64,000 bases of DNA from Diphasiastrum complanatum. Its lineage: Eukaryota; Streptophyta; Lycopodiopsida; Lycopodiales; Lycopodiaceae. Below, one piece after another: positions 1-64,000 of this stretch. The translations under genes were made by a program, and so were the position numbers. The stretch is taken from positions 6,516,548 through 6,580,547 of the forward strand of contig CM055094.1 in the NCBI GenBank assembly GCA_029204225.1. Direction: 5' to 3'. The notes beneath the pieces are model-generated. The model saw only the letters and a list, made by a program, of their open reading frames with translations. It did no database searches and was not told where the DNA came from. The first letter of the stretch is position 1; every line of letters starts with the position of its first letter.

Positions 1-3000
1 GCAGGTTTGGTGGTTTTTGGAAAAACCAGCGTTTGAGGCGGAGAATTCACTGTATGGACAGCCGTTTGGTGCAACGGGATTTGTAGAGGAGCTGCAAAGG
101 ACAATGATAGTTGGCCATAGCAATTTACAGGGCAAGATTTGGTAAATAGTTGAGAAAGTTATGAACTTCTCAGATTTAGTGGGGTTTTGAAGCTTTTTCT
201 GCAAAGCTGAGTCGTGCGTTGTGAGATCTTCACCAAATTATATGTCGTCAGTCCCATCACAATGGCAGGACTAGGGCAACCTCAATGAGGTTGTATCTGC
301 AAAGGAAAATCTCAGAGCAAGACTGAGAATTGCTTGAGAAAGGATTGAGAAGAGTTTCATGATAATAAGAATTAAAAAAAAATCAATAGTTTGTTGAAAA
401 ACCAGCTGTTTACAGCCAATTCTCACCCAAATTTCATTCTAAAAAGTTCCTTTAGGGTGCAGAGGCAGGGCGCAGCCATCCATAGCATCAAACCGCAACA
501 AAAATGATCAAAATAAGTGAAAAATTGAGGAAGATAGTGCGTGGAAGGGCTGTTGTCGCATGAGGAAGTAGGAGAAAAGGGTTGTGGAGGCCGTGATGGG
601 AGCACGCGAGCCCAACCGAAGATGACCAGTAGTGGCTAGAGTGCTGTAGTATATGGAGGAGTGAAGATCGATGCGGCAGAACGTGGAGAGTTGTCGGATT
701 CGGAGCCTAGGTGATGGATAGAGAAGATTGATTTCTCAAGGAATGATGTAGACCATAGAATCTAAGTTCACAGTTGGATAAAGGTAGAATCCTATGAAAG
801 GCAAAATGACCTTTCTTTTCAATAAAAATCTTCAATCTCAAATTCGTTGAAGGGATCCGAAGTTCAGAATGGTCTCTTTTTTATTAAAAATCTTTAAAAT
901 GAAGAGACAGTTCAAATTTGCAAGCCAATTTGGTTTTGGGCTTATCTTTGGCTAGAGGGCACTTTTTTTGGTCATCCTTGGGCCAAAATGACCCCTGAAA
1001 CTGGCTGCTCAGAGCAGCGACACAGAGTAGAGAGAAATGCATTTCAGGGAGTTTTCGTCACCATTCTATCGAGCGGAGTGCAGGTGATCTAGTGATGGGC
1101 TACATTCGCAATTTGGGTACCGTAGGGCCAAATTTGTGACAAATTTTGGCTGGTGAAACCTACTACAGGGCAATACAAAGAGGCATAATCACTTCTATAT
1201 CATTATTGCTTTCTCCTAACAGGGTAACAAGGTGTTTGAAAGTGGTAAATGCGATATGGGGGCGAATGGTAGCGGAATTGTGTGGAGAAAGCTAGTTTTG
1301 GCGACGAAAGTGCAGTTTGGTGGCATGACTACTCATCATTGGTGACAATTTTGAGAGGGCAATCAATCACAGGTGAGAGGTAGGCATGGTATGCTGGTTA
1401 CAGGTGAAAAATTCTTGTGATTAGGTTCAACTCTTGGGGTTAGAACCGACCAACGTCAGGTGGCGTTTTGGGGGGAACGCCCTCACAGGTATGATCGGCA
1501 ATGACATTGTTGAGTCAGGTGATAGCTGCATTGACACATGCATCTGTAGCGTGGAAATTTCTTGTTTGGAGGGAAATATGGACTAGCTTGGAGATACACA
1601 CATTTTGGCGGTCACAGGTGATGGAAGTGCGAGGTGGTGCCAGTTGGAAGCCATTGGTCAAGATAGCAAACCTGCATTGGACGAGCTGTGTGTGGGACAC
1701 GCAGAGGATGAAGACTGGGTCAATAATCACACTTTGGAGACTCTTAGAGAGTGGTGAGTGTGATGATTTTGCGGTTTTGCAGTCGGTAAGTCAATTTTGA
1801 TCAAGCCATTTTAATTGTGGAGCAGCGTATCAAGTTTGTCATCGAGGAGATACACTTCAACTGCCAGTTTGGATAAGTCAAGTCAATTTGCCATATCATG
1901 ATTGCATCAGGGATGCAGATTCCAGTGATGGCAAGGTGCAGATCGGTTGGTTTGGGCCATGGAAGATCTCACAGGTTCACTTGAAGGGATATTGGCATGC
2001 ACAGTCATGTGAGAGACTTGATGGTGGCTTTGGAGTTCACATCTCACTGTATTCTTAGGGAGTGGTTTGGAACCATTCACAAGAGCAGCTTGGAACTAGC
2101 TTGGGGGAATACATGTGGGCACTACAGGGTAGATGCTCAGATCTTTGTGATCAGGGATGGCTGGGATACCTGATAGGGATAGCAGTGTAGACTGACATGG
2201 GATGATCATCAAGGGGCAGCTATTTCATATTGGACTTGAGTAATTGGCATGGACAAGACTTACAGGTGGGATTTGTGATGGAATTAGGACGCTGCAAACG
2301 CAAGTGGGCAAAGCGTGAAGCTTTGGGAGATGGCTCTAGGTTGTGGAGAGCTGATGGAGATCACAAGAGGTGTAATCGGAGGACAAATAGTATGGCGAGT
2401 GTTTTTCTAGTGATCTACTTGAGGGGACACTGATGGCGAGGACTTCATGGTGTGCTCATTTGGGAGTACATGATGGCATTACAGCAGGGGGCTAGTTTTG
2501 GACATTGGCATCGATGGGAAGGCATATACCATCACGGGCATGGATAAGCTACCTATAGCTTTCATGCAATTGGCTATATTTGCAGGAGTCTAGGCTTGGC
2601 ACATGTGTTGGAATTTTTGTGGTGCAGATTCTCAAGTGGTGAGATAATGGGGAAGCCTAGAGTAAGTCACTCAGAGCCATATACCTCAGTACGATTAGAG
2701 AGACAGTAGTCTCAGGATCCCGTGAGCGGTGACTCAAGGACAAGCTTGTGTTGGCATGGTGTTAGGGGGCACGTAGCCAAGGAGAGCGAGCAGATGCTAG
2801 GAGCCAGGTGGAGTAGGTGATGCTTTGGAGTTCGGCTTGTCTAGCAGGATTGTGACCAGGATCAGAGACATCAGGTAAGCATAGTATGTGGATGACGAGT
2901 CCATTGGGGTGGCACTCAGGGAGATGCTATAGTTGCTCAGGTATGATATGTCATTTGATATATGGACGATGTTTTTCAGCTGGTGCATCATGTGGTGACC

Positions 3001-4200
3001 TAGGGACGGGTCATGCCTACTTGGAGGTAGGTGGCATGGAGTTTCCCTGGGGTGGTACATATCTTGAGGGCATGGAGTGCATTATAGGGTGATGTGGATC
3101 CAGCATGCCCATGGTTGTGAGCCAATAGGGATGGAGATGGTTGCTCAGGGAGTGATAGCTGATACTTTGGCAAGTGATCAGGTGAGCTGCATGGTTATAT
3201 GCACAGTTGTCTCCAGGTTGGTGTCACATGTTGTGGATGGGCTCCTTGGTGGGAGGCCTATATACTGGTCAAATTAGAGTTGGCAACATCAAGTATGGGA
3301 AGCTGAGCCTACATGGGATGTAGGAGAGGCAAATCATCATCAGTATCTTGGGAGATGGGTGAGCTACTCAGGTATAGCGTATGGTGAGGTTTGTGCACAT
3401 TCATTCATTGAGTCTTTGGTATACTCTTATGCTTGGAGCATGGGGAATGAATGGGGATCAACTTTCAGGACTTATTGGACAGTTGGATATGCTTGGACGT
3501 GAGTGCATCTTGTTACAGGTGTGGGCCATGGTTGGAGACCTGATTTGGTGACCAGTGGTGTAGCAGCGAATCTACAGGTGACAAGTGCTAGTACGACATG
3601 ATACCACAGTTTGCGCAAGTCTGGTCATGTATTTGACGTATTCGTGTTGGTTTGCATGAATGTGTGCTTGCATGTTATCTTGTCACGAGAATCTAGATAT
3701 GAGTTGGAGTTTTACGTGGTTGTGCGTTTGCTACGTTTGAAACAAAGTAGTCATTTTATGCTCATTGACTTGTCATTGTCTACTAGCTGTCTATCTAGTG
3801 AGGGTACAATCTTATGGTGGCAGTAAGATTTCTTCATGTTGAGCCTCAGTCACTCATTTATGTCAACTTTACAAGTTTGTGCTTGTAAGTGACTAATAGG
3901 ATGTCAGCCTAGCTAGATGGAGGATGTAAGTCTCATAGTGGCAGTGAGATTTCCTCAGTTTGAGCCATGTCGCTCATGTGGTCCACTTGTGTTTCAAGTT
4001 GGATGGGGATGAGTCAGTTGGTCAAGAGTGTGGTAGACTCTCTGTATGAGCATTGTGTTTACATGATACTTTGTGAGTCAAACCGGGTGGTTTGTTGGTG
4101 TGCTTGAGTGTGAGTCAAGTACAAGGTAGTTGTGATATGCATAACATCTTTTGGACACTCCAGACACTACTGCAATATATTGTTTTTTACCCCTATCACA
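1..4200 (+). other. G/T-rich non-coding stretch, possible internal region of a large non-autonomous LTR element
   Basis: I see no reading frame with family features here; the longest open stretches are about 100 codons and look random. On the given strand G clearly outnumbers C, and motifs such as acaggtg, gtgatgg and ggtgg recur throughout. The stretch ends at a purine tract (cttaagggagagag, 4207-4220) followed by LTR-like DNA. A long non-coding internal region followed by a polypurine tract and LTR is the layout of LARD-type elements. No 5' LTR is in the window, so this stays an inference. It could equally be decayed gypsy DNA. Confidence 0.35.
3784..4010 (+). repeat. Imperfect tandem duplication, unit about 130 bp
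   Basis: Two neighbouring segments share an ordered series of words: tagtggcagtgagatttcct at 3937-3956 matches tggtggcagtaagatttctt in the first unit (about 3815), both followed by gttgagcc/tttgagcc, cact-cat and a cttgt-aagt block. The copies are diverged, so the duplication is not recent. Confidence 0.6.
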
Positions 4201-4206
4201 TTTGAG

Positions 4207-4720
4207 CTTAAGGGAGAGAGTTAGAAATCATATTGTGATCTGATTCATTAGTATAAGCTCTAAATGTGATGATGTAATTACTGTACAATTTATTTGGTTT
4301 ACTGTATATGGTTGTGTTCGGGACATGACCCACTATCATTATATCAGTCGGGCACTAATCCCGTAGTCGGCTACTTGGGTTAGCCGAGTAGCCATACTGG
4401 TAGGAAAAATTAGCGTGTACAAAGTTATATACAGTGTATGCTATAGTTGGGGGCATGTCGCAAGTTTGTCAGTCGAATTTGGCCATATTGGACAGGTGGT
4501 AGGCCAATTTTAGGACACTTGCCTTTTCATGCAATTTGTGAATACTCTATATGTACAGTGTTTCTTTGTAATCTAGAAAACTTTTGTTGTGCCATCTATG
4601 AGAGCTTTTGAGGAGTGGCTATGGTGATTGTGTGATGTGGTCTACATACTGTACTAGATTCTATCGGAATTTCAATTGGATCATCACCTAACTTGTTTGT
4701 ATTTTCAGATTCAGACTTTG
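4207..4720 (+). repeat. LTR-like segment after a polypurine tract
   Basis: A purine run (aagggagagag) is followed by ttagaaatcatattgtg and about 500 bases without coding capacity, ending near ttgttggaaat just before copia-derived DNA. The position of the purine run is what a plant LTR retrotransposon shows at its 3' LTR boundary. There is no second LTR copy in the window to fix the ends, and the terminal TG..CA pair is not certain. Confidence 0.4.
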
Positions 4721-4771
4721 TTGGAAATAAAATGGATAGGAAATCCATAAGTGCTCATTGTATTTTCATAG

Positions 4772-5158
4772 GTGATGGAGCTATATATCTCATTGTCATC
4801 TAGTGAGGCCGAGTACAAAGCACTTACACATTGCACAAAGGAGATGGTATGGATCAAGAGGATGATCAAGGATCTTCACTTGCTAAATTTTTCAGAGAGC
4901 CCAATCATCTTTTGTGACAACCTATCAGCCCAAAAGTTGGCAACCAATCCTATCTTTCATGCTAGGAGCAAGCATATTGAGGTGGCATATCACTTTGTGA
5001 GGGAGCAAGTCTTGGCAAAGGAGGTGGAGCTTCAACGTGTTTCTTCAAAGGAATGTGTAGCTGATATCTTTACCAAAGCATTGGGAAAAGACTTGTTTAT
5101 GAAGCATAGGACTTCACTTGGAGTGTTCTCAAAGTCTATGCTAAAACTAGTTGATTAG
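4772..5158 (+). pseudogene. Ty1/copia RNase H domain remnant
   Basis: The 128-codon open frame is the C-terminal end of a copia polyprotein. It carries SLSSSEAEYKAL near the start, then CDNLSAQKLATNP, ARSKHIEVAYHFVRE and VADIFTKAL. These are the copia RNase H block and tail; the enzyme degrades the RNA strand of the RNA/DNA hybrid during reverse transcription. Everything upstream in pol is missing, so it is a 5'-truncated relic. The frame has no internal stop and ends a few codons after the family's usual end, followed by AT-rich DNA leading to a CT-tract LTR-like region. Confidence 0.88.
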
Positions 5159-6858
<1,700 letters not shown>

Positions 6859-7692
6859 TGCTCCAAAGGACCAAGAAGATCAACCAAGTATCACGAAGTA
6901 CAAATCCTTGATCTGATATGGTGACATCAGCAAAAGAGCTTTAGGACTTGGCTAATCCACCACTCTTGTAATCCATGATTAGTTATAGATGTTTAATCTG
7001 TCTGATCAGGGATGTTACTCGAAGCAACACAAAAAGGTTCACGAAATATATACATTTTGCTTGATGCATAAAACAAATACAAAAAGACAAAAAATAAAGA
7101 ATACAAGTCCACCTGTGAGTGAGACAATTTTGTAAGAAGATCAATAGGTCCAAGAAATCCACTAGTAAGCGAGACATTATTCATGGTAGAACGCCACTTC
7201 TCTCACGCCTATGCATTGTGTGGGTCTGTCACACAGTGCTCGAAATCAAGAAAATCAATAGATGATATTGTAGCTATTATGCACATATTATTTTGAATTT
7301 TGTCTGATCTTGAATGAATTGTTGTCTGCTATTATTCGTGTATCTCATTTACTTGTTTAATCAATTCCACACATTGGTTCAATCTTGTTGAATGTTGTAT
7401 TATTCTATAATGTAGATCAGTAGGTCTCTCTACATTTTGGAGGATTATAAGAATGATATAATAGGCAGTGACCAGCAATCATATCCGAACTCCATCCGAA
7501 TTGACTTCGTTTGTGACGGTTTTTGGCTTCGCATTTTGTTTCGCTTTGCTTCACGATTACTTCGCTTCAGCAATATCAATATCAGAGCTCATTCAAGTTT
7601 CGCTTCGCTTCATTTCGTCTAGTTTCGTTTCGTTTTGTTTCGTTATAGAGCTCGACTGATCTTTGCACAATTTTTCAACTCAAATTTTTCCA
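6859..7692 (+). repeat. 5' LTR of copia element A
   Basis: About 834 bp immediately 5' of a primer-binding site. A second copy lies in inverted orientation at 16184-17007; matching blocks run from caagaagatcaaccaagta to caactcaaatttttcca, which fixes the extent. The last third holds a block rich in TTCG/CTTCG (7525-7652), conserved in both copies. It ends in CA at 7691-7692. The exact 5' terminus is uncertain by a few bases because the two copies differ there. Confidence 0.75.
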
Positions 7693-7696
7693 TTAG

Positions 7697-7708
7697 TGGT
7701 ATCAAAGC
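7697..7708 (+). promoter_or_regulatory. Primer-binding site of copia A (initiator tRNA-Met)
   Basis: The sequence tggtatcaaagc differs at one base from the plant initiator tRNA-Met complement TGGTATCAGAGC. It sits four bases after the LTR end, the normal spacing, and would prime minus-strand DNA synthesis. Confidence 0.85.
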
Positions 7709-7804
7709 CTGTCATAGTTTGACATAGCCACAATGCTATCAGATCCAGGAGGCTAAGCATTCAAGACAAAGAACCATTAACAAGTGAGAACACAATTCAC
7801 AACA

Positions 7805-8655
7805 ATGGCTTCAATAAGCAGTATACAATCGAAAATCTGTACAATCCTTGACTCATCAAGATCTAACTTCCTAGCATGGAAGGTTAAGACCACGCTTATA
7901 CTAAAGGGAGAAGGATTATTTCCCTGGGTAGATGGCACCGAGGAGATGCCTACAACTACAGGCAAGGAGCTACACGAATGGAGGGTGAATGACAAGGCAG
8001 TAGCCGTGTTATCATCATCCATCAAAGATAGCCTGACTCTTGACCTGGGGCTACACTCTCTAAAGCAAAAGAGATGTGGGATACTTTACTCACAAGATTT
8101 CAGACAAAATCACGCAGTCAGATCATGCTACTCGAAGATCAGCTGACAAATTTGCAATGGGATGGCAAAGACCTCACTTCCTTTATCAGAAAGATGAAGG
8201 ATCTGTTCCTTTCATTACACAATTTTGGAGTAGAAAATGCAGTATCAACAGAGAAGCAGCTTACCTATCTGTTAAGAGTCTTACCAAGATCCTTCCAGAC
8301 AACCAGAATGCTGCTAGCAAAGAATCCTACTATGACACTCGAGAAGGTAGTTGTCGAGATTCGAGAAGAAGTTGAAGCTCGAGAGCACCTTGATCACAAG
8401 GATGTTTCTGACCAAGTCCTCTACAGCAACAAGGAGAGGACTAAGAAGCAATTCAAGCCTAAGAGAGAGTCAGACCGAAAGTAGGACCAAAACCAGCAAG
8501 CAGAAGGAGCCAGCAAAGGCAAATGGAAGAACAAAGGAAGACATGCATGAGATGCAAACACGAAGGACATACTGGCGATTCAAAAATTGGCTAAATCCAA
8601 AAATTTAGTGTATCCACTATCATAAAAAGGGTCATGCAGCCATGGACTGCCTCTA
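7805..8655 (+). pseudogene. Copia A gag (capsid and zinc knuckle), frameshifted
   Basis: The chosen start is the first ATG after the PBS, giving MASISSIQSKICTILDSS. The frame shifts near 8050-8075 and continues as a typical copia gag with MWDTLLTRF, QTKSRSQIMLLEDQL, SFIRKMKDLF and LLRVLPRSFQ; this forms the particle that packages the element RNA. A zinc knuckle follows at 8609-8650, but its second Cys is Tyr (C-I-H-Y-HKKGH-AAMD-C), which should weaken RNA binding. In-frame stops at the end of the gag and around the knuckle confirm decay. Spacing to PBS and protease is normal. Confidence 0.88.
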
Positions 8656-8814
8656 GGACCCAAGAGACAAACAAGCTCAAAGCAGACAGGAGAACAATAA
8701 TAGTTCATCCTATGTCGAGGAGCCAGAGAGCTCGAAGATGGGCGAAGAAAGATCAAATCACAAAAATTCGATTGCCTACATATGTGTAGACATGTGTGCA
8801 GTATCAACACCTGA

Positions 8815-9180
8815 CACATAGGAGGTAATCCTTGATTTAGGAGCTATCTCACACTTTGTTACATCAAGATGGATCATGTCTGATTTTTGAAGTGCAGATC
8901 CATCAAGATTTATCATTCTTGGTGATGGATCAAAGCATCAAGTGAATGATATAACGGTAGAGACAGACAACTCGAAGATGTTTTGTTTGTGCCTACACTA
9001 CAGCAGGACTTGCTATCAGTGGCAAGAATAGTCAATGCAGGGATGTGTGTAACATTCTCAAACGAAGCATGCAATGTTGTTGATGCAAACACCAATACAC
9101 TGATCACTCAAGGTAGAAAAGACAACCTGTATCACTTGAAGGTATGCCTACCTACAGAATAAGTGCATCAAAACTCCTAA
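8815..9180 (+). pseudogene. Copia A protease, mutated active site
   Basis: The window shows VILDLGAISHFVTS at 8824-8866 where copia proteases have the aspartic-protease triplet in ILDSGATSHFV. Both differences (Ser to Leu, Thr to Ile) fit single C-to-T changes. Downstream IILGDGSKH matches the usual copia LGDG block. The enzyme would cleave Gag-Pol; here it is inactive and interrupted by stops, including a TGA near 8888. It lies between gag and integrase, the copia order. Confidence 0.8.
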
Positions 9181-9187
9181 TGATTCG

Positions 9188-10108
9188 TTGGATATTATAT
9201 GGCATAGGAGACTATGCCATATAAATTCAATGGCACTATATCAAGCAAGCCATCATGGAGCAATCACATGGGTGAGCATCTCAAATGCAACCAGTTCATT
9301 GACCTGTGATGCATGTATAAAGGGTAAGATGTCATGTACTCCTTTTGTCAAGGACTTCTACAAAACTACAAAGATTCTGGAGCTAGTACATTCAGACATC
9401 TGTGGACCTTTCAACGTGATCTCAGTAGGAGGCTCGAAATTATATATCACCTTTATTGATGATTACAGTAATTTTTCTAGAGTCTACTTCATTCACAATA
9501 AATCAGATGCATTTGACAAATTCACAGAGTATGTGAATTGGACAGAAAGATGCACAAGAAATAAGGTGAAGCAGATCAGAACAGATCGGGGTGGAGAATA
9601 CATCTCAAATCGATTCACTGAATTCTGCAATGATCATGGAATCATTCACAGAAGAACTGCATCTTATACACCACAGCACAATGGTGTTGTAGAAAGAAAG
9701 AACGGGACTCTTATGGAAGCTGCTAGGTGCATGATGGCCTATTTGAAGGCTCCAAGACTGTTGTGGACTGAAGCAGTAGCTAAAGCTGCTTACCTTCAGA
9801 ACAGGACAGGAAAATCTGGTGTTCCTCACACAACACCACACGAATTATGGTGGTGTAGAAAATCCAATCTGGCTCATATTCGAATCTTTGGCTGTGCAGC
9901 ATATGCACATGTTCCTGACAAGCTTCAAAAGAAGCTTGATGAGAAAGCAGAACAAGGATATCTTGTAGGATATGACAATCATTCGTCATACTATAGAGTC
10001 TATATGCCAGAGACAAACACAGTGAAGACAGTCAGCAACGTCAAATTTGATGAGAGCAAAACACTGGGCAACGATGATTTTGTCAGTTATGAAGTCCTTG
10101 GAAGATAG
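9188..10108 (+). CDS. Copia A integrase, uninterrupted 306-codon frame
   Basis: This is the longest open copia domain in the window. It starts with the HHCC zinc-binding region (WHRRLCHIN with CDACIKGK). The catalytic core follows with its three acidic residues in context: VHSDICGPF, RTDRGGEYIS and GVVERKNGTL. The C-terminal part includes RIFGCAAYAHVP and GYLVGYDNHSSYYRVY. The family inserts element cDNA into the chromosome. The nominal start codon lies inside the polyprotein, so this is a fragment of gag-pol, not a gene with its own start. A stop follows VLGR. With gag, protease and RT broken, the element is not autonomous. Confidence 0.9.
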   Translation: MDIIWHRRLCHINSMALYQASHHGAITWVSISNATSSLTCDACIKGKMSCTPFVKDFYKTTKILELVHSDICGPFNVISVGGSKLYITFIDDYSNFSRVYFIHNKSDAFDKFTEYVNWTERCTRNKVKQIRTDRGGEYISNRFTEFCNDHGIIHRRTASYTPQHNGVVERKNGTLMEAARCMMAYLKAPRLLWTEAVAKAAYLQNRTGKSGVPHTTPHELWWCRKSNLAHIRIFGCAAYAHVPDKLQKKLDEKAEQGYLVGYDNHSSYYRVYMPETNTVKTVSNVKFDESKTLGNDDFVSYEVLGR

Positions 10109-11396
10109 TACAATGATCTACCAATTGTGATAGAGGGAGCAGAGGACAAACACTAAGACGAAGATGTTCGAGTCGCACCTCATTCGAGCGACGAATCAGA
10201 CGAAGAAATATTCGCAAGCCAGCCTAATGCTATAATACTTGTAAATCGAAATGGTTCTGGACCTAGCAGATCAGATAAAGGCAAGAGCATTGCAGTACCA
10301 AAAGGATCTCCTAGAAGATTGACAAAGGAACGAAGAGCGCTAGCAAGATTTGTGCCAGGCAACGCAACTTCTATGTCAGAATAGTTTTGTGAATTCAGTA
10401 GAGAACCACAAACATTCGAGAAAGCAATTGAATGTCCAGAGAAGGACAAATGGATCCAAGCAATGAATGAGTAGATGGAATCCATGAGGAAGAATGAGGT
10501 ATGGATGTTGCAGCCATTACCAGATAAGCAAAAGAGATTTTATCAAAGATATGGTATCCACTATGTTGAGACATCCTCTCCTATCGTGAAACATTCATCC
10601 CTACGTTTACTGTTTGCATATGCAGCTGCTTATGATCTCAGGATTCACATTGTGGATGAAAAGACAACGTTCTTGCATGATGAGCTAGACAAAGAAGTCT
10701 ACATGGATCAACCTCTAGGCTACATTTCAAATTCACTTCCTACGTATGCATGCAAAATGCACAGGAGTATCTACGGTCTGAAGCAATCAGCGTGACAATG
10801 GTATAAGAAGAAAGATCATGTCCTGAAATCCTTAGGATTCAAGCCTCTAATAGCTGATTCCAATGTTTATCTAAGAATTACATATGAGAAGATCATCATT
10901 GTAGCTGTATATGTGGACGACAATTTGATACTCTGCAAAAGTAAAGAACTTATTGTTGAGGTGAAGTATGACATCTCGAAACATTTCGAGATTGCAAACT
11001 TGGGAGAAGCCAAATGTTATCTTGGCTTATAGATTGACAGGGACTATGAGGAAGGTAAATTGTACCTTCATCAGTCCAGATATACCTAGAAGATTTCGGG
11101 ATGCTGACTTGCAAAGGACAAATTATTCCAATGCTTGCAAGAACAGTCTTGACGAATGAAGATTGTTCGAAGACTGAAGAAGAAAGAGAATTGATACAAC
11201 ATACACCATACAGAAAGCTGATCGGATCACTAATGTACCTTGCAGATAACACATGTCCTGACATTGCTTATGTCGTGTTCAGGATGAGCCAATTTTGGAC
11301 TAATCCAGGCTCGCGACTCATTGAAAGATGGCGAAACGAATCTTGCAATACCTTCAATTAACGAAGGATTTTGGAAAGAAAATGACTCTGACAAAG
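10109..11396 (+). pseudogene. Copia A reverse transcriptase, broken, lacking RNase H
   Basis: Stop-containing frames carry copia RT blocks: QRYGIHYVETSSPIVKH, HIVDEKTTFLHDELDKEVYM, SIYGLKQSA then a TGA before QWYKKKDH, and the catalytic VAVYVDDNLIL (YVDD at 10910-10921). Later comes YRKLIGSLMYLADNTCPDIAY at 11200-11275. About 35 residues normally found before QRYG are missing. Stops after SIYGLKQSA and in LGL-stop-IDRD replace expected Arg and Gln codons, consistent with C-to-T changes. The RNase H end is absent because the LTR of copia B begins at about 11397. Confidence 0.88.
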
Positions 11397-11642
11397 TGTG
11401 GGACAACCCTAAATGGGATTTAAGGGCACCTTCGTCTTTTTCATCTTTTTTGCAAAAAATCCGACAGTGTCACTCGTGGCTGTTTTAGTTCATTTCTGTA
11501 GAGCTACAGTTTTGGTCCATTTATGCAGACAGAATGTTTACAGCCAATTTCACCGCTTATCAACAATCAATGACAAGGATCGGATGGATGCCATCAGATC
11601 ACCAGCCAACTGACGATCGCAATTGACGACCTAATTTCTTAG

Positions 11643-11651
11643 TATAAATAG
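11643..11651 (+). promoter_or_regulatory. TATA box of copia B LTR
   Basis: tataaatag is a strong plant TATA box. A start about 25-35 bases downstream (11675-11685) would place the whole CT tract in the 5' untranslated leader. Confidence 0.65.
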
Positions 11652-11714
11652 CTGTTCATACTCATACATATTAATTCATTGAAAATCAGAATTATCAGAA
11701 GCGTTTGAATAGTT

Positions 11715-11907
<193 letters not shown>

Positions 11908-12408
11908 CTACGAGCTTGAACACTCCTGAGCATTCTAGCTCACTTCTTAGAGTTGTTTTAGAGATTGTTATTGCGCTACTGCTCATCAGCATTGCGCATT
12001 GATTCAAACTTTCATTTTTAGCTGCTCAGAGATAGCATAGAGTACACGGCTTCAATCCGCATCTTATTGCACTCATTTACTTCTGTTTTGTTTTGAATCA
12101 ATACCATTCTTTATTGCGTTCAGTTTTGTCTCAGACTGTATGTGTTTCCGTATTTCTTCGCAACTAATTATCTGTCTGATAATCTTTGATGCTTAATTGT
12201 TTGGTCACGTAATCACTGCAATACTGACGATTTCAAAGTTAGTTACTATAAGTTCAAACATGATTTCTATCACTATTTCTTGTTTGAAATTGATAGGCGT
12301 AGTCATGCATTGGAAAGATGAAGATAGTTTATTCCGCCATGACACATGAATTTTTTTCATTCATTTCTTTTCGAGCTAGACCTATCTTCTGCATACCACT
12401 TTTCAACA

Positions 12409-12420
12409 TGTTATCAGAGC
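12409..12420 (+). promoter_or_regulatory. Primer-binding site of copia B
   Basis: tgttatcagagc follows the LTR end without a gap and differs at one base from the initiator tRNA-Met complement. Confidence 0.8.
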
Positions 12421-12614
12421 TGTTTTACTACTTCCTTATTTGGTTCCAATATGATATCAAAGCAAAAGCTCTAATATTTCATATCTTTTGCGATATCAAA
12501 TTGATATCATACTCTTCAGTTCTTCTCAACCTTTCAGTAGCAGAGAATTGATTTCTTATTGTTGGTATTACCACATCTTAGCATCATCGATACAATCGAC
12601 AGACTAAGTTTCAA

Positions 12615-13471
12615 ATGGATTCTCAAAGTAAAGCCGGTCTTATCACAGACAAGCTGAATGGATCCAATTATTATTTGTGGAAATTTAAGATGAAGACCTT
12701 GCTAATTGCCAACGAATCATGAGATGTTGTTACAAGTACAGAAGTAAAACCTGAAGACGATGACTCAAAGTGGAAATCGAAGGACGGTAAAGCTTTCGCG
12801 CTTATTATCCTCAATATATCAGATACACAAATTGGACACGTAGCTTAAGCTAAAATGTCAAGAGATGTTTGGGACATTTTGAACTCACTATATAACGTGA
12901 GGGACGTAACTACTAAGTTACAACTACGAAGGAAATTCTTCACATTCAAAATGTCTACTGGTGATTCTCTTTAGAGTCACATCAACCAGTTTAAGAATCT
13001 TTTGCAACAGATGGCCACTGTCAGATCAGTCATAGACGATCAAGGCGCAATTATGACATTGCTTTCAAGCTTGCCCTCTACATATGAGAATTGGGTGATG
13101 ATCATATCGACACACTCAGATTTAACTCTTACTAGATTATCACTATGTTGCTGCAAGAAGACAATAGAAGAAGTCAAGACACTTTCTCTACTTCCTCCTC
13201 TCAAGCTCTATTTATCAACAAAGGCTCGAAGCAACAGAAGCATAAAAGCTCCAAGAAGACTGCAACGAATCAAAAACAGACTCAAGGTCAAGAACAATCA
13301 TCGAATCCACAATCGAAGAAGAAGATGTTTTGCAGGTATTGCAAGCTCAATAACCATGAGATCAAGGATGCCAAATTCTCCAAGCGAAGAACGCAACCAA
13401 GCAACCTGATCAACAAGCAAACACAGTCTCATCATCTCCCCAGGTCGAAGTGGACAAAGATGCATTCATAG
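12615..13471 (+). pseudogene. Copia B gag, stops and frameshift
   Basis: From the first ATG after the PBS the frame reads MDSQSKAGLITDKLNGSNYY and continues with WKFKMKTLL, LRRKFFTFKM and MTLLSSLPSTYENWV, standard copia gag blocks. In-frame stops occur where Trp or Gln is expected (after ANES, GHVA and GDSL). The frame shifts near 13145, after which a Lys/Gln-rich tail leads to a knuckle CRYCKLNNHEIKDAKF whose last Cys is Ala. Copia D has the same knuckle intact, so B and D are related families. Confidence 0.88.
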
Positions 13472-14020
13472 TCAAAGATCAAAGCGCATTTTTGGATGAT
13501 TCATGGTTTTTGGATTCTTGAGCAACTCAACATATGACCAATCAACGCGAGATCTTGAACTCCTACATTCCTTACGGCACAAAGAAATTTGTTCATCTTG
13601 GTGACAATAGTACTCACACTATTGAAGGTAAAGGTACTATAAGATTGCGATTCCATCTTGATCAATTCAAATTACTATCAAAGGTTTTATATGTTCCCAA
13701 TCTCTCTACAAGTCTGTTATCAGTGAGTAGAATTACAGCTTTAGGTCTAAGGTAGAATTCGAATATGATCAATGCAGAATTATTGATAGGAGTGATAAGA
13801 TCCTTGCACTCGGCAAGAGGCAGGGTTACTTATATAGATTGGCACACTGTTATTCTGAGTCTAGTCAAGCCTTGAAAACCTCTGTTCTAGTCAATAAAAC
13901 ATTACTATGGCATCAACGCTTAGGACACGTGAATAATGCATCTATTTTGAACATGACCAAACAATCCATGGTCCTTGATCTCAACCATCCTTCTAGTAAG
14001 GTCGATCTCCCTCTCTGTCA
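13472..14020 (+). pseudogene. Copia B protease and start of integrase, truncated
   Basis: WFLDS-stop-ATQHMT replaces the protease motif DSGATQHM, with TGA in place of a Gly codon. Then come VHLGDNSTHTIEGKGTIRL, LLSVSRI and, after a frame break, LLWHQRLGHVNNASIL, the start of the integrase zinc region. Similarity ends at about 14020, where unrelated DNA begins. The related copy C (18475-19881) continues where B stops. Confidence 0.82.
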
Positions 14021-14388
14021 TCATATGAAAAAAGTTCTACATCAAGTAATGAAGACATTGAGATCAGAGGTTGATCATGGATTCTACATCAAAATTGAAG
14101 ATCTTTATTACATGAGCATCATGGAGGATTACATGCATACTTATGCTATACATATTTGTTACTAGTAACAATGTAAAGAGTGTTAGAATTAATGTTCACA
14201 TTGTTACCCTTAATGTTGTTTTCTAGGATTAATTAGGATTAATGAGCCATGCGTACATGCTGATACTAGGGGCCTTTACCTATATTTAGTTAGTTAGACT
14301 TTAGTAACTAGTTAGACTCAAGTTTCATATTCTAGTCCTTGATTTAGAGCACAAGTTTTGCTATGGATATTATGTCATTATACAATTT
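14021..14388 (+). other. Unassigned segment, LTR-like start at 14182
   Basis: After copia B breaks off there are about 160 bases with a short open frame and no recognised domain, then tgttagaattaatgttcac, which resembles an LTR beginning, followed by AT-rich DNA with tandem ttagttagactttagtaactagttagac. No matching copy exists in the window. Confidence 0.3.
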
Positions 14389-15060
14389 ACATCAAAATGA
14401 TTCTAAAACTGTGGCATCAGGAGCAACGCATTCATCACTTCTAAAACTAGGTAGTGGAATGGTCTTGATTCTCCCAAAATCCCCTTTTAAATTGGGAATA
14501 TACATCGATTCATAGAAAAAGATTTTACAATCAACAATATTTTTTGCAGTTCTACCTTTATATTGCAATTGTCCAATATCAACATGTAGTACATCCAACA
14601 CACCTGCAACAGATCCAGATGATTCCCGTTCATTTATATTGAAAGGATATAAATCTGCAATAGAAAAATGGTTAGATTAGCGATTTAGAAATAACTGATT
14701 CAGAATGAAACAAATAGAAGTGCAAATAATATATCAATATTCACAGTTGTTTTTTTGTGTGATTATGACAGTTCAGTCCTTGCACATTTAACTCTGAATA
14801 CATATACACAAAATATTTTAAATATAGATTTTCCTCCTGATGATGTTCTAAAATCCATAATTTTGGCCTTCTAGTAAGATCAAAATGATAGTTTTGTCTT
14901 CTTGCTTTTTCAAAATTTTCCTTTTGATGATAGATGCAACAAAACCCAAGAATTTTTTGAAAACTTTCTTGGCACCCATAATCCATTGTCATCTTTCTCA
15001 TTGAAGAGAAACACGAAGTCGATTGAGGAGCACGGTTTCCTTGATGGTGCCATTCATTAT
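14389..15060 (-). pseudogene. Unrecognised two-exon ORF on the minus strand
   Basis: Two minus-strand segments look coding. The first (about 14741-15060) includes MDYGCQESFQKILGFCCIYH and KARRQNYHFDLTRRPKLWIL. The second (14389-14652) includes GVLDVLHVDIGQLQYKGRTA and MYIPNLKGDFGRIK. Between them is a T-rich stretch ending tttctattgcag, a good plant 3' splice site, so an intron is likely. Both frames keep balanced, gene-like composition. I do not recognise the family. It is part of the older DNA into which the copia elements went; it may be a DNA-transposon or host gene fragment. Confidence 0.45.
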
Positions 15061-15660
15061 GTGTAGAAAGCTAGCTTGTTGAGAATCCGTGTAAACAAAA
15101 AATTGAACACTAAGCTTTTTGGCGCTATGAGTAACTCTAGTAAACTAGTAAACCATGATTTGACAAGGTATTCTCATTAAAACTGGTTCGATTTACTCAT
15201 TTTAACTTTGCATAGCCTTCTGGCATATCCATTTTAAATTTGGTTGGGTCTCTTTGAACAATGATGAGTTGGAAGGGCGAGCCTCAACATCCAATAGCAT
15301 TTCCATTAGCTGCCCAACGAAACATTTATTTATTTAATTTTTTTTGTTTATTTTAATTTGAGACACGCTACGTAACGTAGAAGCTTGATATCAGTAGTTC
15401 TACTAGTCCACATGGCAACACAAATGAGAAAAAAAATAAAAATGCATTTTTTAGAAAGGCCCTCTTTAGGCCCATATTTCTTCTAATGAGTGTCGTATGA
15501 GGATGCATTGTATAGGTGGTAGTATCTGTGTGTCGATTTCAACTTCTACTTCAATACCGGACACTCGTTTGAAGTTTGGTTATGGGTATATATGAGACAC
15601 CAAACACTGTCTCATCAAGGATACTGATGTTGATATGACTCTGAATGTTGTGTTGCAATA
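15061..15660. other. Non-coding interval
   Basis: No coding frame or repeat unit is recognised. The DNA is A/T-rich with scattered stops in all frames. Confidence 0.5.
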
Positions 15661-16183
15661 TTCTAAATAGCCTTTGGTGTTTTTATCAAACTGGACTATG
15701 AGCTATTCCATCTACAGCTTATGAAGTTTCGTGATCTGTTCCATCAACAAGTTATTGGATAGCCTTGTTGAAGCTGAGTTGATGTAATAAGAGTTGAGAC
15801 ATGGATAGATGTAGTTTATGAAATGGAATTACCATAAATTCCCTTGTCTTCTTCCCTCATGGCATCTTCCATAGCTTTGTGCAATGTTGTGTACCACTCC
15901 CATCTTTTCAGCTCACGTCAGATGCTTCGGGGTTAGTCCCACTAGAAACTAGATTATGACCACATGATGAAGAGTCAGTTTTGCATTATACTCAGATCGT
16001 AGGTATTTGATCCTTTCAATATAGTCTTTCAACCTTTCTCTTTGTCCCATTGATTTTGTCGAGCAAGAGAAACAAGCAATTGCTTTCTTCTTGTGTTGTC
16101 TGATTGAATAACTAGGCTAAAGTTGCATCTGACAAGGACATTGAAAATATCTTTAGCTTCTATGATGGATGGTTTCACCGTGA
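15661..16183 (-). pseudogene. Gag-like remnant (gypsy type), minus strand
   Basis: Reading the minus strand from 16183 downward gives DIFNVLVRCNFSLVIQSDN, then after a frame slip RERLKDYIERIKYLRSEYNA and LTLHHVVI-stop-FLVGLTPKHL. The pattern of a basic helical block followed by a VIQFLVGL-type block is the retrotransposon gag domain of Ty3/gypsy elements. The stop sits where Gln is usual (CAG to TAG). Further down, EDAMREEDKGIYGN is also open. No knuckle or protease is seen. Confidence 0.5.
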
Positions 16184-17007
16184 TGGAAAAATTTGAATTG
16201 AAAAGTTGTGCAAAGATATGATCAGGCTCTGTAACGAAACGAAAGAAAACAAAACGAAACGAAGCGAAGCAAAACTTGAACGAGCTTTGATATTGATATT
16301 GCTGAAGCGAAGTAATCGCGAAGTGAAGCGAAATGAAACACGAAGCGAAAAACAGTCGCGAACGAAGTCAATTCGGATGGAGTTCGGATATGATTGCTAG
16401 TCACTGCCTGCTATATCATTCCTACAATCCTCCAGAATGTAGATAGACACTACTGATCTATGTTATAGAATAATATAGCATTCAACAAGATTGAACCAAT
16501 GTGCAGAATTGATTAAACAAGTAAATGAGATACCCGAATAATAGCAGACAACGATTCATTCAAGATCAGACAAAATTCCAAATAATATGTGCATAATAGC
16601 TACAATATCATCTATTGATCCTCTTGATTTCGAGCACTATGTGACAGACCCACACAGTGCATTGACGTGAGAGAAGTGGCGTTCTCCCACGGATAATGTC
16701 TCACTTACTAGCGGACTTCTTGGATCTATTGATCCTCTTACAAAATTGTCTCGCTCACAAGCAGACTTGTATTATGTATTTTTTGTCCTTCTGTTTTTGT
16801 TGTATGCATCAAGCAAAATGTATATATTTTGCAAACTTTTTCGTGTCGCTTTGAGTAACATCCCTGATCAGACAAATTAAACATCTATAACTAATCATAG
16901 ATTACAAAAGCGGTGGATTAGCCACGTCCTGAAACTCTTCTGCTGATGTCACCATATCAGATCAAGGATTTGTACTTCATGGTACTTGGTTGATCTTCTT
17001 GGTGTCA
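16184..17007 (-). repeat. Solo LTR of copia A, inverted orientation
   Basis: The reverse complement matches the LTR at 6859-7692 along its length, including the TTCG-rich block, the tgatatggtgacatcagc block and the caccaagaagatcaaccaag end. It starts TGACACC and ends ..TTTTTCCA on the minus strand, 824 bp. No gag or pol of the same family adjoins it, so it is a solo LTR. The flanks (cgtga and gaaag) do not form an obvious target duplication. Confidence 0.85.
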
Positions 17008-17065
17008 GAAAGTGGTATGCAGAAGATAGGTCTAGTTCGAAAAGAAATGAATGAAAAAAATTTGT
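17008..17065 (-). repeat. Fragment of copia B LTR 3' end
   Basis: The minus strand reads ..tttttttcattcatttctttt..ctagacctatcttctgcataccactttc, the same as the last 60 bases of the copia B LTR (12348-12404). It abuts the solo LTR of A exactly, so A probably inserted into, or recombined at, a B LTR. Confidence 0.75.
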
Positions 17066-17218
17066 GTGTCTAGAAAGATCATTTCCAATGGTAAACTGGT
17101 AAGTAGTTGTAAACATTTCTATTCTTCCTTAATAGGTTATATCAACAATCAGTCATATAATAGCTATTCTTAATAGATGTATTTCGAAATGCAACACAAT
17201 TTGTGTCAATTTCTTGCA

Positions 17219-17290
17219 GGTACGTAAAAGACATGAGCTTGAAATCAAATGCAGAGATATTGGAGAAACTATTCAAATATTGGAGGAACA
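17219..17290 (+). other. Possible terminal exon, plus strand
   Basis: After a T-rich stretch ending tttcttgcag the frame reads VRKRHELEIKCRDIGETIQI and stops after LEEH; an AT-rich tail with aataaaatt follows. The composition is gene-like but the segment is short, and I found no partner exon I trust. Confidence 0.25.
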
Positions 17291-17519
17291 TTGAAATTTA
17301 ATATCATAAAAATAAAATTACATCATCATTATGGAATAGAAAACAAGTAGAAATTGAAATATAGTGCTATCACATAGACACAACTTGATTGTAACAATCT
17401 ATATTCATATCAATGAAAATTCCAAAGATGGGTTGTGTGTACAAGTATTCTTGTATCTATATTTTGATAATAATTTGTACATGTTTATGTACATTTGAAT
17501 TGTAATAAAAGTAAAATTT

Positions 17520-18310
17520 CTATTCAGTATATTTTTCTATATTTTCTTCTATACCAAGAGAGGCATTAGATAAAATTGCTTGCTCTTGTGCTATTTCAGT
17601 ATTAGGAGGTTGATAGAGCACAATCTCATGTCTTAATAGTTGTGCTTCTTCTTCATTTGGGAAGGACTTGTATACCTCGTTGATCGTAAATTATAGTATT
17701 TGCTTCGAGAGCATCCTGAAAGGCTGTCAGAGCAGGGGCGGCTTTTTTTGTATCACCTTTTGGGCTATCAATTTTAGGAACAGAACTTTTGGAACAAGAT
17801 GGATAAGTATCTTTTTTAAAATGACACTAAAGAAATAAGATTAAAAATAGAAAACATCAAATGAACAAATGTGTCAATGCTAAATTAGAAAAAATATATA
17901 GTACCTTATTAAGACCAATGTCCACTTGAAGATTATACCACTCAAAAAATAACTTTGTATTTTACAAAACGGACCATGCACAACTGAACGAATCCCTCTA
18001 CTGTACAGACTGCATACATTGAACGGAAAGTATTAACATTATGACAAATATTCTCTTCAAGAAAAGATGCAAAACTAAAGTCCATAAAATTTTTTGATAA
18101 TGTCTAAAATCTCAACACATTTATTCTTCATTTCATCACAAAATTTTGGACCCAACCAAAAGCTTTTTTGGGTTTCTGGAAGAAAAAAATCAAAATAATT
18201 GCCAAGACGATCTGTCTTATTGACTAAATAGGCCTCATATTCATTATAATGATCAAAATATATAAAAATCTTCCTAGAATAATATGGAATTTTTACAAAA
18301 AGAGAATGTA
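17520..18310 (-). pseudogene. Unrecognised spliced-looking ORF, minus strand
   Basis: From 18310 downward the minus strand reads ACANSSLQALVHSLFVKIPY, IYFDHYNEYEAYLVNKTDRL and FWLGPKFCDEMKNKCVEIL, then after a frame slip SFASFLEENICHNVNTFRSM and FEWYNLQVDIGLNK. A GT..AG interval (gtactatat to tttctttag, roughly 17905-17830) could be an intron, after which CHFKKDTYPSC, AAPALTAFQDALEANTI and, in another frame, RHEIVLYQPPNTEIAQEQAI lead to a stop at 17520-17522. It is clearly coding-derived but I do not recognise it. The GA tract and copia C cut its upstream side. Confidence 0.5.
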
Positions 18311-18355
18311 CAAGGGCCTGGAGGGAGGAATTAGCGCAGGCTGTCTAAGCATATG

Positions 18356-18357
<2 letters not shown>

Positions 18358-18449
<92 letters not shown>
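18358..18449 (+). repeat. (GA)n microsatellite, about 92 bp
   Basis: Pure GA dinucleotides directly 5' of the truncated copia C and directly after the minus-strand ORF remnant, so it sits on a breakpoint between two unrelated segments. Confidence 0.98.
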
Positions 18450-18451
<2 letters not shown>

Positions 18452-18474
18452 AGTGCGTAGACTCCTCAAACACC

Positions 18475-19881
18475 TATCTTGAAAACATCATCGTGAGATT
18501 TTCTATGCTGCCTTACAACACAAAGAAGTATGTTCATCTTGGTGATGATAGCACTCACACTATCGAAGGTGAAGGTACTATAAGATTGAGGTTCCAGCAT
18601 GATCAATTCAAACTACTATCAAAAGTCTTGTATGCTCCTAAACTCTCTATAAATCTGTTATCAGTAAGTAGAATTATAGATTTAGGTCATAAGGTGGAGT
18701 TTGAGTCTAATCAATGCAGAATTATCGATAGGAGTAATAAGATCCTTGCACTCGGCAAGAGGCACGGATACTTATATAGATTGGCACATTGTTATTCTAA
18801 TTCTAGTCAAGTCTTGAAAACCTCTATTCTTGTCAATAAAGCATTACTATGGCATCATTGCTTAGGACACTTGAATTATGCATCTGTTTTGAACATGTCC
18901 AGACAATCCCTAGCAATTGATCTCAACTATCCTTCTGGCAAAGTCGATATCCATGTATGTCGTAGCTGCATTCTTGGAAAGCAGACTAGGATTCCTTTTA
19001 GATCGAGTCATAGGCATGCAACAAAAGGTCTGTTAGATGTTGTTCATTCATATATATGTGGACCTATGCAAACTCCTTCATTGCTAGATGCAAAGTACTT
19101 TATTACCTTTATTGACGAATTTTCTAGAAGAACAGTTGTTTACTTCATTAAGCAAAAATTAGAAGCTTTCATCAAGTTCAGACAATTCAAAGAGCATGCA
19201 GAAAATCAAACTAGCAAACGAATCAAAGCATTGAGGTCCGACAACGGGGGAGAATACATCTCCACCGAATTCAAGGAGAACTGCCTTAACAACAACATTG
19301 ACCAACAATACATTACCTCCTATTTGCCTCAGTCAAATGGTCTTGCTAAGAGAAAGAATAGAACCTTAGTAAAATTGGCAAAGTGCATGTTATCACATGC
19401 GTCACTTTCGAAGTCCTTCTAGGCTGAAGCTGTTTCAATAGAAAACTATATTCAGAACAAATGTCCTACTAAAGGTCTCTCAGACAAAACACCATTCGAA
19501 GTTTGGACAGGTACCAAACATTCTTTATCAAACTTATCAGTTTTTGGATGTACTGCTTATGCGTAGATTCCTCATGATCTCAGAAAGAAGCTCGACTTCC
19601 AGAGTATCAAATGTATTTTCATCAGCTACACTACTTCAGATCAAGCTTACAAGTTGTTTGATCCCATCGAGTCAAATATATTCACTAGCCAAGATGTCAT
19701 CTTCATCGAAAATCAGTTTGTTGACCTCAAGGGAAAAGGCAAAGCCCATGTAGCCGACTTGTCTGACTCATCTGACATATTGAACTTCGAGATTCCTCAA
19801 TCGACTATTCCCATTGAAGGTCCAAGCTCATCTACTTTCGATGAGCAACAGATCAACGTTGAACCAAAACCTGACTGCTAG
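18475..19881 (+). pseudogene. Copia C protease end and integrase, catalytically dead
   Basis: One frame runs through this segment with two stops. It begins with YNTKKYVHLGDDSTHTIEG (also in copia B), LLSVSRI and LLWHHCLGHLNYASVL, then CRSCILGK of the zinc region. The integrase triad is damaged: HSYICGPM has Tyr for the first Asp, RSDNGGEYIS keeps the second, and GLAKRKNRTL has Lys for Glu. The stops lie after SKSF (TAG where Trp is usual) and after AYA (TAG where Gln or His is usual). The segment then runs through VFGCTAYA and YTTSDQAYKLFDP into a linker rich in Ser and Asp and ends before RT. Gag and LTR are missing. Confidence 0.88.
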
Positions 19882-20539
19882 TTAAGCTATGTAATAGAAA
19901 GAAATTCAGAAAAAAAAAAAAACAGGAGAGGTTTGATGAGGAAATGATTGTGGGACAGCCAGCTTCGTGGGCTATTTATATATTCAAATGAGAAGATTAC
20001 ATGCCAAGAAACAGCTACTATGGATTGACATGCTGATAGACGAATTGCTAATGTCAACAAACACAAGAAACACAAATGTGTTTTCTTTGACTCCAACAAG
20101 ATCTGAGTTTTCATCATCATAAAGGTCTAGATGGACTCATGGAGGTTGCAAATACTTGGTTTTACACTCATCTTCATCCTTTGTGTTTCATGTTTAATAG
20201 AGATCACTCTATCTTATGGTTGCTTCATGGTGATAACATTTGTTTCCACTCTATATATTGAAATGGAGCTTGATAAAATCTTGTTATATCTAGTCAAAAG
20301 CTTTTGGATGAAGAATGATGTTTGATAAAGATAAGGACATGTATAAATCATTATATTATCTTTGGTTTTGGTATTCAAATCATGCAAAATTCTAGTGTGA
20401 GGCATTAGTGCATGGAGAAAGGAGTTTTGTGTCAAAACTTGGCAACTAGAGTTTTTGGCATGGTTCTTGGAGTTCTGCTTTCAGTAGGCGAGTGGAACCT
20501 CATTCTTCAAAATCTTGAGTTGCAACTATTATCTCTTTC
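19882..20539. other. Unassigned interval with minus-strand promoter-like DNA
   Basis: No gene is recognised. At 19974-19985 the minus strand contains atatataaatag, a good TATA box, inside DNA that looks like an LTR leader, but no partner copy is present. The rest is AT-rich with broken frames. Confidence 0.35.
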
Positions 20540-21064
20540 CAACTGAGTATTGGCTTCTAGATTCGTTTCCAGAATAGTTTGATAAGAATTTTTGAGCTTT
20601 AGAACCACCAATGCTCGGTTTGCATAGAATATTTTCCGATTTACCTAAAAGCTTATCATCTTTTTTTGTTTTAACTTTGGCCTTTATGTAAGCCCACTTT
20701 AGACAAAACATCTTCTAATCTGGAAATGGCTTGCTTCGAAGATGATTCTGGCTTGTTATTTTGTGCAAATAATATGTGAAGATATATTATTTTTTCTATT
20801 ATATGCACCTCTACATGCAATGTATAAATATGAACATTAGAAATAGGAATCGGTAGTATGGATTTCCAATTTGGATCTTCTCGATCTCTTGATATTTATG
20901 TACTCCTTGTCATGTCTTTTGTCGTGTTCATGCAATACAGACAAGGGTGCTTTGAATTAGCTCCATGATATACATTGAACATACACGTTAACGTCTTTAG
21001 GTCTCTTGCCAAATGCCACTCTATGTTGAAATTGCCAATGTTTGGAACACTAAGTGGAACTCCC
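20540..21064 (-). pseudogene. Transposon-like ORF fragment with GANSKHPCLYC motif
   Basis: Reading the minus strand from 21064: VPLSVPNIGNFNIEWHLARD, MFNVYHGANSKHPCLYCMNT, a TAA, then SRDREDPNWKSILPIPISNV and IYTLHVEVHIIEKIIYLHIL, and after a frame slip LLGKSENILCKPSIGGSKAQ. The layout (hydrophobic block, GAN-xx-xPCLYC, then a D/YTLH-type block before a helix) recalls uncharacterised repeat-encoded proteins of invertebrates, fungi and other eukaryotes; I name no specific superfamily. The upstream end is cut by the 5' LTR of copia D at 21065. The TAA fits a CAA codon changed by C to T. Confidence 0.5.
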
Positions 21065-22371
21065 TGTTGGAAATTAAGCCCACAGTTGCCTCCTTGGTGA
21101 ATGACTAATTTCTATTTCATGATTCTTCCTGCATGTTTATTGATCATTGAAACCAACTTTGGTTCTATGTCTGCTCATCTGATACCTGCAAAAATCACAA
21201 ACTTAGACAACCAATTTATTTGAAAAACGTCTACAACGGGCTTTCGGCTGATCTCCAGCAAAGGGTAACCAATCTTGTCATAATTTCAAAGTTCAAATGT
21301 TAAGTTTAATAACTTGAAGTCATTGAAGACTTGGCCATCTTCAAGGACTTCCACAAAACTTGCGTTTAGAACAAGTCTGCAAAAATACATTATTTTTTAA
21401 CAGTCTGCAGAAATACACTGTGTTTTCAATAGCTTCGACTTTTTTGCATTTTTTTTGAAATGTGAAAACTTGCATAGTTCAAAAGTTTAACTGTTTTTAA
21501 CACACCTTCGGCTCTTTGCAAAAAATGCGAAGAGAGAGAAAATTCCCGAAGGTCATTTATTTTCATGCGTTAAACTGTTTTAAAGACATCATCTTTTAAG
21601 GGCACCTTCGGCTTTTTGCAAAAAATACGAAGAGAGAGAAAATTTTCGAAGGTCGTCTAAAATAAACAAGGAACGTTCTAGCGACGCCCTCATCCCGTCA
21701 ACGATGCTGAATTACTGACCGTATATATTGTGTACAGTTGTCACAAAAGCCATATACTTCCAAGTACAGCGACTTTTCTAATCAGGTGACAAACATTCAA
21801 TGTAATTAATACATGGATGAAGTCTATAAAGAGATCATCCAAGCACTGATTAGAGGTTGCTCCGTCCATGAGACGCATTACGTCGTCATCTTTTGTTGTA
21901 ATTGCTATATTGTATTGTGCTTCAGTGTAATAAAGCAACAGCATGTTTTTATCTGTATACAACGTAGATGAATACTTGTTGTGATTGAATAAACTTTCAT
22001 TGTTGTTTGATCACGCTTGTTTACTCACTCTGATCAGAACACAGACGTCTATGACTCAATTTTTGATCAGACGATGGCTGTCTTTGAGCCTGAGGAACTC
22101 GCGATATCACTCTGCTCTTCGATTTATTTTAGAACTGTACTTCACATTGAACATGATTTCAGTAATACCATACACAAACCATCTCTAATCTCTTCGGTGG
22201 ACTGTACTCTTTTTTTAGAGTATGAATTATTTTTTAAGATCCTGTTGGGCAATTAGAACACTTAAAGTTGTGATTACATTTAGCACATCAGCCGATCAGA
22301 ACGGGAGAGTTGTTCCGCAATATTTTTGCTCTCTTTTCCGTTCGCGTTCTTCTATCTCCCTTGCCCCATCA
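21065..22371 (+). repeat. 5' LTR of copia element D
   Basis: It starts tgttggaaattaagccc and ends before the PBS with ccccatca. The 3' partner starts at 24632 with the same word, and the two agree at long range with point differences. Relative to the 3' copy the 5' copy lacks about 14 bases after cattga (near 21149). Inside are a TATA box at 21825-21830 and an internal duplication of a gcaccttcggctttttgc block. Confidence 0.92.
21825..21830 (+). promoter_or_regulatory. TATA box of copia D LTR
   Basis: tataaa in agtctataaagagatcatcc; the 3' LTR has tataaatag at the same place (25405-25413). It is the best promoter candidate in this LTR. Confidence 0.6.
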
Positions 22372-22374
22372 GAG

Positions 22375-22386
22375 TGGCATCAGAGC
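22375..22386 (+). promoter_or_regulatory. Primer-binding site of copia D
   Basis: tggcatcagagc, one base from the initiator tRNA-Met complement, three bases after the LTR end. Confidence 0.85.
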
Positions 22387-22438
22387 GTAGCTCAAATAAA
22401 CCAAAAGATTAAGTTTGTTCTATTTGTATATTGTTATC

Positions 22439-23280
22439 ATGTCTCATATAGGTACCTCTTTATCTTCATCACTCAGTGAAGCTAGAGTCATTGACAAGTT
22501 CAATGGTTCTAACTTCTACATTTGGAAGTTAAAACTTAGAATGATGTTGATAGATAGAGATCTTTGGGATGTAGTAGAAGGTGCAGACCTGAAACCAGAA
22601 GATGGTGATCAAGAAAAGACCTGGAGGATCAAATATTAGAAGGCCCTAGCATGTATCACACTCAATCTAGCCGACTCCCAAATATCTCTCGTTACCACCT
22701 GCAAAACCTCTAAGGAAGAACTAGACTTGTTATCAAGTCTTTAATAGACTCACGATGTAACCACGAGATTACATCTTAGAAGGAAGTTCTTTACTCTTAG
22801 CATGTTTGATTCTACTGCCATCACTTCTCACATCAACAGCTTCAAATCTCTATTAGATCAGTTATCAGCTGTAGGATGTTCTATTTAAGATGATGATGTC
22901 GTCATGACCTTGCTTTCTTCTCTTCCAAAGTCCTATGAGCACTTTGTGGAGATGATCTCCACGCAACCCGACCTCACTCTTCAAAAGGTGATCGGTCATC
23001 TTCTTCAAGAAGAAATGTGGAGAAGTAGCCTGTCCATCAAAGACAAATCCATGGCTCTATACACCAAGAAGAAAGACTATTCCAAGGGCAAGAATCAAGT
23101 GCAGCAGCAACAGTAGAAGCCTCACACTCAAGGTGAGCATGGTGGATCGCGCAAGAAGCTTTTTTGCAGATATTGCAAAAGAGCTAATCACGACATCAAG
23201 GAGTGTCGCATCAAGATCTACAACGAGGCAAAGAAACAACAACAATAGCAGCAGCCAGACTCCTCCAACACATCGAAATT
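22439..23280 (+). pseudogene. Copia D gag with in-frame stops
   Basis: The first ATG after the PBS opens a frame reading MSHIGTSLSSSLSEARVIDK, then FNGSNFYIWKLKLRMML, LRRKFFTLSMFD, MTLLSSLPKSYEHFVEM and the intact zinc knuckle CRYCKRANHDIKEC. The same frame runs on into protease and integrase. Stops interrupt it at 22637, 22742, 22745, 22886, 23114 and 23246; the last two are TAG inside Gln runs, hence CAG to TAG. Without the stops it is a full-length copia gag of the same group as copia B. Confidence 0.9.
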
Positions 23281-24015
23281 CAAGGAGTCAAATACACACT
23301 TGATAATGGCTTACAGCAGCAGCGAAGACTATGATAGCTGGTACCCGGATAGCAGCACTACCCAACACATGACCTCTCGCAAGGAATGGTTTATGGAGTA
23401 CACAGTTTATAGCAGAGACCAATTTATCTACCTCGAAGATTCTAGCACCATACGCGTGGAAGCCAAAGGAGTAGTGAAGATCAGCTTCAACAACGATCTG
23501 TTCATTTGTGTTCCTAATGTCCTTCATGTTTTTCAGTTGTGAAAGAACCTGTTATCAGTCTCTAAGATAACTGATGAGGGCTACACTGTTACTTTCTCAT
23601 CTGAGCAGTGTACAATACTTGAGGAAGATACTACTCTGGCTACATGCACTAGAGTCAAAAATCTTTACATATTCTCTAATTCAGTTGCATTAGCTAGTAT
23701 TTCTAATGAAAATGTAAACGACAGTTCTGTTCTATGGCATAGTCAATTTGGACACGTGAATACAATATCACTTTCTTATATGCATTGTAATAATTTAGTT
23801 GATGGTTTGAATTTCCCGTCTTCATTAGATAGGAAATCTTTTTTTTGTGAATCATGCATCTATGGGAAAGACTCTAGAAGCAAGTCTCCAAAATCACATT
23901 CCATCAAAACAAACCATGTATTAGATCTTGTACATAGCGATCTATGTGGTCCAATGCCAACTCCGTCATTAGGAGATGCAATCTATTTTATCACTTTCAT
24001 AGATGATTACTCCAG
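23281..24015 (+). pseudogene. Copia D protease and integrase N-half
   Basis: The protease block is WYPDSSTTQHMTSRKEWF (DSS in place of DSG). Then come KNLLSVSKI, VLWHSQFGHVN and CESCIYGK of the integrase zinc region, HSDLCGPM with the first catalytic Asp, and FITFIDDYSRW. The frame is broken by a TGA at 23540. The integrase ends abruptly at DDYSRW, where the frame jumps to a post-RT motif, so two of the three catalytic residues are missing. Confidence 0.88.
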
Positions 24016-24618
24016 ATGGTCCATGTCTAATCCTAGGATCTCTCATTGGAAAGCATTAAAGAGAGTAATGAGATATATTCAGGGAAGTTTAGATCACATC
24101 TTATGTTACGATGGAAATGTTATCGACCCACTCGTCCTGTGAGGCTACTCCGACTCAGATTGGGGAGGAATAGTCTCTACCAGAAAATCCACCTCCGAAA
24201 TCTGTTTCTATCTAGGAGAGGACCGATTTCGTGGAGCTCAAGGAAGCATAAATCAGTTGCGCTTTCTTCTATAGAGGCAGAGTACATTGCAGCATACCAA
24301 GCTTCAAAAGAAGTTGTATGGACCAGGTTATTACTTCACGACCTACATCACACTTAGTTTAATGCTACCACCATTCTGTGTGACAACTTGAGCTGTATTT
24401 CACTGTCATTGAATCCCAGATTTTATGGCAAATCCAAGCACATAGAAATCCAATATCATTTCACTCGGGAGAAAGTTTTCTCAGGGCAAGTGATCCTTCA
24501 ATACTGCTCTACAACAGAAATGGTCGCAGACATCTTCACCAAAGCGCTTTCCAGGATCAAGCACCAGAAATTCTTCAACAAGCTAAACCTGACGAAGATA
24601 CCAAGGCACCAACCATGA
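24016..24618 (+). pseudogene. Copia D RNase H region after an in-frame deletion
   Basis: Directly after DDYSRW the frame reads SMSNPRISHWKALKRVMRYI, which normally lies after the RT domain, so the rest of integrase and all of RT are missing without loss of frame. A TGA (24140) and a frame slip follow; then SVALSSIEAEYIAAYQASKE, CDNLSCISLSLNP, GKSKHIEIQYHFTREKV and MVADIFTKAL form the RNase H and tail. The final stop lies three bases before the polypurine tract region. The element can only move with help. Confidence 0.9.
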
Positions 24619-24620
24619 CC

Positions 24621-24631
24621 TTAAGGGGGAC
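24621..24631 (+). promoter_or_regulatory. Polypurine tract of copia D
   Basis: ttaagggggac immediately before the 3' LTR; the expected plus-strand primer site. Confidence 0.75.
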
Positions 24632-25728
24632 TGTTGGAAACTAAGCCCACAGTTGCCTCCTTGGTGAATGACTAATTTCTATTTCATGATTCTTCATGCA
24701 TGTTTATTGATCATTGATCTAGGGTCAAGTGAAACCAACTTTGGTTCTACGTCTGCTCATCTGATACATGCAGGAATCACAAACTTAGACAACCAATTTA
24801 TTTGAAGAACGTCTACAACGGGCTTCCGGCTAATCTCCAGCAAAGGGTACCAATCCTATCATAATTTCAAAGTTCAGATGTTAAGTTTAATAACTTGAAG
24901 TCATTGAAGACTTGGCCATCTTCAAGGACTTCCACAAAACTTGCATTTAGAACAAGTCTGCAGAAATACATTATTTTTCAACAGTCTGCAGAAATACACT
25001 ATGTTTTCAACAGCTTCGGCTTTTTCGCATTTTTTCCGAAATGCGAAAACTTGCATAGTTCAAAAGTTTAACTGTTTAAAACACACCTTCGAGTCTTTTC
25101 GAAAAATGTGAAGAGAGAGAAAATTCCCGAAGGTCATTTATTTTCATGCGTTAAATTGTTTTAAAGACATCGTCTTTTGAGGGCACCTTCGGCTTCTTGT
25201 GAAAAATGCGAAGAGAGAAAATTCTCAAAGGTCCTCTAAAATAAACGAGGAACGTTCCAGCGACGCCCTCGTCCATGTCAACGATGCTGAATTATTGACC
25301 ATATATATTGTGTACAGTTGTCACAAAAGCCATATAGTTCCAAGTACAACAGCTTTCCTAATTAAATGACAAGCATTCAATGTAATTAATACATGGATGA
25401 AGTCTATAAATAGATCATCCAAGCACACATTAGGGGTTGCTCCGTCCATGAGACGTATTATTTGAGCCTCCCAATTACGTCGTCATTTTTTGTTGTAATT
25501 GCTATATTGTATTGTGCTTCAGTGTAATAAAGCAGCAGCACGTTTTTATCTGTGTACAACGTAGATGAATGCTTGTTGTGATTGAATGCACTTTCATTGT
25601 TGTTTTACCGCGCTTGTTTACTCACTCTGATTAGAACACAGACATCTATGACTCCTCAATTTTTTATCAAACGATGGCTATCTTTGACGTCTAAGGAACT
25701 CACAATATCACTCTGCTCTTCGATTTAT
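24632..25728 (+). repeat. 3' LTR of copia D, truncated
   Basis: It matches the 5' LTR from tgttggaaac onward through the TATA region and ctctgctcttcgatttat, then similarity stops at about 25728, roughly 240 bases before the expected end. The matching 5' LTR continues with tttagaactgtacttcac. The loss removes the 3' junction, so a target duplication cannot be tested. The DNA after it starts atataaggccagc and is unassigned. Confidence 0.9.
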
Positions 25729-28400
<2,672 letters not shown>

Positions 28401-29740
28401 AGACCGTTAATATCGTGTGATAGAACACAGGATATTACCAGAAAGGAATCCGAAAGAAGAAGTTTGTTGATAATAGGACAAAGTTTATCCCTCATGAAAC
28501 CACTTTTTTTAAAAGTATTCAGTAACATTTCTATCTCTTTCAGGAAGGTATAATTTTTGTTACACAATGCATTGCAGAAATTACTTGGGAGATAATAACC
28601 TTGTATGAGTTGTAGACTGGTCTATTAGAGGTCAAATGTATCTACTGTAAAAAAGGAAAAGGTAATTTTCTTCTTTTGTCAAATTTTGAGAAATGCATCA
28701 GACCCATCGTCGGATGAAAAGCGATGAAAATATTCAAAAAGCTAGTAGTGTTTCCTTTAGATGACTTCCTTTCTATATCCAAAAAGTCCAATGGGTAAAT
28801 CCAAAAGGAATTTTTTGATGTTCTTACCTGAGTCTTATCTATAAACAGTTCGATATTAGATTCAAAGGACACAAGATACCAATTACACCATGTAGGTGAG
28901 TATGTAAAACTCATCGGTATACCATGAATTTGTCTCCAAGTCTTGTTTCCTAATCTGACAATACAATTGTCTATTAAAAAAACATCTCATAACATCTAGC
29001 GTTTTTTTAAGAATCAAATTTTTGCATGAGTTTTTTTTTTTTTTGGCCAAAACATGTTCAAAGAGTGTTCAAGCCAAGTTGTTATAGCATGGTTTAACAA
29101 ATGACATACAGGTATAGAGACTTAGCAATGCACGGTTCGAATTCGAACCTAGACGACTATAGTGGTAGACCGTAGCAACAAAGAATGCTACATTACCAAA
29201 AAATATAGATGATCATTTAGTATCAAATGCTAGAAAATCACTACGAGATGTGTATAGCATTCGAAAAGACAAGTTGAATTAGTGGACGAGATACTATGAA
29301 CCATGATGTGAGTGGTAGATCGTTATCCACATAGCAGTAGATCAATTAGCATTGTTCTAAACAAACTTGTTGTGAAATCATAGAAATGTTTATGAACTTC
29401 CTACAGTCCAGGAAGTAGGTGATTCAAAATTTCTTCCTAAAAAATTTGTTTTTGAGTCTACTGTCCATCGCTTGGACATCAGCTATCATTACTTAGTTTC
29501 AATTCCATTGTTATCTAGCATATATATAAGCTACAAACAAGCAAAGATCTTTTGGTTTGCATCGTTGCCTGGTAGGCAACTACCATACATCAAGTGTCAA
29601 CAAATATTTATTGTGGTCCATCGCTGCCAATAAGGCATAGATAGCCATTTTTTAAGGTGACAAAGATGAAGAATGGCCCATTGCTGCCTACAAGGTAAAT
29701 AGATCCATTTTTGAAGTGAAAAAGGTGATGGATGAGCGAG
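28401..29740. other. Non-coding interval with a possible decayed SINE
   Basis: No gene is recognised. At 29130-29190 the word cggttcgaattcgaacc is followed by gtagcaacaaagaatgctac, which resembles DNA near the SINE-like unit at 29745-29946 (tagcaacaaagaagcat). This could be a decayed relative, but the A-box is not recognisable. Confidence 0.35.
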
Positions 29741-29744
29741 CCAT

Positions 29745-29946
29745 CATATCAATCTTTCAACAGACATTTTGCTTGTGTGAGAAGCTATGAGCAAACATGT
29801 CACCAGTAGCAACAAAGAAGCATAAATCCAAGTGTTTAAAGCAACAAAGGGTGATAACATTGTATGCTTCTTGGTTTCCAAGGGGAGGTTCGAACCTGGG
29901 ACCAAAGAAACTTGGATGCCAGCTAACCATTGAGCCAACCCCGTGG
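29745..29946 (-). mobile_element. tRNA-derived SINE-like element
   Basis: The minus strand from 29946 reads a tRNA-like head: TGGCTCAATGG fits the pol III A-box, and GGTTCGAACC about 40 bases later is a perfect B-box, flanked by complementary GGGG and CCCC arms. The 60-base spacing fits a tRNA-derived promoter. A non-tRNA body of about 140 bases follows. The 3' end and target duplication are not clear, so a lone tRNA pseudogene is the alternative. Confidence 0.6.
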
Positions 29947-29949
29947 TAT

Positions 29950-30689
<740 letters not shown>

Positions 30690-30690
<1 letters not shown>

Positions 30691-31195
30691 GATATCATTA
30701 TGACATATATCTATTTAGTTTCAAGTAAAGGTTTAGCGTCAACAAAACGAATATTGCCATCTCTATATATTAAGCGTCTCCCTATTTTCTTTGCATTCTA
30801 TAGGGTCTTTTCCCTTTCCACAACTTGGACAAATGTAAGATCTTCATCTAGGAAAGCTTATGTCTCTGACGGAGTACCTCACGCCTAGACTCCAACGAAG
30901 CACAGGACAAGAGTGCTAGCATCTTTCTTGGTACGCCAAGCTGAGTTAAACCATTGTAGTGGTGCTGGAGATTAGTTTCCAAGAATTCCTTGGCTTCCTT
31001 AAGGGCATCCTGGGAATCTGGGACACCTCTAACACAAACATTAAGAGCCTTTTGCTCTCACAGCCTGCTCTCAGTAAGTGTAGCAGAGATGGAGGAAACT
31101 GGAGCGTCTGCTTTACCTGGACCTTTGAGAACCTCTGCCCAAGATTGGACGACCGTATGATGCTTCTCCACTTTTAGAGAGACAAGCTTGTTTCA
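30690..31195 (-). pseudogene. LINE ORF1-like protein, minus strand, joined to LINE tail
   Basis: From about 31190 downward the minus strand reads KLVSLKVEKHHTVVQSWAEV, then KALNVCVRGVPDSQDALKEA, KEFLETNLQHHYNGLTQLGV and SLESRREVLRQRHKL, and after a frame slip FLDEDLTFVQVVEREKTL and NIRFVDAKPLLETK. The order ALN-VRGV, a helix, then a block ending REVLRxRxKL and DLT is that of LINE ORF1 proteins with an RRM-like core, which bind LINE RNA. A TGA before EQKALNV fits CGA to TGA. ORF2 (endonuclease and RT) is absent: the 3' tail follows within about 200 bases. Confidence 0.7.
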
Positions 31196-33820
31196 CTTCA
31201 ATTTTGCATCATATGTTGTATTATCAATCTCAAAGAAAAATGATGTTCTCTTTTTGAAACTTAGATATGCTCTAAACTTAAGATACTCTCGCAAAGTGAG
31301 ATACCACTAGGGCAACTTTAATTTTGGTGCTTTTGCTAGCAAACATTTCACTACACAAAAGACAACTCCATATTGTTCTCTACATACAATTTTTGCTCTC
31401 ATATTTTTGAATAATTGTCAATTGGTATCCTTAAAAAGTTTTCAACAACAACCAACATTGCCTAACAAAAGTTGCATTTATTTATGTTGGTTTAAAAGTA
31501 GTTACAAATGTTATCCACCTTGTGTAAATCCACCATCAATTTATAACCATTTATGATGTGTCTATGTTGTGTGTGTGTGCGTGGAAAAGGAACCAGTATT
31601 AAGGGGGTGGGGGTGGGGGTGGGGGGGGGGAGGGGGATCATCTTGGCTATTCTATTTTCTAATTGTTCAAATATGTTCAAGTTGTGCTACTTATTCTAAG
31701 CAGAATATCGAACACAACCCAAAATAGAACAAAGTAGACATTTTTTTAATACATGAACCAAGTTTAACACAATTGATTTATGCATTTGACAATTTTGACT
31801 TGGCCAAAATGGTCAAATGTGCACGATCTATATATGATATTGTCAACCTTCGACAAAATGGCTATTTTGCTTGTTTTTTAGCCTTCTCAGCATGTTAATA
31901 TCTTATTTCGTTTCTGACGGATTCTCATGTATGTCCTCAATGTGTCTACTTAACCAATTGCAATATGAATATTGTTTCCTTTTTATAAACATTTGTTATT
32001 TTTTTAACCATGCCCATCAAGAAATTAAACAGAATGAAGGGTTTTTATTCTCAGTTATTATATATAGCATCTAAATGTTAAAAACATCACATACTGCAAA
32101 TGTAGTAGCTAACAATATTTTAGGCTTAATTTTGATGCATCAGGTTTCTTCTAGATTTGATATTTGATTATTTGATATTCAGATTTTATTTAGACATTCT
32201 AGATTTTACTTAAAACAGTTTCAAAAGACACATTAACTGCTTTTGTCTATCTCAAAATTTGTTGAACTTCAACATCACATGTAGCTCGATTATGATTATG
32301 CTTGTTAATAGGATTGATTTAACCTCATAAACATCTCAAGAAAAACCACCACAATATTCTACTTTCAAACTATATCTTCCAGAAAACTATAACCACGTTA
32401 CACAATCTTCAAATTATTTTTGCCAAGCTACCTAACAAGTAAGAATCAAACGATTTACCCAAAGAATTTTGCACACCTGAGGTTCTTCCTATCCCATGCA
32501 GTACCAATGTTTCAGAATGTATATCGAACTCTTTTTGGGAATTTTTTCCAAAAATCACAAGTACATGTTCTTATGTGTGGCATTTAATGATTTGGATTTG
32601 ACCAAGAGACAAAATGCCCTTGCTGAGTTTTCATCCACAAGGAAGATGGAACGATAAAAACTAGCACAACATGCAGTACAGCTCCCTAGAGTTTTGAATA
32701 CTTTGGGTGTGAATCATGTTCCTTAAACCCCATAGAATAACAACACAGTAAAAGCATAGTTCCAAGTTGATTCAAATCAGGTCAATTTGAATCAACTCAA
32801 TTTTGTTTTTCAAACTTTGAATCCGCAAACACTTAAAAAAAAGCCTAAATTCTTTGATGCTTTTTACAAAGCTGTTTAAATTGCAATTCTTTGATGCGCA
32901 ATGCAACATTGCCTCACAAGCTTATTTATGACTATAAAAGAGTTGAATAGTAGCAATAGGGGCTTATGAATTACCTTTTGCCTATTGCTGTTGAAAGAGG
33001 ATCTCAGGATAGTCTGTTGCCTTGATCAACATAGAGACAAGCACAACAAATGAAACCAGGTGGAGCAAGCAGGGCAAGTATATATCGTTGCAACTTACTG
33101 CCATAAAAATGATGTTGTGTATATTTTGTATGTGATACAGCAAAAGTTTCAATAGCTTGTATGCATGAGTTGCATGCATGTGTATGAAGCTCAGCCTAGA
33201 ATGAGCACAAGGTACTATATCATTCTCCATCGACTAGTGTGGGGACCCTCATCTAAACAAGGTGGGTGCTTGCAGATTCCAGTGTCCACGGGGGATAGGT
33301 GCTTGAGGATTTCGGTGAGGGGGATGGCCTCATTCAAGGGTGGTCAGCGTATCACAAAAAAGAGAATTGAATGTAGCTACTAAGCCTTTTAGAATTCCTC
33401 AGAAGCACACTGGAACAAATCGTGCAAGTACATGAACTGTTCAACCTACTCAATACACTTGAGCAACATGAAATTTTTAGACGTATACCTAAAAGTTATT
33501 TCTGAACTTCAGCACTTCCTGAACCTAATTGCATGAAATGGTCCTCAAAAAAGTTGGATGCCTGCACCTACTACAATCACCTGACCATACGACAAGCATG
33601 TACTGCTTAAAGCATGCCTATTGTAGAAGAAAAAGCTTAACACCATATTTGATCTTGCAAAATATCTTTTCGTTGAAACTTCCAACCATCAAGGTAGAAC
33701 AAGTGCCATGCAAAAGTATAATAAATTCCTGAAATCATCATCCCATAGGATTGTATGCAAACTTTTGAACCGGTAAACTTAATCAAATACTGATTCAAAT
33801 AAAATAGTATCCTAGCCTGG
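31196..33820. other. Non-coding interval with a G-run
   Basis: No coding frame is convincing. A GT run (31569-31580) and a G-rich run (31603-31637) occur. The rest is AT-rich intergenic or intronic DNA. Confidence 0.5.
31603..31637 (+). repeat. G-rich run, quadruplex-type
   Basis: Runs of five or more G separated by single T or A (gggggtgggggtgggggtgg, then ten or more G, then agggg). Four or more G-runs with one-base loops fit the G-quadruplex pattern. Confidence 0.85.
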
Positions 33821-33849
33821 TATCACTTTCAAGTTGAACCACTCCCACC

Positions 33850-34090
33850 TATGTGGAAAATCATCAGCTTCAAGATTTCAAGCAGCACTTCTGGCCACCA
33901 ATCACATTCCAAATCATGCACAAGTGCCTGCATCATCCATGGTTGGCTTAGTTTGTGTTTGCACAGCATCACCTGATGCTTAGTCAGGTACTCCGATAGC
34001 ATTGTCACCTCAAAAGCACTTGTGCAACAATGAAATACTGAGATGTGCACCGGAGTTAACAGCACCCAACCCCTGCCACACCTTTGCTTC
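33850..34090 (-). other. Possible host exon, minus strand
   Basis: An open minus-strand segment after ttttgtag reads about 80 codons, including VHISVFHCCTSAFEVTMLSE and HDLECDWWPEVLLEILKLMI, and ends at acatag before gtggga, a possible 5' splice site. I do not recognise it. Support is only openness, composition and splice-like ends. Confidence 0.3.
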
Positions 34091-34255
34091 CCATCCTACA
34101 AAATGCTGAGTCATAAGGCCTTAATCTGCATGCAAAGATGCTAAAACAGGTGAAACTGCCTGTAGCTATTCTTAGGACTTATGACACTGCCAAAACAAAC
34201 AAAGCAGGAAAATGTTTTGTTTTTAGGAAATGTCGATCTTATTGTCATGATACCT

Positions 34256-34398
34256 TCATAGGTTTGAATATACGAAGATTGGACGGTGAAGAAAACAGAA
34301 GAATGGGAGATCGGTAGGCATTGCTTCAACTTGGCAAGACAGACAAGTCCTCTTGGGTTCATACTTCAATAGGGCTTCAGGGCTCATCTTCAACTGCC
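34256..34398 (-). other. Possible host exon, minus strand
   Basis: After tcttttgtggcag (a good 3' splice site) the minus strand reads LKMSPEALLKYEPKRTCLSC and PTDLPFFCFLHRPIFVYSNL. A stop then precedes gtatcatg, so either the frame or the end is uncertain. No family is recognised. Confidence 0.3.
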
Positions 34399-34845
34399 AC
34401 AAAAGAATGAAGTATTTAACCCCTCATAGAAAAACCCAGATTCTAAATATTCATAAACACTAAATCTGTTTGAAACTGATGATTTTGCTACAGCAACATC
34501 AACCATCACAGTTGACAACCACCTTGGCTGAACCATAAAAAAGAATCAATAATATTTTAGTCACAAAGAAGAAATAGCAAAGATATTCTTGCAAGCTCAA
34601 AGCTATGACATTGTAGTACTCCGGATGCTCAAAAACCTGCACGAAAACAATTACTAGGCTGGGTTAAGGAACACAATCTGAAAAAAAGCTTTCCAACTCA
34701 ATTACCCAACGAAAACGACTCTTACCAAATTAATGTGTGTCGAATTTCAAGTATTATTGGCTTAGTTAAACCTCCAACCAAAAAGGACCAAGATTATATT
34801 AATTTATATCACTATGGTACTTAATCTAGTGTTAAGTACCTACCA

Positions 34846-34960
34846 TAGTTGCACTGGCGAATTGCGAATCTGTCAAAACAAAACAGCAATTCACTGTGAA
34901 TCGCTGTTTCGTCCTTCCCTCAAATCGCTCTAGACACAGAATCGAATAATCCCTACCTTT
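34846..34960. repeat. Self-complementary word cluster 1
   Basis: It begins ccatagttgcactggcgaat and holds gaattgcgaatc, caattcactgtgaatcgctg and cagaatcgaat. The start word catagttgcac recurs at the other clusters. Confidence 0.5.
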
Positions 34961-35347
34961 ACTCAACACCTAAATTGGCCAGCTGATCTTACATTTTAAT
35001 ACAGTTCATTCACAGATTAATGCCATCAAATGTGCGAAAATGCTATCATGAAAAAAATTGCATCAATTACAAGGTGAAATAATCGGGGGTGTGGTGTTAC
35101 AGTTTCAACCCTTGAGCAAGGACGCAAAAGTAAATGCATGTAGCTCAGCAAATGGTTGATCCTTAACAAAGTCAAAAAATTAGAAAAGTTCGTTCTTCAT
35201 GAGCTTCCTCATCAGTGTAAAATGGTCAAAATCAGTTCCAACGTACTACCTGAAAAGATATTATGAGTCCAAAATACACCTTCGTTGAATAATATGGAAA
35301 ACAGGACATTTCTATGCCACTCACTAGGTATCTGTAGCCTATAATAC

Positions 35348-35500
35348 ACACCATAGATGCACCGCGATTCTGAATCGCGATCAGAATCGCGATTCACAAT
35401 CGCGTTTCGGGATTTTCCCAGAATCGTGCAGAATCGATTTTTTTTTTTTGAAATTTTTTTAGGCAATATGGGTATCAGATGATTGAGAGCATTATGACTG
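35348..35500. repeat. Self-complementary word cluster 2, copy of 46830-46970
   Basis: It starts catagatgcaccgcgattct and repeats gaatcgcgattc-type words, then reads tttcgggattttcccagaat and a T-run, then aggcaatatgggtatcagat. The same order appears at 46830-46970 with point differences and a short indel, so these are two copies of one dispersed repeat of about 140 bp. Confidence 0.75.
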
Positions 35501-35879
35501 TTGTGCTCAGTTTAGAATACAGGTCTAATTTGCTGTAGGCAATTCAAGGATGGGATCTGGCATAGGGTTATTTTCCTTTAAATGTACTTTTGTTGGAGTG
35601 GAATACTGACTAGAAGTTGGCTGATGTGTGGTGCCTTTGATCACCAAGGTGATTCAAGGTGAATTCCAACTACTTGCCTTCTGGAATCTAGAGCCTTCCT
35701 GCCCTTGACAGCAATTAATTTTTCACCTTTGCATATTGCATGGATTAAATTGGAGAACATTGGTTTTAGCATTCTGAGCTCTCTCCTGCGATCCCAGACC
35801 ACTTATACCCTCCGTCAAGTTTCTGTTTCTTCCTTTCTTGGCTTGGTTGTAACCCGAATCTTCTTTTTTCACTTTTTTA

Positions 35880-35972
35880 AGATCGATACTTTCAACGATT
35901 CTTTGCAGCGAATCGCGATTCGCAGATTCGTGATTCACGAGTCCAGCGAATCGCGATTCGCTGCAACTATAT
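35880..35972. repeat. Self-complementary word cluster 3, inverted end
   Basis: gcgaatcgcgattcgcagat and cagcgaatcgcgattcgctg are near-perfect palindromes, ending gcaactatatc, the inverse of the tatagttgc start word of the other clusters. With cluster 1 or 2 as the left end it could bound an inverted-repeat element of about 0.6 or 1.1 kb. Confidence 0.5.
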
Positions 35973-36264
35973 CATCTACTGATTTTCTTGACGATTTTGT
36001 ATGAACCATCGTAATTGGAGTCAAATTCAAGTTGTCTAGCCACACGAAGACCTCAGTACATACCATCACAAAAGGATTCAGAAAGAAAAACTGCAAGTGT
36101 ACCTCCTACCCTTGCTTCACAAGTAAAGGTCTTTTCACAGTATAGAAACATCATCTGATCCCTGGCCTTGCATAGGTCAATATGCTGCATGCAAACAACT
36201 AACAAACAATCCTATACTGCCTCAGGAATACCAACTGAAATACGATAACTGACATAGCAACAAT

Positions 36265-36400
36265 TAAAGTTGCACGAATCGCCGATTCGAAGGCAAAGAA
36301 TCAGCGATTCTGACCCGAATCCCAATCGGCCGATTCTAATTGGCTGGGGACCCGAATTGGTTCTAGGGATTTTTCCAGCGAGGGCCTGATTCGTGGTTCA
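36265..36400. repeat. Self-complementary word cluster 4
   Basis: It starts aaagttgcacgaatcgccga and contains cgaatcgccgattcg, gaatcagcgattc and aatcggccgatt, then a G/A-rich part with gagagagaggtgtgc. The construction matches clusters 1-3 but with different core words. Confidence 0.5.
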
Positions 36401-36980
36401 TTTGAGAGAGAGGTGTGCCTTTGCAATTGAGGGACTTGTAGAGTGTGGTTGATTGATAGGGGAGAGAGAATGTTCAAAATTAAAATTTAAAATGTTCAAT
36501 GCATTATGAATTTGAGTTCTTGATTCGAGAATCTACTTACCTAAGTCAGAAGTCTTCAATCTTAAACGCTTAATGTCCAAGACAATATGCTAAAATTCTA
36601 CACTGTACTAAATTCTAATGTAGTATAGAGTCTCAATCAGATCCACGTCCACTACAGACTGCAGTCTAGACTCTGCAATGTGCATTTTGCATTGAGCATG
36701 AAACCTTAATATTTTGAGAATAAAAAAGTGAACACTGAAGCCTCTATCAATAATGAAAGAAGTTGAAGAACAAAGTTGCTCAAGATTGAAGAAACGACAT
36801 GTGTCTCAAGACTCAAAATGTGGAAGTAGTGGAGTCCACTGGTGCAGTTGTCCAATGTCAAGGCTCAACTTCGACATTAGTGAATCGTGATTAGCATAAA
36901 TCTCATCTATGATTATATCGATGTTGTTGAATGTTCAAAGCTACCAAAAGACAAGTACTTATCTAATATCAATGGCAAAT
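36401..36980. other. Non-coding interval
   Basis: AT-rich DNA without coding frames of interest. Confidence 0.5.

Positions 36981-37028
<48 letters not shown>
36981..37028 (+). repeat. (CT)n microsatellite, 48 bp
   Basis: Pure CT repeat, about 400 bases upstream of the coding-like segment at 37443-37990. Confidence 0.97.
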
Positions 37029-37030
<2 letters not shown>

Positions 37031-37265
37031 CGCAGCCATCATCTCCTTGATGCTTCCATCTCCATGCAACTCTCACTTCTTTCTAGCTTTCTATGTGGCT
37101 AGATCTACCTTTTATGTGCATGACACTTTCTTGCATCACTTTTAGCTACTCTAAGCTTGTTTCTTAAGATTTCATTGCTGCTATCCTTTTGCAATAGATC
37201 TTCAACAGTTTCAGTTTTGATAATTTGATTTTTCTTGATCTCAAAATTTTCGCAGTTTGTATAAT

Positions 37266-37294
37266 CCGTACACTCCGTACGGATCCGTACCGTG
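37266..37294. repeat. Self-complementary word cluster 5 (CCGTAC words)
   Basis: ccgtac, ccgtacgg, cggatccg and ccgtaccg overlap in 29 bases; caactgcatag follows. It is the same construction as clusters 1-4 with a different core word. Confidence 0.45.
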
Positions 37295-37442
37295 ATACAA
37301 GTACAGGCTGACAACTGCATAGTGCTCTGTCTTACCTTCGATTTGAATCAATTTTCGAGTCAATCGAACTTCGCATGAAAAAGTTACGCCCATTTACGTA
37401 AAACTGCCTGATTAGGGTTTTGCTTCCTCTCTGATCTATCTC

Positions 37443-37990
37443 ATGCAAATCATCCCACGGCTTCGTTTCACCTGCCTCCAGGCTTTGTCTTGCACACAAA
37501 GCGTGCTAAGAAGTTTATGTCTACAAGCTCTCGCAAACGTCTTCATACTTTGGAAATGCGTCCACCATGCCTTCCGATTCTGTCAGAGCTCGACTGCCAC
37601 AAGTCGCTGTTTTGTCCTCAGCTGCAATGGGAGACACATGCCACACCTACACGTGGCACACCCTTCCTGAGAATATCTCCTCGCTGAATGAGTACATTCC
37701 TAAGCAATCTGCGGCTTTTCTTTCACAACTCAATAAAATTCATGCGGATTTGCTTACTAAAACTGCCACGATTGACGCTCAACAAACTGAAATTGCTTCT
37801 CTTCGTGCTGCGCTTAATGCTTTGCAGAGGGACATCATCCCTAATATCTCCCACGTTGTTGAGGATACTAAGGCATCCATGAGTAAGCCCCTACTTGAGC
37901 GCCAAATACATGAGACTGTTGAGTTTGCATCATCATGGAGGCACACTGTTATCATCCAAAAAATAATCTTTTTCATTCTTTCTCATAATA
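37443..37990 (+). CDS. Unrecognised ORF with a likely coiled coil
   Basis: The upstream frame reads HTKRAKKFMSTSSRKRLHTL and CLPILSELDCHKSLFCPQLQ, and the 150-codon frame from 37567 continues with LPENISSLNEYIPKQSAAFL, SQLNKIHADLLTKTATIDAQ and TEIASLRAALNALQRDIIPN. Heptad-like spacing of Leu, Ile and Ala suggests a coiled coil at about residues 40-110. It degenerates near 37950 into a hydrophobic run. It may be the N-terminal part of a retroelement structural protein or a host gene; I do not recognise it. A frameshift joins the two frames. Confidence 0.4.
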
Positions 37991-39831
37991 TCATCATTTT
38001 CATAACTTTTGATCCATAAAATATTGCTCCTCATCATGCTACAAATGGTCATTAATAACACTCAGATAAAGCAACTAAGACAATAATACCCACTTTCATG
38101 TTATTTCAGGAAAATTATTTCAAAAATCAAGCCACCTGACTTGAATGCAGCTTGGTTCTGCAAGATCTTAAGTAGTTTCCAATTTGCTATAACACACTGA
38201 ATGGCACACGGGCACACCAGCACACACAATGTTTTTAGGTCTTGAAAGCATGAAAAAAGGCTAACAAGAAATGCTCATTGCTCATAAATTGGACAGCAAC
38301 ATTACAGTTTCCTAAGTCTCTCTAGGAAGAAAACCCAACTAAATAGCATAGTTGGTGAGCAAAATGCACCACTAAGATAGAAAGAATCAGGACAGATAAG
38401 TTGGATACAACTTGGTCAATAATTCTTGGACATGCACCCCACTAGCCAGCCAAGAGAGTCCTACTAATTGTCAACAGTCTAGATATCATAGGTGAGTGTG
38501 CTCTCGAAAAGAGTATGCCTCTTCACTAAGTGTCCACCTGATTCAAACTGGACATAGTACAACCAACGCCCCGTTAATTTGTGCACAATCTAAAACAAGT
38601 TTCAAGGTGACAATTCAGCATCATGCATTTAATATAAGTCCACATTTTACGATCCTCTCAAGATCCATGCAACTAACACAATTAACATAAGTTAAATTGT
38701 GCACAAAGAAATAGGTCCATTACAATAGCCCGAGACATAAGCTTGATAGGTTACACTTTTAATCAATGAACATATGGATAGAATTCACCACGATGACCAT
38801 ATGGATAACATTCGCCATATTCCTAGATAGCTCATGCTAAAAATGATGAAGCTAATTCGTTACTAATTTGAAGACATTGTAGCAAGCGACTAGCAAAATG
38901 TTCTTGAATGATTCTATGAAGAATTAACTGTGCGCATTACTCATGGCTTTTGCAAAAGCTAGTAAATATAAGGACTTATAAACCAACCTTTACTTCACTT
39001 AATTTTATCCCAGCAAAACTACCAAGGAAGTCCTGATAAACATGGATAACCACTGACAAAAGCATTTAGGTAATAACAAAGCTTACCCAACAAGGAAGTT
39101 ATCTGGTCGTGTAACGAGGCTTACACCCTCATCAATCCACAGCAAACTGCCTTCTCAAATTGTGATAAGCATACAGAAGCCTCGATAAGAGTATATCTGA
39201 AAAATGATTGTATCCAGTGCCAATAAGTTGACTGAAGTCAAAGAGCTCAATTTTTGGAATATTGGACTTCACACATGAATGCTTGCAATAATATTCCCAA
39301 ACATTACAAATGCCTATGCATAAAATAATGAGCTGCACATGAAACAATGCACTCACACACATATAATAATCATATCTTTGGGCCCCAAAATGGTACATTA
39401 GACCTTAAATACCGATTCAGGTTCTGAACCACAAAAAAAATTCTCGTATTTTTTTTTTCCCTTTGAAAAGAATTCCTTCCCCTAAAAATTTTGAAAAAAC
39501 TCTAAATTTAGATTTTACATGAGGCTATCAGGCCCTTGGACAAGATAGATGGATTTCTAGGGGACTTTTAGGACAATAAACACAAGAAGAAGTTATCTCC
39601 AAATCTAAGCCTTCACAAGACGGCAACATCAAACAGAATACACTGGAGAAGTTAATGAAAATGCACCATCTAATTTCCATTTAGACACACATGCTACCAA
39701 CTGTTTAAAAAAATTGAAAAGCCTCGTCTTGCTCCTAATCATAGCACTTTAAACTCAAGCAGGATGATAATCATTGAGCCTAAAGGAATGTACTGCTACT
39801 TCCTTAAAGCATCCCTTTGAGCCAGTGCCAT

Positions 39832-39958
39832 TGTTCAACAACTTATTTATGCATATGCAAGTACTGTACATAGCATCAATAAGGAGCTCATTGCTATTGA
39901 ACAACTTACTTATCCATATGCAAGTATTGTACATAGCATCAATAAGGAGCTCATTGCT
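39832..39958. repeat. Tandem duplication, unit about 63 bp
   Basis: Two adjacent copies share gaacaactta-ttat-catatgcaagta, tgtacatagcatcaataagg and agctcattgcta, with few differences. Confidence 0.9.
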
Positions 39959-40151
39959 ACACGACAAACTTCTACTTCCATCATATTGCAATTCATTTGT
40001 CACTCACACGATGAACTTGCAAAGTTTGTTATTTGTATTTTTGATTAATATTTCCATATCACCATATGAGCTACTTCAACAGTCTTCTAAGGCAGCCCAA
40101 TTTTCGAAAAAAAAAAATTAGGTCATGTTCTGGGAAAAATAAATTAGGTCA

Positions 40152-40179
40152 CATTCTGAAACATGTCCATTTCAGAATG
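40152..40179. repeat. Perfect 10-bp inverted repeat
   Basis: cattctgaaa and tttcagaatg are exact complements separated by 8 bases. Confidence 0.8.
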
Positions 40180-42909
40180 GGCGTCTATGTATAAGACTAA
40201 CAAGAACACAATCACTGTTTGATGTCAAAGATTCACAAACAAAACTAGTAATTGCTCTATGAAATAGAGTTTTGCACGTATGTTGAAGTCTTTTGAGTTT
40301 GTGGATATTAACCAAATCCCTAGAGAATGGGATCAAAGGGGTTGATGGCTGATTCTGAAGGGCTGGACCTTCACAACTTCATTCTGATATGCTGTCTCCC
40401 TTCACTACTATTTTTGTCTCCATTAATAACATTCAAGCTTTTAAGCACAATGACAAAACTTCACCTCAAAGTTTGGAGCACTTCAAAACATGGACGTCTC
40501 TGAGGTTTTGAGGTAAGAAAGTACTGTACGGAACTGTACATTCCAGAATGTACTGCCCCAAAATGTCATCAAAAAAATCAATAGAAAAGAAATGTTTTCT
40601 TCCCTTTTCTTCCTCCCCTCTTCGATCATTCTGCTCTGGAAAGAAACAAGTTACATTGAGAGATCCAAAAACTGTTATGAGACTTATTCATATTGCTATT
40701 CATGCAGCGATTGACACTCATTACCAGCACTTTCATTCTCACAATGTGTTGTGTTAGTTAACATTATATCACGTTGTGTTTGATCATGTACAGTCTTGGA
40801 ACCACTTCAATCTCACAGATTCACAATCAGACGCCTACCTTTTCTGTAATATCAGCATCACTCCCACAGAGATTAGATTTTTCACGTGTATAATGAAGCG
40901 GTTATGGAGGATCAGATTTTTACTATATGAGAATGATTGTTTTGTTCAAACCTTGCTGATGTCTAAGGGCCTCATCTTGATTTGGAGTTCTTTTCAAAGC
41001 ACTTCAACTTTTTTAGCTTCAGGACACACCTTGCAAGCATACGGCTAGAATCTTTCACTTTAGAAAACAAATCCTTTAGTAGAGCTTCATTAACAAGTTA
41101 AGGATTCAAAGTTCCATGACCTAAATAAAGAAAATATTTGAAACGCCTATTTTTTTTAGTTACGAAAAATAAGGAATGACATTGGGTTGCCTTAAGTGAA
41201 TTATTTAGACATGAAAAGTCTATTTACAAATCAGAACAACAATTCTAGGACTCATACATCTGCTACTTTTGGTTATTTTCAAATAGCTTTTAATCTATAA
41301 TTCGCACCATTTTGTATGTTTTATAATGTAATTATAGATTCAATGTTTTGTTGAAAACATTAATTATTTATAGCAGTAAACATAATTACAGTTATACATA
41401 TGTTATGATTTTGGTGTAACTATGTTATAAAAGTATGCATAACAGTACATGTAGATTCAATGTTCATTTATGTTATGATTTTAGTGTATGTTGTAATAGT
41501 AATTATGCATAACTATTCACAGTAAATATGGTTCGATCTTCATAAATGGTGCAAATTTTGAACATAAATGTTTGGGCCCCAAGACCTAAAAGGTGGGGGC
41601 ATCCATAATTATGATTTCAAAAGATTTCTTTGGGTAAGCAATTTTTTGTTAAGGAACAAAAGTTAACAAAATAATAAGTTTTTACATTCCATAAAATGGA
41701 AGCCATTCCGTTCAGAAAAGGTATCAATGAGTCGAACCTTTTTCTGAAGGTTAGGCCCTCCTTAACAAAACCTGAGCCAAATCCCAAATGCACTTATCAC
41801 TAACAAAAAAATTTGAATTTCCACAATTTGATTGCCTTCAGTAACATGAATGCTTCTAGCTTTACATCCCATTTGATTAATTAATGACCGGTAACAGCTT
41901 CCAATTAATTAAAGGAGAGGACATAAGTCGCTACTTTCTGCTCAGATCCTTCTCCACTTCCTCACAACTGCTGCTCCGTTGAGCTTCCTGCCTGTGCTCC
42001 TACAACTGTGTCCAAATTTGGTCCGACTGCCCTCTTCAACATGGACCAGCAAGATCAGATTTCATTTGTTGATCAGCTGTCAATGACTGCCAGAAAGGAA
42101 CATGTCTTTTTCACATTTCTTAAATGCCCCAAAGCCAACCACATTGGTTGCCTTTCATTGGACCAGCGGAAGTCGCCACATCAGAAATCCAACACTGTTG
42201 AATTCAAGGATTCCAAAAGCACTATTCACGGCAGATTTTATTGCTGCCAAATGATGATGCAAGAAGCAGATCCATGCTTGTTTTCCTCCACAATGCTACT
42301 GCATTAACTTCAAACAGGCTGCAAGTGTGAGTCGGCTGATCGTTCAATCCATTGTCAATGGCTGCCTACATTTGTCCTTTCTACAAATGATGGCTTCTTT
42401 CGCTGATTCCAGTGCTGGCCTTTCTAGCAATGACCCAATCGCTGGTCCTTCAGTGCTGCTTTCAATACTCTTCTATGCTGGCTGGAGTGCCTTGCTCTCA
42501 TCAGTGAAATCACTCTTCATTGGCTGAAATTCAGCAGTAGTTCCTCTCTAATGCCAAATTCTCTCCCAGCAAATCATGTTCTTACTTGCAAAACTTTCCC
42601 AGCATTGGCACTCCTCTTTTCATAGAAATTCAGATCCCTCTCACTTGACTATGACATGCTGATCGTTTCACAGCATGGAAAGCCGCGATGTGAGTTGTTT
42701 CTAGGATCCGTTCAGAGTGGAGCAGACCTAGCATGGAGCAATTCAGGACTAGAGAGTGGCTCTAGGAGAGAGATGAAATGAGCAGAGAGCTAGAGCCATC
42801 AAGTGAGTCATGATTGTTGCAACCTGGAAGTTGGCTCGTATAATGAATTTGTAAACTGTTGTCTTGCTTTTCATTCCTTCTGACAATCTTTAATCGCGAA
42901 TTACGATTC

Positions 42910-43015
42910 AAAATTCACACACCAAAACTTCTAAAGTCGTGGAGTAAGTATGGGTGCTCCATCATCTCCGATGGATGGAGTGATGCAAGAAAGCGACACG
43001 TCATCAATACATCGG
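42910..43015 (+). pseudogene. hAT transposase fragment (DUF659-like)
   Basis: LKSWSKYGCSIISDGWSDAR followed by KRHVINTSA matches the conserved hAT block (W..GC.I.SDGW.D.....IN) near the start of the catalytic region. Only about 35 residues are recognisable; beyond them the DNA changes to unrelated sequence, so this is a relic of a DNA transposon. Confidence 0.65.
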
Positions 43016-43139
43016 CTAGAGACCAGATCCATGAGCAGGAGAGGCTCAGTCAGGTGGAGTTGCTTGTTTATACAGGGAGTCTCTGCATCTTATCATTGAG
43101 TTTGTCAACCATGACAAGCACAGATGATATAGTTGACTT

Positions 43140-43700
43140 CATATTGATAGACACGGCATCGACTTGGACAGAGACCTACTTTCCTCCAAAGACCTCCTTT
43201 GCTGATATCACCGGTTCACCTTTTCTGGATCTTTCTATGGACATTGTCAGATAGGACACATTTTTCTCACTGGTGACTTTAATGACAAGGCAGCCTCACG
43301 ATAGTCGGACTTCCATGATGTTACCAAACATCAGCACTTTCGTGCCCTTGAAGGAGACAACTTGGGAGTTACCAGGACCTCTGATGACACTCTGGGACCT
43401 ATCACTACATATGGGGAGTATTTGCTGCAACTAGGTGAAGCCCATGAGTTAGCAATCTATAATGGCTTTAGCTTGCTGGCCTAATTCTGGTAGGTATACA
43501 TGTCATCCTCATAGTGGATGTCACAATGTTGTTGATTACGTCATGGGATCACCATCCTCCATCCCACACATATCTGATTTTCACATGACTCACACTACTC
43601 TCTCCAATCACTCCTTTCCATCCTTCAATCTTGGCACTATCTTGATGCCACAGTTGTCTTCCCGTCCCACACTTCATCGTGCACCCACATATTCCTTTGA
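43140..43700 (+). pseudogene. LINE endonuclease domain (AP-type), frameshifted
   Basis: Three frames carry successive endonuclease blocks: YFPPKTSFADITGSPFLDLS, then LTGDFNDKAASR and TTYGEYLLQLGEAHELAIYN, then NSGRYTCHPHSGCHNVVDYV and MGSPSSIPHISDFHMTHTTL with SNHSFPSF. The GDFN and YV-GS motifs and the SNH block (for SDH) are landmarks of apurinic-type LINE endonucleases, which nick target DNA. RT does not follow: the gypsy LTR starts at about 43800. It could be the missing 5' part of the family at 52851-55263. Confidence 0.75.
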
Positions 43701-43799
43701 CCCTTTGTGTAGATAGCTCTACCAAGAATCTCTAACCCCATTACTATATCATTTCCCACACAATAGTCCATTAGCTTCCTCTAGGCCTCCATATTGTCA

Positions 43800-44267
43800 T
43801 GTACCATAACGGTACGCACTTCAATGACGGCCTCGCAAGGGGCATGACGCAGGTCTAGCGTTATCGACATGTTTTGGTGCCACGCATCACCATCCTAGGT
43901 GGTCACGTGTCGTCGTCAGTTCCATGCTTGATGGGACTCACTATGCTATGCCTATATAGTGGTGGGGTTCCCTCATTCCATTCACTGAGTCTACCCGGGA
44001 GTTGGTGGATGGAGAGCACGTGCATTAGCCAGAAGACGTATCTCCAGGCCAGGAGATGTATGCTAGGGAGAGCCGAGGATGATGGCTGGTGGTATAGAAC
44101 GCCAGTTATCACAGGAGACTCGACTAGGCATGAATATGTCGATAGCTCCAGTGCATGGGGGGGTGGGTCGGTTGTGACCCTATGGATGGGCGGATACGGT
44201 GCGTCGTCACTGGTATGGGGTGTGCAGTAACCTTGAAGGCAGTCGGAGATCTTAGGGAGTTGTAACA
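43800..44267 (+). repeat. 5' LTR of gypsy element G1
   Basis: It starts near tgtaccataacggtacgc and ends ..ggagttgtaaca, two bases before a primer-binding site. A TATA-like cctatatagtgg lies at 43950-43961. The 3' LTR is not in the window, so the left edge is approximate. Overlapping open frames on both strands are artefacts of G/C-rich DNA. Confidence 0.7.
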
Positions 44268-44269
44268 TT

Positions 44270-44281
44270 TGGTATCAGAGC
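44270..44281 (+). promoter_or_regulatory. Primer-binding site of gypsy G1
   Basis: tggtatcagagc is identical to the plant initiator tRNA-Met complement, and the match continues (agcc). Confidence 0.9.
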
Positions 44282-44285
44282 AGCC

Positions 44286-45557
44286 GATTTCCTTTACGAG
44301 GTGCACACATTCCTTTTATCGCTTTTGCGGTATTCCTTTTAATGGAATGTGGCTTGTTTGGGTTTCTTAAATCTTTGTTCAAGTTTATTCTTGAAGAGAT
44401 GGAGCTTTTTTTGGATTTAGAACTAGTTTTATAAATTGGTTGCCCTTTTTGTTTATCTATATTCTTTGAAACCTTTTTCTGGTTTTAAGTTTGAAAATAC
44501 ATAAACACCAATTTTTGTTTATCAACGTAAGAGTTCAAAGTTGTGTTTCTTTTGATTCTATTTATTAAAAGAAATGTTAAAGGTGGGGGTTAAAACTTTT
44601 TACAAGTTTGAATAACCCTTATTCCTTTATCAAAGTATTAAATTAATATTAAAAAAAAAATTGGCTTTTGCGCGGCTGACGTCCGCGCGACTGGCGCTTG
44701 CACTGGTGTTGCAGGGTTGCTGTGACAAGATCCGCACGTACGATTCCGTACCTACAGTCCTTTTTATTTTGAAGAGGGGGGGAGTAATACCTCCCCTGGA
44801 TTTTCATTATAACAGCTCTGCAGCAGCACTGCTGCTGCGAGCTCTTTTGCAATAGGGAGGTAGGGGTGGAAGGGGTTCATACCTTCCCCCAATATAGTAC
44901 CTTAAATGATTTGCCAGGGGAGGGGAGAAGCGCGCCTCCCCACGGCCCTGTTATCTTCCTTATTGCTTTCAAGAAAGAACTTTGTACATAAGTTTGCAAA
45001 TCTTTATAAAACCTTGTGCTAAGTTTAAAGAAAAACAAAACTTAGTCACAAACCTATTAACTCTAAGAGTGGAATCCTAAAAGAAGTTGACAATCTTCAA
45101 GATTGAACCAAGAGCCCTGTCCTTTACAGTTCGTACTTCTTCCTCCTCCCTTTCTATACCTACAAATCTCCAAGGTTTTGGAGAGGAGTAAGGTACGTAA
45201 GGCAAAGGAGGTGAGAGAAGGAGCTTAACCAAGTTTAATATTTTCTAGAGGTCCATGGGCCATGTGGCACCATTTTATGGCCCCACATGGTATGAAAGGC
45301 CTAGAAGGAACAAATGGAGCCTTTCTTGGGTCCCACTTGTCCTTTCTGCATGAGCAAAGGGGAGGAGCTTTGGGGGAGAGGTAAAGGAGGTACGTTCACT
45401 TTCCTCTACCCCATTCTCAAAGTTGCTTGTAGAGTTCCTTGGTGCCCAAGCTTACTTGTTTTCTTGAGACCTTTTTCTTTAGTTGTCAATTTTTAACGGT
45501 TTTGATATCGTTATTTCCCATTTTTCCTCTAGCTTTTTGCTACATACTGCAATTGCC
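44286..45557 (+). other. Gypsy G1 leader, non-coding
   Basis: About 1.27 kb between PBS and gag start, with T-rich and G-rich stretches (44850-44940) and no convincing frame. A long leader is normal for plant gypsy elements. Confidence 0.6.
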
Positions 45558-46350
45558 ATGGACACTCCTATGGAAGAAACTCGAGCTCCAAGTCCCCCGA
45601 GGACTGATATGGAACAAATGACTTGTGCAATAAATTTGTTGCAAGAACAAATATCGACATGCGCTCAAAGCATGAATGGGCGGAGACCGAGTTGAGAGCT
45701 ATGTCCCAATCTTGGCAAGCACTCCTCAACCCGATGTTTACCCCGGAGTTTTTCACTCGAGAGAGGACATACACCAGGACATGGTCTTGGCTTGGTTAGA
45801 TCGATGGTCTTCTCATTTTCCATGCACGATCTGCCAAACAGCTCTCGGATTGTGACTGCCATTATGTTTTTGCGAGGCAAAGCATACTCACGGTGGCAAG
45901 ATCTTAAGGAGCGTGCTACAGTCCCATCTACTTGGGATGACTTCCAGGTAGCCTTTAAGGCCGCCTTTATGCCAGTCCTCGACGATTTTGAGTATTATCG
46001 TCAATTTGCTACATTGCAAATGGGGACAAAACCCTTGGACGTCTATTTGCAAGACTTCCAAGAAGCTGCTTCGTGGTTTATTAACCGCATTGACGGAGTT
46101 CTCCTTAAGCTGCATTTTATCTTGGGCTTGCCCAAGAGTATCAGTTGGAGGTCCGCCGAAATCAGCCACAATCCCTTGAGGATACCATGCGTTTCGCTCG
46201 AATTTTTGACGATACGCACACTATGACCCGCAAAGAGCAGCAGAAGCCTGAATTTAAAGACAAACCCTCTTCGGGTCCTTCCTTTCAAAAGGGCAAAGAG
46301 AGAGTTGTTGACGAAGCTTCCCCTTTGAGAAAGAAAAAGAAGCGCCCTTA
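45558..46350 (+). pseudogene. Gypsy G1 gag, frameshifted
   Basis: The start ATG opens MDTPMEETRAPSPPRTDMEQ. A frameshift near 45695 leads to the gag core at 45792-46130: IMFLRGKAYSRWQDLKERAT, WDDFQVAFKAAFMPVL, FATLQMGTKPLDVYLQDFQE. A further shift gives YQLEVRRNQPQSLEDTMRFA and a basic tail (KEQQKPEFKDKPSS) ending at a TAG. It is the Ty3/gypsy gag domain with normal order after PBS and leader. Two frameshifts make it a pseudogene. Confidence 0.88.
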
Positions 46351-46829
46351 GTTGGAGAGAGCTGACTTTGACAAGGCCAAAAGCGGCGGGTTGTGTTTCT
46401 CCTGCATGGAGAAGGGGCACCTTTCCAAGGACTGCCCGAAGAAACAAAAGAACGGAGGCCGCTCTTTTAAGGCTCCAGGTATAGATGTATCATTTTCGGA
46501 TGAAACAGTTTGTAGCAATTGTTGTTTTAATACTGCAATGTTCGGACCTCACGACCTCATTCGTATGAGTGGGTTCGTAGGCAGCCAACCTGTGAGTATT
46601 TTATTTGACGACGGTTCTACTCACAATTTTATTAATGCTAAGTTGGTGCAGAAGCTGTAGTTGGCAACCGCACCAAGTGACCACAAGTATGTGGTTAGGA
46701 TGGCAGCTAGTGGGGAGCAGCAGATCTGGGACCACTTTGTCACCCACGTGTCGTTGAAGATTCAGAACTATGTAGATAGCTTGTCTTTTCATATTATGAA
46801 TCTTGATAAGGTAGCTTTAATCCTAGGCA
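46351..46829 (+). pseudogene. Gypsy G1 zinc knuckle and protease
   Basis: After the TAG the frame reads LERADFDKAKSGGLCFSCME with the intact CCHC knuckle CFSCMEKGHLSKDC, then FVGSQPVSILFDDGSTHNFI, the aspartic protease site (DDG in place of DSG or DGG), and after a TAG the C-terminal strand HIMNLDKVALILGI. The domain is then interrupted by the insertion starting at 46830. Confidence 0.88.
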
Positions 46830-47328
46830 TAGATGCACCACAATTCGGAATCGCGATCAGAATCGTGTTTCGGGTTTTTCAAAGAATCATGCAGAATCGA
46901 TTTTTTTTTTGAAATTGTTTTAGGCAATATGGGTATCAGATGAAAGCTCTGATTGAGAGCATTATGACTGTGTAGTTTGCGGACTGTTTCGGGTGCAAGA
47001 TGGTCCAGTTTAGGTGTATTGACTCCCAGGCTCTTTGATTCTCCATCTCCCTCCCAGGCCCGAAATGCACTTTGAATTGTAGTTGAGGTAGAGGGAACAT
47101 AGATTTTGTAAGCTTTCTTGTTGGATGCATATCCAACCATGATCCCTTTAATAGAATTAGGATCATCATTTTTCCTTGTTTCCAAGGGCATATTAACAAA
47201 GCAAGCACAACCAAAAACTCTTAGGTTATCTACCTTAGGTTTTTTCTTAAGCAAGACTTCAAAAGGTGATTTTCCAGCAAGTGCATTGTGAGTAATCTAT
47301 TGCACAAATAGTTTGCACAATTTCTATG
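46830..47328 (-). mobile_element. 499-bp insertion with 10-bp target duplication, carrying copia integrase DNA
   Basis: ATCCTAGGCA occurs at 46820-46829 and again at 47329-47338, exactly flanking this segment, and gypsy coding resumes at once on the far side. The left 140 bases are the self-complementary-word repeat also found at 35348-35500. The remainder, on the minus strand, is a copia integrase C-terminal piece: SPFEVLLKKKPKVDNLRVFG, CACFVNMPLETRKNDDPNSI and KGIMVGYASNKKAYKIYVPS. The outer ends are catag-like on both sides but are not strong inverted repeats. A 9-11 bp duplication is typical of Mutator-like elements; a chimeric retro-insertion is the alternative. Confidence 0.8.
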
Positions 47329-47519
47329 ATCCTAGGCAAAAAATGGTTTTATTCCAGGAATGAGTCGTTAAAGAAAGATTATGTTTCTCATAGTATATCT
47401 TTCTTGCATAATGACTCTTTGGTTTGTCTTACAGGTGATGAGCCTGATCTACCTTTTGTAACTGCTCATGAGGCTAATCAATGTATTTTTGATTCTGAAC
47501 TCCCCTCTAAACACTAGAG
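47329..47519 (+). pseudogene. Gypsy G1 protease-RT linker, after the insertion
   Basis: Right after the duplicated target the frame reads LGKKWFYSRNESLKKDYVSH, SISFLHNDSLVCLTGDEPDL and PFVTAHEANQCIFDSELPSK, the block between protease and RT in plant gypsy elements (ISF.HN...CLTGDEP). A TAG at 47517 ends it. RT, RNase H, integrase and 3' LTR are absent. Confidence 0.75.
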
Positions 47520-47756
47520 AGTGTCCTCCCAAGCCAATGAGAAGAGAGAAGGCATATGAAAGGTCAAGAGACTCCTTCCATAACTTACGTTTCGTGAACC
47601 ATAACTTATGCTTCTTGAAACATAACTAATGCTTCTTGAAATGCCACTCTTAAGTCAACTGTATAGATCAAGCGTCCCCATTAGGTGTGCACTCCAAGTA
47701 GGGCCCAATGACAAACAAGTGAACTTTGGCCCAAGGCCAAACATGTGAACATAGCT
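47520..47756. other. Unassigned flank of G2
   Basis: No coding frame. It contains small direct repeats (cataactta-gcttcttgaaa). It reads on into 52203 if the G2 insertion is removed. Confidence 0.5.
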
Positions 47757-47761
47757 CAAGG

Positions 47762-48296
47762 TGTCATGTGCTTCTAGTACATCAAAGCTTATCAACGCAT
47801 AGCTTTGTAGGCCCAAAACGAGCTATTAGCCTTAAGAATAAGGGGGTTCCCTCTTTAGGCCCTCCAAAGTAATTAATAAGGATAATAAGCCAACAAGGGC
47901 CCAAAATACATCTAGTAAGACTATCGTTAAGATAGGTATGTATAGTTAAGTTAGGAGATTTGTCTATAAGTAAGCAAGAGACATCGCTTTTGGGATCTTT
48001 TGGCTCATTTGCAATTGAGAGAACTAGGAGCTCCATCTCCTCTTCCTCCATTGTGAATGTGAGCCTTGGGATCTTGATCTTGCTAGGTCTCATTTGCCCC
48101 ATCACATGAATTCATGTACTCCTCACTCTCCATAATGGAATCCATCTCCTTTTAAGCTTCACTTTGATATGAGCTTTGTGGTAGCTTGCGGTTATTCTTC
48201 ATCTCTGGTTCTCTTCAACATAGGTGTGGTGGTTGCCTCCTTGTTCTCGCTTGCTTGGCTTGGATTGGCTTGGATTGAGAGGTATGGCACATGACA
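47762..48296 (+). repeat. 5' LTR of G2
   Basis: It aligns with the 3' LTR over gcaagagacatc, cttttgggatcttttggctc, ccatctcctcttcctcc and the remainder, with few differences in the right half and indels in the first 150 bases. Confidence 0.92.
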
Positions 48297-48619
48297 TTTG
48301 TGGCCAAAAATCATTTGATTCAACATGAATCTCATTTCATTTGAAGAGTTTATTGCTTTTGTAGCTTTCTTTTTGCTAATTTCTAACTTTTAAATTTTCA
48401 GGTCTTTTCAGACTCATTTTTAGTATATAACTTCGTTTTTAATTTCTAATTTGATTCCATAGACTTTTAGAGCTTTGTTTTAGCTTAAAAGCTATTGCGA
48501 TTTTCCCAAAAGCTGTCAAAATAGGTGACTACAAATTAGTTTTTATTTTGAAAGGCCCATAAGCCTTTTTACATCATTTTTCAAATAGAAAAAAGATAAA
48601 ATTTAAAAAAATATATATT

Positions 48620-48810
48620 TGCAATATCACTTTCGAGCGTGGGTGGACCATTCAAAAAGTTCATCTATCCTATTTGCGCTTGAAACCGATATCTCGGAAA
48701 AAAAATAAAAACTTTTTTTTCCTCCAATATCGATTTCGAGCGCGTTTGCTTCTGTGCACTTATTCTAATAGTCTATTTGCGCTTGACTTCGATATCAGGT
48801 GTACAGAACT
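48620..48810 (+). repeat. Duplicated hairpin unit in the G2 leader
   Basis: Two tandem units of about 100 bp each hold a left arm (aatatcactttcgagcg; aatatcgatttcgagcgcg) and a right arm (tttgcgcttgaaaccgatat; tttgcgcttgacttcgatat). Within each unit the arms are approximate inverted complements (gatatcg-tttc-agcgc), so the RNA could fold into two similar stem structures between the PBS region and gag. Confidence 0.65.
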
Positions 48811-49081
48811 CATAGATTCTCCATATCCACTTTTTGTTTCTATTTGACCTTGGATTTTGATGTTGAAAAAAGCAAAGTTGTTCAATTTGTGGTAACCTAC
48901 ATATTGATCACAGCTATTACATAGTTTCAATTTGTTACAGTTTCCATTCACAACCACCTCATTTTTCAAGGACTTACAATTTTAAGTGGGTGGAGAAAAG
49001 CATCTCAACGGCCTGTCAAATTCCTTTGTTAATGAAATTTAGTTGGTGAACTCATAGTCCACAGGATTTTATCAGTCATTA

Positions 49082-49612
49082 ATGATGGAATTTCGATATA
49101 GTAAATATACTCAACTTTCATCTGTTGACGGAATAGAATCGGAAATCGTGCGTTATAGTCTTGTTTTTTATGGACAACCAACTTCAATCAGTATTGAAGA
49201 CTAGTTGACTAGGTTGGAAGGTTATTTTCGTCATCACCATTATTCTGATGAAGATAAAATCTACTTCCCTTCATTATGTTTTCAAAGACAAGTTCGAGCA
49301 TGGTGGGATACTAAAGCACATCCAATCACAAAGCTTTGGAGTAAATTCAAAATTGCTTGCATTGATAGTTTTGAATCTCTCAAGCAAACTGGATTTGTAC
49401 AACAATTCAATCAACAATTCTTGGCATTGGTTCCAAAGACAAAACTTGAGAACAGAAAATGTTTGGACTACTATATGAATTCTCTTCAAACTCCTATGAG
49501 AAATGTGCTTCAACCAACTCTTTCCAAATCCATTTATGCAGCCAGTTTAATGGAGTTACACAATATGATGGATCGTGCACTTGCTCTGGTTATCTACAAA
49601 CCATATCAATGA
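49082..49612 (+). pseudogene. G2 gag domain 1 (one in-frame TAG)
   Basis: From ATG at 49082 the frame reads MMEFRYSKYTQLSSVDGIES, then ISIED-TAG-LTRLEGYFRHHH (TAG for the Trp usual in EDWL), FPSLCFQRQVRAWW, WSKFKIACIDSFESLKQTGF, VQQFNQQFLAL and MDRALALVIYKPYQ. The W..(F)...W and QQFN blocks are those of gypsy-type gag. Its TGA overlaps the ATG of domain 2 as ATGA. The one stop makes this a pseudogene unless read through. Confidence 0.82.
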
Positions 49613-50240
49613 ATGGTGGAAAGTCACTAACGGAATCCTTGTTTTACAACCAACGACTATCTAAATACGTTAGTCCTACCTTTGATGGAAGCATTCACTC
49701 CATTAATGTGGATAATTGGCTAGAAGATTTGGAATATAACTTCTATTATATTGGAGGTATTGGTGACAGTGATTTGGTTTTCTTTGCTTCATCGACTTTC
49801 CAAGGACGTGTTCAGTTATGGTGGAACGTCATTCAAGACTTTCTTTCTATGAATTGGTTTAATTTCAAAGCAGTTTGTAGAAAGGTTTTCAATCGATCCG
49901 ACTTCATCCAATGGTGTTCTTTAAACCAAATAACTACAATTGCTGAGTACAATCAGCAGATGGTTCCAGTGTTTGACTATAGAGAAGTATATCTTGTCCA
50001 ATGTTATATATATGGGTTACAACCACAATTTTGGAGTGTTGTGGAAAATTATCTGCAAACTACTTCTCTACAACCTGGGTTTCGATTAAGGGAAACTATG
50101 GAATATGCTTTAAAGTACGAGCAATGAGAACAAAGGCTTAAACTGGAAGTTGAAAGCAAAGAAGAACAATCCAGGTGGTTTGAGGAAATGAAGTTGCGAA
50201 TTCAGAAATTGATCGTTTACACTAAAGCATCAGTGGATCG
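49609..50240 (+). pseudogene. G2 gag domain 2
   Basis: The frame starts at the overlapping ATG and includes VSPTFDGSIHSINVDNWLED, LEYNFYYIGGIGDSDLVFFA, FQGRVQLWWNVIQDFLSMNW and WCSLNQITTIAEYNQQMVPV. It is a second complete gag core with the same block order as domain 1 (NVDNWL../F..../RVQLWW/YNQQ), but clearly diverged, so the duplication is old or the domains have separate origins. A TGA at 50125 (CGA to TGA) separates it from a charged helical tail, EQRLKLEVESKEEQSRWFEE. Confidence 0.85.
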
Positions 50241-51740
50241 ACAACCGAAAAGGTGCATGAAAGTGAAGGCACTTCTGATGATGAAGACGAGTCTGATGAG
50301 CAAAGCGACAACGATGAAGCCATGAGCAAAGTGACGATGAATCTCAAGTCCCAGACTCAGATACAACTGCAGACAACAAAAATCCAATTCAAGGTTTGGG
50401 TCAAGTTGCAACAATAGATGGTGAAAATCAGGATTCAAGCGAAAGTCAAGATTCAGATCAAAATACGAAGATACTTGAGCATCCTTTTGAGTTTCACTTC
50501 AACCATCAAAGTCCAAAACATGACCTACATCAATGTCCTAATCTGATCAAAGGACGAGCGACTATGGGCCGTCAAATTGAGAATAGTGCTATGCCCAAAG
50601 AAAGTCAATCAAGGCATTCACCAGACTTTCATAACGAGGACTATATGACACCGATATTCCGAGGCTTGGAATTGAGTGGCTATTCTAAGGATCCAGTCTG
50701 CGAACCATTTCAATTTGATTTGGGGCCTTGCAAAAGTATTTCTATTTTGACAATGATCTAATGAAGTATGAGGAATTCAACATGGGTACTACTAGCAAGA
50801 AAGAGAATTCATTATTCCATAAATATCCAACTTGTATCAATACTTTGGATTATTGTTCAAGGCCTCATGGATCCATTTTACAAGAGCTTAAAGTGGCTTC
50901 TCCTGGAAAATCTTATTTCTATGGATTCTCTGAAACTCAACTTCCAACATCTAATTCACGTGTATATCTGGAAAATATGGACGTGTAATGATTGGGAATG
51001 TTCTCTCAGTCAATCAACACTCTATTGGAAACTGATTTTTCAAAATGCCAACAATTTATATCAACTTCTTTGGAGAAGTTTGCAATGCTCGGTGGGTTTT
51101 AGCAAGATCAATATTCGAGAGTAACGTCAACAATGATTTTCTACAGTGGGAGAATCCGAATGGCAGAATTGTTTCTTTCAAGGTTCGACCTTGGAATACA
51201 TATGCGTTCTCCTGTATCAATGCTTCAAGCATATACATGGCCAATTATGGTTTACAAATCCTTAAAAGTAAATTTCATTTATAATCCAAACTGGCAGAAG
51301 CAGAATTCAACTCTATTGGGCATATCCAAGCAACACTTTTCACTGGAGTTGACTTGTCTTGGCCAACTTTGAATGAAAATTTGTCCAGATTTGAAGAAAT
51401 ATATTCTAGTCAACAGTATGAGAAATGCTTCATTGTACAACCGAGTGTCATTCTTAATGCCGACTACTTCATCTAGAGCATTTACATTTGAACAACAATT
51501 CATGGAAAAATTGTAATTTTCTTCATCAAGTTGGTCAAATAGCATGGATTGCCAACTACAACAGAAGATCCGGATGCAAGACAAAAAAATCCAAAAGAAT
51601 TGGATAAGCATCCGATTTGGTATGATGTTGAAGAAGCAAAAACAATTTTGGACGACACACCCTCAATCGTAACTACTTAACCGAGACGATTTTGTTGATT
51701 AGACAAGCGTCTTCATTTTTGAGGACAAAAATGTTTAAGT
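50241..51740 (+). pseudogene. G2 downstream coding-derived region, unrecognised
   Basis: Short frames in sequence include DSSESQDSDQNTKILEHPFE, PDFHNEDYMTPIFRGLELSG, SLFHKYPTCINTLDYCSRPH and FGEVCNARWVLARSIFESNV with NAYAFSC-like aromatic-rich stretches. No zinc knuckle, aspartic protease or RT motif is visible. The region could encode an extra structural protein that has decayed. Frames switch several times. Confidence 0.4.
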
Positions 51741-51748
51741 AGGGGGAG

Positions 51749-52202
51749 TGTCATGTACTTCTAGTACATCAGAGCTTATCGGAGCATTAGAATATCCATT
51801 GTCAGAATACATCTAGTAAGACTTAACAAGGGCTAACTATCTTTAAGATAGTTATGTTCAGTCAAGTTAGGAAACTTGTCTATAAGTAGGCAAGAGACAT
51901 CACTTTTGGGATCTTTTGGCTCATTTGCAATTGAGAGAACTAGGAGTTCCATCTCCTCTTCCTCCTTTGTGAATGTGAGCCTTGGGATCTTGATCTTGCT
52001 AGGTCTCATGTGCCCCATCACATGAATTCATGTACTCCTCACTCTCCATTATGGAATCCATCTCCTTTTGAGCTTCACTTTGATATGAGCTTTGTGGTAG
52101 CTTGTGGTTATTCTTCATCTTTGGTTCTCTTCAACATAGGTGTGGTGGTTGCCTCCTTGTTCTAGCTTGCTTGGCTTGGATTGAGAGGTATGGCACATAA
52201 CA
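51749..52202 (+). repeat. 3' LTR of G2
   Basis: The partner of 47762-48296, about 80 bases shorter because of indels near its start and a lost ggattggctt repeat near its end. Confidence 0.92.
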
Positions 52203-52560
52203 CAAGGTTGAGGCCTAGGTTTAGGGGTATGGTCCAATACCCATGTTAAAGGCCCCCTAACACCTCACAAGGTTCCATACCTCCGTCTAAGGTATAGAAA
52301 CCTCCATGCCCTTATCCAAGGACTCAAATACCTTTATCCAAAGGCACCTACCCTTATCCAAGGGTGTCATGTCATTTAGCCCCCCAGAGACTAAACGGGC
52401 ACATAGGGGACATTGACGTACTGCCAGTTACATAGGTATGTAACATAGATGCTCAAAGAGACAGCCAGCCCATAGGCCACAGCCCATAGCTCCACTGCAA
52501 CATAGACGACACCGACAACCCACTCGGAGACAGGTCCGCAGCCCGTTCAGCGATAGTTTC
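52203..52560. other. Unassigned interval with ccttatccaagg words
   Basis: ccttatccaagg-type words occur three times at 52312-52365. No gene is seen. Confidence 0.45.
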
Positions 52561-52779
52561 ACAGCATACTTACTATACACCATTTTTTTTAGGCGGAGGG
52601 ACATTTATTATATCAGGAGGATGGACTATGACTGTCCCAGCCATCTCACTATATGCAGTTTCTATTTTTGCAGGTTTGTTTCCTTTAGATGGTTGAGCTT
52701 TTAAACTCCTACTGTGCATACTTGAGATGTACCTTTTATTAGTTCTATGTACCTTAGGGTATTTCAAGCACATTAATAA

Positions 52780-52782
<3 letters not shown>
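52561..52782 (+). mobile_element. LINE 3' tail, first copy
   Basis: The last 70 bases match the LINE end at 55200-55263: cttga-atgtac-ttta, an ag-tct-tat word, a small hairpin, and then cacattaataaag before the CT repeats. The hairpin is gTACC-TTAG-GGTAt (52749-52762). Upstream similarity fades, so the LINE body of this copy is decayed or truncated. Confidence 0.8.

Positions 52783-52850
<68 letters not shown>
52783..52850 (+). repeat. (CT)n tract between two LINE copies
   Basis: A pure CT tract immediately after the first LINE tail and immediately before the truncated body of the second LINE. Confidence 0.97.
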
Positions 52851-52857
<7 letters not shown>

Positions 52858-54413
52858 CCCTTTGAGTTCACCTTCTTCACCGCTGACATGGTACTTGCGG
52901 CCATCAAGAAAATGAAATCCCATAAAGCAAGAGACATTGAAGACCTCGAGTCTGAACTCCTAATCCATGTTCCGGACCTCCTTGCTCCCACACTAGCCAC
53001 TCTCCTCAATTCCGCCGTTGTCTCTGGCTTCCCCTCATCCTGGTGCACCAACATCATCCATCCTATCTATAAAAATGGTAATCCCATGATTCCTGGTAAC
53101 TACCGCACTATCATGATCGGACATGTCCTCACTAAACTCTATGGTACCATACTCTAGTCTGCAGTAAGTTCAGAGGCGGAATCCAGGAGATTACATGCAT
53201 TGGGACAGGCAGGTTTCCGAGCTCATTACTCTACCACTGACCATATTTTCACACTTCGAGCTTTGATTGAGGAAGCTAAGTACAGGAGAGAAAGGGTTAA
53301 ATGTTGTTTTGTGGACTTCAGGAAAGCCTTTGATTCTATACCACGCTCCCTGCTCGTTCAGAGACTTCGGGACCTTGGTTTCTCCACCGATATTGTTATG
53401 GCAGTGATGGCTCTCTATGAGAAGGTCTTGGGATGTTTCTGACATGGGGGTGGTATCTCTGACCACATTTGGAGCACCATTGGAGTGAAACAGGGATGCT
53501 CTCTTTCACCGGTTCTTTTTGAATTGTACATTGATGAGTTAGAGCAAGCCATCTCACAGTGTGGAGGAGCTGGATGTAGACTTGGCACCATCTTGATTGC
53601 TATCCTCTTGTATGCTGATGATGTGGTACTAGTATCCCCGACCAGAGAGGGATTACAGAGGCAGCTGGATTGTTTATAGGGATTCTGTACCAGATGGGGA
53701 TTGGGGGTGAACACTACAAAGACCAAGGTTATGGTCTTTAACACTTCCCGAGCCTTCATGCAGCGCCAGCAGCTCATGCTTGATGGACGAGCTTTAGAGG
53801 TTGTTTCCTCGTACACCTATCTGGGGATACTCTTTTCTGGTCCTACTTTCAGCATGTGACAGGCAGCCACCACTCGACTTGGGAAGGGGCATTCCTCCCT
53901 TGTTCAGCTTGAGCAGTTCTGCGTCAAGAAGTCCATCGGAGATGCTCGTAGTAAGTGCAGACTCTTTGACACTATTGTCACCCCCACAGCCTTGTATGCA
54001 GCAGAGACATGGTGTACCGGTCTTCCGTCATCACACTGGGCCAGCATTTCACGATTACAGACCACCATGCCAGCTCATATGATTCAGGCGAAGCCCTCTG
54101 TTCCACACGAGATCCTTCTCACAGAGTTTGCCGCTCCACCCATTCAGATAGCTTCAGCTTTTCAGTTCAGGATCTGCCAGATACAGACACGAGATATACG
54201 CAGGCATCACTTGCCTCCTCACACTCCCTTCATGATCAGGTTACCGACTGTCGTGGTTCTCACAGGCATCCCATTTCCTACTAGCTCCCCTCAGGTACTC
54301 ATCAGTATATCAGACGCTTTTTATATTGGACATATCTCGACCGTACTTGGAGGCGACAGCTTGGGGTCAAACCCGCCTATTAGTGGACTCATTTCATTGA
54401 GCTTGACATAGCA
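52851..54413 (+). pseudogene. LINE reverse transcriptase, 5'-truncated
   Basis: One frame holds the RT blocks in order: VLAAIKKMKSHKARDIEDLE, VSGFPSSWCTNIIHPIYKNG, GNYRTIMIGHVLTKLYGTIL, then VKCCFVDFRKAFDSIPRSLL (motif A), VKQGCSLSPVLFELYIDELE (motif B), LLYADDVVLVS (catalytic YADD) and TYLGILFSG. The thumb side continues with ALYAAETWCTGLPSSHW. Stops at 53155, 53440, 53677 and 53858 are TAG or TGA; the last fits CGA to TGA. The endonuclease is missing. The motifs look closer to animal-type (CR1/Jockey/RTE-like) elements than to angiosperm L1, which is an impression only. Confidence 0.9.
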
Positions 54414-55061
54414 GGGTTCCTAGTTTTGCCACACTATTTGGACTCAGGTTTATCACACGGCCTCAGATTTACACTGGGACAGCTCCGCGTATCGTCACAT
54501 CAGTTGGCCATTGAGACTGGGAGATTCCAGGGTACCCCGAGAGAAGAGCGGATTTGTCAGTTATGTTCCTTGGATGAGGTGGAGTCAGAGGAGCACTTTA
54601 TCTTTAGGTGCCCGGTGTATTACGAGATCAGAGGGAGATACCATTGTCTGTTCCATGACACGCCTGTCACCCTACGATCCCTCCTAGCCTATGAAAACTC
54701 CCGTTGCGCCGCACTCATGATACGAGAGATGTTTATTCTGAGACAGGACCTGTGTCAGATAGCCCAGCGGAGTCATGTTTCTCAGCCTCAGATCGCTTCT
54801 TTCTTCTCCAGGAGGAGGAGCCGAGACCTAGCATTTGATGTTGATGAGGTTGATGACGACTTACATGCCCACCGGGATCAGAGACAGTGTCCCACTCATA
54901 CTCATATTGTTGCACGAGCTACACGACCGATCATGAGGAGATCTCATCCTCTTAGACGACGTCAGCGACCACCAGTGGTTCCTCATGCTGTAGCCCGTAT
55001 TACATCCTTTTATAGCATTAGCGTGACAGGATTGGATGATAGTGTCATACCATATTCATGA
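54414..55061 (+). pseudogene. LINE ORF2 C-terminal zinc-finger end
   Basis: After a frameshift the element continues for 211 codons. A CCHC motif RICQLCSLDEVESEEHFIFR followed by CPVYYEIRGR is the conserved LINE C-terminal finger. A long Arg/His-rich tail (RRQRPPVVPHAVARITSFYS) ends at a TGA. The open length shows this part is less decayed than the RT. Confidence 0.82.
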
Positions 55062-55260
55062 CATTTAGCAATATATATGCTCCCACATGCTTCATATATC
55101 ATCGCATCTTTTTCAGTTTCCATTTCAGTTCATAGCAGTTAGATTTGTTATTTTTGTTATAGTTTTGGAGACATTTCATACGCTCCTACAGTTACCACAT
55201 ACTTGACATGTACATTTACCAGTCTTATATGCCTTTTGGCATGGAAAAGACATTAATAAA

Positions 55261-55263
<3 letters not shown>
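55062..55263 (+). mobile_element. LINE 3' UTR with terminal hairpin
   Basis: About 200 non-coding bases end cttatatgccttttggcatg, gaaaagacattaataaagct. ATGCC-TTTT-GGCAT (55229-55242) forms a five-pair stem with a four-base loop, 20 bases before the CT tail. The same arrangement ends the copies at 30484-30540 (minus) and 52740-52782. Confidence 0.85.

Positions 55264-55334
<71 letters not shown>
55264..55334 (+). repeat. (CT)n tail of the LINE, about 71 bp
   Basis: A CT repeat starts two bases after the aataaag end of the LINE. Confidence 0.97.
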
Positions 55335-55337
<3 letters not shown>

Positions 55338-55399
55338 CCAGAACAAGAAAGTCCCCCCTACTATACAAATAAAGAAGACCCCAGGAAAATAATGTCAAA

Positions 55400-55610
55400 T
55401 GGTTAACATGACCTTTCCATGCATAATACAAAGGCAATAAACTCTTTGTGAAATGTAGTTGCCAACATGATGAATGACAATTTTCTGATCAGTGGCATTG
55501 ATATGAAAAAGTAAACCATGAGTTCTCAACTTGGAAGCACATAGACCTTGTCGTTTTGGAGCTTTCAATAGGCATGGTATAGCATAGAAGTTCAACTCAT
55601 ATACCTGGGT
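55400..55610 (-). other. Possible host exon, minus strand
   Basis: After aacttacccag the minus strand is open for about 70 codons: VYELNFYAIPCLLKAPKRQG, LCASKLRTHGLLFHINATDQ and KIVIHHVGNYISQR. The composition is gene-like. I cannot assign a family or link it to the exons at 62152-63141. Confidence 0.3.
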
Positions 55611-56242
55611 AAGTTTCATTCAGCCTTGAATTTTTAGGTTGCAGGAATGACATAGGTGATAATGCTTTCTACAACAGCAACAAAACAGGGAGAAGCAGAA
55701 TTAGTATAATCATCCCAGGCTACAAAAGTAAGGCAGCATGGTATTTTACGAACTGAATCTCATACAACTGATAATGGACTGCAGAATAACAGTTACAATC
55801 AAAGAAGTATTGACTATCATCATAAGTTCATTGTCCTCCGAATATCACCCACTGGGTTTGGAGAAAAGTTCCTGAACTATTGGAAGACACAAAGCTGTAA
55901 AAATTAAATGTATGAACAGCTGGAAGACACAATGCTTGCTCAAATTTTGAGCAAGCATTGTGTCTCAAATTGATGCAATAACCAAAAAAGATTTATGATT
56001 CATGAAAAGTCGTGAAGGATGATTGCAGTTTAAGCTTTTACTAATTGCAAATTTGAATCTGCATATTTGTCCATTTGTGACTTCTAGCTCAGCCTTTCAA
56101 TCAGGAAATTCAGAACAGCATTGCATGGTATTATTCGTCCATTATGAGCCCCATTTTGACATTCTATGTAAGAGAGCCCTGGAGACTACAAAAGTTGTTT
56201 AGCAGCTTGATGGTTATTCAAATACCAAGAGCACTGAAGCGT
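55611..56242. other. Non-coding interval
   Basis: No coding frame recognised. A short inverted phrase (agacacaatgcttgctcaaattttgagcaagcattgtgtct, 55925-55965) forms a long hairpin. Confidence 0.5.
55925..55965. repeat. Long perfect hairpin
   Basis: agacacaatgcttgctcaaa is followed almost at once by its reverse complement tttgagcaagcattgtgtct, giving nearly 20 paired bases with a minimal loop. Confidence 0.85.
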
Positions 56243-56446
56243 CAAAGGCGACACCCTAAACCCTAAACCCTAAACCACGGTTCGAACCGTTTGGAGCCGG
56301 TTTGAACCGAAATCTGGTCCGAACCGGGGGAAAAAAACAAAGAGACCCCCCAAAAAGCCAAAAAAACGTTTTGGAAAAAGAAAATTGGTTTAAACCAGCC
56401 TGGCCGGTTCGAACCGGTCGAATCGGTTTGTAACCTAGCGCCTTTG
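56243..56446. mobile_element. Small inverted-repeat element with telomere units and GGTTCGAACC words
   Basis: The ends are CAAAGGCG (56243-56250) and its exact complement CGCCTTTG (56439-56446). Inside are three CCCTAAA units (56254-56274), then ggttcgaaccg, ggtttgaaccg and ggtccgaaccg words, an A-rich middle and ggccggttcgaaccggtcga near the right end. It resembles a MITE of about 200 bp. No target duplication is obvious. Confidence 0.5.
56254..56274 (+). repeat. Interstitial telomere-type repeat (CCCTAAA)3
   Basis: Three exact copies of ccctaaa, the Arabidopsis-type plant telomere unit (C-strand). Confidence 0.9.
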
Positions 56447-57327
56447 GATCATACATCATGGAAGGATAGGAGTCAATATTCAGCATCCAATAGTTCTGCA
56501 TTCGTAGGAAGGACATCTAGGTAACAATAAAACGCCACATACAATATGGGATAAGGTGGCCAGGATGCTACATCGTTGAGATAGAGAGGCACAAACCTCA
56601 AAAGACGAAGGAGACCCATTTTCAGAAATTGGACCCTACATCTTGTTCCTTGCATACGGATGGATAAGATAATAAGGACCAAATCACTTGCTTTGGACTC
56701 TTTAACTATTGCTATAGTACAAGTGCGTCATCTGTCAACTACTTTCCTTAACTCTCAATTTGCGGCCATTAATATAAGATGTGGAAATGAAGTATAAGAA
56801 CAGACAGACCTCAGAATATACTAAGAGTCGGCATCACAGAGTGGGGTTGAAGACTTCCGACTCTTCCCCTCATTTCAACTCTCCAAGTCAATTTTAGGTT
56901 GACTCTATTTACTCTTTCTTAGCCATGATATATGTCAAGATCATAAAGCTGAAATTTGTTAAATCCTTATGGGTGGCTTTTACAAATGGTGAAGAGTGAT
57001 AATTGGTTGAAGTAGCATGTTTTCCAATTTTCAGCAAAGCTTCAAAATCCAAAATCTAATCCGTTCATTATACAGAGTATAGAAAAATCTCACAAAAAAC
57101 AAAAAGACGGTGGACATACGAGAGCAAGATGCAAGAGGTGGAAGACACCACTCTCTTACGCACTAATCAGCAATCAAAATCTTAGTCAGATCAAAATTAT
57201 TGCATGAACTCACTTTCAGTTAAAGTCAAAATTGTATCCCCCGATAGTGCAATAAGTGAATGGACACGATCACTGCTGAATACCACTTGTAAAGCTGCAG
57301 GCACACCACCATCAAATATAAAGTCAA
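56447..57327. other. Unassigned interval
   Basis: The minus strand is open for 69 codons at 56473-56682 (RCRVQFLKMGLLRLLRFVPL) but no domain is recognised. The rest is non-coding. Confidence 0.4.
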
Positions 57328-57342
57328 CTCTCTCTCTCTCTT

Positions 57343-57374
<32 letters not shown>
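57328..57374 (+). repeat. Interrupted (CT)n tract, about 47 bp
   Basis: CT repeats interrupted by two TTT units, so an older tract than the pure ones. Confidence 0.95.
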
Positions 57375-58179
57375 CCCCCATCCCAATCCTGTCCAGTCCT
57401 CAAGGCTTGCTCCCAGTCTCCCCAGCATATTTGTAGGCCATCCAACCTGATCCTCAGGATTGTAGCCCATTCTGGCTGCTGCAGACTGACAGCTTACATG
57501 AAATTTACCTTTTTGTTTTTCTTTGGAATGTGTTTATCATTGTGCTAGATCGTGACAATTCCAATTGCCCATTCATGTATTGCTCAGGCTACACATAACC
57601 AAGGTCGTCCCAAGACAATCAAGTATACATTTGGCAACTTCATGACTATAAAATTCAATAACAACTCAGTACTTTGTACAATTGCAGGTATTCATGTAAG
57701 CTTGCCCATCAGACTATCGCAAGTATGGTTGGCCATATGTATGATCATTGATGACCTTGATGGATGATAGCTTGTCTGCTTGCTCTGACATGAATTTTAC
57801 ACCTGAACTCACCAATTTGTAAACAATAGATAATATGCTCTTGTACTTTTATTGTCAATGTAGGAACAATGTCATGTTCCAGAAAATATGGAGGTATGAT
57901 TGATCCCACTCATGCAACTTGTGAGTTGTGTCCATTTTGGAGGTAACATAAACTTTATACAATCACCTAGAACAACATCTAGAGATTACAAAGTTCTGCT
58001 TTTTGTAGTTGGTGTCTTGTCCTACTAAACAACAAACTTTTGGTCTTTGCTATTACTTTGTGTGACGAGCATGAACTTTTGATATTTCTGGAAAACAATT
58101 TGCATTAGGGCTGCTTGGACTCACTGCACTTGAGGCATTTCTTGTCGCTGTAATCACGGGAAACTAAGTCTTGAGGGCC
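57375..58179. other. Non-coding interval
   Basis: No supported gene or repeat. Confidence 0.5.
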
Positions 58180-59340
58180 TAACCCATGTTCCAGATTATG
58201 AGTAGCTTGCTACTGGTATTGCACATAACTAGTATGTTGATGGCTTGTGTTGTTACAAAATGCAAATATGTCGACAAGAAAATCTTCTGGGACCAAATCT
58301 CCTTCGATTTCCTAGAACTTGTACTTATTGTTGTGGAGGTGGTGCTTCTTGCTGAGTTTGAGGGTATTGCTACTCCAAAAACATGTCCATTCTTGCGAGC
58401 TATGATCGTGCATGTTGCAGTAGCTCCGATATTTGTTTTTGCATTAATGTGCATAGTGGCCTTGGTTGGAAATTTTGCAAATTTTCAATCAAATAGGATT
58501 GAAGTTTGTAGTGATATTTTCAAGTTTGTTGAATCACTCCTTCCTTTGCTTTTCTACTCACTTGAGTTTATGCTTCCTTTTCAACTTCTGGTCCTCTCCC
58601 TCTAGAGAGGATGAGAATGATTTTGTAGTATCACTCTTTAAAGAATCAACATCTGAAAGCATTTTCTATTCTCTTCTTCTTCAAGTTGTAATGCAATTTT
58701 GACAATGACTTTAAATATTTTGTCTCGAACTATTGCCGAACTATTGCCATACCTCTTCACAAGCTTTTATGTAGGCAATTGCGTAAATACTTTGATTGCT
58801 TAGTGGATGATAGTGGTTCCTCCTATCTTTTACATAAAACTTTTACTTTCTACACAAAAGATGATTCCTTGTGCTTTGTTTCATCATTTGGACTTTATCA
58901 CTAATCTTCATGCTCCTTCTAATACTCTCTGAGAAATTTCATCTTGAGCTGCTCCCAAGTTATCATTTCATCTAGATTGTATTGGGAATAAGGCATTCTT
59001 CTTGAGGTGTCATTGGAAATAGCTCCTTTCAATAGTGAACAATCTCATGATTTGCTTGAAACACGACATTATATTGGTGTAAATGCGTGTCTAAATCTTC
59101 GCCACACACCCTTAATATTTCAAATTTGATTCATCATCATAGTAACGGTAATTTGGTAGTAGTAGTCATCCTTAGTGGTACCGACCCCCCTTTGGCCTAA
59201 GGTGATAACTTGTTCTTCTACTAACGTACACTCCATTTCAAAGGGTAAATCCACGCGAAATTGTACATTATTTGCTTTCACAAGAATAAGTCAGTTCTCT
59301 CAGTAAGTCCCACAATGGAACCAAAAAACATGTCAAAGGG
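58180..59340 (-). pseudogene. Gypsy-like gag remnant, minus strand
   Basis: Reading from 59340 downward, the minus strand contains GVGTTKDDYYYQITVTMMMN and, after breaks, RMPYSQYNLDEMITWEQLKM with KFLREY, the W..LK..F block of gypsy gag. Further on (58454-58190) YCNMHDHSSQEWTCFW may be a degenerate zinc knuckle. Open plus-strand frames across 58186-58605 are shadows with a hydrophobic bias. The family assignment is tentative. Confidence 0.45.
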
Positions 59341-60900
59341 TAGATTTCCGTTCTAAACAACCTAAAATAAAGATATTTTAGCCAAGACCTTTTTGAAGCT
59401 GAATAAGAGTAATTTAATTGGGATGGAAGTGCACTAGACAGTCTAAATTCAATTAATCAAAAGCAGTGAAATCTTAGCAAAATTGACGACTAGACTTCGT
59501 AACCATAACTCAATAGATACATTTACTTCTAATCCGAAAAACGTTTTCTATTGCAATAGAATTGATACAAATGTTGACTTATCTACTAAAACAAAAAATT
59601 AGGTGATTGAAAATGGCAATAGTATTATATATATATATATATATATATTGATCAGTTTTGCTAAGTCATAAATACTAGCTTGGTTCTGCAATGGAACCTA
59701 ATTAGTGGACCAACATACTCATCGCAAAATTCCTAGCGCTCAATTCACTTCGATCCTCCTCTGTTATAAAAGATAGCTTTCTTCACTACATCTACTCTAT
59801 AAATTTATCAAGACAAATCCTTCAGCACGAGATGTTTGTTATCTTGAACACTATGCTCAGAACTAAGAAACCTATATCTTATTCCTTCCAAGTGATCATC
59901 ATTATACTGAAATTTTCACTACTGACTAACTAAAGATGGTCCAATTAAAATAACTTTTTCATTGTCAATGAATTATGGCAATATTCTAGTGATGCAAGAA
60001 ATCAAGTGTGATACTTGATCCAATGATCTTCGTTTTCCCTATAACTCTCTTGTCGACTACGAGTATAATTTTCACCATACTCATCGACTATGTCTGTGTC
60101 ACGAGGAACTATTGGAACCTTCAGCACATCATTACCACTGATGGATCTACAATGGATAGATTCATTACTAGTGATAGTGGGGTGATCAACGACTCTTGTT
60201 GACTCATTATTTTTAATGACAAGTCAGATCATGATTCCCAAGACTTAAATTCTACTTCACACATTCATCATAGGTGAAATAAAAGAGGATACTACTGCTT
60301 GAAAATGGGGCCTTTTGTGCCCAAGTTCAATGCCTCAAAAATTGAGAATCTATCCCTAGCATCACCTTTGCCTTGTGAATCAAACATCAAATCCAATCAT
60401 GCAATAATAGTAGCTTTACTAGCCATATCTTCATATCTCACCATTGCTTTGGTATGTCACAGATACTATGCTGAACCTCTTGAGATCCTCTTGCCAATAA
60501 GTTGTAGCATACTCTGATTCAATAAATGAATAGGGCTGCTTTTATTTCACTACACGCTTATCAATACAAACCCCAAAAGTATAAGTGCGACGATGGCCCC
60601 CAAGTGTCCCAAACCTAAATACATTCAATGATACCAACGGCATAGTGCCCTAAAAGCAGAACATTATGCTCGTCTACACAAGATATCAATATAAAAGACG
60701 GCTCGACTATGGGACAAAGTTGGAGTTTCTATCACCTCAAAGGCGAAACCGGAATGGTAATCATCCCCAAGGATCAGCTTTATTAAATCTGGAAGAGGTT
60801 ACACTTTTTTACTATACTTGCCTCTAAAGTGCACTTTTGCTACAACTTATAGCACAAGAAGTAAAACATTTGTCTTTCCTTTCAGCTATGTACTTAGAAA
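59341..60900. other. Unassigned interval with a TA run
   Basis: A (TA)n run lies at 59627-59648. Short open frames (60008, 60299) show no domain. No gene is supported. Confidence 0.4.
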
Positions 60901-61040
60901 GTTTTCCAGTAGTCAAAGTGTCCAACTCTATATCACTGTCATGTCTAAGATAGTGCCCGACCTACCAAAAAGTTTTCAAGTAGTCAACTAGTCCAACTCT
61001 ATATCAATGATATGTCTAAAATAGTGCCCGACCTAACAAA
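60901..61040. repeat. Tandem duplication, period about 71 bp
   Basis: gttttccagtagtcaaagtg and gttttcaagtagtcaactag start two adjacent units that both continue tccaactctatatca, atgtctaa-atagtgcccgac and ctaacaaa or ctaccaaa. Confidence 0.9.
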
Positions 61041-62150
61041 GGAGAATTACAAATTCAATCCTATGGACTCCACCCCCAAAGTCTTAGAACATCAACTCCA
61101 TCATGCATAGCTTGGAAAACAAGCAACCACGTCCCTCCTCACTTCATTCATGCCCAAGAGTAAGTACACGTCTAGAGCCTAGCGCAAAAGAGCAAGATAA
61201 TCAAATGAAGTCCCTACTTCCTCAGAGAAAAATTAAGGGAAATTTACATGTCATCGCTAGAGCTTGCTCAAGATACGACTACAAAAGCATAGGTGGCGGG
61301 CAAAATGCACCACTAAAGAGAAAAAGAATTAGCACAAATCAACAAGCGCAACTTGGATGGAGATCTCCAATGAGAGTTGCATGTCCACTAAGACGGTGTA
61401 AAAATGTAATGTTACGTCCCAACATAACAAAGTCAACTAGTCCAACTCGTCAACAAGTTGAAATCAGCTCCTCTAGTTATCTCCCAATCATACTCAAAAA
61501 GTCAATTGTTTAGCTATTCTTTTCCTAGAAGAATACATTGATTCTTATGGGGTATTATTGCTTTATTTGCACAGTGATCTTGCAAAAACCCATATTCGAG
61601 CTAAACTCATACAGCTTAATCAAAATTTGTACTAATTCAAACACCCATGCTACAAAAAGTTACCTCAAAAAGTTATGCTGTATAACAGGTATGTGAAGGT
61701 AGAATATTCCCACATATTATCCAAAGTTGCATTGGAATGTTCATCTACTGAAGCTTGATAAGGGACAACCCGTTTTAGTAAAGTACTACCATTATAATCT
61801 CTATTCCTTGACACAAATTCTCTATACATGATTGCCAACCATGGAACTAGTGTGTAAATGGAAAGCCTTACTCTAAATTTAAAACAGGTGCTCATTTGTA
61901 GTTTCTAAACCCAACATATTATTGAAAGGCAATTGGTATTAAGATTGAGATGAACTATAATGCCAATTGCATATTGAAATATATGTAGATTGAAATAAAA
62001 TTGGATGATTTTGTCATTCTCAAAATGCAAAATGAATTCTGAATAACAGCACACCAACAAAAGCCTTTGCTATCAAACCCACTAGAGGAAGAGTTGATCA
62101 TCTTAACCAAGATAAAATAAAAGGAAACAGGCTGACAGAAAACCCTAGTA
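61041..62150. other. Non-coding or intronic interval
   Basis: A plus-strand open frame of 136 codons (61103) is rich in Ser, Arg and Lys and shows no domain; I do not support it as a gene. A third copy of the agtcaactagtccaactc word lies at 61432. The interval would be intron if the minus-strand host gene continues. Confidence 0.4.
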
Positions 62151-62151
62151 C

Positions 62152-62277
62152 GTGAAAGTAAGGCACGTTCAGCATCTGCAACAGGACTCTTGCTCTTCTC
62201 GTCGAGTGTAGCACCATCAGACAAAGAGACTATGTGTACAGAATGTGCTCCATCTGAGATCCAGATTCTCTGTGAAA
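62152..62277 (-). CDS. Host gene exon, downstream of 62640-63141
   Basis: After a good 3' splice site (catgtttctttcag) the minus strand reads SQRIWISDGAHSVHIVSLSD, GATLDEKSKSPVADAERALL. The phase fits the upstream exon: that exon ends after the first base of a codon and this one supplies the other two. The end is less certain; a cacgta donor at 62150-62151 is the best candidate, and gttaag further on is another. It belongs with the exon at 62640-63141. Confidence 0.6.
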
Positions 62278-62639
62278 CTGAAAGAAACATGCACTCAACT
62301 TTATTCTTAATAAAGGATACGTCAAGCAGAAAAATAGGAGTATTCGTTAACAGCCTTGATCTTCCTAATTTACCCATTCAACCATTTAGTTTATGATAGC
62401 CAAAGTCTTCTCAAAAGAGACTGATCATGTACAGATATACACATGTATAAAACTTCTAAATTTGTTGAATGCAGCTTACAAGTCAAGCAGTACCACAAGC
62501 CGCTTTTAGTACAGAATTAAAACTAAACACATCAACCAGCAAATTAATGAGATTTATCTTGAAGCATAACCAGCTTGGATGCATCTAAAACTTCGGTTAA
62601 ACACATGGGCTCAGGAAAGGAAGAGCTGAATAAGCTTAC
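62278..62639 (-). other. Phase-1 intron of the minus-strand host gene
   Basis: It runs GTAAGC..TTTCTTTCAG on the minus strand, 362 bases, AT-rich. Removing it keeps one frame across the two exons. Confidence 0.6.
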
Positions 62640-63141
62640 GTGATGCCACTCCAGTTGAGCCTGCCTGTAAAGGTGGAAGAACAGCAAAAGACTTGACTTT
62701 TAAGGAGGTTTTCAAAGGTCTCATTCCCAAAAACGAATTTGAACCTTCATCCATAATCTTTTCTAACATATTCTCTCCAGAAAACATCACCTTCGGTAAA
62801 GTCAAATGGTGTAGCTGCCCAGTTGAGTCAAGGATTATAAAATCCCTTGAAGACATCCGTTGAATGCCAGCTACCTGAGAAGAAACGCCTGAAGAGCAGA
62901 CATCTTTCTTTCCAGCGTCAAGTGGTATAAAGAAGGACATAGACTGGCTATCCTGCCTGCCTTGCTTTCTCTGATTGATACTTGGGGCACAGTGAGGCGA
63001 TGAAGCTGGCATAAGATGTTGCATGTGCTTGCATTTGGCCTCTACAACATTTGGAGGATGCTGAGCAAACAACCCATTTTTTTTTAAGATTTGCCATTCT
63101 TTTGAGAGGGGTTCTGGTGAAGCTAGATGCCCAACAATCTC
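62640..63141 (-). CDS. Host gene exon, possibly from a WD40/beta-propeller-like protein
   Basis: Between a 3' splice site (ttgcttgttcag, minus strand) and a donor (cac/gtaagc) there are about 167 open codons: IVGHLASPEPLSKEWQILKK, NVVEAKCKHMQHLMPASSPH, MSFFIPLDAGKKDVCSSGVS, GIQRMSSRDFIILDSTGQLH, HLTLPKVMFSGENML and KTSLKVKSFAVLPPLQAGST. The FIILDSTGQLHHLTLP stretch looks like a propeller blade strand (D/G-H pattern), and the next exon has WISDGAHSVHIVSLSD, another blade-like strand. I infer a repeat-propeller protein but cannot name it. The frame has no stops, so the gene is probably live. Confidence 0.6.
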
Positions 63142-63690
63142 TGAACAAGCAAAAGGGGATTTATAAAAATTGCATAAAAGAATATTGCAATTTCAAAGCC
63201 TCTCACTTCTGATGAGAAAAAAGTAACTAAAACCATAATAGTCAGGCTTCAAATGTGATTGTCACAGTTCTCATCAGATTTATGCTTTAACTACAAAGAA
63301 TAGTAAAGTGAATAGAAATTTAATAAACTGGACTAAGCCAGCTAGGATAAGAAGACATCCTGTGATATTAGTAGAGGCAAATTACCAAAGACCATATAAT
63401 ATGCAGGATGGAAACTATGTGGAAAAGCTGCAGTTCTTGACAAGTTGACACTTTCTAGTCTGATGGTCATCACAGCATCATTGCAAAAGCTTCAACAAAT
63501 AGCTTGGTTGATAGAGCGTGATTTGTAATTACACACATTGGCCTACTCATACTGGTAAAATGCCAACTTAGTCCTCAGCTTCTCAACTCCTCGAGTCCAT
63601 CAAATCATACTTTGATGGTGTCTTCCCAAGAGAAACATTTCTCCATCTGTTCAGGTATCCATGCATTTTTTCCCTATTTATAATGTTCCA
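63142..63690. other. Intronic or intergenic interval
   Basis: AT-rich DNA upstream (minus strand) of the host exon. No further exon recognised. Confidence 0.45.
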
Positions 63691-63745
63691 CATGACTCAT
63701 GAACTTCAATCTATCTTTAGATAAGATAATTCCAACCAATTGAAG

Positions 63746-64000
63746 ATGAGTACAGGTGAATCGGTAACAGACTACTTTACTCGAGTGAAAGATCTAAGAG
63801 GGCAACTTATTGCAGTTGGAGAAAGTGTTCAAGATTCAGTATTGGTATCCATTGTACTTAATAGTCTACCTTTGGCCTATCGGAACTTTGTAATGATGCT
63901 ATCGTTAAGAGAAACGAGGCCTTCTTTTGATGAGCTAAATGCCATCTTATTACAGGAAGAAATGAGACGACAAAATATTGTCAACAGGGACGATTTCAAG
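63746..64000 (+). pseudogene. Copia gag fragment, runs off the window
   Basis: The frame from 63746 is open to the edge (85 codons): MSTGESVTDYFTRVKDLRGQ, LIAVGESVQDSVLVSIVLNS, LPLAYRNFVMMLSLRETRPS and FDELNAILLQEEMRRQNIVN. This is the middle of the copia gag (UBN2-type) domain. An upstream trace (ELQSIFR then a stop) shows that the true start is further 5' and broken or missing, so this ATG is internal. It is not closely similar to gags A, B or D in the window. The rest lies beyond 64000. Confidence 0.85.

Follow-up and report, generated by a model that had tools for sequence, protein, structure and literature searches.

A LINE family with a conserved 3′ hairpin and a probable preference for CT microsatellites in Diphasiastrum complanatum

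Introduction

The window analyzed here (the whole stretch of 64,000 nucleotides of Diphasiastrum complanatum DNA) contains three LINE 3′ ends, each with a hairpin, an AATAAAG motif, and an array of CT repeats. A first-pass annotation took the array for a tail in place of poly(A) and the hairpin for a selected RNA structure. The locus raises the question of whether the CT repeat is made by the LINE or was present before the LINE arrived, and what the hairpin is for.

Results

LINE Ends in the Window and in the Genome

Reading the window sequence confirmed the three LINE ends at the positions claimed by the annotation, and the inner stems and four-base loops of all three matched those it had given (Table 1). 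The order of hairpin, spacer, AATAAAG, and CT also stood. However, the spacer, put at about 20 bases, is shorter, with 12, 14, and 12 bases between inner stem and AATAAAG, and an outer stem (GTCTT/AAGAC) had been overlooked. By folding, the hairpin consists of two stacked stems, the outer one being separated by a small internal loop from the inner one (ATGCC/GGCAT) with its four-base loop. In addition, there are ten CT/GA arrays in the window, and three of them come directly after such LINE ends.

Table 1. Positions of the LINE ends, their hairpins and CT arrays, and a related remnant in the window
Feature	Position	Strand	Evidence or remark
LINE copy 2, 5′-truncated, reverse transcriptase (RT) frames broken, adjoins the CT array of copy 1	52851..55261	+	RVT_1 pieces, frames
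Copy 2 bipartite hairpin	55222..55251	+	Sequence, folding, pair counts in 75 ends
Copy 2 outer stem, GTCTT/AAGAC	55222-55226 with 55247-55251	+	
Copy 2 inner stem, ATGCC-TTTT-GGCAT	55229-55242 (55229-55233 with 55238-55242)	+	
AATAAAG of copy 2	55255..55261	+	
CTTTCT, then (CT)n, after copy 2	55262..55334	+	Read as short proximal tail plus target microsatellite
LINE copy 1, 3′ end, C-type	52446..52782 (5′ limit approximate)	+	329 nt upstream of AATAAAG common to other copies
Copy 1 hairpin	52742..52771	+	Sequence, folding, cluster consensus
Copy 1 outer stem, GTTCT/AGCAC, one mismatch (C-type consensus GTCCT/AGGAC)		+	
Copy 1 inner stem, GTACC-TTAG-GGTAT	52749-52762 (52749-52753 with 52758-52762)	+	
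(CT)n array between copies 1 and 2	52783..52850	+	Occupied by the 4847-bp LINE X in contig C2618
Third LINE end, D-type element: ORF1-like pieces and 3′ end, without ORF2	30484..31173	-	
Third-end hairpin	30495..30525	-	Sequence, folding
Third-end outer stem	30525-30521 with 30499-30495	-	
Third-end inner stem, ATGCC-TTAT-GGCAT	30518-30505 (30518-30514 with 30509-30505)	-	
(CT)n array at third end	30357..30483	-	
Remnant of a more distant LINE APE endonuclease, same group	43004..43779	+	tblastn

Such ends are abundant in the genome. The pattern TTAATAAAG(CT)8 had 1318 matches in the 1.74-Gb assembly, a count that takes in some unrelated ends, since 6 of 60 places read were without the hairpin (L063, L075, L103, L104, L111, and L115). 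Meanwhile, TATRYRCCNNNNGGYRYNNNNAAGAC had 6901 matches genome-wide, and the reversed-pattern control gave 0 for both patterns. An unrelated repeat ending in ...TTCTTAATAAAG(CT)n, possibly an LTR end, imitates the LINE end without a hairpin (L063, L075, L103, L104, and L115).

Several other features were seen in the window. A CACATACTTGACATGTAC-like block lies at 55196-55213, 8 nt upstream of the copy 2 hairpin, and recurs in A-type and partly in C-type ends. Two direct repeats within 47761-52135, 88-95% identical and about 3.9 kb apart (47920/51836), adjoin copy 1 and are probably the LTRs of one element. In addition, several Ty1/copia remnants (gag, integrase, and SH3-like domains) were found at 8044-24139. 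A match to the hAT-like domain DUF659 fell under its cut-off. No Rfam family reached its gathering score in the window, L044, or L058.

An APE-Type LINE and Its ORF1-Only Partner

The family is best seen in LINE X, a near-full-length copy of 4847 bp in contig C2618 (L044:179-5025). It begins after (CT)n with ORF1 and ORF2, followed by 254 nt to the end, which include the two-part hairpin (inner part GTGCC-CCTG-GGCAC), AATAAT, and a short tail, and then (CT)n. ORF1 spans 336 codons between stops, and a coiled coil was recognized in it by eye. ORF2 has 215 + 959 codons with one stop between, and matches Exo_endo_phos (APE; E = 1.3e-12) and RVT_1 (E = 1.8e-32); toward its C-terminus, a Cys/His motif was again recognized by eye. 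The family is an APE-type non-LTR retrotransposon, with APE and RT in one frame interrupted by one stop.

Copy 2 of the window is related to LINE X, with 54% and 48% protein identity to its ORF2 in two stretches. Of its two RVT_1 pieces, the one at 53158-53439 falls short of the curated cut-off (E = 1.3e-4), and the other, at 53443-53676, has E = 7.4e-11. The best stretch of the APE remnant (43177-43779) has 44% identity with E = 3e-35 by tblastn. Furthermore, the copies have the 3′ end in common and stop at different points on the 5′ side, a 5′ truncation as expected for LINEs.

Against PDB sequences, the RT of LINE X matched R2 (4.8e-20) and human L1 ORF2p (3e-19), scores that do not single out one clade. 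In the ends printed in this study, AATAAAG or AATAAT is followed by pyrimidine repeats and not by the poly(A) of the plant L1 clade, and none of them carries the (TTG)n or (TTGATG)n of the plant RTE clade. The position of ORF1 before ORF2 in LINE X was also counted against the plant RTE clade.

Meanwhile, the D-type element keeps ORF1 and the 3′ end. The ORF1 homology of the window copy was recognized by eye; the tblastn support comes from its relative L027, which has 40% identity to the ORF1 of LINE X (E = 1e-21). The upstream 3′ UTR of this ORF1-only element differs from that of the LINE, and the hairpin is the same. When nine D-type and nine A-type ends were chosen and compared, little was common outside a terminal stretch of about 35 nt, which comprises the hairpin and the bases after it. 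This suggests that the terminal segment of about 35 nt may be what a shared machinery needs.

In five places (L002, L058, L070, L051, and L057), LINE 5′ ends begin within tens of bases after CT with an ATG-initiated MAP.. or MDP.. frame. The CT array might act as a promoter of downstream LINE 5′ ends.

Pairing and Conservation of the Hairpin

The folding energies were -12.8 kcal/mol (z = -3.5) for the copy 2 end and -12.9 kcal/mol (z = -4.1) for the third, minus-strand end, but only -6.2 kcal/mol (z = -1.0) for the C-type end of copy 1. To count pairs, 113 LINE ends were collected, of which 109 had both arms and 75 were distinct over 36 nt. Left out beforehand were 16 of 93 regex matches (14 non-LINE ends and 2 repeats of one end), 4 of 40 later loci (L103, L104, L111, and L115), and 4 of the 113 LINE ends, which were without a 5′ arm (L081, L100, L101, and L105).

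Across the 75 ends, standard pairs made up 92.2% of 744 pair cells, compared with 87.4% in shuffles (0 of 500 as high) and 34-57% in slid versions of the stems. In addition, 55 cells were changed on both sides, compared with 18.3 in shuffles; there was no excess of pairs with both-side change (5 vs. 4.2) or of further pair types (14 vs. 13.3) in these ends. The both-side changes were found at outer pair 4 (U-A 54, C-G 17) and at inner pairs 1 (A-U 47, G-U 14, G-C 8), 2 (U-A 57, C-G 3), 3 (G-C 44, A-U 26), and 4 (C-G 61, U-A 1). A C.A mismatch occupies inner pair 2 in 10 of the 75 rows, mostly D-type, and one subfamily keeps it.

Because kinship among copies inflates covariation counts, we used a tree-aware null that preserves column and branch rates on a tree, with two trees built from the upstream sequence and from the hairpin. 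The paired fraction exceeded this null in the inner stem (P < 0.002 and P = 0.006 for the upstream and hairpin trees, respectively) and in the outer stem (P = 0.002 with both trees). For double-change cells, P was 0.06 and 0.002 in the inner stem and 0.21 and 0.15 in the outer stem, the latter being non-significant, and extra pair types were not above the null. Furthermore, in an R-scape-style test of all column pairs, the top-scoring pair was the true inner pair 3, with a non-significant E of 0.47. The covariation check proposed by the annotation thus supports pairing against the tree-aware null and gives no significant best pair, and covariation is supported only moderately.

Between subfamilies the hairpin is conserved and compensated. 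The majority sequences of the four clusters with at least two ends (66, 18, 4, and 3 ends) pair at 10 of 10 positions with compensatory differences at 4 pairs, the largest cluster pooling A-type and D-type ends so that its majority sequence masks the D-type C.A at inner pair 2. RNAalifold recovered both stems from these four sequences, and it found no structure in the 75 rows or in all 22 clusters.

Unpaired stem changes at neutral rates, which the annotation had named as a case against the hairpin, do occur. Genome-wide, single changes at inner pair 3 in the ATGCC setting were A.C in 48 and G.U in 44 copies, nearly equal, which strand symmetry would produce in dead copies; most copies decay neutrally. 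However, the double change ATACC/GGTAT was found in 23 copies, which may derive from few sources, compared with about 0.4 expected if the changes were independent (an expectation based on an estimated ATGCC/GGCAT total of about 5,700, from 30 of 36 printed strings scaled to 6901 matches). We read this excess as selection on active sources, from which decaying copies are exempt.

It is improbable that the hairpin reflects shared ancestry alone and has no RNA function. Such an origin would agree with the non-significant test of all column pairs, with extra pair types and outer-stem double changes at the level of the null, and with the C.A group at inner pair 2. However, the paired fraction exceeds the tree-aware null in both stems, the four majority sequences keep ten pairs with four compensated, and the ORF1-only partner has little more than the hairpin in common with the LINE. 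A conserved 3′ stem-loop with compensatory changes, common to non-autonomous partners, is the feature of stringent-type LINE 3′ ends. Since the hairpin is kept, compensated, and common to the ORF1-only element, the best reading is that it is a putative recognition site of the LINE RT.

CT Arrays Precede the Insertions

The 3′ flank of L055 belongs to a host repeat. Of 1204 candidates for this repeat 40 were scored, giving a minimum of 40 copies. Ten copies were read at the site, taken from the best-scoring matches and therefore non-random. Eight of the ten are empty with (CT)n at the insertion point, and in three of these (L119, L120, and L124) (AC)n follows, giving a (CT)n(AC)n form; L125 and L127 appear identical over 180 nt and may be one duplicated copy. 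The other two carry LINE ends of different subfamilies, L126 of the ATGCC type and L128 of the ACGCC type. With L046 and L055, which were found via the LINE and have differing truncation points, the host-repeat array has four LINE copies in a single direction.

The window provides another empty site. Contig C2618 is 99.5% identical to the window over 1048 bp of the left flank and 99.0% over 3002 bp of the right flank, and has LINE X between window positions 52850 and 52851, preceded by 95 nt of CT and closed by a short run of CT. In the window this site, the array separating copies 1 and 2, is empty; C2618 is either the other haplotype or a recent duplicate. The LINE has inserted into a pre-existing (CT)n microsatellite, as microsatellite-targeting LINEs do.

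What follows AATAAAG or AATAAT is not uniform. The proximal stretch consists of CTTT repeats in many A-type ends, CTT repeats in L128, TTC repeats in L030, AAT/TCTAAT repeats in L012, L044, and L051, and TTTTA-type repeats in L027. Despite these differences, the outer part of the tail region is CT, with most ends having been sampled on the condition of a CT run; a C-type query without CT returned 35 of 40 places of an earlier search. Other tail types after the same end, which the annotation had counted against its model, thus occur in part; they point to CT targeting and leave the hairpin unharmed.

Could the (CT)n still be the tail of the element itself, arising when the RT slips or already present in its RNA, as described for RTE elements that seed microsatellites, with no target preference? 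The printed ends do lead into CT, proximal repeats such as (CTTT)n resemble slippage products, and C-type copies mostly have no CT on the 5′ side. However, the array is already present in the empty host-repeat copies and at the window site, CT lies on both sides of many copies, and differing proximal tails lead into CT. This alternative is largely refuted by the empty sites and keeps a small probability, and the annotated (CT)n tail in place of poly(A) has to be given up. Because the empty sites hold bare (CT)n, and because the proximal tails vary while the outer part is CT, we attribute most of the (CT)n to the target microsatellite; what resembles a tail is confined to a short, pyrimidine-rich stretch next to the body. 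A mixed model, with a short own tail and a target CT, belongs to this preferred reading.

Junctions, Clusters, and Target Duplications

Automatic calling of 5′ ends was noisy, since CT runs align with each other and bodies have internal deletions, and 5′ junctions were hence listed by hand. In this non-random list, which includes one row (L051) that is the 5′ end of an A-type copy and not the inserted LINE fragment, 15 of 34 junctions had a CT run of at least 10 nt: 14 of 19 outside the C-type, compared with 1 of 15 in the C-type. Four more non-C-type junctions, as well as the minus-strand copy of the window (TCTCTCT, 7 nt), fall below the 10-nt threshold. The general lack of CT at C-type 5′ junctions, which speaks against the targeting reading, could possibly be due to loss of upstream target at insertion or to old deletions.

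LINEs also follow each other head to tail after CT arrays. Of 70 CT-followed ends, 18 have same-strand LINE sequence that starts no more than 30 nt past the CT. Within 1.2 kb of the 70 ends, the first LINE neighbor shared the strand in 31 cases and lay on the opposite one in 2 (P = 1.3e-7, assuming independence). Both opposite cases and several of the same-strand ones are neighbors in one cluster and hence non-independent, library rows can contain some host DNA, and at least one of the 70 ends is false (L044-6791). Three of five opposite rows are omitted from the 31:2 ratio, two because their library row (L008+446) is no LINE end and one because it belongs to the false end. The strand ratio was used instead of a LINE count at 0-150 bp downstream (25 of 72), because the controls of the latter were contaminated by the same downstream LINE (16 of 45 and 10 of 39); that count also included one false end (L040+5606). 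L105 shows truncation at its extreme, with a LINE copy of about 27 nt of 3′ end directly after the CT array of another LINE.

It is also improbable that these clusters arose by template jumping of the RT between RNAs during one insertion, with no repeated targeting. The direct abutment on the same strand and the truncated copies joined directly to CT would be expected from such jumping. However, CT-flanked single copies are found in non-LINE host DNA (L042, L046, and L055), and at the window locus a single entire LINE distinguishes the two forms, which means that this array, at least, was enlarged by a separate event.

One clear target duplication was found. In L051 (4138-4500), a short LINE fragment of about 140 nt before its AATAAT lies between identical 58-nt copies, each directly beyond a (CT)n array, as if the first cut had fallen within the CT array or at its edge, and the cut of the other strand at least 58 nt beyond it. 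When 3′ flanks were compared with the 4 kb upstream, matches of at least 9 nt appeared in 9 of 78 ends, with 20 nt in L051, extended to 58 nt on closer look; the other eight (9 or 10 nt, several inside LINE sequence) were taken as chance. Far-staggered duplications were absent from 18 non-CT 5′ junctions, where the last 12 nt of the 5′ flank were searched with at most 1 mismatch at a distance of 381-1200 nt past the CT. On the minus strand of L074 (about 54-130), (CT)n is flanked by repeated CGCAACTGGT, which looks like a CT-only insertion with a target duplication.

Finally, it is very unlikely that the empty sites are secondary, the LINEs having been lost by recombination between flanking CT arrays: such arrays, as on both sides of LINE X in C2618, would permit this and would likewise leave a clean array, but 8 of 10 host-repeat copies would each require a precise loss, and three of the empty copies share the (CT)n(AC)n form.

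Discussion

With a probability of roughly 0.8, we propose that this is an APE-type LINE family that targets CT/GA microsatellites, primes on nicked (GA)n, and is recognized through its 3′ hairpin, which the ORF1-only partner also has. The APE endonuclease would nick the GA strand within an array. The freed ...GAGA-3′ end could then pair with the pyrimidine-rich RNA tail after AAUAAAG and prime first-strand synthesis, while the RT would find its RNA through the hairpin, a stringent type of recognition. Incomplete copying would give 5′ truncation. If both cuts fall inside the array, the target duplication would itself be CT and invisible; a second cut beyond the array would leave a long duplication, as in L051. 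Furthermore, the CT left beside one insertion may receive the next LINE.

A wider picture is less probable, and we offer it tentatively: a self-renewing plant LINE system in which CT is the target, the pairing partner of the RNA tail, and, upstream of full-length copies, possibly the promoter, in which the CT arrays left by each insertion take up the next one and head-to-tail clusters result, and in which an ORF1-only element is a parasite with the same hairpin and the same target.

Similar elements exist in other lineages. HAL1 elements are ORF1-only relatives of mammalian L1. Like the D-type partner, they keep ORF1 and the LINE 3′ end and have lost ORF2; they end in poly(A), whereas the D-type ends in a hairpin and a CT array. 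Kibi, in (TC)n, and Koshi, in (TTC)n, are fish LINEs of the Tx1 clade. By description they resemble the present family as APE-type LINEs in CT-type microsatellites, and they differ in their fish hosts. Microsatellite-targeting LINEs in animals are said to have been described by Kojima and Fujiwara in 2004. That work is listed among the references of PMC4640811 and PMC3706591.

In plants, the L1 lineage ME1 (monocot 1a) has, according to passages of PMC3747384, a covarying 3′ stem-loop. As in the present family, this hairpin shows compensatory changes and is common to non-autonomous elements; however, it has a UCU loop followed by CGAG, and the stems and loops found here are different. The same passages state that almost all L1 elements of flowering plants end in poly(A), and that RTE elements end in (TTG)n or (TTGATG)n. 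Meanwhile, lepidopteran RTE elements are described in part of PMC2887409 as generating microsatellites, the repeat being attributed to slippage at the 3′ end. LINE 3′ ends are associated with simple repeats in both cases, but the repeat is a slippage product there and precedes the insertion here. No plant LINE with CT-repeat targeting was found in the literature searched, whose coverage leaves out most subscription journals. Microsatellite-targeting LINEs in animals and a plant 3′ stem-loop are thus known already, and the new aspect would be CT targeting by a plant LINE.

The present family would give plants a sequence-specific LINE whose ends number in the thousands (6901 pattern matches), with an empty site that can be read and a conserved candidate recognition hairpin. 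If the proposed reading is true, it would be a tractable model for target choice by an APE endonuclease and an RNA end. In addition, an endonuclease with the predicted preference for (GA)n and a defined RNA handle would serve as parts for targeted insertion. For the genome of this plant, the family is also a warning that some CT microsatellites are LINE landing sites, and that a LINE end followed by CT should not be taken for a tail.
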